From Candidatus Electrothrix aestuarii (GTDB taxonomy: Bacteria > Desulfobacterota > Desulfobulbia > Desulfobulbales > Desulfobulbaceae): DNA of 64,000 nucleotides. The translations under genes were made by a program, and so were the position numbers. Shown in pieces: positions 1 through 64,000 of this stretch (positions within the stretch are counted from its first letter, which is position 1; each line of letters starts with the position of its first letter). The notes beneath the pieces are model-generated. The model did no database searches. It saw only the letters and a program-made list of their open reading frames with translations, and was not told the origin of the DNA. Location: positions 3,623,907 through 3,687,906 of the forward strand of contig CP159373.1 in the NCBI GenBank assembly GCA_032595685.2, in the 5' to 3' direction.

Positions 1-1
1 C

Positions 2-448
2 GCCACAGGCGAGGAACTTCCTGTCCGGGAGGAATTTATCGAAAGCCTGACGCATGACAGTTTTGTTATTCAGATTTCTGAACTCAGACGGAAGCGGAGA
101 AACCTGTTGGAAAAAGTGCTGGCGGTGTTCGAGCAGCCCGCTTCGGTGAAGACGCCCCATTTTCTTGATATTTCCGAGTCCGAGTATCCAGCGGAGTACA
201 GAGAGGTGATCCGAAGGCTGATACAAGCCGCTGCTGAACCTCAGGTCAGGCAGACTATGGATGTGGAGGACGAAATCATAGAGGAACTCGGCAGTCTTGA
301 ACGCATTATAGCGGTTCGTGATAAAACCATTGATGATCAGAAAAGGGAACTTGATGACAAGGACAGGGAGCTTAGTGATAAAAACAAGGCTTTTGATGAT
401 CAAAAAAAGCTCATTGAGGAATTAAAGAGACAGCTCGGTGAAAAATAA
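2..448 (+). CDS. C-terminal part of a coiled-coil protein, probably Rpn/PD-(D/E)XK transposase-like (5' truncated)
   Basis: The reading frame is open from base 2 through the window edge, so the start lies upstream; the TTG at 107 is only an internal codon. The visible part is about 148 residues. It has a charged helical region (EYREVIRRLIQAAAEPQVR, then VEDEIIEELGSLERI) followed by five clean heptads (IDDQKRE, LDDKDRE, LSDKNKA, FDDQKKL, IEELKRQ) ending at GEK. This layout resembles the C-terminus of Rpn-family recombination-promoting nucleases/PD-(D/E)XK family transposases, which often end in variable coiled coils. The catalytic domain is not in the window, so the family call rests on the tail only. 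It is followed by a degenerate dispersed repeat and a convergent gene. Confidence 0.5.
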   Translation, partial: ATGEELPVREEFIESLTHDSFVIQISELRRKRRNLLEKVLAVFEQPASVKTPHFLDISESEYPAEYREVIRRLIQAAAEPQVRQTMDVEDEIIEELGSLERIIAVRDKTIDDQKRELDDKDRELSDKNKAFDDQKKLIEELKRQLGEK

Positions 449-545
449 CACCAGGACATAACCAGCCCAGGGTGATGATATGGTGGTGTAGGGTATATAT
501 GCCCTTTCCTCGGGGTGTTACCCTGAGCTGATTAATCTAACCAGT

Positions 546-630
546 TGTAGGGTGCAGACCTATGTGTCTGCCCTTCTTGATATCGGTAAGAAGAAGTTCG
601 AGCACACATACAGGGTGCCACCCCCTTGCA
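546..630. repeat. Degenerate copy of a GTAGGG-type dispersed palindromic repeat
   Basis: The left arm starts TGTAGGGTGCAGACC and continues TATGTGTCTGCCCTT; the right arm (600-630) contains cacacatacagggtgcc. The left arm aligns over about 29 bases with the repeat at 62832-62894 (shared TGTAGGG, GC, CC, TGTGT, CCCTT). It lies between two convergent genes in the noncoding stretch 449-667. Confidence 0.55.
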
Positions 631-667
631 AATCAGGATGACACCCTGGGCATAATTTCCTGAAATT

Positions 668-1669
668 TTACTGCTCAAACAGGGTAGAGATATTTCCAAG
701 TACTGACCCCTCACCCACGCTTTTTCCTCCGGCCTGGGGAGCCGCTGCCCAGATCTTCCCGGCCAGGCGGGAAAAGGGCAGGGACTGCAACCAGACATGA
801 CCCGGTCCGCGCAGGGTGGCAAAGAAGAATCCTTCACCGCCGAAGACCGCTGATTTCACATTGCCCACATATTCAATATCATAATCCACAGTCTGGGTCA
901 GGGCGACCAGACAGCCCGTATCCACCCGCAGGGTCTCTCCGGCCTGGAGCTGCCGTTCGACGATGGTGCCACCTGCATGGACAAAGCAGATGCCGTCACC
1001 GTCCAGCTGCTGCATGATGAATCCTTCACCACCGAACAGGGCGGTGCCGATTTTTTTCTGAAAGGCGATCCCTATGGCCACCCCCTTGGCCGCACAGAGA
1101 AAGGCATCCTTCTGACAGATAATTCGGTTGCCGTAGCGGTTCAGATCCAGGGGGATGATTTTACCGGGATAGGGGGAGGCAAAGGCGACCTTGCCCTTTC
1201 CCTGGCCCTGAAAGGTAAACATGGTAATGAAGAGGCCTTCGCCGGTGATCAGTCGTTTACCTGCTCCGAGCATCTTGTCAAAGAAACCTCCCTGCTGCGA
1301 CGAGGCAGAACCGTCACCAAACACGGTGTCCATTTTAATAAAATCGCTCATGTACATCATGCTACCTGCTTCTGCAACCACACTTTCCTGGGGATCAAGC
1401 TCAATCTCGACAAACTGCATCTCGTGGCCGAAGATTTCGTAATCAATCTCGTGCGCAACCCGTCCTGACATGGGAGGAGGAGTACTGCTCGCAGCAGCGC
1501 CAGGATTGGCCAGCTCCTTGACCTGCTCCACGGGCAGCCAGTCACTGAAGCCTTCTCGCCAGACCATAGTGGCCTGATTGTATTGGCCGGACCGCAGCCC
1601 GGCGAGCATTTGTTCATGGGAAAAAGGCCCTACAGTCTGCCCATTAACAGCTACATACCAGTTATACAT
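668..1669 (-). CDS. TIGR00266/AIM24 family protein with N-terminal GYF domain
   Basis: This 333-residue protein starts with a GYF_2-type domain ([16 protein letters not shown], then the W-rich [16 protein letters not shown]; residues 1-52). A short Pro/Ser linker leads into an AIM24/TIGR00266 beta-sandwich of about 220 residues, rich in Gly turns ([33 protein letters not shown]). The AIM24 family is poorly characterised in bacteria; GYF_2 domains are seen as adaptor modules in bacterial membrane or signalling proteins. The frame stays open upstream to 2140, but that extension overlaps glcD and reads as junk. I chose the ATG at 1669 because AAGGTG sits 5 bases before it and the GYF motif begins there. 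Gene and glcD are divergent, about 100 bp apart. Confidence 0.85.
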
Positions 1670-1771
1670 AACGACACCTTGGAATAAGTTTGTTTTCGTT
1701 TGCCCTGGGAATTCTCTTCCTGTCCTGAAAAGCGCTAGCCCTTGAACAGAATATCCGTTATTATTGCAAAT

Positions 1772-3172
1772 ATGGAGAAAAAAATCATAAAAAAAATACA
1801 GCAGGCCATTGGGAAAGCTAATCTGCTGACAAGCCTTGAGGAACGCTCCTGCTATAGTTACGATGCTTCTGGGCGCAATTTTATGCCGGATGCAGTAGCC
1901 TTGCCCGAAACCACAGAACAGGTTGCAGTCCTGCTTCGCCTTGCCAACGAGTATCGTTTCCCAGTGATTCCACGTGGTGCAGGCAGTGGCACCACCGGCG
2001 GGGCATTGCCGGTTCAGGGCGGTCTGGTCGTCGGCTTTAGCCGGATGAAGCGGATCGTGGAGATTGACCCAGAGAACATGATCGCCGTGGTGGAGCCTGG
2101 GGTTGTGACTGGCGAGTTGCAGACGGCTGTGAAAAAACATGGTTTGATGTATCCCCCTGATCCGGCCAGTCTGAAATTTTGTTCCATCGGCGGTAATGCC
2201 GGAGAATGCGCTGGTGGTCCCAGCGCGGTGAAGTACGGGGTAACCCGAGATTATATTATAGGGCTAGAGGTGGTGCTGCCCACCGGAGAGATCATGCGGA
2301 CCGGGGTGCGTACGGAAAAAGGGGTGGTGGGCTATGATTTGACTCGCCTGTTCATCGGTTCGGAAGGAACCCTGGCCCTTTTTACCAAGTTGATTCTCCG
2401 CCTCCTCCCCCTTGCTGAGGCCAAGGCGACCTTTCTTCTTAGTTTTTCTTCCTTAGCCCAGGCAACAGGTCTGGTTGCCAAAATTCTTACTGCCGGGCTC
2501 ATGCCCTGTACCTTGGAATACATGGATCAGACTGCGGTGCAGGTGGTGCGGGACCGTTTAACCCACCCTTTACCGGAGGAAACCAAGGCCCTCTTGCTGG
2601 TGGAGTTTGATGGTGATGCTGATGAGGTTGGAAAAGAGGGTGCTCGTTTTGTCGATTTTGTACAGGAACAGAACAATACGGACCGTATGTCGGACTGTAT
2701 GTTGATGTTGCGCCAAGCACAGAACGAGGCGGAAACCCAGGAGCTCTGGCTCGCCCGACGTTCTATTGCTCCAGCCTGTTTGAGCCTACGACCCCATAAG
2801 ATTGCCGAGGATGTGGTTGTTCCTCGTTCGCGTATCCCGGATTTAGTGCAGCTGACAGAACAGTTGGCCGAGGAATTGCGTCTCATTATCTTGACCTTTG
2901 GTCATGCCGGGGATGGGAACATCCATGTAAATATCATGGTGGATAAGCAGAACGAGCAGGAATACAGTAATGGGCTCAAGGCTAAGGAACGGCTTTTTGA
3001 GCGGGTGCTTGCCATAGGGGGAACCCTCTCTGGTGAGCATGGAGTGGGGATAACCAAGTCGCCTTTTCTAGCGCAGGAACTTGATGAAACGGCGCTTTCT
3101 GTGATGCGAAAATTAAAGGGGCTTTTTGATCCCCATAATATTTTGAATCCGGGGAAGATTTTCCCTGTCTGA
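1772..3172 (+). CDS. glcD: FAD-binding oxidoreductase, GlcD/D-lactate dehydrogenase type
   Basis: A flavoprotein of 466 residues in the glycolate oxidase GlcD / D-lactate dehydrogenase (cytochrome) family, oxidising 2-hydroxyacids to 2-oxoacids. The FAD_binding_4 domain shows the PP-loop [14 protein letters not shown] (from about residue 68) and [17 protein letters not shown]. The FAD-oxidase C-terminal domain carries [11 protein letters not shown] (about residue 378) and GEHGVGITK (about 421), the usual metal/substrate region. The start at ATG 1772 is preferred over an upstream TTG at 1742. No Fe-S partner (GlcE/GlcF) is next to it, so the electron acceptor and exact substrate (lactate or glycolate) stay open. 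A GC hairpin follows at 3211-3227. Confidence 0.88.
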
Positions 3173-3210
3173 TTTTGGAGCCCAGTGTGGTTCGAGTTGA
3201 CAGCCCTCCT

Positions 3211-3227
3211 CCCGACCTGCGGTCGGG
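3211..3227. terminator. GC hairpin downstream of glcD
   Basis: Perfect 7-bp stem CCCGACC / GGTCGGG with a TGC loop. There is no T-tract, so it may be a pause or 3'-end stabilising structure and not an intrinsic terminator. Confidence 0.35.
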
Positions 3228-3285
3228 GCCAAATATCAAAATAACAAAGGCATACACGTTTTGTTACTTAGAAGAAGGTTAATGA

Positions 3286-3678
3286 ATGAATGTTGAATGT
3301 GCATGGGTTATACAGGACTCATATGTTGATGAAACGGAAGGATATGTAACCATCAGCGATGGTAGTGAGGATTTTTGTATCTTCATCTTGAAGAGTTTTG
3401 ATTTCTACGACCAAGACGGTAAAAATAAATTAATTGATGAGATAACAGATCGAATTGATGAATCAGTCTTGCACGCAGAATGCGATATGTTTGAAGGGTC
3501 TAATTATTACCTTGCCATAGAGTATGATCAGGAAGAAAGCGCTTATGCCTGCCTTGGTTATAAAGTAGGGGATTACAGCGTGTTAAGATTTGCAGCCACT
3601 GCATCAAATCAACTGGGTTTGTATAAACTGAAAAAGGCAATTAAGGGAATAAAAGAGAAAGATCAGGTATACCATTAA
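3286..3678 (+). CDS. Hypothetical protein, 130 aa
   Basis: No family recognised. The protein is acidic and soluble, with no signal peptide or membrane segment. The N-terminal half looks beta-rich (CAWVIQDSYVDETEGYVTI, FCIFILKSFDFY) and the C-terminus is a basic helix (LYKLKKAIKGIKEKDQ). The start at ATG 3286 follows GAAGAAGG by 7 bases, a good ribosome site; the ATG at 3282 runs into a stop at once. It is not obviously linked to glcD upstream or to the kinase that begins 53 bases downstream. Confidence 0.65.
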   Translation: MNVECAWVIQDSYVDETEGYVTISDGSEDFCIFILKSFDFYDQDGKNKLIDEITDRIDESVLHAECDMFEGSNYYLAIEYDQEESAYACLGYKVGDYSVLRFAATASNQLGLYKLKKAIKGIKEKDQVYH

Positions 3679-3731
3679 AGCATTAAAGAGGGCCTTTATT
3701 CACGTAGGTTACTTGCCGGGCAAGGAGAGAT

Positions 3732-5305
3732 GTGAAACTTAAGTTGACGGTAACAATCAGTAGCTTACTGTTTATCGGTATGTTGCTGATAAATATTGTA
3801 CTGTTATTTCTCTGGAGACATCATGCTCTGCAAGATAAGGCGAAGCATGATCAGGCTGTCCTTGCTCACATCCAGTCTTTATTGCTGAGAGGGAGCGTGC
3901 CCGGCGAGAACTCCTTGACGGAATTTATCTTTTCAGACTTCTATGACTCCTCGGAAAACGGTCGTTTTTTGTCCTCTTAGAATCCGGTCAGCCAGAGGAG
4001 CAAGAAAGAAAAAATAACGCGATATCTTCTGGGAAACACGATGCAATAGAGGTGTTGCTCGTTAGTGCGGCTACTGAGGCCAAAACGAGTGGACGGCCAG
4101 TAAGCCGGACCGCAGCCTTACATCCTCATGTCTTGTCGTGTAATGGCTTGCTGCTGAATGCCCGTCCTCTTGTTCAGGAGGGAGAGGTCATAGGTGCCGT
4201 TGCTATGATCCGCTCCCTTGATGCTCTTTTTCAGGAGCTGTGGGTCGCTGAGAAAACGGTTTTTGCCTATCTTCTGGTGAATGTTCTGGTTCTGGGGGCT
4301 ATCGGTTTTTTTAGGATGGCAGGTCTGATCATTCGACCTGTTGATCATTTGGTTGCCCTTGCTGACCAGTATACAGATTATGACCCCTTCCGTTTTGTGC
4401 CCCAAGATTCCGGGACAGAGTTTGGCCGGCTATCCAATAGTCTGAACAGTATGCTGACCAGGATAGAGGAAGACCGACAGACTTTGCAGCATACTGTTCA
4501 AGCCTTAGAATTGGCTAATCAGACCCTGAAAAAGCAGCAACAGGAGATGGTTCGGGCTGAGAAGCTGGCCTCAGTAGGAAGAATGGCAGCAGGTCTGGCC
4601 CATGAAATCGGCAATCCCCTCAGTGTGGTTCAGGGATATTTGGAAATGTTACAGAATGCTTCGGGACAAAGTGAGACACATAAGGATTTTCTCCGTCGCT
4701 CCGGGCAGGAAGTACAGCGCATCGACAGGCTGATTCGGCAATTACTGGATTTTTCCAGAACCAATAAGGGAAGTCCTAAGATTTTTTCTCTGCATGAGTT
4801 GCTCTGTTCGGTCCTGGAGATGGTCAAAGTGCAGACAGTGTTTCGGGATATTGCTCTGGAAACCGATTTTGCTGCCGAGCGTGATCAGGTATTTGCCGAT
4901 GCAGAACAGTTGCGCCAGGTTTTCGTTAACTGTCTGTTGAATAGCGCCGATGCTATCCAGGCAAAGAAGAGGGACAACGACAAGCATGAGGGAAGGGTAG
5001 TTGTGAGGACTACCTTGCAATGCCCTGTTTTTTCTGAGCAGAAAATGGGATCTGTTATCCAGCTCGTTGTTCGTATTTGCGATAATGGAACAGGAATCAC
5101 TGAGGAGAAGTTACCTCTTATTTTTGATCCGTTTTTTACCTCCAAAGAACCCGGAAAGGGCACTGGGCTCGGCCTGTCAGTTTCACGTTCCCTCGTTGAT
5201 ACCGCCGGGGGAACGATGGAGTTAACCAGCGAAATCGGCCAAGGAAGTTGTATGCTGATTGCATTGCCTCTTGCTCCTGGTAATGGAGGAGACCGAGCAG
5301 CCTGA
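3732..5305 (+). pseudogene. Membrane sensor histidine kinase (PilS/NtrB-like), frameshifted in a T6 run
   Basis: Two adjacent ORFs together make one kinase of about 524 residues. The first (GTG 3732 to stop 3980) has a membrane helix (LTVTISSLLFIGMLLINIVLL) and the start of the sensor region; it ends just after TTTTTT at 3965-3970. The other frame is open without a break across that point (FVLLESGQPEEQE...) and continues to 5305 with a second membrane helix, HAMP (MAGLIIRPVDHLV), H-box EKLASVGRMAAGLAHEIGNP (His codon 4601-4603), N-box ICDNGTGI and G-boxes FFTSKEPGKGTGLGLS. One extra T would restore the frame. The stop is followed closely by the sigma-54 response regulator, its likely partner. 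Real inactivation, slippage or sequencing error cannot be separated here. Confidence 0.8.
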
Positions 5306-5356
5306 TGAATGAGTTTTTCGAAATAGCTAAGAATATGTTTTGTGATTTTGTACTGT

Positions 5357-6775
5357 ATGGATGATTCACCTGATCAAGTTTTAAAGCGTGTCCTTGTTGT
5401 TGATGATGAGGAAAATATGTGCCATATGCTCTCTGTCTTGCTGACTGGCGAGGGGTACCAGGTGGAGAGTGCAGCAAATGGTAAGGAGGCGATTGTTTGC
5501 TTAGAAAGGAGGTCCTTTGATTTCGTTCTTTGTGATATCAGAATGCCGGAGATGGATGGACTTGCCTTTCTCGGGGCGATAGAAAATCTTGATCATGGTG
5601 CAACTGTCATCATGATGTCTGCCTTTGGCTCGGTGGATACAGCTCTTGAGGCAATGAAGCAAGGTGCCTACGATTTTATCTCCAAACCCTTCAAGGTCGA
5701 TGAAGTGATTTTGGTCTTGAAAAAGGCTGAAGAACGGGAACGGCTCCGCCGGGAAAATATCCTCCTGAAAAGGAAAATTGTTGAGCTGGAGAGAGGCGCT
5801 GGTTTTGGAGCAATGATAGGGAAAAGTCCTGCCATGCAGGAGGTTTTCACTCTGGCACAAAAAGTTGCTGAGCACCCGACCACTGTTTTGATTACAGGGG
5901 AATCCGGGACTGGTAAAGAATTGGTTGCCGCTGGTATTCATACGAAAAGCGGAAGGGCGAATAAACCATTTATTGCAGTGAATTGCGGGAGTATACCGGA
6001 GAATCTTCTGGAAAGTGAGTTCTTTGGGTATAAGCGGGGAGCCTTTACCGGGGCAGATCGGGATAAAAAAGGGCTTTTTGAAGAGGCGAACAAAGGAACC
6101 CTTTTTCTTGATGAGATAGGCGAGCTTCCTCCATCTATGCAGGTTAAGCTGTTACGAGTTTTGCAAGAGCAGGAAATACGACCTGTAGGATCTGCGCAGA
6201 GAAAAAAAATAGATGTACGTATTCTTGCCGCTACAGCCAGAGATATGAGCGAGGAGGTTCAGCAGGGACGTTTTCGGGAAGATTTATTTTATCGGATCAA
6301 CGTGATCAATATACAGGTTCCCCCGCTCCGTAGACGAAGTGGAGATATCCCACTTCTCTGTGATTATTTTATTAAGAAATTCAAGCGTAGTTTGAATCGC
6401 TCTGATATTGAAGGGCTCAGTAATACTGCTTTGCAGCAGCTTCTTGCCTACTCCTGGCCTGGTAATGTGCGTGAGTTGGAAAATGTTTTGGAGCGCGCGG
6501 TAATTTTGGCAGAGGGGCAGTATATAGAATCGGAAAATTTCCCTGGAAATATTCGGGAAAGTCGTGGGGTATCGGCTCATGATTTTTTAGCAGGAGTGAT
6601 CTCGATAAAAGAGGGAAAAAGAAGGGTGGAGGAGCGGCTTATTCGCCATGCCCTTGAGTTGACTCAAGGAAATAAAAGCCAGGCAGCTCAGCTCCTTGAA
6701 ATCAGTTATCCCTCACTCTTGAGTAAAATTAAGGAGTATGAAGTGGTGGTTAATCAGGAGAATGAGGTATTGTGA
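5357..6775 (+). CDS. Sigma-54-dependent response regulator (NtrC/PilR type)
   Basis: A 472-residue activator with three domains. The receiver (about 10-125) has phospho-acceptor Asp60 in FVLCDIRMP and Lys110 in ISKP. The AAA+ domain has Walker A GESGTGKE (181-188), the sigma-54 contact loop GAFTGA (228-233) and Walker B LFLDEIGE. The C-terminal Fis-type helix-turn-helix includes QGNKSQAAQLLEISYPSLL. The start at ATG 5357 puts the receiver at the usual position; an in-frame GTG at 5342 is possible. A 19-codon ORF (5305-5364) overlaps the kinase stop as TGATG and runs past this start, which suggests translational coupling. The pilin cluster directly downstream points to a PilR-like role. I found no good -24/-12 element in 6776-6978. 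Confidence 0.9.
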   Translation: MDDSPDQVLKRVLVVDDEENMCHMLSVLLTGEGYQVESAANGKEAIVCLERRSFDFVLCDIRMPEMDGLAFLGAIENLDHGATVIMMSAFGSVDTALEAMKQGAYDFISKPFKVDEVILVLKKAEERERLRRENILLKRKIVELERGAGFGAMIGKSPAMQEVFTLAQKVAEHPTTVLITGESGTGKELVAAGIHTKSGRANKPFIAVNCGSIPENLLESEFFGYKRGAFTGADRDKKGLFEEANKGTLFLDEIGELPPSMQVKLLRVLQEQEIRPVGSAQRKKIDVRILAATARDMSEEVQQGRFREDLFYRINVINIQVPPLRRRSGDIPLLCDYFIKKFKRSLNRSDIEGLSNTALQQLLAYSWPGNVRELENVLERAVILAEGQYIESENFPGNIRESRGVSAHDFLAGVISIKEGKRRVEERLIRHALELTQGNKSQAAQLLEISYPSLLSKIKEYEVVVNQENEVL

Positions 6776-6981
6776 ACAGGGAGTGTTAAAAAAGTTTACA
6801 ATAACCTCGGTGGGTGTAAAAAAAAATTATGATTGGCTCTGTGCGATTTGGTTTTGTGAAGGAGCTTTCCTCGTAACCTATAAGAAATGTTGTTGTTGAA
6901 AAATAATTTTTAAAGAGGAGCGTTTATTGCAAAAAAAGTGGTGAGGCTAATTTATTATTTGAAGTTTGATGAAGTGATGTG

Positions 6982-7605
6982 ATGATAAGAAAGAATAAGA
7001 AACAAAATGAGCAAGGTTTTACCTTTGCTGAACTAATGATAGTTATTGCCATTTTCGGTATATTGAGTGCTATGGCGGTTCCAAGTTTTTTGCGGAGTTT
7101 GCCTGAAAGGCGTCTGACAAATGCAACAAGAAATCTTTATTCGGACTTTCAAAAGGCGAGACTGCTGGCTGTTAGGAATAATAGGAATGTTGTTGTCAGC
7201 TTTGATCCTGATGCTGGTACATACAAGTATACTAATATTGGTTTTGACGAAGAGGCGGGGGAAAAGGTAAGTTATGATACTGTAGGTACTTTATCAGAGT
7301 ACGGGGCAGTTCGTTATGGTTGTGAGGCTACGGGTACTGACTGGAATAATGTTTCCATTATAGGGGTGAACACCACGTTGACCAATGATCAAGTTCGCTT
7401 TACCCCTGACGGACTGGCCCAGGAGGAGGATAATGCGGGTACTTTCGTGATGGTTCCTGGTGTTAATATTCCTAGTGTTGGCTATACTGGTGAAGAGTAC
7501 GTTCTTCTTCAAAGTGATAACGATAAGACTGTTTGCTTTGCCGTGACAGTGTCCAGTTTCGGATCGGTTAAGATAAGGACATACAGTGATGGTTTGTGGA
7601 GGTGA
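6982..7605 (+). CDS. GspH/FimT-like type IV minor pilin, first copy
   Basis: A prepilin of about 207 residues. The class III leader is short and basic (MIRKNKKQNEQG) with the PilD cleavage site G|FTFAE, Glu at mature +5, followed by the hydrophobic N-helix AELMIVIAIFGILSAMAVPS. The sequence after it (PERRLTNATRNLYSDFQKA, then RLLAV) is typical of FimT/GspH pseudopilins, whose globular domain sits at the tip of the pilus-like fibre. A GTG three bases earlier (6979) could also start it. It is paralogous to the next gene, including a similar C-terminus (FGSVKIRTYSDGLW). It heads the minor-pilin operon that ends with pilY1. Confidence 0.85.
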   Translation: MIRKNKKQNEQGFTFAELMIVIAIFGILSAMAVPSFLRSLPERRLTNATRNLYSDFQKARLLAVRNNRNVVVSFDPDAGTYKYTNIGFDEEAGEKVSYDTVGTLSEYGAVRYGCEATGTDWNNVSIIGVNTTLTNDQVRFTPDGLAQEEDNAGTFVMVPGVNIPSVGYTGEEYVLLQSDNDKTVCFAVTVSSFGSVKIRTYSDGLWR

Positions 7606-7731
7606 TGCAGTTTCTTGAAGAGTTGTGATGGGATGAGCTGAAGTTGATTGAAGATGGAGAGGATGTGAAAGGAGAATGAAAGAAGCTTAGAAAAATGAAC
7701 GTAGATGCGATGAATTCGCAGGAGGTTAGTC

Positions 7732-8286
7732 ATGAAGCAGGCTGGTTTCCGGGAGGAGCAAAAAGATGGTTTCTCCCTGGTCGAACTGATGTTGGTGATG
7801 GCTCTTTTTGGAATTTTGTCGGCACTAAGTATTTCTGGATTTTTGAGAAGCGCACCGGAAAGGCATCTGCGCAATGCAGCGAGAAATTTATATGCGGATT
7901 TGCAGCGGGCGCGTTTATTAGCAGTAAATAAAAATAAGAAGATATCAGTACGATTCAATGAAGCAGGGAACGCTTATTATATTGATGAAGATGCGGAAGG
8001 GGAAGAGGGATATAAGGTGTGTAACGCTAGTGAATTAAAAAGGAGTCTTGCGGACTACGGTGGGGTTGAGTACGGTAAAGGAGCAGCTGTGAAGAATTGG
8101 AATAATACCGATATTAACCGAGTGGTTCCGAACCATAATGTCATCAGTTTTAAAGCAACTGGAACAGCAAGCTCTGCAAGTGTTTATTTGCAACATGTGA
8201 ATCGCGATGCTGTAACCTACGCGGTTACGACAACGAATTTCGGGGCTGTGAAGGTAAGGTCATTCAATGGCTCTACCTGGGAGTAA
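7732..8286 (+). CDS. GspH/FimT-like type IV minor pilin, second copy
   Basis: A prepilin of 184 residues with leader MKQAGFREEQKDG, cleavage site G|FSLVE with Glu at +5, and helix LVELMLVMALFGILSALS. It resembles the preceding gene closely: FLRSAPERHLRNAARNLYAD here against FLRSLPERRLTNATRNLYSD there, and FGAVKVRSFNGSTW at the C-terminus. The two therefore arose by tandem duplication. AGGAGG lies 7 bases before the ATG. A longer frame on the same strand (7695-7931) overlaps but has no pilin features and is a shadow. Confidence 0.87.
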   Translation: MKQAGFREEQKDGFSLVELMLVMALFGILSALSISGFLRSAPERHLRNAARNLYADLQRARLLAVNKNKKISVRFNEAGNAYYIDEDAEGEEGYKVCNASELKRSLADYGGVEYGKGAAVKNWNNTDINRVVPNHNVISFKATGTASSASVYLQHVNRDAVTYAVTTTNFGAVKVRSFNGSTWE

Positions 8287-8299
8287 AGGGGGGAGTAAG

Positions 8300-9076
8300 A
8301 TGGAAAAAATACGGAATAAAGAAAGAGGTTTTACTTTTATTGAGATGATGGTCTCGATGGTCATCGCCAGTTTTGTTTTTGCTGGAATCTACGGTGTGTA
8401 CACGATTCAGCAGAGAAGTTATACAGTTCAAGAACAGGTGAGCGAGATGCAGCAACGTCTTAGGGCTGCTGCTCAATTTATGACGAATGAAATGAGAATG
8501 GCTGGTTATAACCCACCGGATGACTATCCTGATCCTAATTCATATGATCCCAATGGTGTCTGTAATGATGCAGAAGTAGAGACTATGAAGGCTGATGAGC
8601 TTACGTTTTCTTTTTGTCGGCTTACAGCTGATAGTCAGGATCCTCCAGTTTATACCTCTGAGCTGATAAAAACAACGTATTCATATGATGCTGCTGAAGA
8701 CAAGCTTTATGTCCAGCACGGTGACAGTGCGAGCACGAAAAGAGCATTGGCAGAAGGAATAGAGGCGATTGAATTTTTGTATTTGGATGCAGATGGAAGT
8801 GTAGTTACTGATACGGCTAAAGTTCGTCAGATTAAAATTTCCATTTTGGCTCGCTCTACTTTTCCTGATGCAAAGCACACCGATACAATCGTGTATGAAC
8901 CGGCATCAGTACGGGATGGGTTGTCAACCAGTGTCTGGGATCTTAACGGAGCAGATGTTAGTGGAACCGCTAATCCGCCGTCTGCAGCTGGGTGCGATGA
9001 TCCCTATGATCCTTGCCATTATCACCGACGCCTTCTGGTTACCACCGTTAAACTGCGCAATATGGGGTTGGAATGA
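8300..9076 (+). CDS. pilW: PilW-like minor pilin
   Basis: A 258-residue prepilin: MEKIRNKERG|FTFIEMM with Glu at +5, then a hydrophobic helix, then QEQVSEMQQRLRAAAQFMTN and MRMAGY. That last motif (R..AQFM..EMR.AGY) is characteristic of PilW. PilW is one of the minor pilins that prime T4P assembly with PilV, PilX and PilY1. The start at ATG 8300, preceded by an AAGGGGGGAG site, is preferred over the in-frame ATG at 8267, which would overlap the previous gene. It overlaps pilV by four bases (ATGA). Confidence 0.85.
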   Translation: MEKIRNKERGFTFIEMMVSMVIASFVFAGIYGVYTIQQRSYTVQEQVSEMQQRLRAAAQFMTNEMRMAGYNPPDDYPDPNSYDPNGVCNDAEVETMKADELTFSFCRLTADSQDPPVYTSELIKTTYSYDAAEDKLYVQHGDSASTKRALAEGIEAIEFLYLDADGSVVTDTAKVRQIKISILARSTFPDAKHTDTIVYEPASVRDGLSTSVWDLNGADVSGTANPPSAAGCDDPYDPCHYHRRLLVTTVKLRNMGLE

Positions 9077-9603
9077 TGAGGTATATTACAAGAGAACAAG
9101 ATGGATTCACCCTGATTGAAACAATGGTTGCAATGGTGATTTTTACGATTGGTATTCTGGCTCTGTTCGGTATGCAGACTGCGGCGATCAAGGAGAACTT
9201 AGCAGCCAATAATATTACGACCGGAGCGACACTTGCTTCCGACCGAGTTGAACAACTCATTGCCCTTAATTACGATGATACTGAAATTTCTGAGGGGGGA
9301 GCTGGAATAAGTCAATATGCATCCTGTGATGATTTATCCTCAGATAATTGGTGGCGAACTCTTTCCGCAACACAGAGAGTCAAAGAAGATTTTTTAGGAG
9401 AAACTGCCAATCATCCTGATTATTTCGTGTACTGGGCTGTTTCGAAGGGCTGTACTTTGGTGAAAGAGGGAGGTATAGGGCTTGATGATGACTCCCCATA
9501 CCGACCTAAACATCTCCATATTACAGTGACGAGAGATAACGGAAGCGGTGATGAAGAAGTGACAGCAGCATTTTCATATATCAAACAAAATCCAAATTAT
9601 TAA
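9073..9603 (+). CDS. pilV: PilV-like minor pilin
   Basis: A 176-residue prepilin with leader MMRYITREQDG, cleavage site G|FTLIE (Glu +5) and a helix ending in GILALFGMQTAAIKEN, the usual PilV pattern (G.LAL..MQ). The start overlaps the pilW stop as ATGA, indicating translational coupling. The C-terminal domain has a PilV-like alternation of polar and aromatic residues but no further motif I can name. Confidence 0.85.
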   Translation: MMRYITREQDGFTLIETMVAMVIFTIGILALFGMQTAAIKENLAANNITTGATLASDRVEQLIALNYDDTEISEGGAGISQYASCDDLSSDNWWRTLSATQRVKEDFLGETANHPDYFVYWAVSKGCTLVKEGGIGLDDDSPYRPKHLHITVTRDNGSGDEEVTAAFSYIKQNPNY

Positions 9604-9617
9604 CCACAGGAGGGGCG

Positions 9618-10316
9618 ATGAAGAAAGAAAAAAAGGAAAACGAGGAAGGGTTTGTTCTTGTTGCAGCGCTACTTATTCTGCTGGTTCTGACCGTAATGGG
9701 TATTTCTGTCAATAGAAATACAAGCACTGAGGTGAAGATTGCCTTGAATGATCGAGTGCATAAGGAAACATTTTATGCGGCCGATGCAGCTACTGAGTTG
9801 GCTACTGAGGTTCTGGTTCAGAGTATCGCCTGCTTCGGTTTTGATCAGCTAAGTACGGAGGAGGAAAAGGATGATGTGGAAGCAGGGGTGAGGATTCCAG
9901 GGGCTGCTGGGCATGATCTTTATATTGAGGAAAATGCGTTGGGGTTTTGGCGGAATTACAACACGGAAGGAGTGCCTATTCCCAGTGATGATGAGGACGG
10001 AGACGGTATTCCTGATCGTCAGATGGTTTATCCGGCTGTGTTTAAAGAAGTCGGCAGTAACAAGGTATTCGACAGGGAGAAAACCAATGCCCAGCCTCAT
10101 GCAAATATCTCTATAGGTGGCAATACGAAATGGGTAGGTGGTGAGGCCACACAACAGTCTGACGGCTACCGGGGCAAGGGAAAAGGGCTCGGAGCTGGCG
10201 GAGTTTCTCTTGTTTATGATATTAATGTGCAGCAGATAGGGCAGGACGGCAGTGAGTCTACGGTATGTGTTCAATATAGGCATCGGCCTGGCACTGAAGG
10301 CGAATGTAGCTATTAG
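9618..10316 (+). CDS. pilX: PilX-like minor pilin
   Basis: A 232-residue protein with a charged leader (MKKEKKENEEG), then G|FVLVAALLILLVLTVMGIS and FYAADAATELATEV. Like other PilX proteins it lacks the Glu at mature position 5 and has the conserved F.AAD.A.E. motif after the helix. A strong ribosome site (AGGAGGGG) lies 5 bases before the ATG. The middle holds an acidic DEDGDGIPDRQM segment that looks like a calcium-binding loop. It sits between pilV and pilY1 in the same operon. Confidence 0.82.
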   Translation: MKKEKKENEEGFVLVAALLILLVLTVMGISVNRNTSTEVKIALNDRVHKETFYAADAATELATEVLVQSIACFGFDQLSTEEEKDDVEAGVRIPGAAGHDLYIEENALGFWRNYNTEGVPIPSDDEDGDGIPDRQMVYPAVFKEVGSNKVFDREKTNAQPHANISIGGNTKWVGGEATQQSDGYRGKGKGLGAGGVSLVYDINVQQIGQDGSESTVCVQYRHRPGTEGECSY

Positions 10317-10350
10317 TAAATAATCACGATAGAGTCAGGGGAAAAGCGTT

Positions 10351-13300
10351 ATGAATAAAATACTTCGAGCAACGGTATACAGCTTGATCGGAGCTGCATT
10401 ACTGCTACCAAGAAGCACAGGACTTGCAGCTGATGTCTGCGGCGAAGGGATCGGTATTCCGCCATTTTTGTCCTCCGGGGCAAGGCCGAATTTGCTTATG
10501 GTGCTGGATAACTCCGGTTCCATGCTGGATGCGGCGTATAGCGATGAAACAAGCTTCTGTTTTGATGATACCTATGTGAGCACAAAAACCTATGGTGGCT
10601 ATTTTGAGCAGGAGAGCTGGTACAAGTGGGTTGGACCGGGAACAGACACAAGTTATACTGATCTTCCTCCCTGGGAAAGCGGGCATGACTATACAGCCGG
10701 ACAACGTGTGTATGCCAATGGCATTATCTGGGAGGCCAAGACAACAGATACTTCTTCTGCTGTGGATAATATCGGGGATGATATCGGAGTTGCCTGGAAA
10801 AAAATAACCTTTACTGATGTTGGTAAGTGGTTCAGTGGTACCAATTATACAACGGGCGATATTGTTTGGTATGGTCCACAGATGTACCAAGCAACTGCGG
10901 CAAGCAGCAATAAAGCTCCTGATGGAACAGATGGAGCTAGTTTTTGGAAAACAATTGATCATACATGGGAAAATAGCAAGGATTATACAGCAGGCGATAT
11001 AGTGTCTTATAAAGGCCTCTTGTATACGGCTGACGCAGATGGAACATCTGCCGGAACAGGGGTGTATGATGATACCGGGGTCATATGGAATCTTCTGAAG
11101 GAAGGGTCTTTTGTTGCGGTTGATAGTGATGCGGCGTCAACTTATTGTTCCGGTGCTGATGGTTCTGAAAAATATACCCATTCCGACCTCTGTCTCAGTT
11201 TAAACGAAACAAAAGATCCCAAACAGGTTTCAGCCTTTGCCGCGCGCGGTAATTTTTTGAACTGGGCAATGGCATCTAAGTTTGATGTAGAGAAGAAGAT
11301 CCTCACCGGAGGGCGATATGATTATAAGGATGACCTGTTGATGACTGAACACCGGGGCTGTTCCGGGTCGCTGGCTATTAAGCAGATTCAGATGGATGGT
11401 GATCCGGGAAAATTTCTCAGTCTGGCTGTTCGAGGTTCCCGTTATAATGATGGTGAGTATCGTGAAGATCGTGTGGACAGCACGGATGATACCGGGCGGC
11501 TGGAAATTTGGGGGGTTACTGATAGCGGATATGCGATTTCAGCGGAGTGTCAGGCAGCCATGGAAAGAATAGCAAGTCATGGACTGAACGGTAGCCAGAA
11601 TCAGATTCAATCCTGTATTGAGAGCTTTCCTGCTGCGGATGATAAGCTGACAGCCATGCGCCCGGTCTTGAATCACAGTCTTCAGACGTGCTGGCAGTCG
11701 AAGATTAATAACGGACATGTCAATACGCTGACCAGTGCTTGTGAAGAGCTGTATGAAACATATCATCCTTCGGAGTTGATCCCAGCGGATGGTGGACCGT
11801 ATATCTGCTACGGTGTGTATGATTCCGGTGTCGATCATATGAACAGGACCGGATATATGGGCCGGGTCTGGATTCAGGGCGATGGTGGTGGTGTCACCAT
11901 GAAGACCTGTAACCCCCGTACTGCTGATGGCGAATGCAGCGGCGTAAACTGTTGCTGGAAAGCAGGTCCGGCAGATGATAGTACCTGTTTAAATTATAGG
12001 AATAATGCAGACGGGTACGTTGAACAATGTACAGCAAGCAGTGGTGGTGGGACTGAAACCTGCGGTCCCCAGGAAGCCAATGGTGAGTGTAGCGGCGTAA
12101 ATTGTTGCTGGGGGGGGAATGAAGGAGACCCTAACCAAGACTGTATAACCTATAGAAATAATGCTGACGGTTATGTTGAAGAATGCACAAAAACAAAGGG
12201 CAAGGGCACAGAAAAGCTGCCTTATACGTGTAGTACTTGGGAAGTTAAGGAGATATGCGTTACAGATGGTGCTGTTTGCACCCAATGGAAAATACTGGGT
12301 GACTGGGACGATGGCTCAGGAACCTGTGAATACGGAGTTGACGATCCTGTAGCGATCGGCGGCAGCGGTGACAGTACAGGCAATTGGGAGGAAGATCCCA
12401 GTGCTTCGTCTGGCAATGGCGTGTATGAGGCTATCCTTGATTACTGTGATTCTTTTAAATACCCCGAGGTCATTGATCCTTCTGAGACTGCTGCAAAAAC
12501 AAGTGAGACAGGTAATGTTCCCGCCTTGCTCAGGGACTCTGAATTGATGGCCCAGATTGGCAGCTCTTACCCGCTGACCACTATGAAGGGCTATATCGCT
12601 GAGGATACGAGGCCCGAAGGTATTATCCAATCCGTGGCCAGTGATCTCCGTTTGGGACTTATGGCCTTTAACTCTGTCGGTGCGGCTACCGAATGTGCGC
12701 TTGCCGCGACCGATACCACCTCGAAAATTGACAAGTATTGTCCGTTGGATAATAGGGATGGCGCAGTCTTATTGAGTGAAATTGAGGACGGGGACTGGGT
12801 AAAGGCTCTTGATTCCAGCTATGATAATGGAAAACGACGGCATGTAGATGAGCTGGCTCAAAATATTAATGATACCAGAGCTACCTCATGGACACCGCTG
12901 GGCGAGGCTCTGTATAGTGCTCTCGGTTATTATACCCAGAATAGCATGTTCTGCCTGAATGTTGATGGTAGCGGTAACTGCTTAGATTGGTGTCTGGATG
13001 TTGATGATGATCCTGATAGTGAGTATTATGATGTTGATCCTGAAACCTGCGCCTATCCCGCAGATGATGATCCTGTGCAGTACTGGTGCCAGGATAACCA
13101 TATCCTCGTTATTACGGAAGGAGAATCCACTGCGGACCTCAATGATTCTGTTACAAAATTTATCGCTGCTCCAGACAGTTATTTTGGACCTGATGCAACC
13201 TCTGATGAGAAAAGTTGGGTCGGAGATGACGATACCGATGGTGATACCGATAATTATAGCGGATGTACGGATGGTCTGTACGGCGGTACTTATCTTGATG

Positions 13301-16300
13301 ATATGACATGGTGGGGGCAAAATTCTCTTCCTTTGTACAAAAAGAGATATCTGTCTGATCCAGACGGAAATCAGAATGAAAAGAACCCAATTTCTACTTA
13401 TATGGTGACTACGGGAACTCTGACTGGTGATACATCGGACGAGTGTAATCCGGATACATTAATGACTAATGCTGCTGTAAACGGTGGTACAGAATACTAC
13501 TACTCTGGTGAGGATCCTCAACAGCTTGAGGATAACCTCTATGCTGTACTGGGAGATATTATGACCCGTGCCTCAGCCGGTGCTGCTGCCTCGGTTATTT
13601 CTAACTCCAGAAGTGGTGACGGTGCTATTTATCAGGCACTTTTCTGGCCCAGAAAAGAGAACGGTATTGAGGTTGATGGTGTTGAAGGTACCATCAGCTG
13701 GGCTGGTAACATCCATGCCTTATTTATTGACTCTAATAATATCCTCTATGAAGATACAAATCAGAACGGTAAACTGGATCCAGATGCTGCCGGTACTCCG
13801 GATAAGGAAATCCATATATATTTCAGTAATACAGTGAGTAGGGCAAGGGGCTGCTATGTTGATTTAGTGGATGATCAATGTCCGACTGATCCTGCAACCG
13901 ACTGCGTTGTTGGGAGCGACTGTGCCGAGTTAGAGGATATTAGATATCTCTGGTCAGCTAATGATCAGCTGCGAAAGATGAAAGATGAAGATCTTGATGG
14001 CCTTCCTGATCGTAAAATATTTACCTGGAACGATTTGGATAACGATGGCATTGTTAATGACGACGAAGATAGTTCTCTCAATGATACAGGGGAGACGTTC
14101 CTGCTGAAGCACCGAACTGATTGGGCGAGCTTGATCAGCGATGAAGATCAGAAACTTTATAATCGTGGTTCCTTGGTTAATGATTTTCTGACAGATGCTG
14201 ACTACAGTGATTTTGCTGGCCCCTCGGACACCCAGGTAAATGATGCGATGAATGCTTTAGTCACATGGTTGATGGGGGTGGATCAACTGAACTATGAATC
14301 TACAGATGATAACAATAATTCTTGGCTAGACAGACCACTGCGATCCCGACAATACAGGTTCGTAACTAAAGATGATGACGGAACAATTACCTCAACCGAA
14401 GATACCGAATGGCGACTTGGTGATGTTATTCATTCTTCACCAATTACTGTGAACAAGCCAGCAGAGAATTTTCACCTTATTTATCGTGACCCGACTTATA
14501 AGGATTACGTAAGGCGGTGGACAGATAGACGTACAGTTGTTTACTTCGGTGCCAATGACGGCATGTTGCATGCTGTGAACAGCGGTTTTTATAAGGATAC
14601 AGATCGCCAGTTTTATTGTTCAAAAGGATATACAGGTCAGGCAGACCACGGTGATTGTGGTGACGGCGAATATAATCTCGGTGAAGAGATGTGGGCTTAT
14701 ATACCTTATAATCTACAACCGCACCTGAAATGTCTGGCTGGTAAATTTTATGATCATAAGTATTTTGTTGATTTAGAACCTAGAATTGCTGACGTGCAGA
14801 TTTTTAAACCGGAGACGGCATGCGCAACAGACGTAACCTCAGATGACTGTATACATGCGGGAGGCTGGGGAACGATACTTATCGGTGGTATGCGTTTTGG
14901 AGGTGCAGCAATAGACGCTGAAAATCTGAACGGGCTTGACGGTTCAGGCGCTGATGGAATACATGATACGCGGGAGTTTAGCTCTTCCTATTTTATCTTG
15001 GATATCACCGACCCAGAGAACCCCAGAGTGTTGGGTGAATTGACCAGAACAACCGATGGTACATGTGCAGGGGATGATGCTTGTGTTGATTTGAATTATA
15101 CTACTTCTTCCCCCACCATTGTTTCCATGCGTCAGGATGATGGAGGTTCTAAATGGTATCTTGTGATGGGAAATGGACCTGCGGAGCTGGATGGCACGAA
15201 CAATGCGGGAACTCAGGGGAAAGTAGCTGTTCTCCCTCTTGAATGGTTGAACGGGACGATATCCTCATGGACTGAAGGCGTGCCTAATGCAATTACTTCA
15301 GAAACGAAAAAAGCCATTAGAATACCTGATACTCTCCCTAGTACAGCTACCTATGATGGTGGGGTGTTTAATGTGCCATTTCCGGATGGAGATCAGACAA
15401 GTGGAAGCTATATTTCACATATTATTTCAATGGATTATAATATAGATCTGACAGCAGGTGATGGCTTAGGAGCTCGCTACAGGACAGATGCTGTGTATTT
15501 TGGGACAGTGGACGGAACTGATTTTGGTAAGTATTCAGACAGTGAGATTCAAACCATATATCCTAATGCTACTGATATTTCCACGTTGGGCGATCAGTGG
15601 TACTGGAATGGCGGGGGGAGGGTCTTTCGCTTGGTGACAAGACAAACCGATACTTTTGGGAATGAGATTATATCCACACCAGCTAGCTGGACTACACCAC
15701 CAGGCCTGTCAGCTTCTGTTACAGGGGAAAGCGAAGGGCCTATACGGATGCTGATGGATGTAAAAGGCCCGGTTACTTCTGGACCTTCAGCAGGATATGA
15801 TGAAGAAGGAAAGAACTTCTGGATTTATGTCGGAACAGGTCGTTTCTACGATGAGAAGGATAAAACGGATGATGGTCGATGTATATATGCAGATTGTGAG
15901 TCATTTGGAAACGATGTAGATTGTGGGGCTGCTGATGGGTGTACTTGGAATACTGACGATCTCAAATGTATCCCGGAGGATAGCTGTAGCAACAGGACCC
16001 AAAAAGCTTTTTTCGGTTTAAAGGAGCCGGTAAAGGATGGGCGTGATTTACAAGCGGCGTCTGATGTTTGTTCTGACAGTGTAATGACATGGGCTACTAT
16101 TGAATGGGATATTACGGATTGGGGTACAGCCACGAACGGCAAGACCGAAGCAAATTCCGAAACCGGCATGAATCCCTTAGTTCCTGGAGGCCCACTTCCT
16201 AGTGGAGGCGTTCCTGGGCAGCGGGGCCTGATGCGGACTGATAATATCCTTGTCGGAGCGGATACCGGTTACCTTTATTGCGGTCATTTTGTCACACTAG

Positions 16301-16944
16301 ATGAGGATACCTACTATGAGCCATGGTGGGCGGCTGACTCGGATGATGTATTGAATGAGATTTGTTTTCCTGACGGGAAAAACGGTCCTATTTATGACAC
16401 GACTCTGGAAGAATATACTTTTGAAAAATTGCAGCAGTATATTACTGGAACGGGGTGTCAAACAGCTTCTGACGACAGAGAATACACGACTGGTTTGGAT
16501 GGCTGGTATCATGTCTTTCACGACCCGCGAGAGCGTAATCTTAACAGTTCTTTGTTGTTTAACAGCAAACTTTTTTTCTCTACCTATCAGCCCTATAATG
16601 ATAAATGTAAGGCTGAAGGCCAGAGTTTTCTGTATAAGCTCTCTCATACTACCGGAACCGGAGCGTGGGATATCCTGGTAGATCCTGATGATGGCTCTAA
16701 GGGCTCTGGAGAGAGTACATTTGGAGCAAGCGGCTCAGGGTTTGGTGGTGGAAGCAGCTCGACAGGTAGCTCTGAAAACCCTGGTGAAGTCCATGAATTC
16801 AAAAGTCCGGTACGAGGACTGGCTAACGTGGGTTCTGCAGGAGCAGCAGGGAGTGGTGGTGAGTTCTATGCTGAAAAACCTGAGCCAGCCAAGCGTGAAA
16901 GTAATAAGTTGAACTGGTCCGATAAATGTGGAGTAGAAGAATAA
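10351..16944 (+). CDS. pilY1: PilY1-type pilus tip adhesin with three CBM5/12-like modules
   Basis: A 2197-residue secreted protein, about twice the usual PilY1 length. Residues 1-26 are a signal peptide. The von Willebrand A domain begins around residue 46 with MIDAS motif DNSGS (53-57). Three consecutive modules of about 45 residues follow (about 108-151, 160-201, 206-249), each patterned W..G.DYT.GD.V.Y.G..Y.A......W, like CBM5/12 chitin-binding modules. Residues about 519-619 hold a duplicated Cys-rich unit (GECSGVNCCW, YRNNADGYVE). EF-hand-like loops occur near 1135 (DTNQNGKLDPD) and 1220 (DLDNDGIVNDDE). The C-terminal PilY1 propeller shows GDVIHSSPI and YFGANDGMLHAVN. PilY1 sits at the T4P tip and mediates adhesion and surface sensing; last gene of the pilin operon, followed by a terminator. 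Confidence 0.9.
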   Translation: MNKILRATVYSLIGAALLLPRSTGLAADVCGEGIGIPPFLSSGARPNLLMVLDNSGSMLDAAYSDETSFCFDDTYVSTKTYGGYFEQESWYKWVGPGTDTSYTDLPPWESGHDYTAGQRVYANGIIWEAKTTDTSSAVDNIGDDIGVAWKKITFTDVGKWFSGTNYTTGDIVWYGPQMYQATAASSNKAPDGTDGASFWKTIDHTWENSKDYTAGDIVSYKGLLYTADADGTSAGTGVYDDTGVIWNLLKEGSFVAVDSDAASTYCSGADGSEKYTHSDLCLSLNETKDPKQVSAFAARGNFLNWAMASKFDVEKKILTGGRYDYKDDLLMTEHRGCSGSLAIKQIQMDGDPGKFLSLAVRGSRYNDGEYREDRVDSTDDTGRLEIWGVTDSGYAISAECQAAMERIASHGLNGSQNQIQSCIESFPAADDKLTAMRPVLNHSLQTCWQSKINNGHVNTLTSACEELYETYHPSELIPADGGPYICYGVYDSGVDHMNRTGYMGRVWIQGDGGGVTMKTCNPRTADGECSGVNCCWKAGPADDSTCLNYRNNADGYVEQCTASSGGGTETCGPQEANGECSGVNCCWGGNEGDPNQDCITYRNNADGYVEECTKTKGKGTEKLPYTCSTWEVKEICVTDGAVCTQWKILGDWDDGSGTCEYGVDDPVAIGGSGDSTGNWEEDPSASSGNGVYEAILDYCDSFKYPEVIDPSETAAKTSETGNVPALLRDSELMAQIGSSYPLTTMKGYIAEDTRPEGIIQSVASDLRLGLMAFNSVGAATECALAATDTTSKIDKYCPLDNRDGAVLLSEIEDGDWVKALDSSYDNGKRRHVDELAQNINDTRATSWTPLGEALYSALGYYTQNSMFCLNVDGSGNCLDWCLDVDDDPDSEYYDVDPETCAYPADDDPVQYWCQDNHILVITEGESTADLNDSVTKFIAAPDSYFGPDATSDEKSWVGDDDTDGDTDNYSGCTDGLYGGTYLDDMTWWGQNSLPLYKKRYLSDPDGNQNEKNPISTYMVTTGTLTGDTSDECNPDTLMTNAAVNGGTEYYYSGEDPQQLEDNLYAVLGDIMTRASAGAAASVISNSRSGDGAIYQALFWPRKENGIEVDGVEGTISWAGNIHALFIDSNNILYEDTNQNGKLDPDAAGTPDKEIHIYFSNTVSRARGCYVDLVDDQCPTDPATDCVVGSDCAELEDIRYLWSANDQLRKMKDEDLDGLPDRKIFTWNDLDNDGIVNDDEDSSLNDTGETFLLKHRTDWASLISDEDQKLYNRGSLVNDFLTDADYSDFAGPSDTQVNDAMNALVTWLMGVDQLNYESTDDNNNSWLDRPLRSRQYRFVTKDDDGTITSTEDTEWRLGDVIHSSPITVNKPAENFHLIYRDPTYKDYVRRWTDRRTVVYFGANDGMLHAVNSGFYKDTDRQFYCSKGYTGQADHGDCGDGEYNLGEEMWAYIPYNLQPHLKCLAGKFYDHKYFVDLEPRIADVQIFKPETACATDVTSDDCIHAGGWGTILIGGMRFGGAAIDAENLNGLDGSGADGIHDTREFSSSYFILDITDPENPRVLGELTRTTDGTCAGDDACVDLNYTTSSPTIVSMRQDDGGSKWYLVMGNGPAELDGTNNAGTQGKVAVLPLEWLNGTISSWTEGVPNAITSETKKAIRIPDTLPSTATYDGGVFNVPFPDGDQTSGSYISHIISMDYNIDLTAGDGLGARYRTDAVYFGTVDGTDFGKYSDSEIQTIYPNATDISTLGDQWYWNGGGRVFRLVTRQTDTFGNEIISTPASWTTPPGLSASVTGESEGPIRMLMDVKGPVTSGPSAGYDEEGKNFWIYVGTGRFYDEKDKTDDGRCIYADCESFGNDVDCGAADGCTWNTDDLKCIPEDSCSNRTQKAFFGLKEPVKDGRDLQAASDVCSDSVMTWATIEWDITDWGTATNGKTEANSETGMNPLVPGGPLPSGGVPGQRGLMRTDNILVGADTGYLYCGHFVTLDEDTYYEPWWAADSDDVLNEICFPDGKNGPIYDTTLEEYTFEKLQQYITGTGCQTASDDREYTTGLDGWYHVFHDPRERNLNSSLLFNSKLFFSTYQPYNDKCKAEGQSFLYKLSHTTGTGAWDILVDPDDGSKGSGESTFGASGSGFGGGSSSTGSSENPGEVHEFKSPVRGLANVGSAGAAGSGGEFYAEKPEPAKRESNKLNWSDKCGVEE

Positions 16945-16971
16945 ACGTTTTTTTGTAGAGATTTTATTCAT

Positions 16972-17012
16972 AAACAGCCTTCGGGATTCCCGGAGGCTGT
17001 TTATATTTTTTC
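16972..17012 (+). terminator. Rho-independent terminator after pilY1
   Basis: Stem AAACAGCCT / AGGCTGTTT with an inner CGGG/CCCG pairing, followed by tatatttttt. It closes the minor-pilin operon. Confidence 0.85.
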
Positions 17013-17092
17013 TTCTCAAAGTGCCATCGCTATCGCAGCTATATCAAACAAGTTGAATATATTGTTTACCTTTTTGAAAGAGTATTTTTTCC

Positions 17093-17120
17093 TTGACTTC
17101 TATGGGTTCATGCCTATATT
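17093..17120 (+). promoter_or_regulatory. Sigma-70-like promoter for sat
   Basis: TTGACT (17093-17098), a 16-base spacer and TATATT (17115-17120), leaving a leader of about 120 bases before sat. The leader contains the small palindrome ATGGTA-A-TACCAT at 17207-17219. The rest of the 302-bp gap 16945-17246 is the pilY1 terminator and AT-rich sequence. Confidence 0.6.
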
Positions 17121-17246
17121 TAGCCTTTTTTATACCTGATTCTCAGACAGCCTGAGTGCCGACAATAACGGTTACAGGCGATAACGGGTGTTAAATTCGA
17201 CAACACATGGTAATACCATAACATTTAACTCAAAGAGGAAAGGATT

Positions 17247-18524
17247 ATGTCTCAATTAGTAGCCCCTCACGGCGGAAAAGGTCTTGTTTGTGCTCTGTTG
17301 CACGGTAATGAGCTGGTTGCAGAGAAAGAGAAGGCTGAAGGCCTGAAAAAAGTTCAGGTTAGTGCTCGTGCTAAAGGTGACCTGATCATGATGGGTATCG
17401 GTGGGTTCTCTCCGCTGGACGGATTCATGACCAAGGCTGACTGGAAAGGCGTATGTGAGAACTTTCAGCTGAGCGACGGAACTTTCTGGCCTGTACCCAT
17501 CACCCTGGATATCTCCAAGGAAGATGCTGATTCCATTGAGCTGGGCGAAGAGATTGCCTTGGAAGCTGACGGCGAAATCATGGCTACCATGAAGGTCTCA
17601 GAGAAGTACGAAATGACCGAAGCCGATAAGAAATGGGAGTGCGAGAAGGTCTTCAAGGGCGAAGGTGAAGAGTCTGCTGATGATAAATTTTGGGCCATTG
17701 CACCGGAAGATCATCCTGGCGTTATCATGGTTATGAACCAGAAGGCGGTCAACATTGCTGGACCTGTTAAAGTCCTCTCTCAGGGAAGCTACCCGGATGA
17801 GTACCAGGGCGTTTACCTGACTCCTGCTGAAACCCGTGCTATGTTTGAGGAGCGTGGCTGGTCTAAAGTTGCTGCTCTGCAGTTGCGTAACCCCATGCAT
17901 CGTTCACATGAGTATCTGGCAAAGATCGCTATCGAGGTTTGCGATGGTGTTCTGATTCACTCTTTGATCGGTAACCTGAAGCCTGGTGATATCCCTGCGG
18001 ATACTCGTGTAAAGGCTATCGAGATTCTGATTGACAACTACTTTGTAAAAGATAACGTCATCAATGCTGGTTATCCGCTGGATATGCGTTATGCTGGTCC
18101 GCGCGAAGGACTGCTGCATGCTACCTTCCGTCAGAACTACGGCATCAGCGATATGCTGATCGGCCGTGACCATGCTGGTGTAGGTGACTTCTACGGTCTG
18201 TTCGAAGCTCAGGAGATCTTTGATCGCGTACCCAAGACAGGTGAGGCAGGTAAGGATCTGCTTTGTCAGCCTATGAAGATTGACTGGACCTTCTACTGCC
18301 ACAAATGTGATGGTATGGCCTCTCTCCGTACCTGTAACCACACCAAAGATGACCGTGTTATCCTGTCCGGTACCAAACTTCGTAAGGCACTGTCTGACGG
18401 AGCTGAGATTGTGGATCACTTTGGTCGTGATGAGGTTCTGGATCACCTCAAGAAGTACTATGGTAGCCTGACCGAGAAAGTTGAGGTCAAGATGCAGGGT
18501 GCTGCTTCTGGCGCTGCTATGTAA
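17247..18524 (+). CDS. sat: Sulfate adenylyltransferase (ATP sulfurylase), dissimilatory type
   Basis: Catalyses ATP + sulfate to APS + PPi (or the reverse in sulfur oxidation) in the cytoplasm. The 425-residue length fits homo-oligomeric Sat. The nucleotide-binding motif [10 protein letters not shown] is at 212-221 and GRDHAG at 306-311. A Cys cluster (CHKC at 351-354, then Cys363) matches the zinc site of bacterial dissimilatory enzymes. AAAGAGGAAAGG forms the ribosome site, and codon use is biased as in a highly expressed gene. It stands as its own unit between promoter and terminator. The family II pyrophosphatase 1.7 kb downstream would remove the PPi. Direction (reduction, disproportionation or oxidation) cannot be told from Sat alone. 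Confidence 0.97.
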
Positions 18525-18547
18525 TAACCAGATCACTCTGGTTGCTA

Positions 18548-18580
18548 GGGGCGAAAGTGCTTTTCGCCCCATTCTCTTGC
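18548..18580 (+). terminator. Terminator after sat
   Basis: Stem GGGGCGAAA / TTTCGCCCC (18548-18556 and 18562-18570) with a short T-containing tail. It lies between two convergent genes and may work in both directions. Confidence 0.7.
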
Positions 18581-18604
18581 TGTAGGGTGATAAAAAAAGT
18601 CACT

Positions 18605-19792
18605 CTACGGTAAGGCTTGATACTCCTCAGAAAGCTCGTAAAGCTTGTCAAGATATCTCTCCTTATGGTCGAGCCGATTGCTTGCCTCCATTTCCTGAAT
18701 CAGCCACGGTAGTTGTTCCCTGATATCTAACCCGTAACTGTTCATGTGCCGTTTGTTTGCCTGGTCAAGAATCAGGACCGCATAATAATTTACCAGTAAT
18801 CGCGTTCCTAGGTCTCTTCGGAAAAGATAAGAGCGTCCACCTAGGGTATTGAGGAAGAATCCTGCATATTCGTAGGCTGCGGTAAAGGGTATTTCTAGCG
18901 TTTCTTTCCCACTCACACAGGTGTCACCACCTGTACTTGTTTGATAGATTTCTGCTGCAATTGCTTCAAAATCTGATGAGTTCTGCTTAAGAACTTTTTG
19001 CAGAAGCTGCATATTGTCTTTCCCCAGAATGCGAAAGAAATGGGCTGTATTCGTGAGGACTGTATAAAGGTCATCAGTCTCATGGGTAACAACCGGCGGA
19101 TTTTTCGTAAGTTGGGTAGCAAGGTTATTAAAGTGCTCTTGAAGAGATTGCTTCGCTTCTGTGTCCTTGCTGTATCCCTTGTCTTCTACTTTGTGCAGGA
19201 AATTATTGAGAAGTGGAGTGACCTCCTTGCATGGGGGCTCTGCTGTCCCGTTCGCGGCCTGTTGCCGGGGTGAAGTGCTTATATCTTGAGGCAGTTCGTT
19301 TTCATTTCCCTGGGTAATAACAGAAGAGGGTGTCTCCGTTAGAGTGCTTTCAGTTTTTCCCTTGCCTAGAAGAGATGGGGATACAAGAAAATCAGATTTT
19401 GATGGTTCTTGACTGGAGGCATCCTCTTCTTTATTTGAGAGAGAGTTATGTTTTTTTTCCATAGGTTCATCTTGCTCAGATAAGACCCTTTCTTTGTCTT
19501 CGCTTGGTTTTTCAGCTGGATTATCAAGAAGAGCATTCTCAAGTAATGATTCCGGGGAATCTACAAGGGGATCATTAGGGGGATCTGGCACTACAGGAGA
19601 TGCATCGGGCAGTTGAGGCAATGATGGCTCGTTTTTTACCTGAGCATTTTTCTCTATGTCAGCGGAAGGAAGAGTTGGAACTGGTGTTTTTGGAGGAGCT
19701 GGCTCAGATGAAAGCATGAACCATGCACCGGCTGTTGCTGCTGTGAGAGCGGCAGAACCAAATACGATGGTGTGCATTGTTTTCTTTTTCAT
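18605..19792 (-). CDS. Hypothetical membrane-anchored protein with Pro/Glu-rich linker
   Basis: A protein of 395 residues with no recognised family. The N-terminus is a basic tip and one hydrophobic segment (HTIVFGSAALTAATAGAWFM, about residues 7-26), either an uncleaved signal anchor or a signal peptide. A low-complexity Pro/Ser/Glu-rich stretch of about 160 residues follows, and then a helical C-terminal domain of about 190 residues containing two cysteines (EPPCKEV, GGDTCVSG). The start at 19792 has AGGAAAACACT before it; a longer frame to 19915 lacks support. It lies convergent to sat and divergent from ppaC, so a link to sulfate activation is only positional. Confidence 0.7.
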   Translation of the reverse strand: MKKKTMHTIVFGSAALTAATAGAWFMLSSEPAPPKTPVPTLPSADIEKNAQVKNEPSLPQLPDASPVVPDPPNDPLVDSPESLLENALLDNPAEKPSEDKERVLSEQDEPMEKKHNSLSNKEEDASSQEPSKSDFLVSPSLLGKGKTESTLTETPSSVITQGNENELPQDISTSPRQQAANGTAEPPCKEVTPLLNNFLHKVEDKGYSKDTEAKQSLQEHFNNLATQLTKNPPVVTHETDDLYTVLTNTAHFFRILGKDNMQLLQKVLKQNSSDFEAIAAEIYQTSTGGDTCVSGKETLEIPFTAAYEYAGFFLNTLGGRSYLFRRDLGTRLLVNYYAVLILDQANKRHMNSYGLDIREQLPWLIQEMEASNRLDHKERYLDKLYELSEEYQALP

Positions 19793-20078
19793 AGTGTTTT
19801 CCTGTTTTGTGGTACTAATAACTCTTCTGATATAGCATGCAACGTTCAGTAAGCGCTTGTTTGCATTGTTTGCATAAGAGAGCTGGAGAAAAAGGCTATG
19901 CTTCTTTAGCTTCATTGAAACGTATAGCCAGAATCAAGTCGCCTAACCTTCCTTGAAGGTATCGCGTTACGGTCAGAATGCAAGGGGAATAACTTTGAAG
20001 AGCCTGTGTGTGTTTGCCATTTGTATCTGATATTTTACAGGAAATGAGGGGGCTAACCTTCTTTTAACAGTTTTCCCC

Positions 20079-20107
20079 TTGACGCTCTCCACCGAAAGGG
20101 CTAAATA
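20079..20107 (+). promoter_or_regulatory. Sigma-70-like promoter for ppaC
   Basis: TTGACG (20079-20084), 17-base spacer, TAAATA (20102-20107). The leader to ppaC is about 130 bases. Between here and the minus-strand gene (19793-20078) I see nothing else definite. Confidence 0.5.
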
Positions 20108-20125
20108 TCACAAACAACTTTTTGA

Positions 20126-20150
20126 GTGCAATCGGTACGTACCGTTGCAC
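20126..20150. promoter_or_regulatory. Near-perfect 25-bp palindrome in the ppaC leader
   Basis: Two 12-base arms (GTGCAA..CGGTAC and GTACCG..TTGCAC) differ only by one extra T in the left arm. It begins 18 bases after the -10 element of the candidate promoter, a place suited either to an operator or to an RNA hairpin in the leader. Confidence 0.55.
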
Positions 20151-20241
20151 AGTCCGTCCAACAGGGAACGGCTCAATCAAGTGCATAAGAACATTTTGTC
20201 GTGCTCTTATTATATTCTAAAATTTCCAGGAGGGAAGTCTT

Positions 20242-21165
20242 ATGGCAGTCTATGTTACAGGCCACAAAAATCCGGATACCGACTCCGTCACCGCTGCTAT
20301 TGCTTATGCCGAGCTGCTGAAAGCCGGTGGACAAGATGCTATCGCGTCTATGCAGGGAAAAATGAATCCAGAGACGGAAGCTGTTCTCAATCGCTTTGGT
20401 GTAGCTGCACCGGAGATTATGACTGATGCTGCTGGTAAGACTGTAGCTCTGGTAGATCACAGTGATTTGGCCCAGGCTCCTGACAACCTCAACGCTGATA
20501 GCGTGGTTGCTATCGTTGATCATCATAAGATTGGTGATGTGACCACAAATAACCCGATTTTTTGTTATGTAAAGCCTGTTGGCTGCACCGGTACTGTTTT
20601 GAAGCAGTTGTATGATGCCGAGGGTGTTGCTGTTGAGCCTAAGGTTGCTGGCTTGATGCTGTCTGCTATCCTCAGCGATACTGTAAACTTCAAATCCCCG
20701 ACCTGTACCGAAGAGGATAAAAAAGCTGTAGCTGAGTTGAAGGGGATTGCTTCTGTAGAGGATACTGATGAACTGTTCATGGAGATGCTCAAAGCAAAAA
20801 GCTCTGTTGCTGGAGTGCCTGCCAAAGACCTGCTGAACCGCGATTACAAAGATTTTGATATGAAAGGTAAAAAGGTCGGATGTGGTCAGCTTGAGCTTGC
20901 TACTTTGGATCAGGTTGCTGAGATTCGTGATGATCTGTACAAGGCTATGGAAGAGCAGAAAGCAGCTGGTGGACATCACACCATTCTTCTTATGCTGACG
21001 GATGTAGTGAAAGAAGGGACTGACTTGGTTGTTCTATCTGATGATCCTGCCCTTGTCGAGTCTGCATTTGATGCCAAGCTGGATGGTAATTCTATGTGGA
21101 TTCCCGGCATGATGAGCCGCAAAAAACAGACAATTCCTAACATGCAGAAAGCATTTGGCTGCTAA
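20242..21165 (+). CDS. ppaC: Manganese-dependent inorganic pyrophosphatase (family II, DHH)
   Basis: Hydrolyses PPi to two phosphates. The 307-residue length and motifs are those of family II enzymes without CBS inserts: GHKNPDTDS (7-15), metal-binding Asp72 in VDHSD, DHH at 93-95, SDTVNFKSP, and C-terminal SRKKQ (292-296) binding the substrate phosphate. GGAGGGAAG precedes the ATG. Removing PPi pulls the Sat reaction towards APS, so the nearby sat gives it a clear role in sulfate activation. Codon use is biased as in sat. A terminator follows before aroB. Confidence 0.96.
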   Translation: MAVYVTGHKNPDTDSVTAAIAYAELLKAGGQDAIASMQGKMNPETEAVLNRFGVAAPEIMTDAAGKTVALVDHSDLAQAPDNLNADSVVAIVDHHKIGDVTTNNPIFCYVKPVGCTGTVLKQLYDAEGVAVEPKVAGLMLSAILSDTVNFKSPTCTEEDKKAVAELKGIASVEDTDELFMEMLKAKSSVAGVPAKDLLNRDYKDFDMKGKKVGCGQLELATLDQVAEIRDDLYKAMEEQKAAGGHHTILLMLTDVVKEGTDLVVLSDDPALVESAFDAKLDGNSMWIPGMMSRKKQTIPNMQKAFGC

Positions 21166-21212
21166 GTTGAGCTAGCTTCGCGCATCCAGCTTTTTTGTAT
21201 ATTGTCTTGAAA

Positions 21213-21240
21213 GGATCGGCTTATGCCGGTCCTTTTTTTA
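21213..21240 (+). terminator. Terminator after ppaC
   Basis: Stem GGATCGGC / GCCGGTCC (one G-T pair) with loop TTAT, followed by TTTTTTTA. Confidence 0.9.
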
Positions 21241-21281
21241 TTGTACGGAATGTGTACTTTGCCTATTAGAAGGATGTAACA

Positions 21282-22361
21282 ATGACTGAAACAGTAGTAA
21301 CAGTAGGTTTGGGCGACAGGAGTTATCCTATTCGAATTAGTTCGGGGCTTATGGCGAAAATAGGATCTGACCTGAAACAAAAAAAAATTGGAACCAAATA
21401 CGGCGTTATTGCTGATGATACAGTTGCTGCTCTGTACGGTGAACAGTGTCTGCATTCTCTGCGGGCGGCAGGGATACAGGCTGAGCTTATCAGCTTTCCG
21501 CATGGGGAAGAAAACAAGCATATGGGGACAGTTGCTATCTTAGCCAGTGAACTTGCACAGCGCGGTTTTGATCGCGGCGATGCCCTTATTGCCCTTGGTG
21601 GAGGAGTGACCGGAGATATCACGGGATTCCTTGCTGCGATATATATGCGGGGTATTCCTTTTGTGCAGGTGCCAACCACTCTGCTGTCTCAGGTCGATAG
21701 TTCTGTTGGGGGAAAAACAGGTGTTGATCTTCCTGAGGGGAAAAATTTAGTTGGTGTTTTTTATCAGCCTAAGGTGGTTTATATTGATATTGATGTCCTG
21801 AGTACTCTCCCACCTGATGAACTGCGGGGAGGGCTTGCTGAGGTGATTAAATATGGAGTTATCCACGATGCAGAATTTTTCTCTTTTCTTAGAAAAAACC
21901 GGGATGCTGTCTTTGCTTTGCAGCAGGATGTTCTTGGCCAACTTATCGCTCGGTGCTGCGAAATCAAAGCGTGGGTGGTTGAACAGGATGAACGAGAGGG
22001 CGGGCTGCGAAGGATATTAAACTTTGGTCATACCATTGGACATGCTGTTGAGGCTGCCTCGAAATTTCAGCTTATTCATGGAAAGGCGGTGGCAATCGGT
22101 ATGTGTGCTGTAGCAGGTTTGGCTGTTCGAACGGGCTGCTTGAGTGAGAACGATGCTCGTCTGATTCAGGATTTGATTGAGCAATACGAGTTGCCGGTTG
22201 CTATCCCTGCTGAACTGGATAGGGAATTAATTAAAAAATATCTTCTCCATGATAAAAAGACCATTGGAGGGCGTGTTTTTTATGTGCTCCCTGAAGCTGT
22301 TGGTAAGGTAATGATTACTGATCAGGTGCGTGAGGATGATGTTGATGCAGTCATTGCCTGA
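21282..22361 (+). CDS. aroB: 3-dehydroquinate synthase
   Basis: Second step of the shikimate pathway: converts DAHP to 3-dehydroquinate with NAD+ and a divalent metal. The 359-residue length is standard. Visible motifs are the glycine-rich NAD site GGGVTGDITGF, PTTLLSQVDSSVGGKTGVD, and metal ligands in GLAEVIKYG (Glu), LNFGHTIGHAVE (His) and LIHGKAVAIG (His). AGAAGGATG gives the ribosome site. It sits alone between the ppaC terminator and the promoter of the next gene. Confidence 0.96.
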   Translation: MTETVVTVGLGDRSYPIRISSGLMAKIGSDLKQKKIGTKYGVIADDTVAALYGEQCLHSLRAAGIQAELISFPHGEENKHMGTVAILASELAQRGFDRGDALIALGGGVTGDITGFLAAIYMRGIPFVQVPTTLLSQVDSSVGGKTGVDLPEGKNLVGVFYQPKVVYIDIDVLSTLPPDELRGGLAEVIKYGVIHDAEFFSFLRKNRDAVFALQQDVLGQLIARCCEIKAWVVEQDEREGGLRRILNFGHTIGHAVEAASKFQLIHGKAVAIGMCAVAGLAVRTGCLSENDARLIQDLIEQYELPVAIPAELDRELIKKYLLHDKKTIGGRVFYVLPEAVGKVMITDQVREDDVDAVIA

Positions 22362-22421
22362 CCCTTTTTCAAGCATTGTCACATGAATGAGTATTGTTCG
22401 CTGATTTTTCAGTGAAAAAAA

Positions 22422-22450
22422 TTGTACATCTAATTTTGGTCTGATATAAT
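22422..22450 (+). promoter_or_regulatory. Strong sigma-70-like promoter for the Lcl-domain gene
   Basis: TTGTAC (22422-22427), 17-base spacer and a perfect TATAAT (22445-22450), about 120 bases before the gene start. Confidence 0.65.
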
Positions 22451-22571
22451 ATACAAAGTTACGTAGATTGTCTTTCTGGGGTACATGTTGTTATCTTCAG
22501 GAAGGGTACAAAGTCAGGGGAAGTAATATGAATACCTCTGTCAGATGATTCAATTTTTGAGGGCTGAAGAT

Positions 22572-23750
22572 ATGAGAAAGATAATTTTATTAGCATCTCT
22601 GGTCGCCGGGGGGGTTGCTTTTTCGGCAACAGCCTATGCGAATAATTGGTTGCTTTATTTACCAGCAATTCTTGCAGGCTCAGGAGGGACAACAACAACG
22701 ACTCCCACGACTCCCACGACTGATACGACAAATAAGTGGTTATTATTGTTTTTGCCAGCCATTCTAAGCGGTGCTCAAAATAACACGACAGTTGTTATAG
22801 AAACGGAGCTTAATGATACAGGCATTATTACCTCGGTGGGCACTAAAGATGATGCATTTTATGGAAGAGACGCAAATACTAATACTGATGAGGATGGCCA
22901 TGCTGGGTTCAGTTTTACTGTTTTGACAGGAGGATGTATACAGGATAACGTTACCGGATTGATTTGGTCTCCTGATCAAGGAGATGCTGTTATCTGGCAA
23001 GGCACTGACGAGTTAGAAGGCGCCGATGACTTAGTGAGCACTGCCAATGGGAATCAGCTTTGCGGAAAAACAGATTGGCGCTTACCTGAGGTCGGAGAGC
23101 TGCTGGGGATCATTTCCTATGATGCTGCCTCATATACGGCAGGAAAAACTGTTGATACAACATATTTTACTGATACACAGGTAAAAAATTCTACTGAACT
23201 AGCTGGGTGGTACTGGGCAGCGACTCCAGCTAATGGAGATAAGCAATGGGGTGTCACTTTTCAGACAATATATAATGGTACAACACAATCCATATCATTA
23301 TCAAACACGTTATCGACAAGTGACCTTGACGTCAATTTTGTACGACTCGTCAGCGGAACAGTTAAGGCCAGTGATTTCACCCCACAGGGGGATGGGAGTA
23401 CAGTTCTGGACAATAATACCGGATTGATTTGGCAAAGATGTCTTGAAGGGCAAACCTTCTCTAATGGCAGTTGTACAGGTACAGCGACTGGGAAAACTTG
23501 GACAGGTGCGTTGGACCTAGATGATGGAACCTGGAGAGTTCCTAATGTTAAAGAATTACAATCTCTTGTGGGCGAAGAGACATATTTTCCAACTCCTGCA
23601 ACGAGTGAGCCTGTTTGGTCTTCTTCTCCTTTTGCTGGCAATACACAGAATTCATGGGGTATTGATTTCAGCAGTGGCTTGCTTTTTAATATCGTACCGC
23701 AGAGTACACCAATTTATGTACGCCTTGTACGTGATGCGCCAGCAGAATAG
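22572..23750 (+). CDS. Secreted protein with two Lcl/DUF1566 domains
   Basis: A 392-residue exported protein. A signal peptide (MRKIILLASLVAGGVAFSATAYA) is followed by two similar hydrophobic motifs (NNWLLYLPAILAG and NKWLLLFLPAILSG) separated by a Thr/Pro-rich spacer. Two Lcl C-terminal/DUF1566 units follow, with paired signatures NVTGLIWSPD...TDWRLPEVGELL and NNTGLIWQRC...GTWRVPNVKELQSL and each ending in a YVRLV/FVRLV strand. DUF1566 domains occur in surface proteins, including the Legionella collagen-like adhesin, and have a lectin-like fold, so surface attachment or glycan binding is plausible. The ATG at 22572 begins the signal peptide; the in-frame ATG at 22545 is less likely. It has its own promoter and terminator. 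Confidence 0.82.
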   Translation: MRKIILLASLVAGGVAFSATAYANNWLLYLPAILAGSGGTTTTTPTTPTTDTTNKWLLLFLPAILSGAQNNTTVVIETELNDTGIITSVGTKDDAFYGRDANTNTDEDGHAGFSFTVLTGGCIQDNVTGLIWSPDQGDAVIWQGTDELEGADDLVSTANGNQLCGKTDWRLPEVGELLGIISYDAASYTAGKTVDTTYFTDTQVKNSTELAGWYWAATPANGDKQWGVTFQTIYNGTTQSISLSNTLSTSDLDVNFVRLVSGTVKASDFTPQGDGSTVLDNNTGLIWQRCLEGQTFSNGSCTGTATGKTWTGALDLDDGTWRVPNVKELQSLVGEETYFPTPATSEPVWSSSPFAGNTQNSWGIDFSSGLLFNIVPQSTPIYVRLVRDAPAE

Positions 23751-23784
23751 CACGTTCGTTTTTTTACCCTCTTGAGAAAATATG

Positions 23785-23823
23785 AAAGATCAGGTACCTT
23801 TTTGGGGTATTTGATCTTTTTTT
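23785..23823 (+). terminator. Terminator after the Lcl-domain gene
   Basis: Long stem AAAGATCAGGTACC / GGGTATTTGATCTTT with small mismatches and a TTTTT loop, followed by T-rich sequence. Confidence 0.82.
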
Positions 23824-23882
23824 GTTCAAACTACTTTTGTGCAGTATTCATATGCCTACAAGAAGGATAATAGCGTATCACC

Positions 23883-24376
23883 ATGCCAATTTACGAATTC
23901 TATTGCCAGGATTGCAATACCATATTTAATTTTTTCTCCAGTCGAATTAACACGGAAAAGCGACCGGATTGCCCCAAATGTGGGAAAAAGAACTACAGCG
24001 TCAGATGTCCCGTTTTGCTGTCATCGGCAAGGCCAAGGAAGAGGACGCGGATGACCCCTTAGCTGGTATGGATGAGAGTAAGATGGAGCAGGCCTTCGAA
24101 GGGCTGATGCGTGAGGCAGAAGGAATGAATGAAGATGATCCTCGCCAAATGGCCCAGCTTATGCGTAAATTCACCGATAAAACCGGTATCGCAATGGGTG
24201 AGCAGATGGAAGAGGCCCTTTCTCGCATGGAAGCGGGAGAAGATCCTGATCAGGTTGAGCGAGAGATGGGAGACCTGCTTGACGCAGATGATGCTTTTTC
24301 CTTAGAGGGGTTGAAGAAAAAGATGTATTCCGGCAAACGGCCTCCAGTGCATGATGAAACTCTATATACTCTGTAG
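23883..24376 (+). pseudogene. FmdB-family zinc-ribbon protein, frameshifted in an A5 run
   Basis: The gene starts MPIYEFYCQDC (Cys8, Cys11) and RPDCPKCGKK (Cys30, Cys33), the four-cysteine zinc ribbon of the FmdB regulatory family. Soon afterwards this frame reads into nonsense (NYSVRCPVLLSS) and stops. The overlapping frame contains the expected continuation (ELQRQMSRFAVIGKAKEED...) with a Met/Glu-rich acidic helical domain (ESKMEQAFEGL, DPRQMAQLMRK). Adding one A to AAAAA at 23985-23989 joins them exactly at CGKK|ELQRQ, giving 164 residues. The ATG at 23969 of the second frame is not a credible start, because it would drop the zinc ribbon. Function of this family is unclear. Confidence 0.78.
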
Positions 24377-24444
24377 CTTGTGTGCTTCGAGTATTTGTAA
24401 GGAGTAAGGGGGGGGACGTGTTTTGTTTGTGAGCGGAGAGTTTT

Positions 24445-25602
24445 GTGGGAACAGATAATATTGTTTTTCTTGAAGCCCTGGAGTGGTTTGATGAAACCGG
24501 CCAGGAGTTGTTACATCGGCTGCCGGAGTCCGGTTCCGGGGAAATCAAGTATGGTGCGCAACTGACTGTACGGGAAAGTCAAGCCGCAGTCTTGTATTAT
24601 AAGGGCAGGGCAGGGGACGCCTTCGGTCCAGGACGTCACACCCTGAAAACCGGTAATATTCCCATCATTACCAAAATACTTTCCATACCCTGGGCAGGGA
24701 CAAGTCCCCTCCGGGCTGAGGTATATTTTGTTAATCTCAAGGTGTTTCCTAACTTGCGATGGGGCACCCGTGATCCGGTGGCTTTTCGTGATTCCGAACT
24801 GGGATTTGTCCGCCTGCGTGCGCATGGGGTCTTTAATATACGCATTATCCAACCGGTGCTTTTCATTAACACCCTGGCCGGGACAATGGGGAAATATACC
24901 ACTGAGCAGATAGAGGATTATCTGCGACGAGTGATTGTTTCCCGGTTGAACGATTATCTTGGTGAGACTCTGGATACCTTGTTCAACCTGCCTGCCCAGT
25001 TTGACGAGTTAGCAGAAGGAGTGAAGAAACGCCTGGAAAAGGATTTTGTTCGGTTTGGGCTGGCCCTGGATGAGTTGTATATATCCTCTATTACCCCACC
25101 AGAAGATGTGCAAGCAGCCATTGATGATCGCAGTCGTTTGAGCGCGATTAAGGATATGGACGGTTTTGTCCGTATGAAGGCAGGAATGGCTATGGAAAAG
25201 GCGGCCCTAGCTGGAAATGAGGCCGGAGCTGGCTTAGGCCTGGGAATGGGGATGATGATGCCTGCTATGTTTGCTAATGCACACAGTGCGCACAATGCAC
25301 AGCAGCCAACAGCAGGAAATCAGAGCGGAGTACAAGCTCAACAAGCAACGACACAGTGTTCAGATTGTGAACATGCTATTCCTGCTGATTCCCGTTTCTG
25401 CCCTCTTTGCGGTCATCAGCAGGTTATTCTTCTGCAATGCGCCAATTGCGGAAAAAATCTCACCCCAGGAGCAAAGTTTTGTTCCCGCTGCGGGCATCCA
25501 ACAGATACAAAGCCTGCTGCTCGAATTTGCCCTGCCTGTCAGAATGAAAATCTTCCTGATGCAAAATTCTGCGATAATTGCGGGCAGCGCATACCTGAAT
25601 AA
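24445..25602 (+). CDS. SPFH-domain protein with three C-terminal zinc ribbons (YdjI-like)
   Basis: A 385-residue protein. Residues about 1-250 form an SPFH/virion-core-like domain related to Bacillus YdjI, with no N-terminal membrane helix. A Gly/Met/Ala-rich hinge (GAGLGLGMGMMMPAMF) follows. Then come three zinc ribbons: CSDCEHAIPADSRFCPLCG, CANCGKNLTPGAKFCSRCG and CPACQNENLPDAKFCDNCG. Proteins of this build occur in membrane-stress gene clusters, but this neighbourhood does not show one. The start is GTG 24445 with GGAGAG upstream. It follows the fmdB-like gene by 68 bases, so the two zinc-ribbon genes may be co-transcribed. Confidence 0.82.
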   Translation: MGTDNIVFLEALEWFDETGQELLHRLPESGSGEIKYGAQLTVRESQAAVLYYKGRAGDAFGPGRHTLKTGNIPIITKILSIPWAGTSPLRAEVYFVNLKVFPNLRWGTRDPVAFRDSELGFVRLRAHGVFNIRIIQPVLFINTLAGTMGKYTTEQIEDYLRRVIVSRLNDYLGETLDTLFNLPAQFDELAEGVKKRLEKDFVRFGLALDELYISSITPPEDVQAAIDDRSRLSAIKDMDGFVRMKAGMAMEKAALAGNEAGAGLGLGMGMMMPAMFANAHSAHNAQQPTAGNQSGVQAQQATTQCSDCEHAIPADSRFCPLCGHQQVILLQCANCGKNLTPGAKFCSRCGHPTDTKPAARICPACQNENLPDAKFCDNCGQRIPE

Positions 25603-25628
25603 TTCGCTGAGATCCTTTTGTCGCGTTT

Positions 25629-26429
25629 CTAGCGGATGATCTTCCTCGGGACATGATAACCTGAACCGGCAGTGGTGTTGGGCATGAGGATGCCTTCAGG
25701 GCCAATCAGAGTGCCGGGATTGGTAACGGAATTGCAGCCGGTTTGAGCCTTGTCGCCAAGAATAGCTCCAAGTTTGCGCAAGCCGGTATCAAAGACGGAT
25801 TTATCGGTCCTGACCTGAACATTTCCTGGAAGGAAACGGAGGTTAGCAAATTTCGTCCCAGCCCCGAGGTTCGCATCGTTTCCCAGAATGGAGTCGCCAA
25901 GATAGGCAAAATGGCCAGCCTTGGCATCATTAAGAAAAATAGAATGTTTGATTTCTGTGGTGTGGCCAAGCACACAGCGTTTGCCTGTCAGGCAATATCC
26001 TCGGACATAGGCACCTTGTCGTATTTCTGTACAATCGCCAATAGCAGCTGGCCCCTTAATTAAAGCGCCTGATTCTATTAAGACTCCTTTGCCCAGTTGA
26101 ATGTCCTGCCCCATAATAACTGCCCCTGCCATAATAACAGAAGCACCGGAAAGGAGTTGCCCGTCCCGTATGACGGATAATTTTCCTTTGCCTACCTCAT
26201 CCCAGGAAAATGAGCAATTTTCTCCGCTTTGCAGAGTACCCTGATAATAGATAAGATGATTTTTCAGCGGAATGCCGTCTTGTAGCTCCTCATGCCTGAA
26301 TGAACTGTAATCAAGACCTTTCATATAAGATTTCAGATTGACGAGGCCATCCCAAACATATTCTGAGCCCTGAAATATTTCTCTGTGGGAAAAATCGGCC
26401 AAATCAAAAAAAGATGCGGCATCAAGCAT
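25629..26429 (-). CDS. Left-handed beta-helix (hexapeptide) acyltransferase/GlmU-like protein
   Basis: A 266-residue protein whose body is a run of hexapeptide repeats ([LIV]Gxxxx): VIMGQDIQLGKGVLIESGAL, IGDCTEIRQGAYVRGYCL, GHTTEIKHSIFLNDAKAGH, and YLGDSILGNDANLGAGTKFA. The last two match the acetyltransferase half of GlmU-like sugar-nucleotide enzymes, including GHTTEIK and the Asn-rich loop GNDANLGAG. The N-terminal 75 residues are specific, not a nucleotidyltransferase, so it would act as a stand-alone acyltransferase or carry a partner domain elsewhere. The substrate is unknown. It is convergent with the SPFH gene and divergent from lon. Confidence 0.8.
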   Translation of the reverse strand: MLDAASFFDLADFSHREIFQGSEYVWDGLVNLKSYMKGLDYSSFRHEELQDGIPLKNHLIYYQGTLQSGENCSFSWDEVGKGKLSVIRDGQLLSGASVIMAGAVIMGQDIQLGKGVLIESGALIKGPAAIGDCTEIRQGAYVRGYCLTGKRCVLGHTTEIKHSIFLNDAKAGHFAYLGDSILGNDANLGAGTKFANLRFLPGNVQVRTDKSVFDTGLRKLGAILGDKAQTGCNSVTNPGTLIGPEGILMPNTTAGSGYHVPRKIIR

Positions 26430-26763
26430 GGTTGCTCCTGTTTTCTGGGTAGAATGAACTATTCTTTTGAAATTTTAATAAAAAAGAGATGATATGATGA
26501 TGGTGAAGCTAATAAGAGGTGGGATATTTCCTCTTGTCCTCCTGAAAATTCAAAAAATTATCCGCTTCAGTATTTGTAAGCATTTAAAAGAAGAGCAAGA
26601 CAGGGTAAGATGACCATATTTTTCGTATGGAGTTGTCATGCCTCCTTGACTTACTATAAGGTTATGTTTAGTTTCTTTCAACCAATCATGCAATAAACAG
26701 CGCTGCAAGTAAGGTGATGTTGAGTGTCTTTGCTTGCAACTATTTGATATAAAGAGGATAAAA
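26430..26763. other. Divergent intergenic region upstream of lon
   Basis: 334 bp between the beta-helix gene (minus) and lon (plus). The only structure noted is a weak inverted repeat, AAGAGG / CCTCTT (26514-26519, 26530-26535). I could not recognise a sigma-32-type heat-shock promoter or any RNA gene. Confidence 0.5.
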
Positions 26764-29175
26764 ATGGAATTTGACGACTCGTTATCAGCCAGCATGGACG
26801 ATTTCGCAGAAAATACTCAAGATATGGACATACCGGAAGAGCTGCCCATGATGGCGGTTCGGGATGTAGTTGTTTTTAACTACATGATTCTGCCACTTTT
26901 TGTGGGGCGGCCCGGCTCTGTATCTGCGGTCAACGAGGCTATGGAAGGCGATAAACTGCTGATGTTGGTTACGCAGAAAGATGCAACCAGTGACGAGCCT
27001 GAGCCCGATGACCTCTACCAGGTTGGAATGGTTTCCATGATCATGCGGACCTTGAAACTGCCCGATGGCAGGCTGAAGGTTTTGGTCCAGGCCTTGTCAA
27101 AAGCTGAAATTAAATCATACGAGCAGAAAAAACCGCATTTTCGGGTCAAGGTTGATTTGCTTGAAGAAGAGGCGAGTGAAGAGGAAATCACCGTTGAGGT
27201 GGAAGCCTTGATGCGCCTTGTGCGGGAGCAGACAGAGAAGATCATGTCCTTACGTGGTGTGCTTTCCGCAGATTTAATGGCTATCGTGAATAATATCGAA
27301 GAGCCGGGAAGGCTTGCTGATCTGGTAGGGTCGAATCTTCGTCTTAAGGTATCAGAATCGCAAAAAATACTTGAGACAGCGCAGCCGGTGGAGCGACTGC
27401 GTTTGGTAGCGGAACTCCTGAATAAGGAGATGGAAGTCGCTACGGTCCAGGCGAAAATTCAGTCCGATGCCAAGGAAGAGATGTCCCGTTCTCAGCGGGA
27501 ATACTTTCTGCGCGAACAATTACAGGCTCTGAAAAAAGAACTGGGCGATGATGATGCCTATTCCCAAGAAATTGAGGAATTGGGCAGAAAAATTAAAAAG
27601 AAACGGATGCCCAAGTATGCTCGTAAGGAAGCACGGAAGGAATTAAAACGTCTGGAGATGATGCATCCTGATGCATCTGAGGCCAATATTATTCGTACTT
27701 ATATCGAGTGGATTATTGACCTGCCCTGGAAAAAATCGTCCAAAGATATTCTTGATCTGGAGCTCGCTGCCAAGGTATTGGATGAGGATCATCATGGCCT
27801 GGAAAAGATCAAGGAGCGTATTCTGGAATTTCTTGCTGTCCGCAAATTGAATAAGGAGACCAAGGGGCCTATCCTCTGCTTTGCTGGTCCTCCAGGCGTA
27901 GGTAAGACATCTTTGGGCCAGGCGGTTGCCAAAGCCATGGGACGTAAGTTCTATCGCCTTTCTCTGGGCGGTATGCGGGATGAAGCAGAGATTCGTGGTC
28001 ATCGTCGGACCTATATCGGCGCAATGCCTGGTCGTATTCTTCAGGGCTTAAAAAGCGTAGGAACTAACAATCCTGTTTTTATGATGGATGAGATCGATAA
28101 AATTGGCTCAGATTACCGTGGCGATCCTTCTTCAGCTCTGCTGGAGGTTCTTGATCCTGAGCAGAACGATACCTTCTCTGATCATTATATGAACATGCCC
28201 TTTGATTTGTCCAAAGTCATGTTTATTACTACGGCCAACCGGACAGACACCATTCCTGGGCCGCTTATGGACAGAATGGAGGTTATCCGTCTTGCCGGTT
28301 ATACGCTGGAAGAAAAGCTTGTCATCGCAAGGAAATACCTTTTGCCAAGACAGGTAAAGGAGAACGGGATCAAGCTGAGTCTTATCAGGTTGGATGATGA
28401 TATTATGGAGTTGATTATCACCAATTATACCCTGGAAGCCGGGGTCAGAAATCTTGAACGTGAACTGGGCAAAATTTGCCGTAAGTTGGCGCGTAAGATC
28501 GCTGAAGGCGGTAAAGGTCCGTATACGATTTCCAAAAATACCGTGCAAAAATATCTGGGACCGCCTAAATATCTGCCGGAAACCGAGCTCGACACCTTAC
28601 AACAGCCTGGTTTGGCAATTGGTCTTGCATGGACATCTGTGGGAGGAGCCTTGCTGCATATTGAGACCTCTGTCCTGCCTGGTAAAGGCAAACTCATTTT
28701 GACTGGTCAGCTCGGCGATGTGATGAAGGAATCAGCTCAGGCTGCCTTGACCTATTGTCGGAGTCGAAGCGAGGCCCTTGGGGTAAAGAATGAGTATTTT
28801 GATACCATTGATATCCATGTCCATGTCCCTGCCGGAGCAATTCCTAAAGATGGGCCCTCAGCCGGTATTACCATGACGACAGCACTATGCTCGGCAATTA
28901 CCGGGCAAATGGTGAAAAAGGGAGTAGCTATGACCGGCGAAGTCACCCTGCGTGGCCGGGTACTGCCTATCGGTGGCCTGAAGGAAAAGGCCCTTGCCGC
29001 CCTGCGGGCAGGAATTAAGAAAATTATTATTCCTTTTGATAACGAAAAGGATTTGGTTGAGATTCCTGATGAGATGCGTAAAAAGCTCTCTTTCTTTCCT
29101 GTCACCCATATGGATGAGGTCGTTGATATTGCTCTTGGTGGTTGGAAGAAACCGACTACTGCCAAGAAAAAGTAA
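26764..29175 (+). CDS. lon: ATP-dependent protease Lon (LonA)
   Basis: An AAA+ serine protease of 803 residues that degrades damaged and regulatory proteins in the cytoplasm. Domain order is standard: LON substrate-binding N-domain (LPMMAVRDVVVFNYMILPLF), coiled coil (QREYFLREQLQALKKELG), AAA+ with Walker A GPPGVGKTSLG (about residue 374) and Walker B VFMMDEIDK, then the protease domain with Ser699 in PKDGPSAG and Lys742 in GGLKEKALAA, a 43-residue spacing as in E. coli Lon. The start at ATG 26764, with AGAGGA 7 bases upstream, is preferred over an in-frame ATG at 26734. Confidence 0.96.
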   Translation: MEFDDSLSASMDDFAENTQDMDIPEELPMMAVRDVVVFNYMILPLFVGRPGSVSAVNEAMEGDKLLMLVTQKDATSDEPEPDDLYQVGMVSMIMRTLKLPDGRLKVLVQALSKAEIKSYEQKKPHFRVKVDLLEEEASEEEITVEVEALMRLVREQTEKIMSLRGVLSADLMAIVNNIEEPGRLADLVGSNLRLKVSESQKILETAQPVERLRLVAELLNKEMEVATVQAKIQSDAKEEMSRSQREYFLREQLQALKKELGDDDAYSQEIEELGRKIKKKRMPKYARKEARKELKRLEMMHPDASEANIIRTYIEWIIDLPWKKSSKDILDLELAAKVLDEDHHGLEKIKERILEFLAVRKLNKETKGPILCFAGPPGVGKTSLGQAVAKAMGRKFYRLSLGGMRDEAEIRGHRRTYIGAMPGRILQGLKSVGTNNPVFMMDEIDKIGSDYRGDPSSALLEVLDPEQNDTFSDHYMNMPFDLSKVMFITTANRTDTIPGPLMDRMEVIRLAGYTLEEKLVIARKYLLPRQVKENGIKLSLIRLDDDIMELIITNYTLEAGVRNLERELGKICRKLARKIAEGGKGPYTISKNTVQKYLGPPKYLPETELDTLQQPGLAIGLAWTSVGGALLHIETSVLPGKGKLILTGQLGDVMKESAQAALTYCRSRSEALGVKNEYFDTIDIHVHVPAGAIPKDGPSAGITMTTALCSAITGQMVKKGVAMTGEVTLRGRVLPIGGLKEKALAALRAGIKKIIIPFDNEKDLVEIPDEMRKKLSFFPVTHMDEVVDIALGGWKKPTTAKKK

Positions 29176-29238
29176 CCTGGATATCTTACTCGTCTCTTAT
29201 TGTATGTCTTTTTTATGCAGGAAGAGGTGGGTAAGTTA

Positions 29239-29301
29239 ATGAGCGATCAGAATACCTCGCTAAGAATATTAACTAAAGCACGCTATAAGCAACGGGAGTA
29301 A
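29239..29301 (+). other. Candidate 20-codon leader ORF in frame with the next gene
   Basis: ATG 29239 (preceded by GAGGTGGG) encodes MSDQNTSLRILTKARYKQRE and stops with TAA at 29299-29301, directly against the GTG start of the next gene in the same frame (TAAGTG). Its 3' end contains the CGGGAG ribosome site of that gene. It may be a coupling leader peptide or a 5' part of the gene cut off by a stop. Confidence 0.35.
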
Positions 29302-31212
29302 GTGGTCAAAAAACGCGTAATGAAACCTCCTTTTATCGAATATATTCATGATCATGTTGTGCTGGCGGATGGTGCCCTTGGCTCGTATCTGTTTGAACGC
29401 GGTGTTGAACGAGGTAGAAATCTGGACCTGCTGAATGTGCAGGCTCCAGATATTATTTTTAGTGCTCATGAAGAATATATTCGGTCAGGAAGTCAGCTGA
29501 TTGAGACCAATACTTTTGGTGCTAACCGTTTTAAGCTCCGTGAATCTGGAGCAGAAGAACGTGTAGAGGAGATTAACCGGATTGGGGCAAAAATTGCTGT
29601 AAAGGCGGCTGGGCACCAAGTATACGTTGCCGGGTCTGTTGGTCCTTCTGGAATTAACTTTCCTTGCGATGATGAGGAGTTTTCCACAGATGATATACGG
29701 GAGAGCCTGCGCGAACAAATCCGTGGCTTGGCACTCGGAGGCGTTGATGTCCTGATTGTTGAGACCTATTCGAGCCTGTGCGAAATATTGCTTGCTATTG
29801 AAGTCGCTCGGAGTGAAGCTCCTGATCTCCCGCTTATCGGTCAAATGGTTTTTCCGGCCCGTGAGATGAGCGTTCAGGGAGAGGATGCTTTGCTCTGCGG
29901 TAGAGCTATGATCAAAGCTGGGGCTGACATAGTGGGGACTAATTGCGGGCGGGGTATTGATGCTATGGTTTCGGCTATTGACAGAATGTCCACCTTGGCA
30001 GGGGAAGGTATTCCGCTTTCCGCTTTTCCTAATGCGGGTATGCCGGAAGTGGTTGGGCACCGCATGATCTACCCGGCTCAACCTGGCTATATGGCTTCCA
30101 GAGCCAAGGAAATGATCCGCAAGGGGGTTCATCTCATCGGCGGGTGTTGTGGTACAATCCCTGCGCATATCCAGGAATTTCGTTCTGTCCTGAAAATTAA
30201 ACCGGTACGTATTCAGGTCCGGGAAGTCAAAGTCAAAGAAAAGGTTCAGGAAAATATCACTCAAGAAAACCGCAATGGCGGGTTTCTTGAGAATCTTCAG
30301 CCGGGGCGTTTACCTATTATAGCAGAGCTTGATCCGCCGACCCACTTGGATGTAGAGCCTGTTTTGACTGGCGCTGAGCGTCTGACCGAGGCCGGGGTTG
30401 ATGCCATCTCTCTTGGAGAAAATCCACTCGCTATCTTGCGGGCAGGGAATCTTGGTATGGCCTCTTTAATTCGGCAACGGACAGGGGTGCAAACCATTAT
30501 CCATCAGACAGGGCGTGACCTTAATGCCTTGGGGCTCCAATCCCGCATGATGGAAGCGCATCTTCTGGGGATTGAAGCTGTGCTGGCTGTTTCTGGAGAC
30601 TCGGCAGCAGGTACTGACCAACCAGGTGTGAGCGGAGTGTTTGATTTACGCTCTGCTGGTTTGATCAGGATGTTGGACAGTCTGAATCGAGGGGTGAATA
30701 TGGCTGGAAGCCCTTTAAGACAACAGGCCAATTTTTCCATTGGTGCTGCATTTAGTTTTCGTCCTGCCTCACCTGACCTGCAAATCCGACGACTTGAGAA
30801 AAAAGTTGCTTTCGGCGCTCGCTATGCCATGACCCAGCCTCTATTTTCTGCTGATGAGGTTGAGCAAATGATGGAGCAGGTTCAGCATATCAATATACTC
30901 ATGTTCCCTGGTATTTTTCCCCTTATATCCTCAAGAAATGCCGAATTTCTTCATAATGAAGTCCCTGGCATTGATGTCCCTGCTGACTTGCGCAAGCGAC
31001 TTGCCTCTTTTGCTGAGGTGGCGGACCAGCGTAAGGCGGCTCTGGAATATACGGCAGAGCTGGTAGAGAAAATCTCATCTTTTATTGATGGATTATACCT
31101 GATTAGCCCTCTCAATAAATGGGACATCACGCTTGATTTCGTTGTTCAGGCCCGTCAAGCAGGCTGGAAAGGCAGCGGACGAGTGAAAGCTTTTAAGACT
31201 GCTTCGTTATAG
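29302..31212 (+). CDS. Bifunctional homocysteine S-methyltransferase / methylenetetrahydrofolate reductase
   Basis: A fusion of 636 residues. Residues about 10-300 are a zinc-dependent homocysteine methyltransferase (DGALGSYLFERG, ETNTFGANRF, the first zinc Cys in GTNCGRG and the Cys pair in GGCCGT). Residues about 330-620 are an MTHFR TIM barrel (IIAELDPP, SLGENP, SGDSAAGTDQPG, ARYAMTQPLFSADEV). Such fusions occur in Bacillus (YitJ) and many anaerobes. They supply 5-methyl-THF and methylate homocysteine, closing the SAM cycle with metK and ahcY about 10 kb downstream. The start is GTG 29302 after CGGGAG. No B12-binding domain is present, so a cobalamin-dependent MetH may exist elsewhere. Confidence 0.92.
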   Translation: MVKKRVMKPPFIEYIHDHVVLADGALGSYLFERGVERGRNLDLLNVQAPDIIFSAHEEYIRSGSQLIETNTFGANRFKLRESGAEERVEEINRIGAKIAVKAAGHQVYVAGSVGPSGINFPCDDEEFSTDDIRESLREQIRGLALGGVDVLIVETYSSLCEILLAIEVARSEAPDLPLIGQMVFPAREMSVQGEDALLCGRAMIKAGADIVGTNCGRGIDAMVSAIDRMSTLAGEGIPLSAFPNAGMPEVVGHRMIYPAQPGYMASRAKEMIRKGVHLIGGCCGTIPAHIQEFRSVLKIKPVRIQVREVKVKEKVQENITQENRNGGFLENLQPGRLPIIAELDPPTHLDVEPVLTGAERLTEAGVDAISLGENPLAILRAGNLGMASLIRQRTGVQTIIHQTGRDLNALGLQSRMMEAHLLGIEAVLAVSGDSAAGTDQPGVSGVFDLRSAGLIRMLDSLNRGVNMAGSPLRQQANFSIGAAFSFRPASPDLQIRRLEKKVAFGARYAMTQPLFSADEVEQMMEQVQHINILMFPGIFPLISSRNAEFLHNEVPGIDVPADLRKRLASFAEVADQRKAALEYTAELVEKISSFIDGLYLISPLNKWDITLDFVVQARQAGWKGSGRVKAFKTASL

Positions 31213-31497
31213 AGCTATAGATTTTTTTCTGACTGTTACGGAATTAGGGGAGGCTATCTCAAATAATGGGATATCAGTAAGTTAATTTGTTCGCCGGAGA
31301 GCTTCTAAAAGTCACCTGAAAGAAGGGCATAACCGACATTCCGCACATGGGTAGTCTCCCTGATGAGTGTTGCTGAAGTTTCCAGGAGCGCGAAAGTCGA
31401 GCATAATTCAAGGAAACGACTCATTTCCCAGAGCGCAGAGCTGTGAATTCAAACCGACTGAAATTAAAAGATTTATCGTCTAACAACGCTCAACAGT

Positions 31498-31941
31498 GTG
31501 ACCACCCAGTTCTATAACCGCTCAAAAAAAGAAAATTCCATTGCACAAGCTGTCGATCTGGAAATTTTGGTGGAGACTTCAGATGTGATTTTTCTTAGTT
31601 CACCGCTTAACCATGATTCACGCCATATCATCAATACGGAACGCCTGCAACGTATGAAACGTACTGTGTTACTGGTTAATACCTCACCGGATGAGGTTAT
31701 GGATTTAGCGGCAGTAAAAGCGGCGGTGATAAAAGGGGATATCGGGGGGATTGCCTTAGACTTACTGAATGCTGATTTTTTTCAGGACTGTCCCAAAACC
31801 ATTCTAACCCCGCGTCGTGCCTGGTATACTAACGAATGTTTCACACGTCGCATTGGGATGTGGAAAGATACGTTAATAGCTTATTTGAGCGGAACGCAAC
31901 TTGCTAACCAAAACACTGAAGACTTTGTGCCGATTTCTTGA
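31498..31941 (+). pseudogene. Decayed fragment of a D-isomer-specific 2-hydroxyacid dehydrogenase
   Basis: The 147 residues match the second half of the NAD-binding domain of the D-2-hydroxyacid dehydrogenase family. They start at FYNRSKKE, just after where the glycine-rich GxGxxG motif should be, and continue with LVETSDVIFLSSPLNHDSRH and INTERLQRMKRTVLLVNTS. The substrate-binding N-terminus and the dinucleotide loop are missing. The catalytic residues also look lost: the Arg of VNxxRG is replaced (VNTSPDE), the Glu region reads LDLLNAD, and the His position reads TPRRAWY. The 285 bp upstream has no coding match for the missing half. I read it as a relic, although its frame is intact and could be translated from GTG 31498. 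Confidence 0.6.
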
Positions 31942-32159
31942 ATCTATAAGAGTTTGGGGTTACCAATTTAAGCCGGGACAAAAGTTCGCGTTCTGATGTC
32001 TCTAAATTTAGAACCAAGCTTCGTAGAATAATTCGCGACAGACTGCATGATTGCATAATTTTAAATATAGTATGTATTATGCTCGCTGTTGATGATATCC
32101 ATCGTGTTAATTCTGTAATAGTATTTTTATGTATTTAATCTTATTTGGTATTTTGTAAA

Positions 32160-34439
32160 ATGAAAAAAAAGGTATGTATCAAATGGTGCTGTTCAATTAT
32201 AGGATTTTTTCTGCTGAGCACAATAAGTCTGAACCCGGCATGGGCACAGCAAGATCAGGAGAGTCCTGCTAAAGCTGGTGGTGAGCAAGCGCAACAGCAG
32301 GCCGCTCAGGCGGACGAGCAGATGCAACCTGAAGGTTTGTTTCTCTTTGATGGGAGCATAGTCCAAAGTTTGGAGGGCAGAATTTCTGACGAGAAGTTTG
32401 AACAAATCGGAGAACTGAAAGATAAAGAACTTTCCGAAGCGCAACTTGTCGAAGATCTACAGGGGCTAGCATTTTCGGAGGAGGAGATTGAAACTGTCCT
32501 GAATCTTGTCCATGAACGACAGAAATTTATAAAGGCGATTGTACAAGCTGCTCCCGTTGCTTTGGAAATGGAAAGAATCTGGAGAGATATTGAAAAGAAC
32601 GAGGAGGTACTTGAAAGTACGCAGCAGGAGGAAGAGAAGAAGAAACTCTCTGATGAGCTAAGAAAACAGCATAATCTTTTCAAGCAACAGGAGAACAGGC
32701 TCTCTCAAATTATATCAGATATTGACGGAACACAAACAGAGCAGATCTCAGCTGTGTTGAAGGAGGCTGGACAAGAAAGCGACCAGGTAGAGGTTATCAC
32801 CAGACATATCCTGGAGCAGGCACTGTTCGCCAAGAAAATTGGAACGCTCAGCGACATGGTTGAGTCAAGCGACTCAATCAAGAAAGAGATTAAAAAATAC
32901 GAAGCTGAGTTGAAAAATGCCGGGTCTGAGGAGCAGAAAAAAAATATTTCATCCTATCTGAGCGAATTAAATGATCGTCTGGAGAAGACAGAAAATGATT
33001 TTTCTGTTCTTACCACCGGAATTGACTACAATACTTTTCTGAAAAAAGAGGGGAAAGAGGTTGATTGGGAAAAAGAACTCAAAGAAATTTTTTCTCCGAT
33101 CATTGTGGAGCTGAAGGAGACTACCGAACGGCCCCGGAAAATGGAACGGCTCCGCAGCGACATTCTGTACTTGGAAAAGAGGATTCCCCAAGTGCAGCAG
33201 GCATCGAAAGATCTTGATAAATTTTTGGAGCAGGTCGGAAATAAGAAGGTTGCGGAGCGCCTTAAAGGCTGGAAGGAATACTGGCAGCAGCTGGAAAAAG
33301 AATTCTCCTCTCAGCTTGAGGCCGATAAAAATCAGCTGCTTCAGGCCGAAAATGAACGCAAATCTCTTCTTGCCTCGTTCAAGGTCTTCTTTGATTCCTT
33401 TGTGAAGCATCGGGGGAAAAATCTCTTTTTTGCCCTATTGGCCTTTATAGGTATTTATCTGCTCTTTCGTCTTATTCAGAAGGCTATTCAATGGATCAGT
33501 CCTCTGCATAGATCACCGAAATATATGTTTTGGGCCAATCTTGTCGATGTTATGCTTTACGGACTGGCTTTGCTTGTGGCTACTGGTGCTTTGATCGCGG
33601 TTCTGTTCACCTCTGGCGATTGGCTGATTTTGGCTATTGTGATGCTGCTAGTATTAGGGGGCATCTGGGGAGCGCGAAACACCCTGCCGCATTTCGTGGA
33701 ACAGATTAAATTGCTCCTCGGGTTCGGGCCTGTTCGACAGGGAGAAAAAGTTATGATTGACGGTATCCCCTATCGAGTGGAAATGATGGGCGTGTACAGT
33801 TATCTGAACAATCCGCTCCTCACCGGTGGCACCCTTCGTCTCCCTTTGAAGGATCTGGTAGGGATGCGTTCACGGCCTTATGATGAAAACGAGCCTTGGT
33901 TTCCCTGCAAAGAAGGTGATTGTGTACTGATTGACAATTTATCTACTTGGCGAAAGGTAATACGACAAACCCCTCAAGTTGTGGAATTCGATTGGTTTGA
34001 CATGCTTGAAACCATGCCGACAAGCAGTTTTATGGGCCGAAAAATTTTTAATATTTCAGCGGCACCGTTCTGGGCAGGTATTAATTTTTCCATTGCGTAT
34101 AAACATCGCTTCGAGGTCTTGGGTGACCTTCGTGACAAGCTGAGTAAATTCGTGGAAGAGAAAATAAAAGAGCAGCCTTACGGGAAGCACGTACTTTATC
34201 CGTGGGTTGATTTAGCAGGGCTTGCTGATTCTTCGTTAACCTTTATGATATGGGTGCAGGTCGCACCCGAAGCAGCAGACAAATATGGAGCGATGTCACT
34301 TCATCTGAATCAGATTGCCTTGGAAGCTGCTAACAAGTATGGGTGGGACATTTTGCAGTATGACCATAAAATGGATTTTAAGCCTGAAGGTATTCAAGGC
34401 AATGAAGTGTTAATGCCGAAGACGAACACCAAAGACTAA
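32160..34439 (+). CDS. MscS-like membrane protein with long periplasmic coiled coil
   Basis: A protein of 759 residues. It begins with a signal sequence (CIKWCCSIIGFFLLSTISLN, cleaved near AWA|QQ), then has about 370 charged residues with strong coiled-coil character. Three or four membrane helices follow around residues 425-515 (NLFFALLAFIGIYLLFRLI, MLYGLALLVATGALIAVLF, WLILAIVMLLVLGGIWGA). The next segment (FGPVRQGEKVMIDGIPYRVE, GGTLRLPLKDLVGM) resembles the MscS beta domain, and the C-terminus resembles the MscS alpha-beta domain. This fits the large MscK/MscM-like class. No ribosome site is obvious before ATG 32160. Gating and ion preference cannot be judged. Confidence 0.7.
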   Translation: MKKKVCIKWCCSIIGFFLLSTISLNPAWAQQDQESPAKAGGEQAQQQAAQADEQMQPEGLFLFDGSIVQSLEGRISDEKFEQIGELKDKELSEAQLVEDLQGLAFSEEEIETVLNLVHERQKFIKAIVQAAPVALEMERIWRDIEKNEEVLESTQQEEEKKKLSDELRKQHNLFKQQENRLSQIISDIDGTQTEQISAVLKEAGQESDQVEVITRHILEQALFAKKIGTLSDMVESSDSIKKEIKKYEAELKNAGSEEQKKNISSYLSELNDRLEKTENDFSVLTTGIDYNTFLKKEGKEVDWEKELKEIFSPIIVELKETTERPRKMERLRSDILYLEKRIPQVQQASKDLDKFLEQVGNKKVAERLKGWKEYWQQLEKEFSSQLEADKNQLLQAENERKSLLASFKVFFDSFVKHRGKNLFFALLAFIGIYLLFRLIQKAIQWISPLHRSPKYMFWANLVDVMLYGLALLVATGALIAVLFTSGDWLILAIVMLLVLGGIWGARNTLPHFVEQIKLLLGFGPVRQGEKVMIDGIPYRVEMMGVYSYLNNPLLTGGTLRLPLKDLVGMRSRPYDENEPWFPCKEGDCVLIDNLSTWRKVIRQTPQVVEFDWFDMLETMPTSSFMGRKIFNISAAPFWAGINFSIAYKHRFEVLGDLRDKLSKFVEEKIKEQPYGKHVLYPWVDLAGLADSSLTFMIWVQVAPEAADKYGAMSLHLNQIALEAANKYGWDILQYDHKMDFKPEGIQGNEVLMPKTNTKD

Positions 34440-34700
34440 TGCCGAAAGCAAATACTGTTGATCACTGAGATTGGTGCATTCTTTCAAACCTGCCAGAAAG
34501 AAAATCTTGACATGGTAGGCCAATGTATAGTGGAAGTTGTATAGAGGTTGTTGGTTCCTGCCTTTGTTATGCATAGTTTTGGTCATGGTTCGTTTTTTTC
34601 TAAAAAGATTGAGCTGATGGAGGAGGAAGGAAAACTTCTGTTGAACTTGCGGTAAGAGGAGATACTTGTTAAAGAGAAAAGAGTAGAATCGTTTTTACGG
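34440..34700. other. Noncoding stretch before the inverted repeat
   Basis: No gene, terminator or RNA signature recognised in this first part of the 613-bp gap 34440-35052. The gap also holds the inverted repeat at 34701-34820 and, close to the next gene, a small hairpin ACCGTT-TTC-AACGGT (34958-34972) and a GGGG/CCCC pairing around the ribosome-site region. Confidence 0.45.
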
Positions 34701-34820
34701 GGAGCATATACTAGACATTATACCGATCTTTTCCAATCTGCCGATTTCACAGAAAGTCGTTATTTGGCTAGCGACGCAAAATCAATCGGTTAGCGAAAAT
34801 CGATATAATGTCTACTGCTC
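34701..34820. repeat. 120-bp imperfect inverted repeat (MITE-like)
   Basis: The ends are GAGCA / TGCTC. The arms 34712-34732 and 34795-34814 pair over about 20 bases (TAGACATTATAyCGAT then TTTC) with one or two mismatches, and inner segments (CCGATT / AATCGG) extend the fold. Such a long foldback with matching ends resembles a small non-autonomous element, but no target duplication or second copy is visible in this window. Confidence 0.5.
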
Positions 34821-35052
34821 TTCGCAACTTGGAAGCTGCCAATTATTTTGCTGGACAATAGCGCGAACGCCTGAGTCTTCAATTTATTGTATGCAGCTTC
34901 TTCTTTTTTGCTTTCAGTAAACTATCCTGCGCTTACGGGCCCGGGGTATCTGTAAAAACCGTTTTCAACGGTCGTCATTGATCAATACAGTCATGGGGAG
35001 GAGCATGTACCCCCTGGTTTTATAATCTTATTTATACATAAAAGGATAGGAT

Positions 35053-36210
35053 ATGGCTAACCAACGGGAAACAGAGTGCTACCAAAACAGTATTCTGGAT
35101 CCAATTTATCAGAATATCGCTTTTTTTTACGAGGATACAGATGCTGTTGTTGAATCTTTGCACTGTAAAAAGGTACCAAGAGGAAGATATGGCAGATACC
35201 ATAACCCGTTATGGGAAAAAGTTGAAAAGAGACTCGCGAACTTAGAAGGTGCAGAGCAGGGGGTTCTTTTTTCTTCAGGCATGAGCGCCATCTATCATTC
35301 CCTGATGGCGCTGTTTGAAAAAGGCAGTTTTATTCTCGCTCCGCTTCAGAGTTACAAAAACACCAGAATTATATTTCAGGATCTCCTGAGTAAATTTGGA
35401 GTAGAGAGTGAGTTCGTCTCGTTGGAGCATCCAGACATTTTTTTAGAAAAAATTTATAACTGCCGAGAATATCTCGATGCTATCTTTCTGGAAATTCCTT
35501 CAAACCCTCATCTGTACTTTGCAGATCTGGAGAAAATAAGAAGTGTTATCAGGAAAGACACCCTGATAATTACAGATACGACGCTGGCAACTCCAATCAA
35601 CTTTAACCCTATCAAGTGGGGGGCTGATATAGTAATACACAGCTGTACAAAATACATGGGGGGGCAGGGCGATTTGATGATGGGTTGCGTTTTAGGAAGA
35701 AATGGTCCGTTAGATAAAATCAGAACGCATAGAAACATAACTGGAGCTGTGCCCAGCTCCCATGACACCTTTCTTCTAAACAGGAGTATTAATACGTTAG
35801 GCCTGCGAATGGAGTACTTAAATAATGCTGGTGTACAGCTGGCAGATTTTCTCAAAAAGCACCCTAAGGTAAAAAAGGTGTATTATCCTTCCTTGGAAGA
35901 ACATCCACACCGTCATCTCTATGAAAAGTATGTAGAAGGATACGGAGGACTTGTAACTTTTGACATTGATGCTGATAAAGAGAAGGTTTCAGAATTTGTT
36001 GATCTTCTGGAACACCCTTATATGGCCTCGAATTTCGGATCGCCGCAGACCTTGATTGAACATTTAAGTGTTTTTACTTACTATAATCTTACTCCAGAGG
36101 AAAGGCGTGAGATTCACATTACAGATGGAATGATAAGGCTTGCAATTGGGTATACTATGCCGATTACAGCAATCATTCAGGATATTGATAAAGCACTTAA
36201 TAAAATTTAG
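35053..36210 (+). CDS. Cys/Met-metabolism PLP-dependent enzyme (trans-sulfuration family)
   Basis: A 385-residue fold-type I PLP enzyme of the cystathionine gamma-synthase/beta-lyase/methionine gamma-lyase superfamily. Visible are YGRYHNPLWEKVEKRLANLE (phosphate-binding Tyr/Arg region), EGAEQGVLFSSGMSAI, the cofactor Asp in LIITDTTLATP, and the Schiff-base Lys in IHSCTKYMGGQGDLM. The C-terminal domain ends IRLAIGYTMPITAIIQDIDKAL. Substrate cannot be fixed: members cleave or form C-S bonds next to amino acids. It is the first gene of a tight operon, 9 bases before the radical SAM gene, which argues for a role in a dedicated modification route and not in general methionine synthesis. Confidence 0.85.
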   Translation: MANQRETECYQNSILDPIYQNIAFFYEDTDAVVESLHCKKVPRGRYGRYHNPLWEKVEKRLANLEGAEQGVLFSSGMSAIYHSLMALFEKGSFILAPLQSYKNTRIIFQDLLSKFGVESEFVSLEHPDIFLEKIYNCREYLDAIFLEIPSNPHLYFADLEKIRSVIRKDTLIITDTTLATPINFNPIKWGADIVIHSCTKYMGGQGDLMMGCVLGRNGPLDKIRTHRNITGAVPSSHDTFLLNRSINTLGLRMEYLNNAGVQLADFLKKHPKVKKVYYPSLEEHPHRHLYEKYVEGYGGLVTFDIDADKEKVSEFVDLLEHPYMASNFGSPQTLIEHLSVFTYYNLTPEERREIHITDGMIRLAIGYTMPITAIIQDIDKALNKI

Positions 36211-36219
36211 GATAACGAT

Positions 36220-37332
36220 ATGAATTCACCTGAATATATTACCAGTATTGATCGTGTTGCGGAATTAAGCGAGGAGTCTAAGGCCTTACTGTACCCTGTG
36301 ACGGAAAAATTCACTTTCAGGACAAACAGCTATTATAATAGCCTGATTAATTGGAGTGATCCCGATGACCCGATACGAAAGATCGTGATTCCTTCAGTAG
36401 ATGAGTTATCCGAGTACGGCCAGCTAGATGCTTCGCGGGATAAAGAGAATCAGGTTGCTGAGGGGATAGAGCATAAATACCCAGACTCTGCTTTGCTCTT
36501 AGTAAACAGAGTCTGCGGTGGTTATTGCCGCTATTGTTTCCGAAAAAGAATTTTTATGCGAGGGAATGATGAAGTTTCAGCAGACATGACCGAAGCAATT
36601 GATTATATCAGGAAACATCCTGAAATAAATAATGTTATCTTGTCAGGCGGTGACCCCCTTATCATGTCCACTGATAGAATTGAAAAGATCATTGCACCGC
36701 TTCGAGATATTGACCATGTCAATACGATTCGTATCGGGACAAAAATGGTGGCATATAATCCATACAGGATTTTGCATGATGAAAAATTTCATGCTATGGT
36801 GCAAAAATACAGCACCAAGGAAAAAAGAATATACATCATGTCACATTTTACGCATCCTAATGAAATAAGTGATGTTGCAATTTCTGGGATCAATTTATTA
36901 TATGAACTCGGGGCAAGAGTCTTAAATCAGACGCCCATATTGAAAGGAATAAACGATAGCGTAGCTGTTTTGAATCAGTTGTTTAATAAATTGGCATCCA
37001 TTGGTGTGCAACCCTACACAATATTGATTTGTCGGCCCGAGGAAGGTAATATAAGCTTCTCATTACCAATAGAGAGAGCAATTGAAATTTTTACGCAGGC
37101 AAAGGCTAATTGCTCAGGTTTGGCGAGAACAGCTAAGTTGATTATGGTTCCTCCTTTAGGAAAGATTGAGATTCTTGGTCTTAAGGGAAATGAAATCTTA
37201 TTCAGGATACACAGACCAACGGATTTTGCTAGTGAGGGAAAAATTATTTCTTTTAAAAGAAATCCAAACGCGGTCTGGTGGTCTGATTTCAAAGAAACAT
37301 TGAACGGAACAATAAACTATCAGGAATTATAA
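36220..37332 (+). CDS. KamA-family radical SAM protein (2,3-aminomutase-like)
   Basis: A 370-residue member of the lysine 2,3-aminomutase family, which uses a 4Fe-4S cluster, SAM and PLP to move an alpha-amino group to the beta carbon. The cluster motif is Cys99-x3-Cys103-x2-Cys106 (CGGYCRYC) and the SAM-binding LSGGDPLIMS follows at 141-150. The PLP lysine is probably Lys315 in PPLGKIEIL, where the usual PGGGGK has been changed. At the place of KamA Asp293, which binds the lysine epsilon-amino group, this protein has Arg272 (ICRPEEG). The protein is shorter than AblA/KamA (about 420). I infer an aminomutase-like enzyme acting on something other than lysine. The next gene overlaps by one base (TAATG). 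Confidence 0.85.
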   Translation: MNSPEYITSIDRVAELSEESKALLYPVTEKFTFRTNSYYNSLINWSDPDDPIRKIVIPSVDELSEYGQLDASRDKENQVAEGIEHKYPDSALLLVNRVCGGYCRYCFRKRIFMRGNDEVSADMTEAIDYIRKHPEINNVILSGGDPLIMSTDRIEKIIAPLRDIDHVNTIRIGTKMVAYNPYRILHDEKFHAMVQKYSTKEKRIYIMSHFTHPNEISDVAISGINLLYELGARVLNQTPILKGINDSVAVLNQLFNKLASIGVQPYTILICRPEEGNISFSLPIERAIEIFTQAKANCSGLARTAKLIMVPPLGKIEILGLKGNEILFRIHRPTDFASEGKIISFKRNPNAVWWSDFKETLNGTINYQEL

Positions 37333-38603
37333 TGTCATTAATAAATCCTCTATTTGCTGAACTAAGGCCTTCGACCACAATCCAGAAAAATAAAGAAGCG
37401 GGTTTGAAAAGAAAAGCCGGTGAAGAAGTGTATAATTTCAGCTTCGGCGAATCCTGTTTTCCGACCCCGCATTTTATTCAGGATGATTACCTGCTGCACG
37501 GTGATAAGAATCGATATGCCGGGTTGACAGGTATTCAAGAACTAAAAGAAGCAATAGCTGAATATTACCAAAAAAATCAGGGATTAGCTTTTAAAGCGGA
37601 TAATGTTTTTGTGGGACCGGGAAGCAAGGAAGTTATTTTCCATTTGCTCTATGTGCTTAACACCCATTTTATTCTTCCCGCCCCTCTCTGGCTGAATATT
37701 GTCCCGCAACTCAAGTTGTGCGGAAAATCATATGCCTTGGTCAATACATTTGCAGATGGGTATAAGTTGACGCCGGATGCTTTAGAGAAAGCCTGTTCTC
37801 AGGATAATTCTCCTAAGACACTTGTGTTGATAAATCCGAATAACCCCACTGGATTATCATATAATGACAAAGAGCTTGCAGATTTGGCCGCAATCTGTCA
37901 GAGATATCATCTCACCGTTCTTTCTGATGAAATATACGAATTGATCAACTTTGAAGAGAGTTTTAGTAGTATTTCAAAGTATTATCCAGATAATACGATC
38001 ATAACGAATGGAGTTTCAAAAGCCCAGTCAATGGGAGGGTATAGAATAGGGTACTGCATAATACCGGACGCACTCCTGAGTACGATGTATGAGCCTCTGC
38101 TGATAATGGCGGGGCTAACACATAGCGGTGCTGCTACCCCTCTGCAATACAGCTCGATAAACTTATTCAGAAAAGATCAAGAGCTTAATGTTTATTTGGC
38201 GAATTGCTCTTATATTTATAGTATGTTAATGGAGAAGGTGCATGGACAGTTGACAGGGCATGGCATAAGTTGCTTAAAAGCAAACGGGTCATTTTACCTA
38301 TACCCAAATTTCCTTAATTTTAAAAAGGAATTGAAGCGAATTGGGATCGCTAAAGACTATGAACTGACAGCATACTTAATTGATAACTATAGTATCTTCA
38401 CTACACCAGGATCAGATTATTATTCTCCATCTGAGGAACTTTCTCTCAGACTTTCTTTGGTGGATTTTGACGGACCGAAAGTTCTTGAGCATCTGGCGGA
38501 TTTGAAAGAAGACGAAGAGGGGATTTACCCTGAATTGTTTGGCAGGATTGATACTGGTATTTCGAAATTGTTATCTTTTGTTGATGAATTAAAAAGAGGG
38601 TGA
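37332..38603 (+). CDS. Class I/II PLP-dependent aminotransferase
   Basis: A 423-residue aspartate aminotransferase-fold enzyme. The substrate-side segment NRYAGLTGIQELKEAIAEYY, the cofactor motif LINPNNPTGLSYNDKEL, Asp/Tyr in VLSDEIYELI, and the PLP lysine in NGVSKAQSMGGYRIGY are all present. The C-terminal Arg that binds the carboxylate is in LSLRLSLVDFDG. Fold and motifs are clear but the substrate is not. The start overlaps the stop of the radical SAM gene, so the two are translationally coupled. The C-terminal tail of about 45 residues (GPKVLEHLADLKEDEEG onward) is longer than in most relatives. Confidence 0.87.
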   Translation: MSLINPLFAELRPSTTIQKNKEAGLKRKAGEEVYNFSFGESCFPTPHFIQDDYLLHGDKNRYAGLTGIQELKEAIAEYYQKNQGLAFKADNVFVGPGSKEVIFHLLYVLNTHFILPAPLWLNIVPQLKLCGKSYALVNTFADGYKLTPDALEKACSQDNSPKTLVLINPNNPTGLSYNDKELADLAAICQRYHLTVLSDEIYELINFEESFSSISKYYPDNTIITNGVSKAQSMGGYRIGYCIIPDALLSTMYEPLLIMAGLTHSGAATPLQYSSINLFRKDQELNVYLANCSYIYSMLMEKVHGQLTGHGISCLKANGSFYLYPNFLNFKKELKRIGIAKDYELTAYLIDNYSIFTTPGSDYYSPSEELSLRLSLVDFDGPKVLEHLADLKEDEEGIYPELFGRIDTGISKLLSFVDELKRG

Positions 38604-38604
38604 G

Positions 38605-39237
38605 ATGATGGATACAGAACTGGAGAGTAAGCTGGAATGGTCATATTCTGCGAAAAATAAAGAAGAGTTAAAACAAAAATATGATGATTGGGCTGTTGAA
38701 TATGATCAGCTGACAGAGGACGGTATAGGTTGGATTGGTCCGCACAACACAGTTGAATATCTTAAAAAATATATTACGGACAAGAAAAGTTCTGTTTTAG
38801 ATGCTGGAGCGGGAACAGGCTTTGTCGGAGAAATTCTCAAGGAGGAGGGCTATGAAAATATTGTCGGGGTTGATATTTCTGAAGGTATGATGAATGAGGC
38901 ATTGAAAAAGAATGCCTACAAAGAATATCACCTGATGGATTTAACAAAAAAATTACGTTTTGCAGATGGCCTGTTTGATGCAGTAATTTTAGTAGGAGTT
39001 TTTACGCACGGTCATGTCGGGCCGGAGATTTTAGACAATATTATTCCGGTGATGAAAAAAGGTGGTTATCTTGTTTTCACCATTCGGCAAGACTTCTATG
39101 AGTCTTCGAACTTTGAAAACAAAATGAGTGCTTATTTAAAAAAAAATCAGATTGTTTTAGTTGAACAGAGTAATCTATACCAAGCTTTTAAGAGTAGTCC
39201 GGTTTTGCATCATATTGAAGTGTATCAGGCTACTTAA
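38605..39237 (+). CDS. Class I SAM-dependent methyltransferase
   Basis: A 210-residue Rossmann methyltransferase. Motif I is VLDAGAGTGFVGEIL, motif II ENIVGVDISEGMM, and motif IV FDAVILVGVFTHGHVG. The N-terminal YDDWAVEYDQLTEDG and the HVG segment resemble the small-molecule methyltransferases annotated as Williams-Beuren-like or UbiE-like. The acceptor is unknown. It starts 2 bases after the aminotransferase stop, as the last gene of the four-gene operon, and metK follows 87 bases later. SAM use here and by the radical SAM enzyme fits the placement beside metK and ahcY. Confidence 0.85.
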   Translation: MMDTELESKLEWSYSAKNKEELKQKYDDWAVEYDQLTEDGIGWIGPHNTVEYLKKYITDKKSSVLDAGAGTGFVGEILKEEGYENIVGVDISEGMMNEALKKNAYKEYHLMDLTKKLRFADGLFDAVILVGVFTHGHVGPEILDNIIPVMKKGGYLVFTIRQDFYESSNFENKMSAYLKKNQIVLVEQSNLYQAFKSSPVLHHIEVYQAT

Positions 39238-39254
39238 GTTTTAATAATGAACAG

Positions 39255-39324
39255 TTTGGAATGCTTTCCAAAAAATCATACGAGTTACGACTCGTTATTC
39301 ATTAAGATTAAGGAGAATTAATCT
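39255..39324 (+). promoter_or_regulatory. Three-hairpin leader of metK with Shine-Dalgarno in the last loop
   Basis: Three perfect hairpins lie end to end: TTTGGAA-TGCT-TTCCAAA (39255-39272), ACGAGT-TACG-ACTCGT (39280-39295) and a 7-bp stem AGATTAA / TTAATCT (39305-39311, 39318-39324) with loop GGAGAA, the ribosome site. The last stem touches the metK ATG. No T-tract follows any of them, so control at translation is more likely than termination. It matches no SAM riboswitch class that I can recognise. Confidence 0.6.
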
Positions 39325-40488
39325 ATGTCAAGTCATCTTTTTACATCAGAATCTGTTTCCGAAGGCCATCCTGACAAGGTGGCCGATCAGATTTCTGATG
39401 CTATTCTCGATGCTATTCTGGAGCAGGATGCCCATGCTCGTGTCGCCTGTGAGAGCTTGGTGACAACCGGATTGGCCATGATTGCCGGAGAGATTACCAC
39501 CTCAGCTTGGGTGGATATGCCGGAGATCGTTCGCCAAACTATCCGTGGCATTGGGTACAACTCATCTGATATGGGATTTGACTGGCAGTCTTGTGCTGTT
39601 ATGACTTCCATTGATAAGCAATCACCAGATATTGCCCAGGGGGTAGATGAGGGGAGTGGCCTTGACCTGGATCAGGGTGCTGGTGACCAGGGTCTGATGT
39701 TCGGTTATGCCTGTGATGAGACTAAGGTCCTCATGCCCATGCCCATTACCTATGCGCATCGTCTGGTTAAGCGGCAGTCTGAAGTCCGGAAGAATAAGGT
39801 ACTTCCTTGGCTTCGCCCTGATGCCAAGAGTCAGGTTACAATTCAGTATGAGAATAATATCCCTAAGCGTATTGAGGCGATCGTTGTTTCTACGCAGCAT
39901 AGTGAGGATGTTTCCTACGCTGATCTGAAAGAAGGGGTGATGGAGGAGATCATTAAACCTACTCTCCCTGCTGAGATGATTGACGAGAACACCAAGTATT
40001 TCATCAATCCAACGGGTCGCTTTGTTATCGGTGGACCTGTGGGCGATTGTGGTGTGACTGGCCGGAAGATCATTGTTGACTCCTATGGTGGCCGTGGTTC
40101 TCACGGTGGTGGCGCTTTCTCAGGTAAGGATCCGTCCAAAGTTGACCGTTCTTCTTCTTATATGGGACGTTACGTGGCGAAAAATATTGTTGCTGCTGGT
40201 CTGGCCTCAACTGTTGAGGTACAGGTGGCCTATGCTATCGGTATTGCTCAGCCTGTTTCTATTAATGTGAAAACTTTTGGCACGGGTAAGGTTTCTGAAG
40301 AGCGCTTGGTTCAGTTGGTTGGGGAGGTCTTTGACCTTCGTCCTAAGGCTATTATCCAACAGCTTAATCTGCTTCGTCCTATCTATAAGGATACAGCAGC
40401 TTATGGCCATTTTGGTCGCGAGTTGCCTAACTTCACCTGGGAACGAACCGACAAAGCTGAGGAGCTGAAAAACGCAGCAGGAATCTAA
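39325..40488 (+). CDS. metK: S-adenosylmethionine synthetase
   Basis: Makes SAM from methionine and ATP. It has 387 residues, the family length, with the N-terminal [20 protein letters not shown] (ATP/metal site), the flexible loop [35 protein letters not shown] with the P-loop-like [16 protein letters not shown], and C-terminal [14 protein letters not shown]. It is followed by a terminator and then ahcY. Its leader has three hairpins, the last one presenting the ribosome site, which suggests post-transcriptional control. Confidence 0.97.
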
Positions 40489-40530
40489 AGAATATCCTGT
40501 TCATCCTTGGCTGTTTTTTGTATATTTGCT

Positions 40531-40566
40531 GCCGAGTAGAGGTCAATCCTTTGCTCGGCCTTTTTC
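40531..40566 (+). terminator. Terminator between metK and ahcY
   Basis: Stem GCCGAG / CTCGGC (40531-40536, 40554-40559) with inner AGG/CCT pairing, followed by CTTTTTCT. Confidence 0.82.
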
Positions 40567-40654
40567 TATGCCTTCTGTCTGGATAGATTGCTTTTCCTTC
40601 AGATGAGACATTACCTGGTTACCAATTAGCTACCCTATGGGAGTGCGTTGTACA

Positions 40655-41941
40655 ATGAATGATTATAAAGTGGCGGATATGGGCCTTGCCGAATGGGGAC
40701 GCAAGGAAATCGCTATTGCTGAAACTGAGATGCCTGGCCTGATGGCCTTGCGTGCCGAGTATGGTAAAGATAAGCCCTTGCAGGGTGCCCGTATTGCGGG
40801 TTGCCTTCATATGACGATCCAGACAGCTGTTCTGATGGAAACTCTGGTTGAGCTGGGTGCAGAGTTGCGTTGGTCTTCCTGTAATATTTTCTCTACCCAG
40901 GATCAGGCGGCGGCTGCTATGGCTGCTGCGGGAATTCCTACTTTTGCCTGGAAGGGAGAGACAGAGGAAGAGTTTTGGTGGTGCATTGAGCAGACTATTT
41001 TTGGGCCTGATGACTGGAAACCCAATATGATTCTGGATGATGGTGGTGATCTGACCCAGATCATGCACGAGAAGTATCCAGAAATGATGAAGGATATTCG
41101 CGGAATTTCCGAAGAGACTACCACTGGTGTTCATCGCTTGAACGAGATGGCGAAAAAAGGCATCCTGCTTGCTCCGGCCATTAACGTCAACGACTCTGTA
41201 ACCAAATCAAAATTTGACAACCTCTACGGCTGCCGAGAGTCCCTCATTGATGGCGTTAAGCGCGCTACAGACGTGATGATTGCCGGTAAGGTTGGTGTGG
41301 TTGTTGGTTATGGTGATGTTGGTAAGGGGTGTGCTCAGGCCCTGCGCGGCATGGGCGCTATTGTCTATGTGACAGAGATTGATCCGATCTGCGCACTTCA
41401 GGCTGCTATGGAAGGCTTCAAGGTTGTGACTATGGAAGAAGCTGCTGCTGTTGGTGACATCTTTGTGACCTGCACCGGTAACTTGGGCGTCATTACCAGA
41501 GCCCATATGGATCAGATGAAAAATGAGGCCATTGTTTGTAATATTGGTCATTTTGATTCTGAGATAGATATTGCTGGTCTCAAGGATCTGGAGTGGGAGA
41601 ATATCAAGCCCCAGGTAGATCATGTTATCTGGCCCGATGGCAAACGTATCATTGTGCTGGCTGAGGGCCGTTTGGTGAACCTTGGCTGCGCAACCGGTCA
41701 TCCCAGCTTTGTCATGAGCAACTCCTTTACCAATCAGGTGTTGGCCCAGATTGAACTGTGGAATAACTACGCTCTCTATGAAAAACAGGTATATTTTTTG
41801 CCGAAAAAGCTTGATGAGATGGTGGCACGCCTGCATTTGGAGAAAATCGGGGCTCATCTGACCGTTCTCAGTAAAGAGCAGGCTGATTATATTGGCGTTG
41901 ATGTTGAAGGGCCGTATAAGCCTGAATATTATCGTTATTGA
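40655..41941 (+). CDS. ahcY: Adenosylhomocysteinase
   Basis: Splits S-adenosylhomocysteine into adenosine and homocysteine with bound NAD+, relieving product inhibition of methyltransferases. It has 428 residues from ATG 40655, where the family's usual N-terminus ([19 protein letters not shown]) begins; an in-frame ATG at 40637 adds six atypical residues. Motifs: [31 protein letters not shown], the catalytic Lys/Asp region in [13 protein letters not shown], the NAD loop [14 protein letters not shown], and C-terminal YKPEYYRY. The gap after metK has no SAH-riboswitch features that I recognise. A strong terminator follows. Confidence 0.96.
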
Positions 41942-42112
41942 TTGCGATGCTCCGGGGGTGATACCCCGTTGCTTGAGACGTTACAGCGGGACTTTTGTTG
42001 GCGTACAGCGGTTTTCCGAGCCTTGATGTTGTAAAAAAATAAGAGTTCCTTGCCGGTAACGCTCTGAAGTAATACAATAGAGCTGTACGCAGAGTGATTC
42101 CGGCATCTGGAG

Positions 42113-42151
42113 AAAGGCACAGGGTTTTCCCCTGTGCCTTTGTTGCTTTTT
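42113..42151 (+). terminator. Strong terminator after ahcY
   Basis: Perfect 12-bp stem AAAGGCACAGGG / CCCTGTGCCTTT with loop TTTTC, then GTTGCTTTTTC. The remaining parts of the 315-bp gap 41942-42256 show no other feature. Confidence 0.9.
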
Positions 42152-42256
42152 CTGTGGAGTGTTGTGCATTATCTCCTCTTGTGTTTACTTGTGAATAAGG
42201 CCTCAATGATGATGGTCTCGCCATCCTGAGGTATAAGCGTATTATACGAATCATCC

Positions 42257-44119
42257 ATGTCCTTATCGAAGTTGTTCGCTGTCTGTGCAGGTGTTGCTGT
42301 TGTGGTGGGGATCGGCGTATCTTCTGTGTTTGCGCATATTGATGAGGAAGCAGAGGAAATTGTTCGCAGTATTCCCGCAACTGACATGACGCCCCTTCAG
42401 AGGAACCTTTTCTGGTTTCTTGAAAACAAGCCATCTGTTAAATTTTCCTTTATCATTCAGCAACAGGCTTCTAAGGGACTGGATGAACTGCTCTTCGCTT
42501 TTTATCAGGAGAATAATTTTTTCCCCTACTGGGTCACAGAATATGGGCCCACCCGAAATGCCCATATACTCCTCTCTGTGTTACGTCGGGTTGATGAGGA
42601 AGGCTTAGAGCTTGAACGGTATAAAATAACAGATCTAACAGCTCTATTGGTCAGTAGGGAGACAGCAGATCTTGCTCAGCTGGATCTCATGTTTACCTTG
42701 GCCCTCTATACCTATCTTGGGGATATGTTGGAAGGTGCTGTTGCCAGTTGCATGCTTGACCCTGGCCTCTTTGATGCTGCTCGTTCAACAGCTGCAAATC
42801 GTCATGCTATGCTCAGAGAGGCTGTGGGAGTTCATGATTTTCGTCTTTTTTTAAAAAACTTATCACCCAGACATTACGACTACCAGTCGTTAAAAAAAAC
42901 ACTGGCCAAATATAGAAGGTTGGCAGCACGAGGTGGGTGGCCTGAAATTCCACCAGGAGAGACTCTTCGGCCCGGCATGGAAGATCCGAGAGTGAGAGTC
43001 TTGGCAGAGCGCCTTTTTATTACTGGTGACCTGAAAGATTTTTCTGTTATTCCTGCTCCGCCCTTACTTGCGCGTCCGAAATCTCCACCTGGACCGATAC
43101 GAAAGATGAGAGATAGAGGGCAACAGCTCTCCCCGCGACAGGCTTTGCTTCCGCCATCGTGGTGGATGTTTCCTCTTCCTTTGCCTGTCTACCATCTTCA
43201 ATACAGCAATGCCCTGCTGAAGGCAGTTCAACATTTTCAACAACGCTACAGTCTGGAGCAGGATGGAGTTATCGGGAAAAAAACATTGAGTGCTCTGAAC
43301 TTGCCTGTTCAGGACCATATCAATAAGCTTATTCTCAATATGGAGCGTTGGCGTTGGCTACCGCATCAACTTGAAGGAAGGCGCATTATCGTTAATGTGG
43401 CAGGGTTCCGCCTTGTGGGAATGCATGATCGTAAAGTTGAGATCAGTATGCCTGTGATTGTCGGCAAGGTACGCAATAAGACGCCGATTTTTAGTCATAT
43501 TATGACGTACATTGAGGTTAACCCGTATTGGAATATCCCGCCAAACATTGCCCGTAATGAGATCGTACCCAAAGTCTTGGAAAATCCTCTCTACTTGCAA
43601 GAGCAGCGTATTCGTATCTTTGCCGATTGGCAGGAGGGAGCACCTGAAATTTTGCCGGAAACTATAGACTGGGAAAATATAGGGAGAGGTATTAATCAAT
43701 TTCATCTCCGTCAGGAGCCAGGACCTGGAAATGCCCTGGGAACTATGAAGTTTATGTTTCCCAATACAAAAAATATCTATCTCCATGATACGCCAGCTCA
43801 TGGCTTGTTCAGGAGAGCCAGACGGGCCTTCAGCCACGGCTGTATTCGAGTCAGTCGCCCTTTGGAGTTGGCCAGCTATATTCTGACCCATGATTACCAG
43901 ATGATTTCCCGTAAGCAGCTGGAAGCGCAGGTTGCCAGTCATGAACGAAAGATTTTTGTATTGAATCAACCTCTCCCGGTGCATCTTATTTATCGAACAG
44001 CCCGAGTGGATCGCAACACAGGAGCTGCTTATTTTTATGATGATATCTATGGGCGTGATGCCCGACTGGCAGCAGCCTTGTTTCCTCTGAAAAAGGCCAA
44101 ATGCAGATATACGTATTAA
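42257..44119 (+). CDS. L,D-transpeptidase, YcbB/LdtD-like
   Basis: A 620-residue periplasmic enzyme that makes 3-3 peptidoglycan cross-links or attaches proteins to peptidoglycan. It has an N-terminal signal sequence (LFAVCAGVAVVVGIGVSSVFA), a YcbB-type scaffold domain, a Pro-rich middle, a peptidoglycan-binding domain (VQHFQQRYSLEQDGVIGKKT, then LSALN) and a YkuD catalytic domain with VNPYWNIPPNIARNEIVPK and SHGCIRVSRP; the nucleophile is about Cys529. The start is ATG 42257. Upstream is the ahcY terminator, so it is transcribed on its own. Confidence 0.92.
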   Translation: MSLSKLFAVCAGVAVVVGIGVSSVFAHIDEEAEEIVRSIPATDMTPLQRNLFWFLENKPSVKFSFIIQQQASKGLDELLFAFYQENNFFPYWVTEYGPTRNAHILLSVLRRVDEEGLELERYKITDLTALLVSRETADLAQLDLMFTLALYTYLGDMLEGAVASCMLDPGLFDAARSTAANRHAMLREAVGVHDFRLFLKNLSPRHYDYQSLKKTLAKYRRLAARGGWPEIPPGETLRPGMEDPRVRVLAERLFITGDLKDFSVIPAPPLLARPKSPPGPIRKMRDRGQQLSPRQALLPPSWWMFPLPLPVYHLQYSNALLKAVQHFQQRYSLEQDGVIGKKTLSALNLPVQDHINKLILNMERWRWLPHQLEGRRIIVNVAGFRLVGMHDRKVEISMPVIVGKVRNKTPIFSHIMTYIEVNPYWNIPPNIARNEIVPKVLENPLYLQEQRIRIFADWQEGAPEILPETIDWENIGRGINQFHLRQEPGPGNALGTMKFMFPNTKNIYLHDTPAHGLFRRARRAFSHGCIRVSRPLELASYILTHDYQMISRKQLEAQVASHERKIFVLNQPLPVHLIYRTARVDRNTGAAYFYDDIYGRDARLAAALFPLKKAKCRYTY

Positions 44120-44334
44120 TATTTTCTGTTGTATTGTTATAGCTATTTCATGCTGTTGTTTTGGTATGGCAAATCTTTTTTTGAGGAGATCATGACGTAG
44201 ATCTCAAATTGCTATTCAAGAGTATTTTCGTTATATTTATTGAGAAGAAGTTGGAAGTTTTTTTATTATTAGATAGCTCTTCAGTCACCTGCACAAGAGG
44301 GATGAGCCGGGAGATGCTATTGAAAGGAGATCGT

Positions 44335-44619
44335 ATGGAGTTATTGGCAGAATATCATCTTTGGATCATGATCGCGGTTTTAGTTGGGCTTATTCTGTTA
44401 CCTCAGGAACACAGGAAAAAAAAACCAGTTCTGACTCTTATGGCAGTTTTGGCGTTTTCCATTGGTTACGAGGTTATTATGAGTGAACCTGTAACAAAGA
44501 TGCCTGGGACGGTGAATCGCTTTTTTAACGGAGAGGGGGCACATCAAACAGAAAATCCCCATTATTATGACCAGCCGGAAAAAAAGATTGAGAGAGAGTA
44601 TGGTAACCCCAGAAATTAG
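44335..44619 (+). CDS. Small two-helix membrane protein, 94 aa
   Basis: Two hydrophobic helices (LWIMIAVLVGLILL and LTLMAVLAFSIGYEVIM) are joined by a short basic loop QEHRKKKP; a polar tail rich in Glu, His and Tyr follows (NPHYYDQPEKKIEREYG). No family recognised. The ATG at 44335 has AAAGGAG 6 bases before it, a much better start than the open frame beginning at 44209. By the positive-inside rule the basic loop is cytoplasmic and both termini face the periplasm. It has no obvious partner among its neighbours. Confidence 0.68.
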   Translation: MELLAEYHLWIMIAVLVGLILLPQEHRKKKPVLTLMAVLAFSIGYEVIMSEPVTKMPGTVNRFFNGEGAHQTENPHYYDQPEKKIEREYGNPRN

Positions 44620-44664
44620 GGTGTAAGCTGGCTGTTGAGAGGAGTTAAAGGGTTTCGTCGTTAA

Positions 44665-44691
44665 CAGGGAGCGTTGCTCTTACGCTCCCTG
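44665..44691. terminator. Bidirectional hairpin between convergent genes
   Basis: Stem CAGGGAGCG / CGCTCCCTG with a 9-base loop. T-rich flanks are weak. It sits between the small membrane protein gene and the glycosyltransferase gene. Confidence 0.5.
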
Positions 44692-44734
44692 ACTTGTTTC
44701 CGTCTCCAGTACACCTTTCTCGCCGCCTATCATT

Positions 44735-45862
44735 TCATTTAGTGCCGATAGAGGGCGCACGCCAAGTGTACACCGCTGTCACCGCATAATTCCATACCGA
44801 ACTCACCGCTATTCCCGCTAAAGCTGAAAGAATCCAGTTGGTTTTGCGTTGAAATAGCAAGGAGGAAATGCCTACATTGGCGGCTGCTCCGACCCCGCAA
44901 ACCAGGATGAAGGAAAACCAGCCTGTGAGCAGCTTCCACCCCTTGAGCTGAATATCATTATAGGTGAAGAGGTTGTTGAGAAGATAATTAGTGGTCATCG
45001 CCACCAAGGTGGCTATCGCCTGCCCGACAGCAAATGGTCCACCGGTCACACGGAAGAGCAGCAGTAGGATCAGAAAATGGACCAGCACGCCTATTCCTCC
45101 CACCAGTGCAAAGGCAACAAAACGAACTGGAAGTAGATGACCTATCCATTTGTCCAAAAGCAGCATCCCGAATTCAAGTAAGGCTCGATTATCAAGTTTG
45201 CTTTCTCCAGCATGGCGTTCTTTAAAGGTATAGGGTAGTTCCAGAAAACGCATAGGTGTTGGGGAGGAGGCAAAGAGATCCAGCAGGATTTTAAAACCCA
45301 TGCCTGATAATCTACGCACCCGTTGCATCAGGGCTTCCCGGCGAATCATAAAAAAGCCACTCATAGGGTCACTGAGTTCAGTCCGGGTGAAGTAGCGACT
45401 GATCCGGGTGGCAAAACGGCTATAGGCGGCCCTCTTTGCATCCCATGCTCCGATGCCGCCGCCTTGTATGTAGCGGCTGCCTACCACGATGTCCAGTTGC
45501 TGGCTACGTAAAGCTGTGAGCATATCAGGAAGCAACGTTTCATCGTGCTGAAGGTCAGCATCTATAACAGCAAGATAAGGTGCTGAAGAGGAAAGCATGC
45601 CCTCCACACAGGCTGAAGAAAGTCCACGCCGTCCGATGCGGTGGATCAGGCGAACCCTCGGGTCCTGAAAAGCCATGTCAGCCACACGTTGGCTTGTTTT
45701 ATCTGGAGAATCGTCATCGACAAAGATGACTTCCCAAGAGATGTCCTGTAATGCCTCTGCAAGACGATGGGTCAGCTCTTCGACATTATCAGCTTCATTA
45801 TAACAGGGGACAATGACCGAGAGTAGCGGCGCTACGGTGGAGACGGAATCTTTGTTGCTCAT
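44735..45862 (-). CDS. GT2 glycosyltransferase fused to GtrA-like membrane domain (polyprenol-phosphate sugar synthase type)
   Basis: A 375-residue protein. Residues about 15-235 are a family 2 glycosyltransferase of the dolichol-phosphate mannosyltransferase type (VIVPCYNEADNVEEL, VIFVDDDSPDKT, VIDADLQHDETLLP, DPMSGFFMIRREAL). Residues about 240-375 are a GtrA-like domain with four membrane helices (FVAFALVGGIGVLVHFLILL, NYLLNNLFTYND, WNYAVTAVYTW). Such proteins load a sugar on undecaprenyl phosphate for transfer outside the membrane. The start at ATG 45862 follows GAGGGG; an in-frame GTG at 45874 adds four residues. It reads towards the small membrane protein gene. Confidence 0.9.
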   Translation of the reverse strand: MSNKDSVSTVAPLLSVIVPCYNEADNVEELTHRLAEALQDISWEVIFVDDDSPDKTSQRVADMAFQDPRVRLIHRIGRRGLSSACVEGMLSSSAPYLAVIDADLQHDETLLPDMLTALRSQQLDIVVGSRYIQGGGIGAWDAKRAAYSRFATRISRYFTRTELSDPMSGFFMIRREALMQRVRRLSGMGFKILLDLFASSPTPMRFLELPYTFKERHAGESKLDNRALLEFGMLLLDKWIGHLLPVRFVAFALVGGIGVLVHFLILLLLFRVTGGPFAVGQAIATLVAMTTNYLLNNLFTYNDIQLKGWKLLTGWFSFILVCGVGAAANVGISSLLFQRKTNWILSALAGIAVSSVWNYAVTAVYTWRAPSIGTK

Positions 45863-45920
45863 AAACAGATCCACCCCTCAGAAGGGGCAGTTTTCTACAG
45901 CGAAATAGATAAAAAATATC

Positions 45921-45985
45921 CCGCCTTGTAGGGCTGGAGGGCGGAAAAAATACTTACTATACTCCCCCACTTTTTTGTGGGGGAG
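45921..45985 (-). terminator. Two hairpins downstream of the Cys-rich protein gene
   Basis: One is a perfect 9-bp stem CTCCCCCAC / GTGGGGGAG with a T6 loop (45962-45985). The other is CCGCC / GGCGG (45921-45944), which on the minus strand is followed by GATATTTTTT. Together they probably end minus-strand transcription from the Cys-rich gene. Confidence 0.55.
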
Positions 45986-46089
45986 ATATAAAAGTCGAGT
46001 CAGGAGACTTTGAGAAATCTCCTCGCATTTATGATTGCTTATGCTCTCTGCCTCTATATATTCTATGTATGGGGCAGGGCGGGTCATTC

Positions 46090-46764
46090 TTAAAGAGCTT
46101 GTTCCTGATTTTTAAACCAGGCATGCCAGCTGGTTTGCATGGCCCTCGAACGTCTCATATTACAGCCTTGGGTGGGACACTGTTTTCCCGGATATTGGCA
46201 AGGAGGAGGCTGGCGGAAGCAGTCGCCTTGGGGGCATTGGGCCTGGCAATGATGACCAACTCCTGGGTGATAATGAACTCCACAGAATTGACAACGCACT
46301 TCACCGCAGTAATGCTGCATACCCTGGGGGTGGAACACTCCACATGATTTGCATTGCACCATGCCGCAGCGATGCTCGACATCTCTGGGGTGTACATGGC
46401 CGCATTTTTTGCACTGCACCAAGTGGCAGTAATGCTCTACGCCTTGAGGATATCGAGATCCACAGAGTTGACATTGCACAGTGGTTGTCTGTTTTGTTTT
46501 GACGGTGCATGTTGTTTGACATTGGTAGGAGTGCTGATGGACCACCTTTTTCTTGCATGATCTTTTGTGGATAGCGCAACGATCACATTGGCCGCACCGT
46601 GTCGGGCAGGGGGGATGTTGCCTGCACTGTATTGCTTGGCATTGGGGGCAGGAACGAGAAGGCGGAGGAGGAGGCGGGGTTCTCTCGTAGCAATCATACG
46701 AGAAAGCCGTGCTCGCTGTTAATAACAAGGTGATAAGAAAAGTGAACGTTACAATTGATTTCAT
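46090..46764 (-). CDS. Secreted Cys/His-rich protein with four 20-residue CxxC...HxC repeats
   Basis: A 224-residue exported protein with 28 cysteines. Residues 1-22 are a signal peptide (MKSIVTFTFLITLLLTASTA). A Pro run and a Cys-rich N-region (CPQC, CGQCDRC) precede four tandem repeats starting at residues 96, 116, 136 and 156, each V[QR]CxxCG...HxC. Cys fall exactly at 98/118/138/158, 101/121/141/161 and 113/133/153/173, and His at 111/131/151/171. The C-tail has further CPQGDC and CPTQGC units. Four metal centres (zinc, nickel or iron) or a disulfide ladder are both possible. GGGAGGAAG lies just before the ATG. I recognise no family; the CX2CX9HXC spacing is not that of the classical zinc knuckle. 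Confidence 0.8.
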   Translation of the reverse strand: MKSIVTFTFLITLLLTASTAFSYDCYERTPPPPPPSRSCPQCQAIQCRQHPPCPTRCGQCDRCAIHKRSCKKKVVHQHSYQCQTTCTVKTKQTTTVQCQLCGSRYPQGVEHYCHLVQCKKCGHVHPRDVEHRCGMVQCKSCGVFHPQGMQHYCGEVRCQFCGVHYHPGVGHHCQAQCPQGDCFRQPPPCQYPGKQCPTQGCNMRRSRAMQTSWHAWFKNQEQAL

Positions 46765-46996
46765 ACTTCCTCCCGTGTTGAGTATGAATGAATAAAATGT
46801 CTCCAAAAGGAGAGGTGCCTTAAATTTCCAGTGGAACAATAAAAAAGAGAGATTGGAGTACAGATAAGCATTGCGCTCTTTTCTGCCCCGTAAGGCGAAG
46901 GAAAAGAGCAGAGATACGATTTTCACGGTTTGCAGGAGCAATTATTACCATGCTTTTTTTGAATATGCTATGGTAACACCAAGGTTTGATAACTTT

Positions 46997-49438
46997 TTAT
47001 GCCTTGATGGAATAAAATTTATCTATCATACGTTTATGGTTCAGGGCTACACTGCAATCACGAAGCAATAAACCTGTCATTTCTTTTTCCGGGATAGGTG
47101 GGCTGAAGAGAAAACCCTGTCCTTCATGACACTTGTTTTTTTGGAGAAAGAAAAGATGCTCCTCGGTTTCTATTCCCTCGGCAATCACTTTGAAGCGGAG
47201 GTTTTGGGCAATAGCTATGATACCCAGGGTGATGGCTGCATCGGTATTATTCGTGGTCACATTAGTGATGAAAGATCGATCTATTTTGATCTTGTCGACT
47301 TGCAGATGCTGTAAATAACTCAATGATGAGTAGCCGGTCCCGAAATCGTCAATAGCCAGCTTTATTCCTTCGGCCCGGAGTTTATTGATGAGCTCAACAG
47401 TGAAATCTATATTTTCAATGAGCACGCCTTCGGTGAATTCAACTTCCAGAGCATTTGGAGGAAAACCCGTGCTTTCTATACAGCTCATAATTTGATAGAA
47501 GAGATCACGTCGCCGGAGCAGTCGCCCTGAAATATTCACTGCCATGACAAATTTACGGAAGCCCATATCCCGCCATTTTTTCCCCTGCAAGCAGGCCTGA
47601 CGGACAAGATCAATGCCCAGTTTTTCGATCAAGCCGGTACTCTCGGCAATGGGGATAAAGGCAGCCGGTGAAATCAGTCCTTTAACTGGGTGAATCCAGC
47701 GGGCTAAGGCCTCCATTCCACAGATAGAGCCGTCAACCAAATTAATCTGCGGCTGGTAAAAATTAATCAGAGCGTCATCTGCCACAGCCTGACGGAGGTC
47801 ATTTTCCAGGTACAGACTTTGCGCAGCCTGAATTTTCATGCCGCTATTCCAGGAGCAGATTCTGTTGCCGCCCTCACTCTTGGCCGCTTCCATTGCCGTG
47901 TCCGCATTGCGCAGTACATCCAGTGGGGTTTCCCCGTCATCTGGAAACATGCTGTAGCCTATACTGGGCCTGATAAGGATTGCACGAGACTCGTTATTCA
48001 CCGGGGTGCGAAAGCGTTGCATGATCTTCTGAGCCAGTTTATGAGCAAGCTCCTTATCTGAAGGGGGAGGGAGAATAAGAGCAAACTCATCGCCGCTGAG
48101 CCTGGCCACCAAGTCTGCTCCAGATTCCTGACCGCATTGCTGAAGAATGGTTGAGACGCTACAGAGTATCTTGTCCCCAAAACCTGGGCCGAAGATTTGG
48201 TTAATCCGTTTAAAATGATCAAGATCTACATAAACCAAGCCTATCCTGGAATCGTCCTCTTGGGCAGCGTGGATTGAGTCTTCAAGGTATTGCTGAAAAG
48301 AGGGCCTGTCGACTAACCCAGTTAATGCATCATGGGTAAGTTCTGTGGAGAGATGATTGCCCGAGCTGGAGCTGTTTTGATCTCCCCATTTGAGAGGAGA
48401 AGATGCTGTCAAAGAATCTTCAAGGTGCAGGAGGCAGATGAAACCTTTTTCCTGCCCCTCTTCCTGGCCATCTGAATATTTAAAGGAGATTACGGAAGGT
48501 TTTTCTTCAGAGGATTCAGCTTCTTTTTCTCCCTGCCAGTTCCCTTGTCGGATTGCATCCTTGAGAAAGGCTCTGCCTTCCCATTTTTGATGATGCACAG
48601 ACTGTTTCATGGCCTCTTTGAGAGTGCAGTCTGTACCACCCAAGCGGATAACTTGGTCGATTCTTTTGGACTGTATAGCCTTTAAGCTATATCCTGTTCG
48701 TTTGAGAAAGACCGGGTTCGCGTAGACAATGCGTTGCTCAAGATTAATAAAGAGAATTCCGCAGTCCTGATTGTCCATGACCTGACGGCGGATGGACAAT
48801 TCTTTCTGTAATCTGTATGAGGTGGTTTTTGCTTGGTGAAGCTGGGTTTTGTATTCAGATAATTGTTGATGCAGGATTTCATAATTTTCATCCTGACCTT
48901 GTTGTTTTTTCTCTTGTTGAGGACTTGCCTTTGCATGTTTTTTGCTGTGTTTCGGGGGTTCTTCTTTTTTTACAGCTGGTTCGATTTGGTGCTCATAGGA
49001 AATGTTGATCGTTCCCCAACTCATCAGTTGTTCTTCACAGTAAATGAGTCCGGTCCCATTAAATCCGGGCTGGAGAATACTTTCTGTGCCCAAGGCCTGC
49101 ACGATCACGGTAAAACTATCGGCAGCTGTTTTTTTTACTTGTATAAGATGAGCGTAGTCCTGGAATGGTTCGAGCGTAAGCTCTGGAGTTTGAATGTCAT
49201 TGACCTTGAAGATCAACTGGAACTGCTGTTCGGTGTGTTCCGTTTCCGGGCCAAGACGCAGTATTCTTGGCTCCCAAGTAATGCCGGGGTTACTGCCAGT
49301 ACTCTGCCGATCCTGGTCAAGAAAAGGGAACGGGCTATGAAACCCGCAGAACTGACAGGTGAAGTTGTTGTTTTCGATCAGGGACGGGGTCAGAGTGATA
49401 CTGTTTCTCTGACCGCATTCTTCACAAAAGAGAATCAT
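46997..49438 (-). CDS. Zinc-ribbon PAS-GGDEF-EAL protein (c-di-GMP signalling)
   Basis: An 813-residue soluble protein. It begins with a short zinc ribbon (CEECGQRNSITL...CQFCGFH, residues 5-32), then a beta-rich region, a charged coiled coil, a PAS domain (CGILFINLEQRIVYANPVFL), a diguanylate cyclase domain with SGDEF in place of GGDEF (LVARLSGDEFALIL), and an EAL phosphodiesterase domain with complete motifs (GMEALARW, EFTEGVLIE, AIDDFGTGYSSLSYL, VIAEGIETEE). I infer c-di-GMP hydrolysis, with the cyclase half possibly still active or acting as a GTP sensor. The T4P/PilY1 cluster elsewhere in the window is a possible target system. Confidence 0.92.
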   Translation of the reverse strand: MILFCEECGQRNSITLTPSLIENNNFTCQFCGFHSPFPFLDQDRQSTGSNPGITWEPRILRLGPETEHTEQQFQLIFKVNDIQTPELTLEPFQDYAHLIQVKKTAADSFTVIVQALGTESILQPGFNGTGLIYCEEQLMSWGTINISYEHQIEPAVKKEEPPKHSKKHAKASPQQEKKQQGQDENYEILHQQLSEYKTQLHQAKTTSYRLQKELSIRRQVMDNQDCGILFINLEQRIVYANPVFLKRTGYSLKAIQSKRIDQVIRLGGTDCTLKEAMKQSVHHQKWEGRAFLKDAIRQGNWQGEKEAESSEEKPSVISFKYSDGQEEGQEKGFICLLHLEDSLTASSPLKWGDQNSSSSGNHLSTELTHDALTGLVDRPSFQQYLEDSIHAAQEDDSRIGLVYVDLDHFKRINQIFGPGFGDKILCSVSTILQQCGQESGADLVARLSGDEFALILPPPSDKELAHKLAQKIMQRFRTPVNNESRAILIRPSIGYSMFPDDGETPLDVLRNADTAMEAAKSEGGNRICSWNSGMKIQAAQSLYLENDLRQAVADDALINFYQPQINLVDGSICGMEALARWIHPVKGLISPAAFIPIAESTGLIEKLGIDLVRQACLQGKKWRDMGFRKFVMAVNISGRLLRRRDLFYQIMSCIESTGFPPNALEVEFTEGVLIENIDFTVELINKLRAEGIKLAIDDFGTGYSSLSYLQHLQVDKIKIDRSFITNVTTNNTDAAITLGIIAIAQNLRFKVIAEGIETEEHLFFLQKNKCHEGQGFLFSPPIPEKEMTGLLLRDCSVALNHKRMIDKFYSIKA

Positions 49439-49535
49439 AAGGAACGTACATTACCTGTTTTTTATGTCAAAAAAATGTTGTGCGATTCGTGATGATATGG
49501 TCAGTTTTTGTGATTGCGCAGATTCTGTCAAGTAT

Positions 49536-50105
49536 TTATGTTGGCTCAACATAGCTGTTCAAAACACGGTACAGCATGTCCGGCAGATCATTTTTGTTGC
49601 GCGAGCTACGCTGGATTTGCTTAAGACATTTTTCCAGGGTTAATTTTTCGCCCAAGAAGATATGGCGAAGAATTAATGAAATTAAACGTGTTATCGTTGT
49701 GAGGTTGGATATGCGTGACTGCAATTCATGGTCACGATCAAATGCTGTTGATGCAAAGACCTCTATAGGCTGTCCGTCAACCTCACTAACTGAGAGGTAC
49801 CATTTGTTTTGGTCTCTATCAATGGTTCGGTAGCGTTTGCCATCCAAGACCTCTGGAAGCTCAGGATCTTTTTCCTTTTTGTCGGTGGATCTGTTCTGTT
49901 GACTGGTGTTTCCTTGGATATATGGTGCAATTTTGTCGATAATCGAAGGGTGTTTTTTCAGGATCTCCACAAGTGTGCAGCAGGAGGAGCATACCTGAAA
50001 TCCAGCCTCGCGGACTGTTTGTTCTTCTGTCCCGCATAATTGACAACACGGGGACGATGTTTTTCCCACCTCCACATTGCCTCCTTTGAAACTGACTCTG
50101 TTCAT
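49536..50105 (-). CDS. Small zinc-ribbon protein with TSCPD-like domain (NrdZ C-terminus-like)
   Basis: A 189-residue protein. The N-terminal part has paired cysteines (CCQLCGTEE and VCSSCC), probably a zinc ribbon. The C-terminal 95 residues (KWYLSVSEVDGQPIEVFAST, then TTITRLISLILR) resemble the TSCPD-type domain that ends B12-dependent ribonucleotide reductases (pattern YVTVNE..G.PFEVF...). Here it lacks the reductase body and the TSC-P-D motif. Role unknown; nucleotide or ribonucleotide-reductase regulation is a guess from the fold only. The start at ATG 50105 is preferred over an in-frame TTG at 50129. It is divergent from the methyltransferase gene. Confidence 0.6.
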   Translation of the reverse strand: MNRVSFKGGNVEVGKTSSPCCQLCGTEEQTVREAGFQVCSSCCTLVEILKKHPSIIDKIAPYIQGNTSQQNRSTDKKEKDPELPEVLDGKRYRTIDRDQNKWYLSVSEVDGQPIEVFASTAFDRDHELQSRISNLTTITRLISLILRHIFLGEKLTLEKCLKQIQRSSRNKNDLPDMLYRVLNSYVEPT

Positions 50106-50306
50106 GATATTTCTTATATCAGAGTACAACGTGTTAACAAAAAGAACAACTGTAGTTCTGTAAAACCTTAGATAATACCCGAAAAATATCTCAGGTAAAC
50201 ATGAAGAAATAATGTTTTACCTTAAACGGCCACGTGAGTTGAAAAATGGTCGTTATCTGTTATTGATTACTCGGTTCCTCAAAAGAAGACCGGAGGAGAT
50301 TGTAAA

Positions 50307-50900
50307 ATGGCGAGACGCTATAATAAACGATTAGATATTGAAGCCCGTTACGAACAGGCACGACGAAGAAACCTTGTCAGTGCAAAACCTGGGGTACATG
50401 AATGCGTCCTGGTATTGGATGGGTTAAAGCCAGATTTTAATATTGGCAAAATTTTCAGAACAGCAGATGCCTTTGGAGTTCGCGAAATACATCTGGTGGG
50501 GGTCCAGATGTTTAATCCAGATCCGGCAAAGGGGTCTGTGCGCTGGGTTCAATTTTATCATCATAGCGATTTTTCTTCCTGCTATCAATCTTTACGCGCA
50601 CAAGGATATCTTTTTACAGTTTTTGAGCCTGGCTGCTCTCAGTTGCTGGGGAGCTGTTCTTTGGCAAAAAAATCCGCCTTTGTTATGGGGCATGAGGAAT
50701 TTGGCATCAGTTTTGATAGAGCGGATTATCCAGACATTGAAGCCACATCAATTCCGCAATGGGGGCACGTGCAGAGTTTAAACGTCAGTGTCGCCGCATC
50801 TATCGTGTTATATGAGTATGTCCGGCAGCATGGAAAGCCTCACTCTGAGGGGCTCCCGCAAAAGGAGGCTGGGGTAAGTAGACGTGCTGTATTAAAATAA
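50307..50900 (+). CDS. TrmH/SpoU family RNA 2'-O-methyltransferase
   Basis: A 197-residue SPOUT methyltransferase that 2'-O-methylates tRNA or rRNA. The three family motifs are present: motif 1 NIGKIFRTADAFGVREIHLV, motif 2 FVMGHEEFGIS, and motif 3 IPQWGHVQSLNVSVAASIVL, which forms the SAM-binding trefoil knot. Relatives of this short type include TrmH and TrmL-like enzymes; the modified position cannot be named. GGAGGAG gives the ribosome site. The basic N-terminus (ARRYNKRLDIEARYEQARRR) could bind RNA. Confidence 0.9.
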   Translation: MARRYNKRLDIEARYEQARRRNLVSAKPGVHECVLVLDGLKPDFNIGKIFRTADAFGVREIHLVGVQMFNPDPAKGSVRWVQFYHHSDFSSCYQSLRAQGYLFTVFEPGCSQLLGSCSLAKKSAFVMGHEEFGISFDRADYPDIEATSIPQWGHVQSLNVSVAASIVLYEYVRQHGKPHSEGLPQKEAGVSRRAVLK

Positions 50901-51049
50901 GAGGAAAAAAATAAGAGGAAAAGGGTGATGCATTTTTTGAGATGCCCCCTCTAAGAAAAACAAGTCCTGTCTTGTCCCATAGAGCGTGTTTTTTTACTTG
51001 ACGATAGGTTGCTGAACAGGTATTAATCATAGCTAGCTTATTCAAAGTG

Positions 51050-51077
51050 TTGCGTATAATTATTTAAACTCTATACT
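51050..51077 (+). promoter_or_regulatory. Candidate sigma-70 promoter for the cytochrome c gene
   Basis: TTGCGT (51050-51055), 16-base spacer, TATACT (51072-51077), about 120 bases before the start codon. Confidence 0.4.
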
Positions 51078-51195
51078 ATCTTTTGTCTAACGCTCGGGGC
51101 TAAAAGCGCCTCCTATTTAAGTGTGGATACTGAAGAGGTCGAGTTTTTAATGCAGGCTGTATTATAACCTAATTTATTTTAAGGAGAAGGAAGTC

Positions 51196-51525
51196 ATGAA
51201 GTCATCTGTCGTTGCCTTGGTTGTTGCATCTCTGTTGGTCGCTGGTTCTGCTTTTGCGAGTGAGGAATTAACAAAGAAGAATAACTGCATGGCATGCCAT
51301 CAGCTGGATGCTAAGGCTATGGGCCCAAGCTATAAGGATATCGCTGCTAAATACAAAGATGATGCTGACGCAGTAGCAACACTGGAGAAATCCATCAAGG
51401 AAGGCAGCAAAGATAAATGGGGTGGACCTATGCCTATGCCTGCTCAGGCTCAGGCTGGTGATGATGCAAAAGCAATTGCTGAGTGGATTATGTCTCTGAA
51501 CGATGCTGCTCCTGCTGCAGAGTAA
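51196..51525 (+). CDS. Periplasmic class I cytochrome c (monoheme)
   Basis: A 109-residue exported electron carrier. The signal peptide is about 21 residues (MKSSVVALVVASLLVAGSAFA). Heme c is bound at CMACH (Cys31, Cys34, His35) and the distal ligand is a Met in GGPMPMPAQ (Met79 or Met81). The short build and GPSYKDIAAKY resemble cytochrome c8/c551-like domains. The Ala-rich tail (DAAPAAE) and biased codon use suggest high expression. It stands alone between a candidate promoter and a terminator. The partner is not visible here; such carriers serve periplasmic electron transfer in sulfate reducers and in cable bacteria. Confidence 0.93.
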   Translation: MKSSVVALVVASLLVAGSAFASEELTKKNNCMACHQLDAKAMGPSYKDIAAKYKDDADAVATLEKSIKEGSKDKWGGPMPMPAQAQAGDDAKAIAEWIMSLNDAAPAAE

Positions 51526-51554
51526 TATTGTTTAACCGACGTACCTGATGAAGT

Positions 51555-51617
51555 GAATTCAGTGCGTATAGGCACGAAGAGCAGACATTCGTCAGCCCTT
51601 CGTGCTGAATTCTTTTT
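51555..51617 (+). terminator. Terminator after the cytochrome c gene
   Basis: Long stem GAATTCAG ... CACGAAG / CTTCGTG CTGAATTC with a bulge, followed by TTTTT (51613-51617). Beyond it, 51618-51846 shows nothing I can support. Confidence 0.82.
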
Positions 51618-51846
51618 ACCTTCTCTTTCACCCCTTCTTTACTTCAGTTCGAGCTGTTTCCTGCCCCGTTTGTCAACTTATTAGTATCATCATTCATGAT
51701 GATGTTTCTCTGTTTTTGGCGCATGGCTTTATATGATAATTTCAATAGGCTAGCGCATAACTTGCAAGGATCCTTATGTGGATTATGCGGTTATCCGAGG
51801 AAGGAAGAAAAAATCTCCTGTGATTTTGAAAGGGAGGACCTGATTA

Positions 51847-53535
51847 TCAGGTCACCCGGAAAACCTCTTCCAGGGTGGTGACACCTTCCAGCACCTTGCG
51901 CAGGCCATCCATGCGTAGGGTCAGCATAGGATTCTCCGCATCATGTATCGCCTCCCGTTTGATCTGTCCGGCATCGGAAGTGGTGAGCATGATGCTCTTG
52001 ATATGCTCAGACAGGACCATGAGTTCATAAATGCCGTGGCGGCCTTGATAACCGGTATTCAGGCATTCCTCACAGCCTTGACCACGGTAGAGTTCCGCAT
52101 CGTGAAATTCCGGGGGCAGGGCCAGCTGTTCAAGGTATTCAGGGGCAGGTCGGTAGGCTTCACGACAATGCGGGCATATTTTACGGACAAGGCGCTGGGC
52201 CATGATGGCGTTGACCGAGGAGGAAACCAGGAAGGGTTCAACCCCCATGTCAATGAGGCGGGTCACGGCACTGGCTGCATCATTAGTATGCAGGGTGGAG
52301 AATACAAGATGCCCGGTCAGGGCAGCCTGAATAGCCATCTCCGCAGTTTCTATATCCCGGATCTCACCCACTAGAATGATGTCTGGATCCTGACGGACAA
52401 TGGTGCGCAGACCATTGGCAAAGGTCAGATCTATTTTGGCATTGACTTGCACTTGACTGATCCCATTTATCTGATATTCGATAGGATCTTCCACTGTAAT
52501 GATATTTACATCAGGCTGATTCAGCACGGTCAGGGCGGAATAAAGGCTAGTTGTTTTTCCACTCCCTGTGGGACCTGTGACCAGGATAATGCCATGCGGT
52601 GCCTTGATCAGTTTGAGCAGCAGATTGAGGTCCCGGGGAGACATACCCAGTTGCTCCAAGGAAAGCAGGACGTTGGATTTATCCAGCAGACGCATAACCA
52701 CCCGCTCACCAAAGGCCGTGGGCAGTGAGGAGACACGGAGATCAATATTTTTGTCTGCAATGCGGATCTCAATACGACCGTCCTGGGGAAGGCGTTTCTC
52801 TGCAATGTCCATCTTGGCCATAATCTTGATCCTGGAGATCAGCTTAGCCTGCACATGCTTTTGCGGGGTGAGCATGTCGTAGAGGATGCCGTCAACACGC
52901 TTGCGGATTTTCACCCTGTCCTTGTACGGTTCAATATGGATATCACTGGCACCATCACGGACAGCCTGGGATAAAATCAGGTTGACTAGCTTGATAACCG
53001 GTGCATCGCTGGTGTCATCCAGGAGGTCCGTGGTCTCCTCAATCTCGGAAAGGAGTGCCTCTGGATCGTCCTCATCAATATCCTGAAGAACCTGATCTGC
53101 TGCTCCTTGGCTAGTGCGGTCATAGGCAACGTTCACGGCAGCGAGGATTTCATCTTCCGGGACAAGAACCGTATGCATGCCCTCCCATTGCAGAATCCGC
53201 TGGAGATCATCCAGTTGCTGAAAATGCATGGGGTTGCCGAGAGCGATGAAGGATTCATCAGGGGTTGCTACAGGCATCATCCTGAATTTTTTCAGGAAGC
53301 CTATAGAGACCTTATTGGTGAAGAAGGGATCAGGAAAGAGGGGAAGCTCCATACGAACTTCCAGATCCCATTGTTCGCCAATAGCGAGTAAGAGATCCGT
53401 TTCCGAGATCCTACTCTGCTGAAGAAGGATTTCCCCCAGGGGCTTTCCTTTCTCCAACTGGAGGGCAACGGCTTCCTCGACTTCTTCCTCAGAAAGACCA
53501 AAGGAGTCAACCAGTATATGTCCAAGAGGTTTCAT
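51847..53535 (-). CDS. gspE: Type II secretion ATPase GspE
   Basis: The cytoplasmic motor of the T2SS, 562 residues. The N1/MshEN-like domain is at residues 1-150, followed by the ATPase core with Walker A GPTGSGKTTSLYSAL, Asp box ITVEDPIEYQ, Walker B IILVGEIRDIETAE and the His box GHLVFSTLHTND. The zinc site is CPHC...CEEC. It is the last gene of the T2SS operon, 13 bases after gspD. No gspF follows, unlike the usual E-F order. The N-terminal extension looks like the MshEN c-di-GMP-binding type (LGEILLQQSRISETDLLLAI), so c-di-GMP control is possible but not shown. Confidence 0.95.
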   Translation of the reverse strand: MKPLGHILVDSFGLSEEEVEEAVALQLEKGKPLGEILLQQSRISETDLLLAIGEQWDLEVRMELPLFPDPFFTNKVSIGFLKKFRMMPVATPDESFIALGNPMHFQQLDDLQRILQWEGMHTVLVPEDEILAAVNVAYDRTSQGAADQVLQDIDEDDPEALLSEIEETTDLLDDTSDAPVIKLVNLILSQAVRDGASDIHIEPYKDRVKIRKRVDGILYDMLTPQKHVQAKLISRIKIMAKMDIAEKRLPQDGRIEIRIADKNIDLRVSSLPTAFGERVVMRLLDKSNVLLSLEQLGMSPRDLNLLLKLIKAPHGIILVTGPTGSGKTTSLYSALTVLNQPDVNIITVEDPIEYQINGISQVQVNAKIDLTFANGLRTIVRQDPDIILVGEIRDIETAEMAIQAALTGHLVFSTLHTNDAASAVTRLIDMGVEPFLVSSSVNAIMAQRLVRKICPHCREAYRPAPEYLEQLALPPEFHDAELYRGQGCEECLNTGYQGRHGIYELMVLSEHIKSIMLTTSDAGQIKREAIHDAENPMLTLRMDGLRKVLEGVTTLEEVFRVT

Positions 53536-53548
53536 AGGGACATACCTT

Positions 53549-55816
53549 TTATTTGGACTCTTTTTGATGAATTTTTCTCAGATTCTCCTTGGCTGTATTG
53601 AGCAAGGCCTGGTCCTCGGGGCTGTGAGTTGTTTCGGTAGAATCTCCACGACTATCCGAAAGATCAAGGACCTGTCGATAGACTTCTTCTGCTTTTTTCC
53701 ATTGTTTTTCATGCTCGTAAATAAGGCCCATGTTGATTAAGGCATAGGAGTTTTCTGGCTGAATCTTCAGAGCCTGCTGGAAGTAGCCCTTTGCCTCCTG
53801 ATATTGTTTGTGCTGGAGTTTGGCAAAACCCAGATCAATAAAGGCGTAGACATTTTCCTGGTTCGGTTTGAGCTGAAGGATTTTTTCTGGAACCTCACCA
53901 GATCCTTCCTGGACATCCTCCATCACATCCCGCTTTCGTTGGTAGATATTGGCAAGCTCTGGAGAACTTTCCACAATGCGGGGCATGATAAAGATAAACA
54001 TGTTTGTTTTATTATCCAGGTCTTCATGTGTCCTGAAAAGCCAGCCCAACAAGGGAATATCACCCAGCAAAGGTACCTTGTAATCTCCCGAGGTGATATC
54101 CTGTCCTATCATGCCACCGATAACCACTATCTCCTCGTTATGCACAACAACGGTAGTTTCAGCAGAACGTTTATAGGTGGTGGGCGTGGTTACACCCGCT
54201 TCACTTTTTAGGCGGGTAACTTCAACACCGATTTCAAGACGGAGCAGATTAGCCTGATTAATCTGCGGAGTAATTTTCAGCGTGGTACCGACGTCCTTAT
54301 ACTCATAATTGGTATAATCCTGAGTACTGCCGCTATCTGAGGTGTTTTTACTGGTAATGTAAGGAACATTCTGACCAACCGTAATACTGGCTTCCTTATT
54401 ATCCGTGGTTAATACTTGTGGTGTGGCAATGATGTTAATATCTGAGTCTGTCTTCAAGGCATTTACAACCGCTCCGATATCAGGGAAATAGACCCCTCCG
54501 ATTTCTACACCTTTTTTGAGGATTCCCAGGGTAGCTCCATCAGCCATACCAGCAACGCCCGAGTTAAGTCCCTGCAAGAGATTGAAACTATTATTGGTAA
54601 ACCCTGAACCTAAGGTGCCGGTTTCGTCCTGGAAACTCCCGAGTCCTCCCCATTCAACACCCAATTGGAATTGTTTATTAATAGAGACCTCCATGATCAG
54701 GGCCTCCAGGTAGACCATGCGGCGGGGAATATCAAGCTTTTTGATAATTTGTTCAAGAATCAGATACTCTTCCTTGGGTGCCGTGATAATGAGAGAATTT
54801 GTCTCTGGATCAGCAGTAATTTTCAGGTCTGTAGACAGGGGAGGGGCTTTGGCAGCTGCTTCCTTGGTATTCTGCTTGCGTGTCGTGTTTGTTTGCTTTG
54901 TGGGTAAGCTGGTGAGCACCTTAACCAGTTCTTCAGCATTCGCATGCTGAAGGTAATAGACATGAATCTTTCCTCCGCCTTGGGGGGCCTCGGTGTCCAA
55001 TTCTTCTAACAGGTTCCGTAATTTCTCTATTTGAGCCTTTGGAGCAAAGACAATGAGCGAATTGGTACGCTCATAGGGAATGATTTTAATATTTGAGGAG
55101 CTACCGCTACTCCCTCTGCTCCTTCTTCGTGTTGATTGGACAAAGAGCTGGCTAAAGGATTTGCCCACATCCGTGACAGAGGCGTATTGCAAAGGAATAA
55201 TAACCAGTTCTTCATCTACAGAGGGAACGTCAATCTCCTTGAGGATCTCCATCAGGCGTTTAATATTGGACTGCACATCGGTCAGAATCATCATCCCGGA
55301 TTGGGAGTGGGCAATGACATTGCTGGTTTTAGAGAGCAGGGGCTTAAGTACTTTTGTTAGCTCATCCGGGTCAGAGTACTTCATCGGGATGATCCGGGTC
55401 ACCACCTTGTCTTCAGCAACAGGCTTATCTCCTGATTTGACCGTAGGAATGCTCTTTGATCTGGCCTCAACAGCAGGAACAATCTTTATGACAGGTCCGC
55501 TGGGAATTGTAGAAAAACCATGTACTTCCAGAACAGACTCAAAAACCCGGTAGGCATCTTCCTTGCTCATCCGGGTTGGAGAGATGACAGTAATCTTTCC
55601 CTTAACCGAGCTATCTACGATAAAGTTTTTACCCGTTAACTCGCTTATGTATTTTATAAAAACACTGATATCAACATCGTTGAAGTCAATAGTTACATAT
55701 TCTTGATCGTCCGTATCATGCTGCTGAGGAGTCTCTGCAAAGCAGCTCAGAGAGGTGACAAGGAGCAGCGTCAGGGTAAGGCAAAGTATACGTAAGGGTG
55801 ATAAAGAAATGTTCAT
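53549..55816 (-). CDS. gspD: Type II secretion secretin GspD with C-terminal TPR extension
   Basis: The outer-membrane channel of the T2SS, 755 residues. A signal peptide is followed by N0 (VTIDFNDVDISVFIKYISEL), N1-N3 domains with a Ser/Arg-rich loop (RRRSRGSSGSSSN), and the secretin barrel (EALIMEVSINKQFQLGVEWG, TPQVLTTDNKEASITVGQNV, VPLLGDIPLLGWLFR). After the barrel, where a short pilotin-binding S domain is usual, there are about 100 residues with two TPR units (AFIDLGFAKLQHKQYQEAKG and ALINMGLIYEHEKQWKKAEE). The start at ATG 55816 follows CAGGA; the frame is open to 55867. Neighbours are gspC upstream and gspE downstream. Confidence 0.94.
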   Translation of the reverse strand: MNISLSPLRILCLTLTLLLVTSLSCFAETPQQHDTDDQEYVTIDFNDVDISVFIKYISELTGKNFIVDSSVKGKITVISPTRMSKEDAYRVFESVLEVHGFSTIPSGPVIKIVPAVEARSKSIPTVKSGDKPVAEDKVVTRIIPMKYSDPDELTKVLKPLLSKTSNVIAHSQSGMMILTDVQSNIKRLMEILKEIDVPSVDEELVIIPLQYASVTDVGKSFSQLFVQSTRRRSRGSSGSSSNIKIIPYERTNSLIVFAPKAQIEKLRNLLEELDTEAPQGGGKIHVYYLQHANAEELVKVLTSLPTKQTNTTRKQNTKEAAAKAPPLSTDLKITADPETNSLIITAPKEEYLILEQIIKKLDIPRRMVYLEALIMEVSINKQFQLGVEWGGLGSFQDETGTLGSGFTNNSFNLLQGLNSGVAGMADGATLGILKKGVEIGGVYFPDIGAVVNALKTDSDINIIATPQVLTTDNKEASITVGQNVPYITSKNTSDSGSTQDYTNYEYKDVGTTLKITPQINQANLLRLEIGVEVTRLKSEAGVTTPTTYKRSAETTVVVHNEEIVVIGGMIGQDITSGDYKVPLLGDIPLLGWLFRTHEDLDNKTNMFIFIMPRIVESSPELANIYQRKRDVMEDVQEGSGEVPEKILQLKPNQENVYAFIDLGFAKLQHKQYQEAKGYFQQALKIQPENSYALINMGLIYEHEKQWKKAEEVYRQVLDLSDSRGDSTETTHSPEDQALLNTAKENLRKIHQKESK

Positions 55817-55879
55817 AATATCCTGCAATACAAAATTAATTGGCCTTATTAAAAAAACGGGATGCATCGTGCCTATCCA

Positions 55880-56833
55880 TTAATTCTCTTCCTCAAGAGA
55901 TGGCAGATCATCTTCGGGTAAGAGTTCATCTTCTTCATCCACTACATCATCAAGCTGGGTGTCATCGTTTGTATCTCTTGCATTCCGTAGCGGATTTCTC
56001 CTAATATTTATCCTGCGAGGGGTACGAATAGAAGGGGGCCTTCGATTCGTGCGTACCTGCTGCTCCTCCCGTGAGTCAATGCGGCGTGGCGTAGGAGAGC
56101 TGGTCCGGACAGGTGGACTGGGTAGACGTGGGCCACCGCCTTTTCGTTTTTCCATGAGAAGGGTTTCCCGTGCCCCGAAGACCTCAAGGATAACCTTACC
56201 CCGTTCAATGGACTCGATGATGGCCCCTTGCACTGCATCACCGATCCGGTAGAGCTTTTGCTCGGTTTGTTTGTCCTCGATAATAATGGCGCGGGCTACC
56301 TGATCATCGCCCATTATAGTCCCCTGAAGGGTCAGGTTTAACGAGGTTTGAGGCGCTTCCTCTACAGCTGCGACTGGTTGCACCTCCTTAGGTAGCTGCT
56401 GTGTTGCTGTTTCAGGTTGCTCTGTCTGCACAAGCTGAAAAATATTACGACGAACAATGACCTGAAAGTCAGGATGCTCATAATCAACCGGTTGTTCAGC
56501 AGAGGGTAATGCTGGTGCCGCACCTTCAGGGGCAGGGGCATCTACCGGTTCCTGAGGCTCTGCTGTTCCCTGAGGAACAGGAGGAACAGGAGGGTCAGGT
56601 TGCTGCGGTGCTGGCGCTTGCTCTTTCTCCAGAGCTAGTTCCTGCTGAGCCGGAGGATTTGTTACATCCTTTCCGGCAGGAGCGTTCTGTTTTGCAGGCT
56701 GAGCAACTGGAAACTCGGCAATACCGCAACAGCTGCCAGTGAGGAGTTCCTTTTCCAGTCTGGCATAGACCAAGTGAACAGCAGCATAGGCCAGGACAAA
56801 GATAGCAGCGAGTTTAATCAGGACTCGGATCAT
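55880..56833 (-). CDS. gspC: Type II secretion inner-membrane protein GspC
   Basis: A 317-residue protein. One N-terminal membrane helix (LIKLAAIFVLAYAAVHLVYA) is followed by a long Pro/Ala/Gln-rich spacer (about 45-115) and the homology region (NLTLQGTIMGDDQVARAIII and KLYRIGDAVQGAIIESIERG), the part that contacts GspD. The C-terminus is Arg/Pro-rich and then very acidic; no PDZ domain is visible, as in many deltaproteobacterial GspC. The start overlaps the gspN stop by four bases. gspD follows 63 bases downstream. Confidence 0.85.
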   Translation of the reverse strand: MIRVLIKLAAIFVLAYAAVHLVYARLEKELLTGSCCGIAEFPVAQPAKQNAPAGKDVTNPPAQQELALEKEQAPAPQQPDPPVPPVPQGTAEPQEPVDAPAPEGAAPALPSAEQPVDYEHPDFQVIVRRNIFQLVQTEQPETATQQLPKEVQPVAAVEEAPQTSLNLTLQGTIMGDDQVARAIIIEDKQTEQKLYRIGDAVQGAIIESIERGKVILEVFGARETLLMEKRKGGGPRLPSPPVRTSSPTPRRIDSREEQQVRTNRRPPSIRTPRRINIRRNPLRNARDTNDDTQLDDVVDEEDELLPEDDLPSLEEEN

Positions 56834-57792
56834 CGTGCCGGGCCCCCTTTGGGCTGCTGTTGGCGCTGTTTTTTTAACAATTCCATCTGCCTGTTAAATC
56901 CAGGTGGAAGGCTGGTAAAGAGTATATTCGGCTTTTTCAGCGGACCATTCACTGTTAAAGGAAGAGGTCCCTTTTGCATCTCTTTATTGAGCAGGGCAGC
57001 AAGGGAGGGGCTACCGAGCGAAGCTGTAAAGTCCGGTCCGGGCTGAAAAGAGCCTGTTACGCGAATATTTGAATCACTGCAAGGAACTGCCATGCGCAGA
57101 TTTCCTTTAAAGTTAGCAGCAAATAGAGGAGATGTTACCTTGCCCTGGCTGAAGACAATAGTCCCGGTGTTCATGTTCAATTGGGTTTCAAGGCGATCAA
57201 AGTCTATTTGGTCCATACCCAGAACAGCCTGCTGGAGACTGATTGATCCTTGGGCAAAGACGAATTTTCCTTGCATGGTATGCGTTATATCGGTCAAATT
57301 CCGTTTGCCGGAAAATTTTCCAGACAAGATACCATGCACATCGCGCTGATATTCCTCTTGGAACAAGGGGAGTTCCTTATTGTTTATGGCAAGATCCTGT
57401 ATCACTCCGTTGTATTGCAGCGCCTTGCGATTTTTTGTCAGGGCCAGACGACCGAGCACTGTCCCTTTGAGGAGGTGAGCGGTGTATTGTGCTGTTACCT
57501 TACCTGTTTTTTTCCAGGTCATAAGGTCTGGGCCTAAGGTGAGGTCCTGGAGAGTGAATATTTTCTTTTGTTCTCTCCTGCCTGTCACCTGAATATTTTG
57601 CAGCTGAACACGCAATGGGGGGAGCAAGGTGAGTCTTTCCACAACCCATTGTAAACCGGGATTTGTCCTGTTCAGATCCTTTTCGATCCTGGTTTTTACG
57701 GCATCAGCTGGAAATTTATACCAGAGCAAAGCAAGCACGACCACCACGGTGTAGATGAGATAGCCGGAAAATTTGAGCAGCTTCATCAACAT
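56830..57792 (-). CDS. gspN: Type II secretion protein GspN
   Basis: A 320-residue inner-membrane-anchored protein (YLIYTVVVVLALLWYKFPAD near the N-terminus) with the AsmA-like periplasmic beta-rich body of the deltaproteobacterial GspN. Motifs include FPADAVKTRIEKDL, LLPPLRVQLQNI and GSFQPGPDFTAS. GspN is optional in T2SS and its role is not settled. It starts 3 bases after the gspM stop and overlaps gspC by four bases. Confidence 0.8.
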   Translation of the reverse strand: MLMKLLKFSGYLIYTVVVVLALLWYKFPADAVKTRIEKDLNRTNPGLQWVVERLTLLPPLRVQLQNIQVTGRREQKKIFTLQDLTLGPDLMTWKKTGKVTAQYTAHLLKGTVLGRLALTKNRKALQYNGVIQDLAINNKELPLFQEEYQRDVHGILSGKFSGKRNLTDITHTMQGKFVFAQGSISLQQAVLGMDQIDFDRLETQLNMNTGTIVFSQGKVTSPLFAANFKGNLRMAVPCSDSNIRVTGSFQPGPDFTASLGSPSLAALLNKEMQKGPLPLTVNGPLKKPNILFTSLPPGFNRQMELLKKQRQQQPKGGPAR

Positions 57793-57795
57793 AAT

Positions 57796-58335
57796 CTACT
57801 CGCTGATCACTCCGGTTTGCACCAGACTGATAACCTTCATAATCACATCCAGTGTCCCCAGATCTTTATCGTTCACGTCCACCTGGATGCGTTGCAGGGC
57901 CACGATATGTTCTGAGGATTCAATGCGTTCCAAAAAAGCAACCAGCAGATTAAGGCGGATAGCCTTGAGTTTCATCTCCACCATAATCTGTTGCACTGGC
58001 CCATCCCCTGTGGCATCAGAGGGTTTCATATAAGAGATATTATCCTTTACCTGAACTTCTGCGCATTTTTCCTCAAGAAAGGCAAAAAGACTGAAGTCTG
58101 CTGGTCGCGCTGCAACTAAGGCTTCCAGGCCGGTGCTGCGTTGACTGAGTCGGGTGATTTCATCTTGCATCGCCTGCATCTCAGCCAAACCTTTTTCTTT
58201 GCTGTGTATTTTTCGTTCCAGCTGCTTGCGCTGGGCAAGAAGAGGAAAAAATATAAACTGAATAATGGCAAAAATACCCAGCGCGATCAGCAGAAAGGTC
58301 AATGCCCTTTTATCTTTCTGACTTAACGTGGCCAT
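57796..58335 (-). CDS. gspM: Type II secretion protein GspM
   Basis: A 179-residue bitopic protein: a short cytoplasmic N-terminus, one membrane helix (ALTFLLIALGIFAIIQFIFF), a coiled coil (RKQLERKIHSKEKGLAEMQ) and a ferredoxin-like periplasmic domain. GspM pairs with GspL in the inner-membrane platform. Its ATG overlaps the gspL stop as TAATG. Confidence 0.86.
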   Translation of the reverse strand: MATLSQKDKRALTFLLIALGIFAIIQFIFFPLLAQRKQLERKIHSKEKGLAEMQAMQDEITRLSQRSTGLEALVAARPADFSLFAFLEEKCAEVQVKDNISYMKPSDATGDGPVQQIMVEMKLKAIRLNLLVAFLERIESSEHIVALQRIQVDVNDKDLGTLDVIMKVISLVQTGVISE

Positions 58336-59870
58336 TAGGATTGTTCTCCTTTCGCGCTGGTCAGCTGGAGCTTGATTTCAAAGCGTATGCCTTCTTTCTC
58401 CGTTCCCTTTGTTGCGGAGACAATACTTACTTCTGCATAACGTTCTGATGCGGTGAGCATATTTTTAATCGTGTTCACATTATTAAAGGCATCCGTGGTC
58501 CCGGAAATCTTTACTGAGCCTTGATCAACAATGAGCCGGGTGACATGTATATCCAGAGTGGCTGGAATCCGGGAAGAAATGTCATAGAGGGTGAAAAGAA
58601 CCCGTTTTTTCTCGTTAAAGATAGGCATGGAAACGGAGACTGTGTCCATACCCTGAAGTTTAGAACGCATGTGCAGCAGCGGGTCGCCACTTGGTGTTAT
58701 GCCGGGAAAGCTCTCCTGGAAGACATCCACCATGTCGGTGGACAGCTCATCATACGTGTTTTGCAGATGCCGGGCGTCAAAGAAGAGGTAGCTTAAAGAA
58801 ATCAGAAAAAGAGCTCCCACAGCTATGGCGGCACCAGTCAGCTGTTTTTTCGAGCGCAGAAGATAATGCGGTGGGGCAAACTCGTTTTTGCGGAAATTAA
58901 GGGACGTCGTTTTTTTTCTGAAACTGGCCTGCAAGGCCAAGGCAAGAGGGCGATCAAAAAGCTCCGGCTTCCATTGCCCGGCAATCGTTGCAGACAAGGT
59001 AGCTGTTTCTGCCTGAATAAGATCTGATTTTTTGACAGGCAGCTCCAGTTCAGCTGCTATCTTTTCCTCAAAGCCCTGACCAAGGAGCATGGGACCGGTC
59101 AGGAGTATATAGGCTGGCTGCAAGGAAAGGGAAAATTGGTGTTTAAAAAAATCTACACTTTGTTGAATATCTGCGCAGATCTGATTGACTACCTGTTCAG
59201 CCTTATCAGGATTATCGGTGTGGATTTCCTGGCCGTCAAAGGAGAACAATGCCTCGGTAAACACTTCAGCAGGATAGGCCAGGTGACGCATAAAGACCAC
59301 GGCACCCTGATGGATAACCGTTACTGTGCTTGCCGAGAGATCGCAGGAGAGGAGCAAAAAGTTCTCTGCTTCCTGATCACTTTGGCTGAGTCGTTCCCCG
59401 AGAACGAAATCTGTCGGACTGATATGATCTGGCTCAAGTCCCTGTGCATGAAAGAGGGCAAGGTATTCTAAGAGGGTGTCTTTATCAAGGGCAGCCGTCA
59501 GTAGATGGGTTTCTCCCTCTTCCTTGTCGACGATGGAAGGACTGGTGGCAATGACTTGCTCATCAAAGGGCAGCATGAGCTGCTCATCCAACTCAAAGGG
59601 GAGGATCTGCTCAATCTTTTTGGTATCTGCAAAGGGCAGGATGATATTACGCAGGCTGATTTCAGAGAGTGAGAGGCCGATATCACAAGCCCCTTTTTTC
59701 TCCCATTGTAGCGCGTCTAGCAGGAGAGGGAGTTGTTCGGTAAGGCCGTTTTCTCCATCAAGCCGGAGATAGGCGCAAGACGCCACCTTGGCCTCTTTGC
59801 CTTTTCCGGCTACAGCAACCCCGGTCAGCAGATCATCGCTGATATCTATGCCAAAAGAAAGATGGCCCAT
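58335..59870 (-). CDS. gspL: Type II secretion protein GspL (actin-like, PilM-type)
   Basis: A 511-residue protein. Residues 1-320 form a cytoplasmic actin-like domain (FGIDISDDLLTGVAVAGKG, LPFELDEQL, LLLSCDLSASTVTVIHQG). A membrane helix (LTGAAIAVGALFLISLSYLF, about 340-360) leads to the periplasmic coiled coil and ferredoxin-like domain of PilN/GspL type (RLIVDQGSVKISGTTDAFNN). It links the ATPase GspE to the membrane platform. A 157-bp gap separates it from gspK upstream, unusual in this otherwise tight operon. Confidence 0.9.
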   Translation of the reverse strand: MGHLSFGIDISDDLLTGVAVAGKGKEAKVASCAYLRLDGENGLTEQLPLLLDALQWEKKGACDIGLSLSEISLRNIILPFADTKKIEQILPFELDEQLMLPFDEQVIATSPSIVDKEEGETHLLTAALDKDTLLEYLALFHAQGLEPDHISPTDFVLGERLSQSDQEAENFLLLSCDLSASTVTVIHQGAVVFMRHLAYPAEVFTEALFSFDGQEIHTDNPDKAEQVVNQICADIQQSVDFFKHQFSLSLQPAYILLTGPMLLGQGFEEKIAAELELPVKKSDLIQAETATLSATIAGQWKPELFDRPLALALQASFRKKTTSLNFRKNEFAPPHYLLRSKKQLTGAAIAVGALFLISLSYLFFDARHLQNTYDELSTDMVDVFQESFPGITPSGDPLLHMRSKLQGMDTVSVSMPIFNEKKRVLFTLYDISSRIPATLDIHVTRLIVDQGSVKISGTTDAFNNVNTIKNMLTASERYAEVSIVSATKGTEKEGIRFEIKLQLTSAKGEQS

Positions 59871-60027
59871 TACAGCATGCGGCGTATAAGCAAAGAGGAG
59901 CTTCTCAGGCTACAGGACAGAAATCCAGAGCAAGAGGGCAGAAAGGAGGGGATGGAAACAAACCGCAACGCAGTATACGATCTATTCGATGTATTCGAGA
60001 AGAGGGCAGGTGGTTGTAAGCTGTTAT

Positions 60028-61090
60028 TCATTGTATTTTCCAGTAAAGCAGAACCTGCTCCTGATTTTTTTTGCGCTGGACAATTCCTTCACCGGTTCGT
60101 TTGAGGCCATTTTCTGTCGCGGTGAGAGTAATTTTAAAGAAATTACTTTCTGTTGTAATCAGAATTTGATCAAAGGAGATGGTGCTCGGGAACCCTGGAA
60201 CATTGCGGTACCAGGTGATTTCTTTCAGCGTGTCTTTATTCTCTTCGCTCTCCCTGAAGGAGATCAGGTCAGCGGCAATTTCTTCGGTCATTTCCCCATG
60301 AAGGGCCTGCAGAACCAGTGCAGGAGCCGTATTGATATTGACCTTACCCGGTTGCTCGCCGCAGGTCAAATAGTCAATGAGATTTGAAGAGGCATTCTCT
60401 CGTTTTTTCAGTCCGGTGTAAAGAATTTTCTGGTCCCAACCTTTGACGAGTACCAGATCCTCAATCAGTTGCAGAGGGCCGTTGCTTGGAACATAGGAGG
60501 GACCAAGGCCGCTGTAGTATCCTTTTTCCGCACCGTTTTCTTTTTCTTCATCATCACTGTCCAGCCAATCCACCAGGCTGTCCAGCATAATGTCCACCTG
60601 CTCTTCATCCATTGCTTCAAGCCCAAGGTCCTCGAGACTGAGAAAACGTTTCCAAAGGCTCCGTTGTAGTTTTTCCGGGTCTTTTTTTTTGTTTTTACTC
60701 TTTTGCTTTTTTTTCCATGCTTTTTTCTTTCTCAGTCCAGACCAGGGCATTGGCCTGCAAGCGACCAGAGAGGTCCGTCACCGTAACATCCAGGGTGCCG
60801 GGAAAGAGTTCACTAAGCAATGCGGAATCAAGGGTTCCCCAGGTATCAAGTGGGGTATCGGATGTATTATCTTCCTGTTGCTGGTCTGCCAGCAAAGCGG
60901 CACGGGCAATATGAAGCCCGGACAAGAGCATGGCATCCAGACGAACTGTTGTGCTTTGGTTAGCAGCAGAGATCATTTGGCGATTAACCGAGGTGCTGAG
61001 ACGAACAGTCACCGCAACAAGAAAGCTCACCGCCATAAGGGTCAGGATCAAGGCCATGCCGGAGTCCTTTTGGTGCTGAGACGCAGACAT
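60028..61090 (-). pseudogene. gspK: Type II secretion pseudopilin GspK, frameshifted in an A-rich tract
   Basis: Two overlapping minus-strand frames together make one GspK of about 353 residues. The first (61090 to stop 60695) has the leader MSASQHQKDSG|MALILTLMAV and LSGRLQANALVWT. The second (to 60028) has the GspK saposin-like insertion and GKVNINTAPALVLQAL, ending LTATENGLKRTGEGIVQRKKN. They join in the lysine-coding A-rich stretch: removing one A from A8 (plus-strand T8 at 60707-60714) or from A6 (60721-60726) makes one frame. GspK caps the pseudopilus with GspI and GspJ. It starts on the gspJ stop (TAATG). Sequencing error, mutation and slippage all remain possible. Confidence 0.83.
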
Positions 61091-61791
61091 TAGCTGTCTT
61101 CCTCTGGTTGGGCCTGGATCAGGCCTGTTGGCAGGAGAACCGTTGTTTGGAACACGATAGTTCGTTCCGCTTCTATATCAACCCAGAATTCCAAACGGCA
61201 GGTCACGGCAGCAGGCAGACGGCGCTTGGCCTTTGCCTCTTCATCATCCTCATCCACGGTGGTGTCCCAGCTTTCCTGTTCCTCGCCTTGGTAATCATAA
61301 AAAGTGAAATCAACCGACCGGAGCTGATCTGCGAGTATATAGGCCTCGACCTCGCCGCTTTCTTCCCCGTCTTCTGTGGGACGCTGAAGGGCATCGCTCC
61401 GCACAAGGAGAAGATGACCGCTCTGATCAGGATCAGCCTGCAGGGCATAGTGAATCCTTCCCAGGCCTGGTTGATCATTTTTCGGGTCAAGGACCAGATG
61501 GGCCAGGGAGGAAAAGGAGAGCAGGACAGTTTGTTCACTGCTGTCGCTGCCGGATTGACCTATGAATTCCATGTCATTGGTGAGCAGGGCCGAACTCAGG
61601 TCTTCGTTGATTCGTTCCATTGCCACCTGGGCCCGATAATAAAGATCCCCCTGGGTTATGGTGGCATCAATGGCGTTGATGGACCCGGACAGAGCGGTTG
61701 TCACCATTGCCACAACCAGACCGAGAATCAGCACGGCCAGCATGATTTCCAGCAGGGTGAAACCTGCTTGTTCAGAATCGGGTGAAGTCAT
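61090..61791 (-). CDS. gspJ: Type II secretion pseudopilin GspJ
   Basis: A 233-residue minor pseudopilin: leader MTSPDSEQAG, cleavage G|FTLLE with Glu +5, hydrophobic helix LEIMLAVLILGLVVAMVTTA, then the GspJ/PulJ-type globular domain (AMERINEDLSSALL, RSVDFTFYDYQG). It forms part of the tip complex I-J-K. The start overlaps gspI by four bases (ATGA) and the stop overlaps the gspK start. Confidence 0.9.
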   Translation of the reverse strand: MTSPDSEQAGFTLLEIMLAVLILGLVVAMVTTALSGSINAIDATITQGDLYYRAQVAMERINEDLSSALLTNDMEFIGQSGSDSSEQTVLLSFSSLAHLVLDPKNDQPGLGRIHYALQADPDQSGHLLLVRSDALQRPTEDGEESGEVEAYILADQLRSVDFTFYDYQGEEQESWDTTVDEDDEEAKAKRRLPAAVTCRLEFWVDIEAERTIVFQTTVLLPTGLIQAQPEEDS

Positions 61792-62216
61792 TCTGTCTCA
61801 GCAGGTTCAATCTCGGTCATGATCACCGAGCGAACCGTGAAGGCCTGGTTGGGATCATCCCCGCGACTGATTTTCAAGGTAAGAAGTTTGAGCATGCCGT
61901 CGCTGTCTGGTATATCGGTCTCAGCTTCACCTAACTCCCTTACTTCGCTCTGCCAGGCATAATCGGAAAAATCATCTTCAAATTGGCCGGACCCGTCCGT
62001 AAGCTCAGAATATCCTGCTAATTGCAGCTCGCTGAGTTTTTCCCGGGCCAGCATGGCCGCCGTTGTTTCAAAACGGGAGATGTCAGCTATGGAGATGCTC
62101 TGTGATTGGGAGCCCAGCAGAGAGACAAAGGACATGGCAATGATGGCCACCGCAACCATGACTTCCAGGAGGGTGAAACCGGCATCTGTTTTTTGGGAAG
62201 GCGTAAGGGAGCGCAT
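61788..62216 (-). CDS. gspI: Type II secretion pseudopilin GspI
   Basis: A 142-residue minor pseudopilin: leader MRSLTPSQKTDAG, cleavage G|FTLLE (Glu +5), helix EVMVAVAIIAMSFVSLLG, then MLAREKLSELQLAG, which is typical of GspI. It nucleates the pseudopilus tip with GspJ and GspK. gspH lies 27 bases upstream. Confidence 0.91.
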   Translation of the reverse strand: MRSLTPSQKTDAGFTLLEVMVAVAIIAMSFVSLLGSQSQSISIADISRFETTAAMLAREKLSELQLAGYSELTDGSGQFEDDFSDYAWQSEVRELGEAETDIPDSDGMLKLLTLKISRGDDPNQAFTVRSVIMTEIEPAETE

Positions 62217-62243
62217 GTTATGTTGTCTGCTTATCTCAAGAAA

Positions 62244-62819
62244 CTACCTGTTCAGTGTGATCTGGTCTTGCTCAAGCGAGACATGCCCTTCCAGAATTCG
62301 GGCCACACCGAGAAAGGGAGAGAGCATGACCGTCACCTGATCCCCGGTATCACTCTCAAAATGAATGGCCGCCTTTCTGGTATAGCCCTTGGTTGTAAAA
62401 CGGATGCCCGTGTCATCGCTGTCTGTGGGGGAGTCCTCGTTCTTGGTTTCTATGCCTGTCAAGGTGACAGAATCATCCAGCTTGGCCCGGAGGTAGGCTT
62501 TCTCTGCCTCTTCTTCAGCTGTCTCCGGTCCTGTGCTGACAGGGATGGCGAGAAAGGCCTTTGTTTCGCGGTCAAAGCGCAGGATAAAGGCAATATGTTT
62601 TGCCCGGGCCTCCTGGCCTGCTTCGGTGACCAGCCCCACAAAGCGCTGCGCTGTGGCACTGAGCTCATTGCTATACAGGCTGGATTGAATTTTGGGCATG
62701 GTAAAGGCGGCTGTGATGGAGATCAGCACCATGACAACAACCAGCTCAATCAGTGTGAAGCCCTGTTGGTCGGTACCGGTGCGCTCTCTTAGGAATGTAA
62801 CAAGACAAATCTTATCCAT
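62244..62819 (-). CDS. gspH: Type II secretion pseudopilin GspH
   Basis: A 191-residue minor pseudopilin: leader MDKICLVTFLRERTGTDQQG (longer than usual), cleavage G|FTLIE, helix ELVVVMVLISITAAFTMPKI, and a GspH-type beta-rich domain (AKHIAFILRFDRETKAFLAI). A palindromic dispersed repeat fills most of the gap to gspG (62832-62894). The downstream neighbour is gspI. Confidence 0.88.
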   Translation of the reverse strand: MDKICLVTFLRERTGTDQQGFTLIELVVVMVLISITAAFTMPKIQSSLYSNELSATAQRFVGLVTEAGQEARAKHIAFILRFDRETKAFLAIPVSTGPETAEEEAEKAYLRAKLDDSVTLTGIETKNEDSPTDSDDTGIRFTTKGYTRKAAIHFESDTGDQVTVMLSPFLGVARILEGHVSLEQDQITLNR

Positions 62820-62831
62820 TATTCCTGATCC

Positions 62832-62894
62832 TGTAGGGGCGCTCCCCTGTGTTCGCCCTTGTCCGCCGGGCAGGCACAGGGGCCTCCCTCTACA
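62832..62894. repeat. Palindromic dispersed repeat between gspG and gspH
   Basis: A 63-bp imperfect palindrome with ends TGTAGGGGCG and CCTCCCTCTACA and an inner TCCCCTGTG / CACAGGGG pairing, about 19 paired bases in total. It fills nearly the whole 81-bp gap inside the operon. A degenerate relative lies at 546-630. Confidence 0.72.
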
Positions 62895-62900
62895 AATACC

Positions 62901-63371
62901 TTACATCTCCCAGCTATTGATGTCCGCATCCATACCCTCACCGCCGGGTTCGTTATCCGGGCCATAGGACATGAGATCGAAGTCACCGTGTGTTCCTGGG
63001 CTGATGTAGATGAAGTCATTATCCCAAGGATCTTTGGGCACATTTGCTTTATCCAGATAGCCGCCTTCACGCCATTTTTTGGCCAGTTGGCCAGTGGAGG
63101 GCGGTTCCACCAGGGCCTGTAAGCCCTGATCCGTGGTTGGGTATTTGCCGTTATCCAGCTTGTAGAGTTTCAGGGCCTGACTCAAGGCGCTGATATCGAC
63201 TCCGGCCTTGGTGCGTCGGGCCTCTTCAGGCCGATCCATGATCTTGGGCACGATCATACCGGCAAGAATACCAAGGATAACAATAACCACCATGAGCTCA
63301 ATCAGGGTAAAGCCGCGTTCATCCCGTTGAGTTGCTTTATTTGCTTTCTGCTTTCTGCTGACGTTCTTCAA
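62901..63371 (-). CDS. gspG: Major type II secretion pseudopilin GspG
   Basis: The main subunit of the pseudopilus, 156 residues: leader [20 protein letters not shown], cleavage G|FTLIE (Glu +5), helix [20 protein letters not shown], then [40 protein letters not shown] and the C-terminal calcium-site loop ([20 protein letters not shown]). It is the first gene of the operon. It precedes gspH by 81 bp that hold a palindromic repeat. Confidence 0.95.
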
Positions 63372-63659
63372 TGTACCACCTTTTTTGATCGTCTATCCTG
63401 CTGAAATGGAGCAGATAGTTTTTGTGTCGTTGGAAGACCAACCCTCTGCGGAGCAGGAGCGGATTATTCTTTTGCAATGTATAGATACTGAGAAAAATAT
63501 ATACAGGAAAAACAGCGCAAATGCCATCTAAATTATTTTTTTTGCAGGACGGATTTGAGGCGGTAAGGAGAGACTTTATCGTGCTTACAAAATGTTTCAG
63601 GAGAAATTATCAATTTGTTAGAAATGCGTTGTGGTTGTTCTCTTTCTCTGGTTCTCTCG
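63372..63659. other. Region upstream of gspG
   Basis: The minus-strand promoter of the T2SS operon must lie in or beyond here, but I could not place it. A 41-codon frame (63406-63531) and a 73-codon frame (63521-63742) exist on the plus strand; neither has a ribosome site or recognisable motif. Confidence 0.4.
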
Positions 63660-63681
63660 TTCCCAAGCTCCGGCTTGGGAA
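63660..63681. repeat. Perfect hairpin of the CCCAAGCT/AGCTTGGG dispersed type
   Basis: Stem TTCCCAAGC / GCTTGGGAA (9 bp, perfect) with loop TCCG. The same short palindrome is familiar from noncoding gaps in other environmental bacterial genomes; only one copy occurs here. Confidence 0.55.
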
Positions 63682-63831
63682 TCCTATTCCTGAAGAATCT
63701 TTTATGAAAAAGCAGGCTGGCAAGCAGCTGAGTTTGTTTTAACAAAGCGTATTGCGTGCTTATCAGAAAGGTGGTATGGATCAAACAGGAAAGCAAACCC
63801 AGAGAAATGAATAAAGTCTGAACTCATAATT

Positions 63832-64000
63832 ATGATCAAGATACCAGAACCTGAATGGCGCAAAATTAGAGATATGAAAGCAGCAGTACTGGATCGTGCA
63901 TGCAAAGGAATCCTCAATGATCTGGCAGGTGCATTACAGACAACAGATGATACACTAAATCATCACAATTATCACAAACAGTATCTGCATGTCTATAAAA
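63832..64000 (+). CDS. Start of a conserved hypothetical protein (3' truncated by the window)
   Basis: The frame opens at ATG 63832 and stays open to the window end (56 codons): MIKIPEPEWRKIRDMKAAVL, then CKGILNDLAGALQ and YHKQYLHVYK. The pattern IPE.EW.K.R.MK...L..AC..IL resembles short conserved proteins of unknown function, about 90-100 residues, that are scattered in cyanobacteria and deltaproteobacteria. No ribosome site is obvious. Function unknown. Confidence 0.5.
   Translation, partial: MIKIPEPEWRKIRDMKAAVLDRACKGILNDLAGALQTTDDTLNHHNYHKQYLHVYK

What the first reader, a model, noticed from the sequence alone, without database searches (positions are those of the whole stretch)
46090..46764. 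Secreted 28-cysteine protein with four exact 20-residue CxxC-HxC repeats
The repeats at residues 96-175 keep Cys, Cys, His and Cys in perfect register (98/101/111/113 and every 20). The spacing CX2CX9HXC is not that of any zinc finger I can name, and the protein is exported. Four bound metals or a surface metal-storage or structural role are possible. In a cable-bacterium relative, exported metal-binding proteins would be of special interest, but that link is inference.
Basis: partly seen in the sequence, partly recalled or inferred. Interest (0 to 1): 0.75.

Follow-up and report, generated by a model that had tools for sequence, protein, structure and literature searches.

The report
Exported cysteine-rich putative metal-knuckle array
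Marine cable bacteria (Ca. Electrothrix) carry a small exported protein, found in no other genome searched, that contains three or four evenly spaced cysteine-histidine units which probably each hold one metal ion, most likely zinc; its job in the cell envelope is unknown.

Summary
The ORF at 46090-46764 (minus strand, 224 aa) has a Sec-type signal peptide, 28 Cys, and four CX2CGX8HXC units at an exact 20-residue period; none of 100,000 shuffles gave even three. It is a real, selected gene: single-copy orthologues lie in the same place (between a GGDEF-EAL gene and a GT2-GtrA gene) in 7 of 8 held genomes of its genus, which named records identify as Candidatus Electrothrix. So the host is a cable bacterium, not a relative of one. 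I found no homologue in 66 other genomes of the family, 394 others sampled from the phylum, or Pfam, NCBIfam, PHROGs, phages and plasmids. The unit count is 3 or 4; in one species (Ca. E. gigas) only unit 1 stays intact, and units that lost a Cys of the CXXC also lost the His. The unit histidines are far better conserved than other histidines (14/16 versus 17/50). AlphaFold gives the array confidently (pLDDT 83) as one beta-hairpin per unit. Best reading: an exported array of CXXC+HXC metal knuckles, most likely structural zinc, flanked by Cys-rich, probably disulfide-bonded tails. Metal identity, export destination and function are untested. A conductive-fibre role is not supported.

The parts
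46090..46764 (-). Gene for the 224-aa exported Cys-rich protein (28 Cys, 16 His)
   Evidence: orthologues; dN/dS about 0.3
46765..46774 (-). Shine-Dalgarno region GGGAGGAAGT before the ATG
   Evidence: GGAGGAAGT-ATG identical in all seven orthologues
46699..46764 (-). Signal peptide, residues 1-22 (by eye; cleavage before Y23)
   Evidence: pattern inspection only
46480..46698 (-). Cys-rich N-terminal part of the mature protein, residues 23-95 (11 Cys), low-confidence model
46420..46479 (-). Unit 1, residues 96-115; Cys98 Cys101 His111 Cys113, invariant in all seven orthologues
46360..46419 (-). Unit 2, residues 116-135; Cys118 Cys121 His131 Cys133
46300..46359 (-). Unit 3, residues 136-155; Cys138 Cys141 His151 Cys153
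46240..46299 (-). Unit 4, residues 156-175; Cys158 Cys161 His171 Cys173; absent in three species
46093..46239 (-). C-terminal part, residues 176-224 (5 Cys) ending in a conserved W-x-x-W helix (WHAWFKNQ)
46997..49438 (-). Conserved upstream neighbour: PAS-GGDEF-EAL protein (c-di-GMP turnover)
44735..45874 (-). Conserved downstream neighbour: family 2 glycosyltransferase with GtrA/DPMS membrane domain

Best explanation
It is a genus-specific envelope protein of Ca. Electrothrix. Sec exports it (inferred from the signal peptide). Each 20-residue unit folds as a beta-hairpin whose CXXCG turn and following HXC pair bind one metal ion within the unit, most likely structural Zn(II), so that three or four units form a short stiff array; the Cys-rich ends are probably closed by disulfides made by the VKOR-DsbA pathway that this genome encodes. 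The array would serve as a metal-stabilised structural or binding module in the periplasm or outer envelope. Shown: sequence, spacing, orthology, selection, selective conservation of the His, predicted hairpins. Inferred: metal binding, zinc, disulfides in the tails, structural role.
For: Three Cys and one His per unit in fixed register. Unit His conserved 14/16 against 17/50 for other His, Fisher p = 0.0003 (related sequences, so indicative only). In L007 (Ca. E. gigas) units 2-4 each lost a CXXC Cys and also the His, while unit 1 keeps all four ligands although the CXXC of unit 2 is broken: this favours sites inside a unit. Species have whole numbers of units, 3 or 4. Each unit is more alike between species (0.47-0.65 outside the motif) than to its neighbours in the same protein (0.27), so each is kept separately. 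AlphaFold of the array: mean pLDDT 83, unit 1 about 94, one hairpin per unit. The best but non-significant fold and profile matches are nearly all zinc-bound domains. dN/dS 0.30-0.34 between three species. VKOR-DsbA-like fusion present, DsbB not detected.
Against: No direct evidence of metal. Thiol metal sites are uncommon in an oxidising periplasm, and a disulfide-forming enzyme is present. Foldseek gave nothing at E <= 0.001 and VIA-align nothing at Z >= 2 for the array; zinc-domain matches can come from Cys/His composition alone. One species has lost three of the sites, so they are not all essential. Model coordinates could not be measured for ligand geometry.
Confidence: 0.5

Rival explanations
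1. A disulfide-cross-linked envelope protein: the 28 Cys pair within and between molecules, giving a tough, protease- and detergent-resistant layer; the His are incidental.
For: Exported, Cys conserved 88%, VKOR-DsbA-like disulfide pathway in the genome. Published fibre sheaths are rich in sulfur and resist SDS/EDTA, and disulfides were proposed there (PMC8238962).
Against: Odd number of Cys per unit; selective conservation of the unit His and its loss together with CXXC Cys; hairpin CXXCG turns are typical of metal knuckles (general knowledge). One orthologue has 25 Cys, an odd number.
Confidence: 0.27
2. A metal buffer or storage protein (zinc, nickel or copper) in the periplasm, working like a metallothionein.
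For: High Cys and His content, up to four sites plus Cys-rich tails. Nickel is delivered to the periplasm in cable bacteria (PMC11247825).
Against: Rigidly spaced hairpin units and one-species loss of three sites do not look like a capacity-driven store; no metal transporter gene recognised next to it; His content falls from 16 to 1 between orthologues.
Confidence: 0.13
3. A component or chaperone of the nickel-based conductive fibres.
For: Exported Cys-rich protein conserved across Ca. Electrothrix; fibres contain sulfur-ligated nickel and their protein is unidentified (PMC8238962, PMC11976967).
Against: Found in none of 13 other genera of the family; fibres and the nickel cofactor are shared with Ca. 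Electronema according to the literature. Ca. E. gigas has one intact unit. I could not name which held genus is Electronema, so this is not decisive.
Confidence: 0.05

Closest known systems
Zinc ribbon / rubredoxin-type knuckles (e.g. Pfam Zn_ribbon_LapB, Rubredoxin)
   Same: CXXCG turn closing a beta-hairpin; sub-threshold profile matches
   Different: Those use two CXXC knuckles; here the second half-site is HXC, the unit is 20 residues, units are tandem, and the protein is exported
C2HC zinc fingers (Pfam zf-C2HC_2)
   Same: Two Cys, one His, one Cys in that order; weak match E 2.3-8.6
   Different: No match near the cut-off; His-Cys separated by one residue instead of the wider gap of that family (spacing from general knowledge)
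TMEM55B tandem RING-like domains (8oqh, 9qm9)
   Same: Best Foldseek match of the array, E 0.009, a tandem zinc-bound module
   Different: TM-score 0.20, no VIA-align match at Z >= 2, eukaryotic and cytosolic; not evidence of kinship
Metallothioneins
   Same: High Cys content, likely metal thiolate chemistry
   Different: Exported, longer, fixed CXXC/HXC spacing, no family match

Membership tests
Pfam zf-C2HC_2 (PF13913) | Score above the curated cut-off (27 bits) | tested here: not met
   8.5 bits, E 2.3 for the array; E 8.6 at best for full proteins
Zinc ribbon / rubredoxin families | Two CXXC knuckles as the four ligands of one metal | tested here: not met
   The conserved second pair is HXC, not CXXC, in every intact unit; no Pfam ribbon reaches its cut-off
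Zinc ribbon / rubredoxin families | Fold shared with solved ribbons | tested here: inconclusive
   Foldseek E >= 0.009, VIA-align no Z >= 2
Metallothioneins | Match to a metallothionein family model | tested here: not met
   No Pfam or NCBIfam match
Multihaem c-type cytochromes | CXXCH haem-binding motifs | tested here: not met
   No CXXCH in any of the seven orthologues
Cable-bacterium conductive-fibre proteins | Present in both Ca. Electrothrix and Ca. Electronema | tested here: inconclusive
   Only in genus g1 of 14 genera searched, but the Electronema genomes could not be named among the held genera
Cable-bacterium conductive-fibre proteins | Found in isolated fibres, sulfur-ligated nickel | not testable with these tools
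   Needs proteomics and metal analysis

The most novel reading that the evidence does not exclude
A new, genus-restricted type of exported tandem metal knuckle (CX2CGX8HXC, 20-residue period) that builds a metal-stabilised part of the Ca. Electrothrix envelope, possibly the insulating sheath or nickel handling around the conductive fibres.
Probability: 0.08. Interest if true: 0.8.

Novelty: new variant of a known kind. Interest (0 to 1): 0.42.

Why it matters
The proteins that build the cable-bacterium envelope and its wires are mostly unidentified. An exported, selected, Electrothrix-only Cys/His repeat protein, with natural variants carrying 4, 3 or 1 intact units, is a concrete candidate to look for in existing filament proteomes and a handy test case for whether thiol metal sites are used outside the cytoplasm of these organisms.

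Tried and rejected
No family match in Pfam, NCBIfam or PHROGs. No relatives in viral contigs, plasmids or phages. First genome-contig scan with the single sequence found nothing; the alignment found the three named records. TRIM5/TRIM34 profile hits (best E 0.0008 for the full profile, 0.006 for the array) judged Cys-driven: alignments match the RING Cys spacing poorly and miss the His. A two-unit DNA pattern in 395 genomes gave three hits in the gene itself and one hit each in six unrelated genomes, against three for the reversed control; the first of the six (L048) has an in-frame stop, the others were not examined. No Rfam match in the window at gathering scores. 16S identities could not single out Electronema (g12 92.3-92.7%, g10 90.9%). 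Sites shared between neighbouring units (HXC of one, CXXC of the next) were considered and are disfavoured by the Ca. E. gigas pattern.

Full report
What is there. The minus-strand ORF 46764..46090 encodes 224 residues with 28 Cys and 16 His. It starts at an ATG behind GGGAGGAAGT, and GGAGGAAGT-ATG is identical in all seven orthologues. A longer TTG-started reading (283 aa) has no such support. Residues 1-22 look like a Sec signal peptide without a lipobox (inspection only). CX2CGX8HXC occurs at 98, 118, 138 and 158. None of 100,000 shuffles gave three or more such motifs. The spacing is exact; the sequences are not (7-11 of 20 residues identical).

Where it comes from. The window lies in a single 5.1-Mb contig. 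Relatives were found only in the same genus. Named records among them are Candidatus Electrothrix aarhusensis and Ca. Electrothrix gigas, plus an unnamed Desulfobulbaceae MAG. The host is therefore a cable bacterium of the mainly marine genus Ca. Electrothrix. Of eight genus members, seven carry one copy; the eighth genome is 69% complete. No copy was found in 66 genomes of 13 other genera of the family, in 37 sampled genomes of the same order or in 394 others drawn from the phylum. Plasmids, phages and viral contigs gave nothing. 'None found' applies to what is held and to this sensitivity.

Context. In all seven genomes the gene sits, in the same direction, after a PAS-GGDEF-EAL gene and before a GT2-GtrA glycosyltransferase gene, with gaps of 88-268 and 71-218 bases. 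The GGDEF-EAL gene has orthologues of 62-70% identity in genus g10; in the two of them read (L038, L039) the next gene is RsmE-like on the other strand, with no Cys-rich gene in the 1.5 kb shown; in g14 methionine sulfoxide reductase genes occupy that place. The Cys-rich gene is thus most simply a local addition of the Electrothrix lineage. Whether the three genes are one operon is not known.

Selection and units. dN/dS is 0.30-0.34 among L003, L004 and L005 and 0.04 (few changes) between the window genome and its nearest relative, so the frame is coding and constrained. Cys is 88% conserved and Trp 100%. The unit His are conserved in 14 of 16 comparisons, the other His in 17 of 50 (the sequences are related, so the p-value is indicative). 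The orthologues fall into three types: four units (window genome, G007, L006), three units (L003, L004, L005), and one intact unit (L007, Ca. E. gigas). In L007 unit 2 lost Cys121 and His131, unit 3 lost Cys138 and His151, unit 4 lost Cys158 and His171, while unit 1 is complete. Joint loss of Cys and His is what metal sites predict and disulfides do not. Because unit 1 stays complete beside a broken CXXC in unit 2, ligands are more likely drawn from one unit than shared between neighbours. Corresponding units are more alike between species than units within one protein, so the array is older than these species.

Structure. With seven sequences the full protein is modelled poorly outside the array (mean pLDDT 54; array about 60-86). 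The array alone gives mean pLDDT 83, about 94 for unit 1, with one beta-hairpin per unit. Foldseek finds no significant relative; its weak matches are mostly zinc-bound domains (TMEM55B, Cep104 zinc-finger array, LysW, RBR ligases). VIA-align found no match at Z 2 or more for the array. Such weak matches may reflect composition. I had no coordinates with which to measure the sites.

Mechanism. The most likely reading is an exported chain of small metal knuckles, one ion per unit held by CXXC and HXC, most likely zinc as structural metal (C3H sites with CXXCG turns; general knowledge), with Cys-rich tails that may be disulfide-bonded. The genome has a VKOR-DsbA-like fusion and no DsbB match, so disulfide formation outside the cytoplasm is possible and remains the main rival. 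A metallothionein-like store is less likely because His content varies from 16 to 1 and whole units are lost.

Link to electricity. Published work describes sulfur-ligated nickel in the fibres, proposes abundant disulfides there, and has not identified the fibre protein (PMC8238962, PMC11976967). That work looked for candidates shared by both cable genera. This protein was seen only in Ca. Electrothrix, so it is not a good fibre candidate, but I could not tell which held genus is Ca. Electronema. Among the cable-bacterium papers I searched none was seen to describe this protein; supplementary tables could not be read.

Verdict. A correct and well-observed feature; a real, lineage-specific exported gene with probable metal sites of an unlisted spacing; function unproven.

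Noticed in passing
window 51847-63371 (-): A run of type II secretion-like genes (GspE-, GspD-, GspC-, GspL/M/N-, GspK/J/H/G-like by sequence) lies about 5 kb from the gene on the same strand; it could export folded periplasmic proteins, possibly this one.
   Followed up: no
window 46997-49438 (-), N-terminus: The neighbouring GGDEF-EAL protein starts with two CXXC pairs (CEECG...CQFCG), a likely zinc ribbon, as does the next gene (49536-50129, TSCPD domain, CQLCG...CSSC); short words such as CQFCG and CQLCG recur in the Cys-rich units. Probably coincidence.
   Followed up: no
window 46800-46813 (-): Short hairpin TCTCCTTTTGGAGA followed by a T-rich stretch, 35 bases before the start codon; not conserved in the other Electrothrix species aligned, except the nearest one.
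   Followed up: partly
L076 778-1938 (-): VKOR fused to a DsbA-like thioredoxin domain in the window's genome, while DsbB is not detected: the likely disulfide-forming enzyme of this cable bacterium.
   Followed up: partly
L007 1489-2193 (-): The Ca. Electrothrix gigas orthologue keeps the same frame, ends and gene position but has lost three of four units' ligand sets and nearly all His (1 left).
   Followed up: yes
window 10351-16944 (+): 2197-aa protein downstream of several pilin-like genes, PilY1-like by its position and sequence.
   Followed up: no
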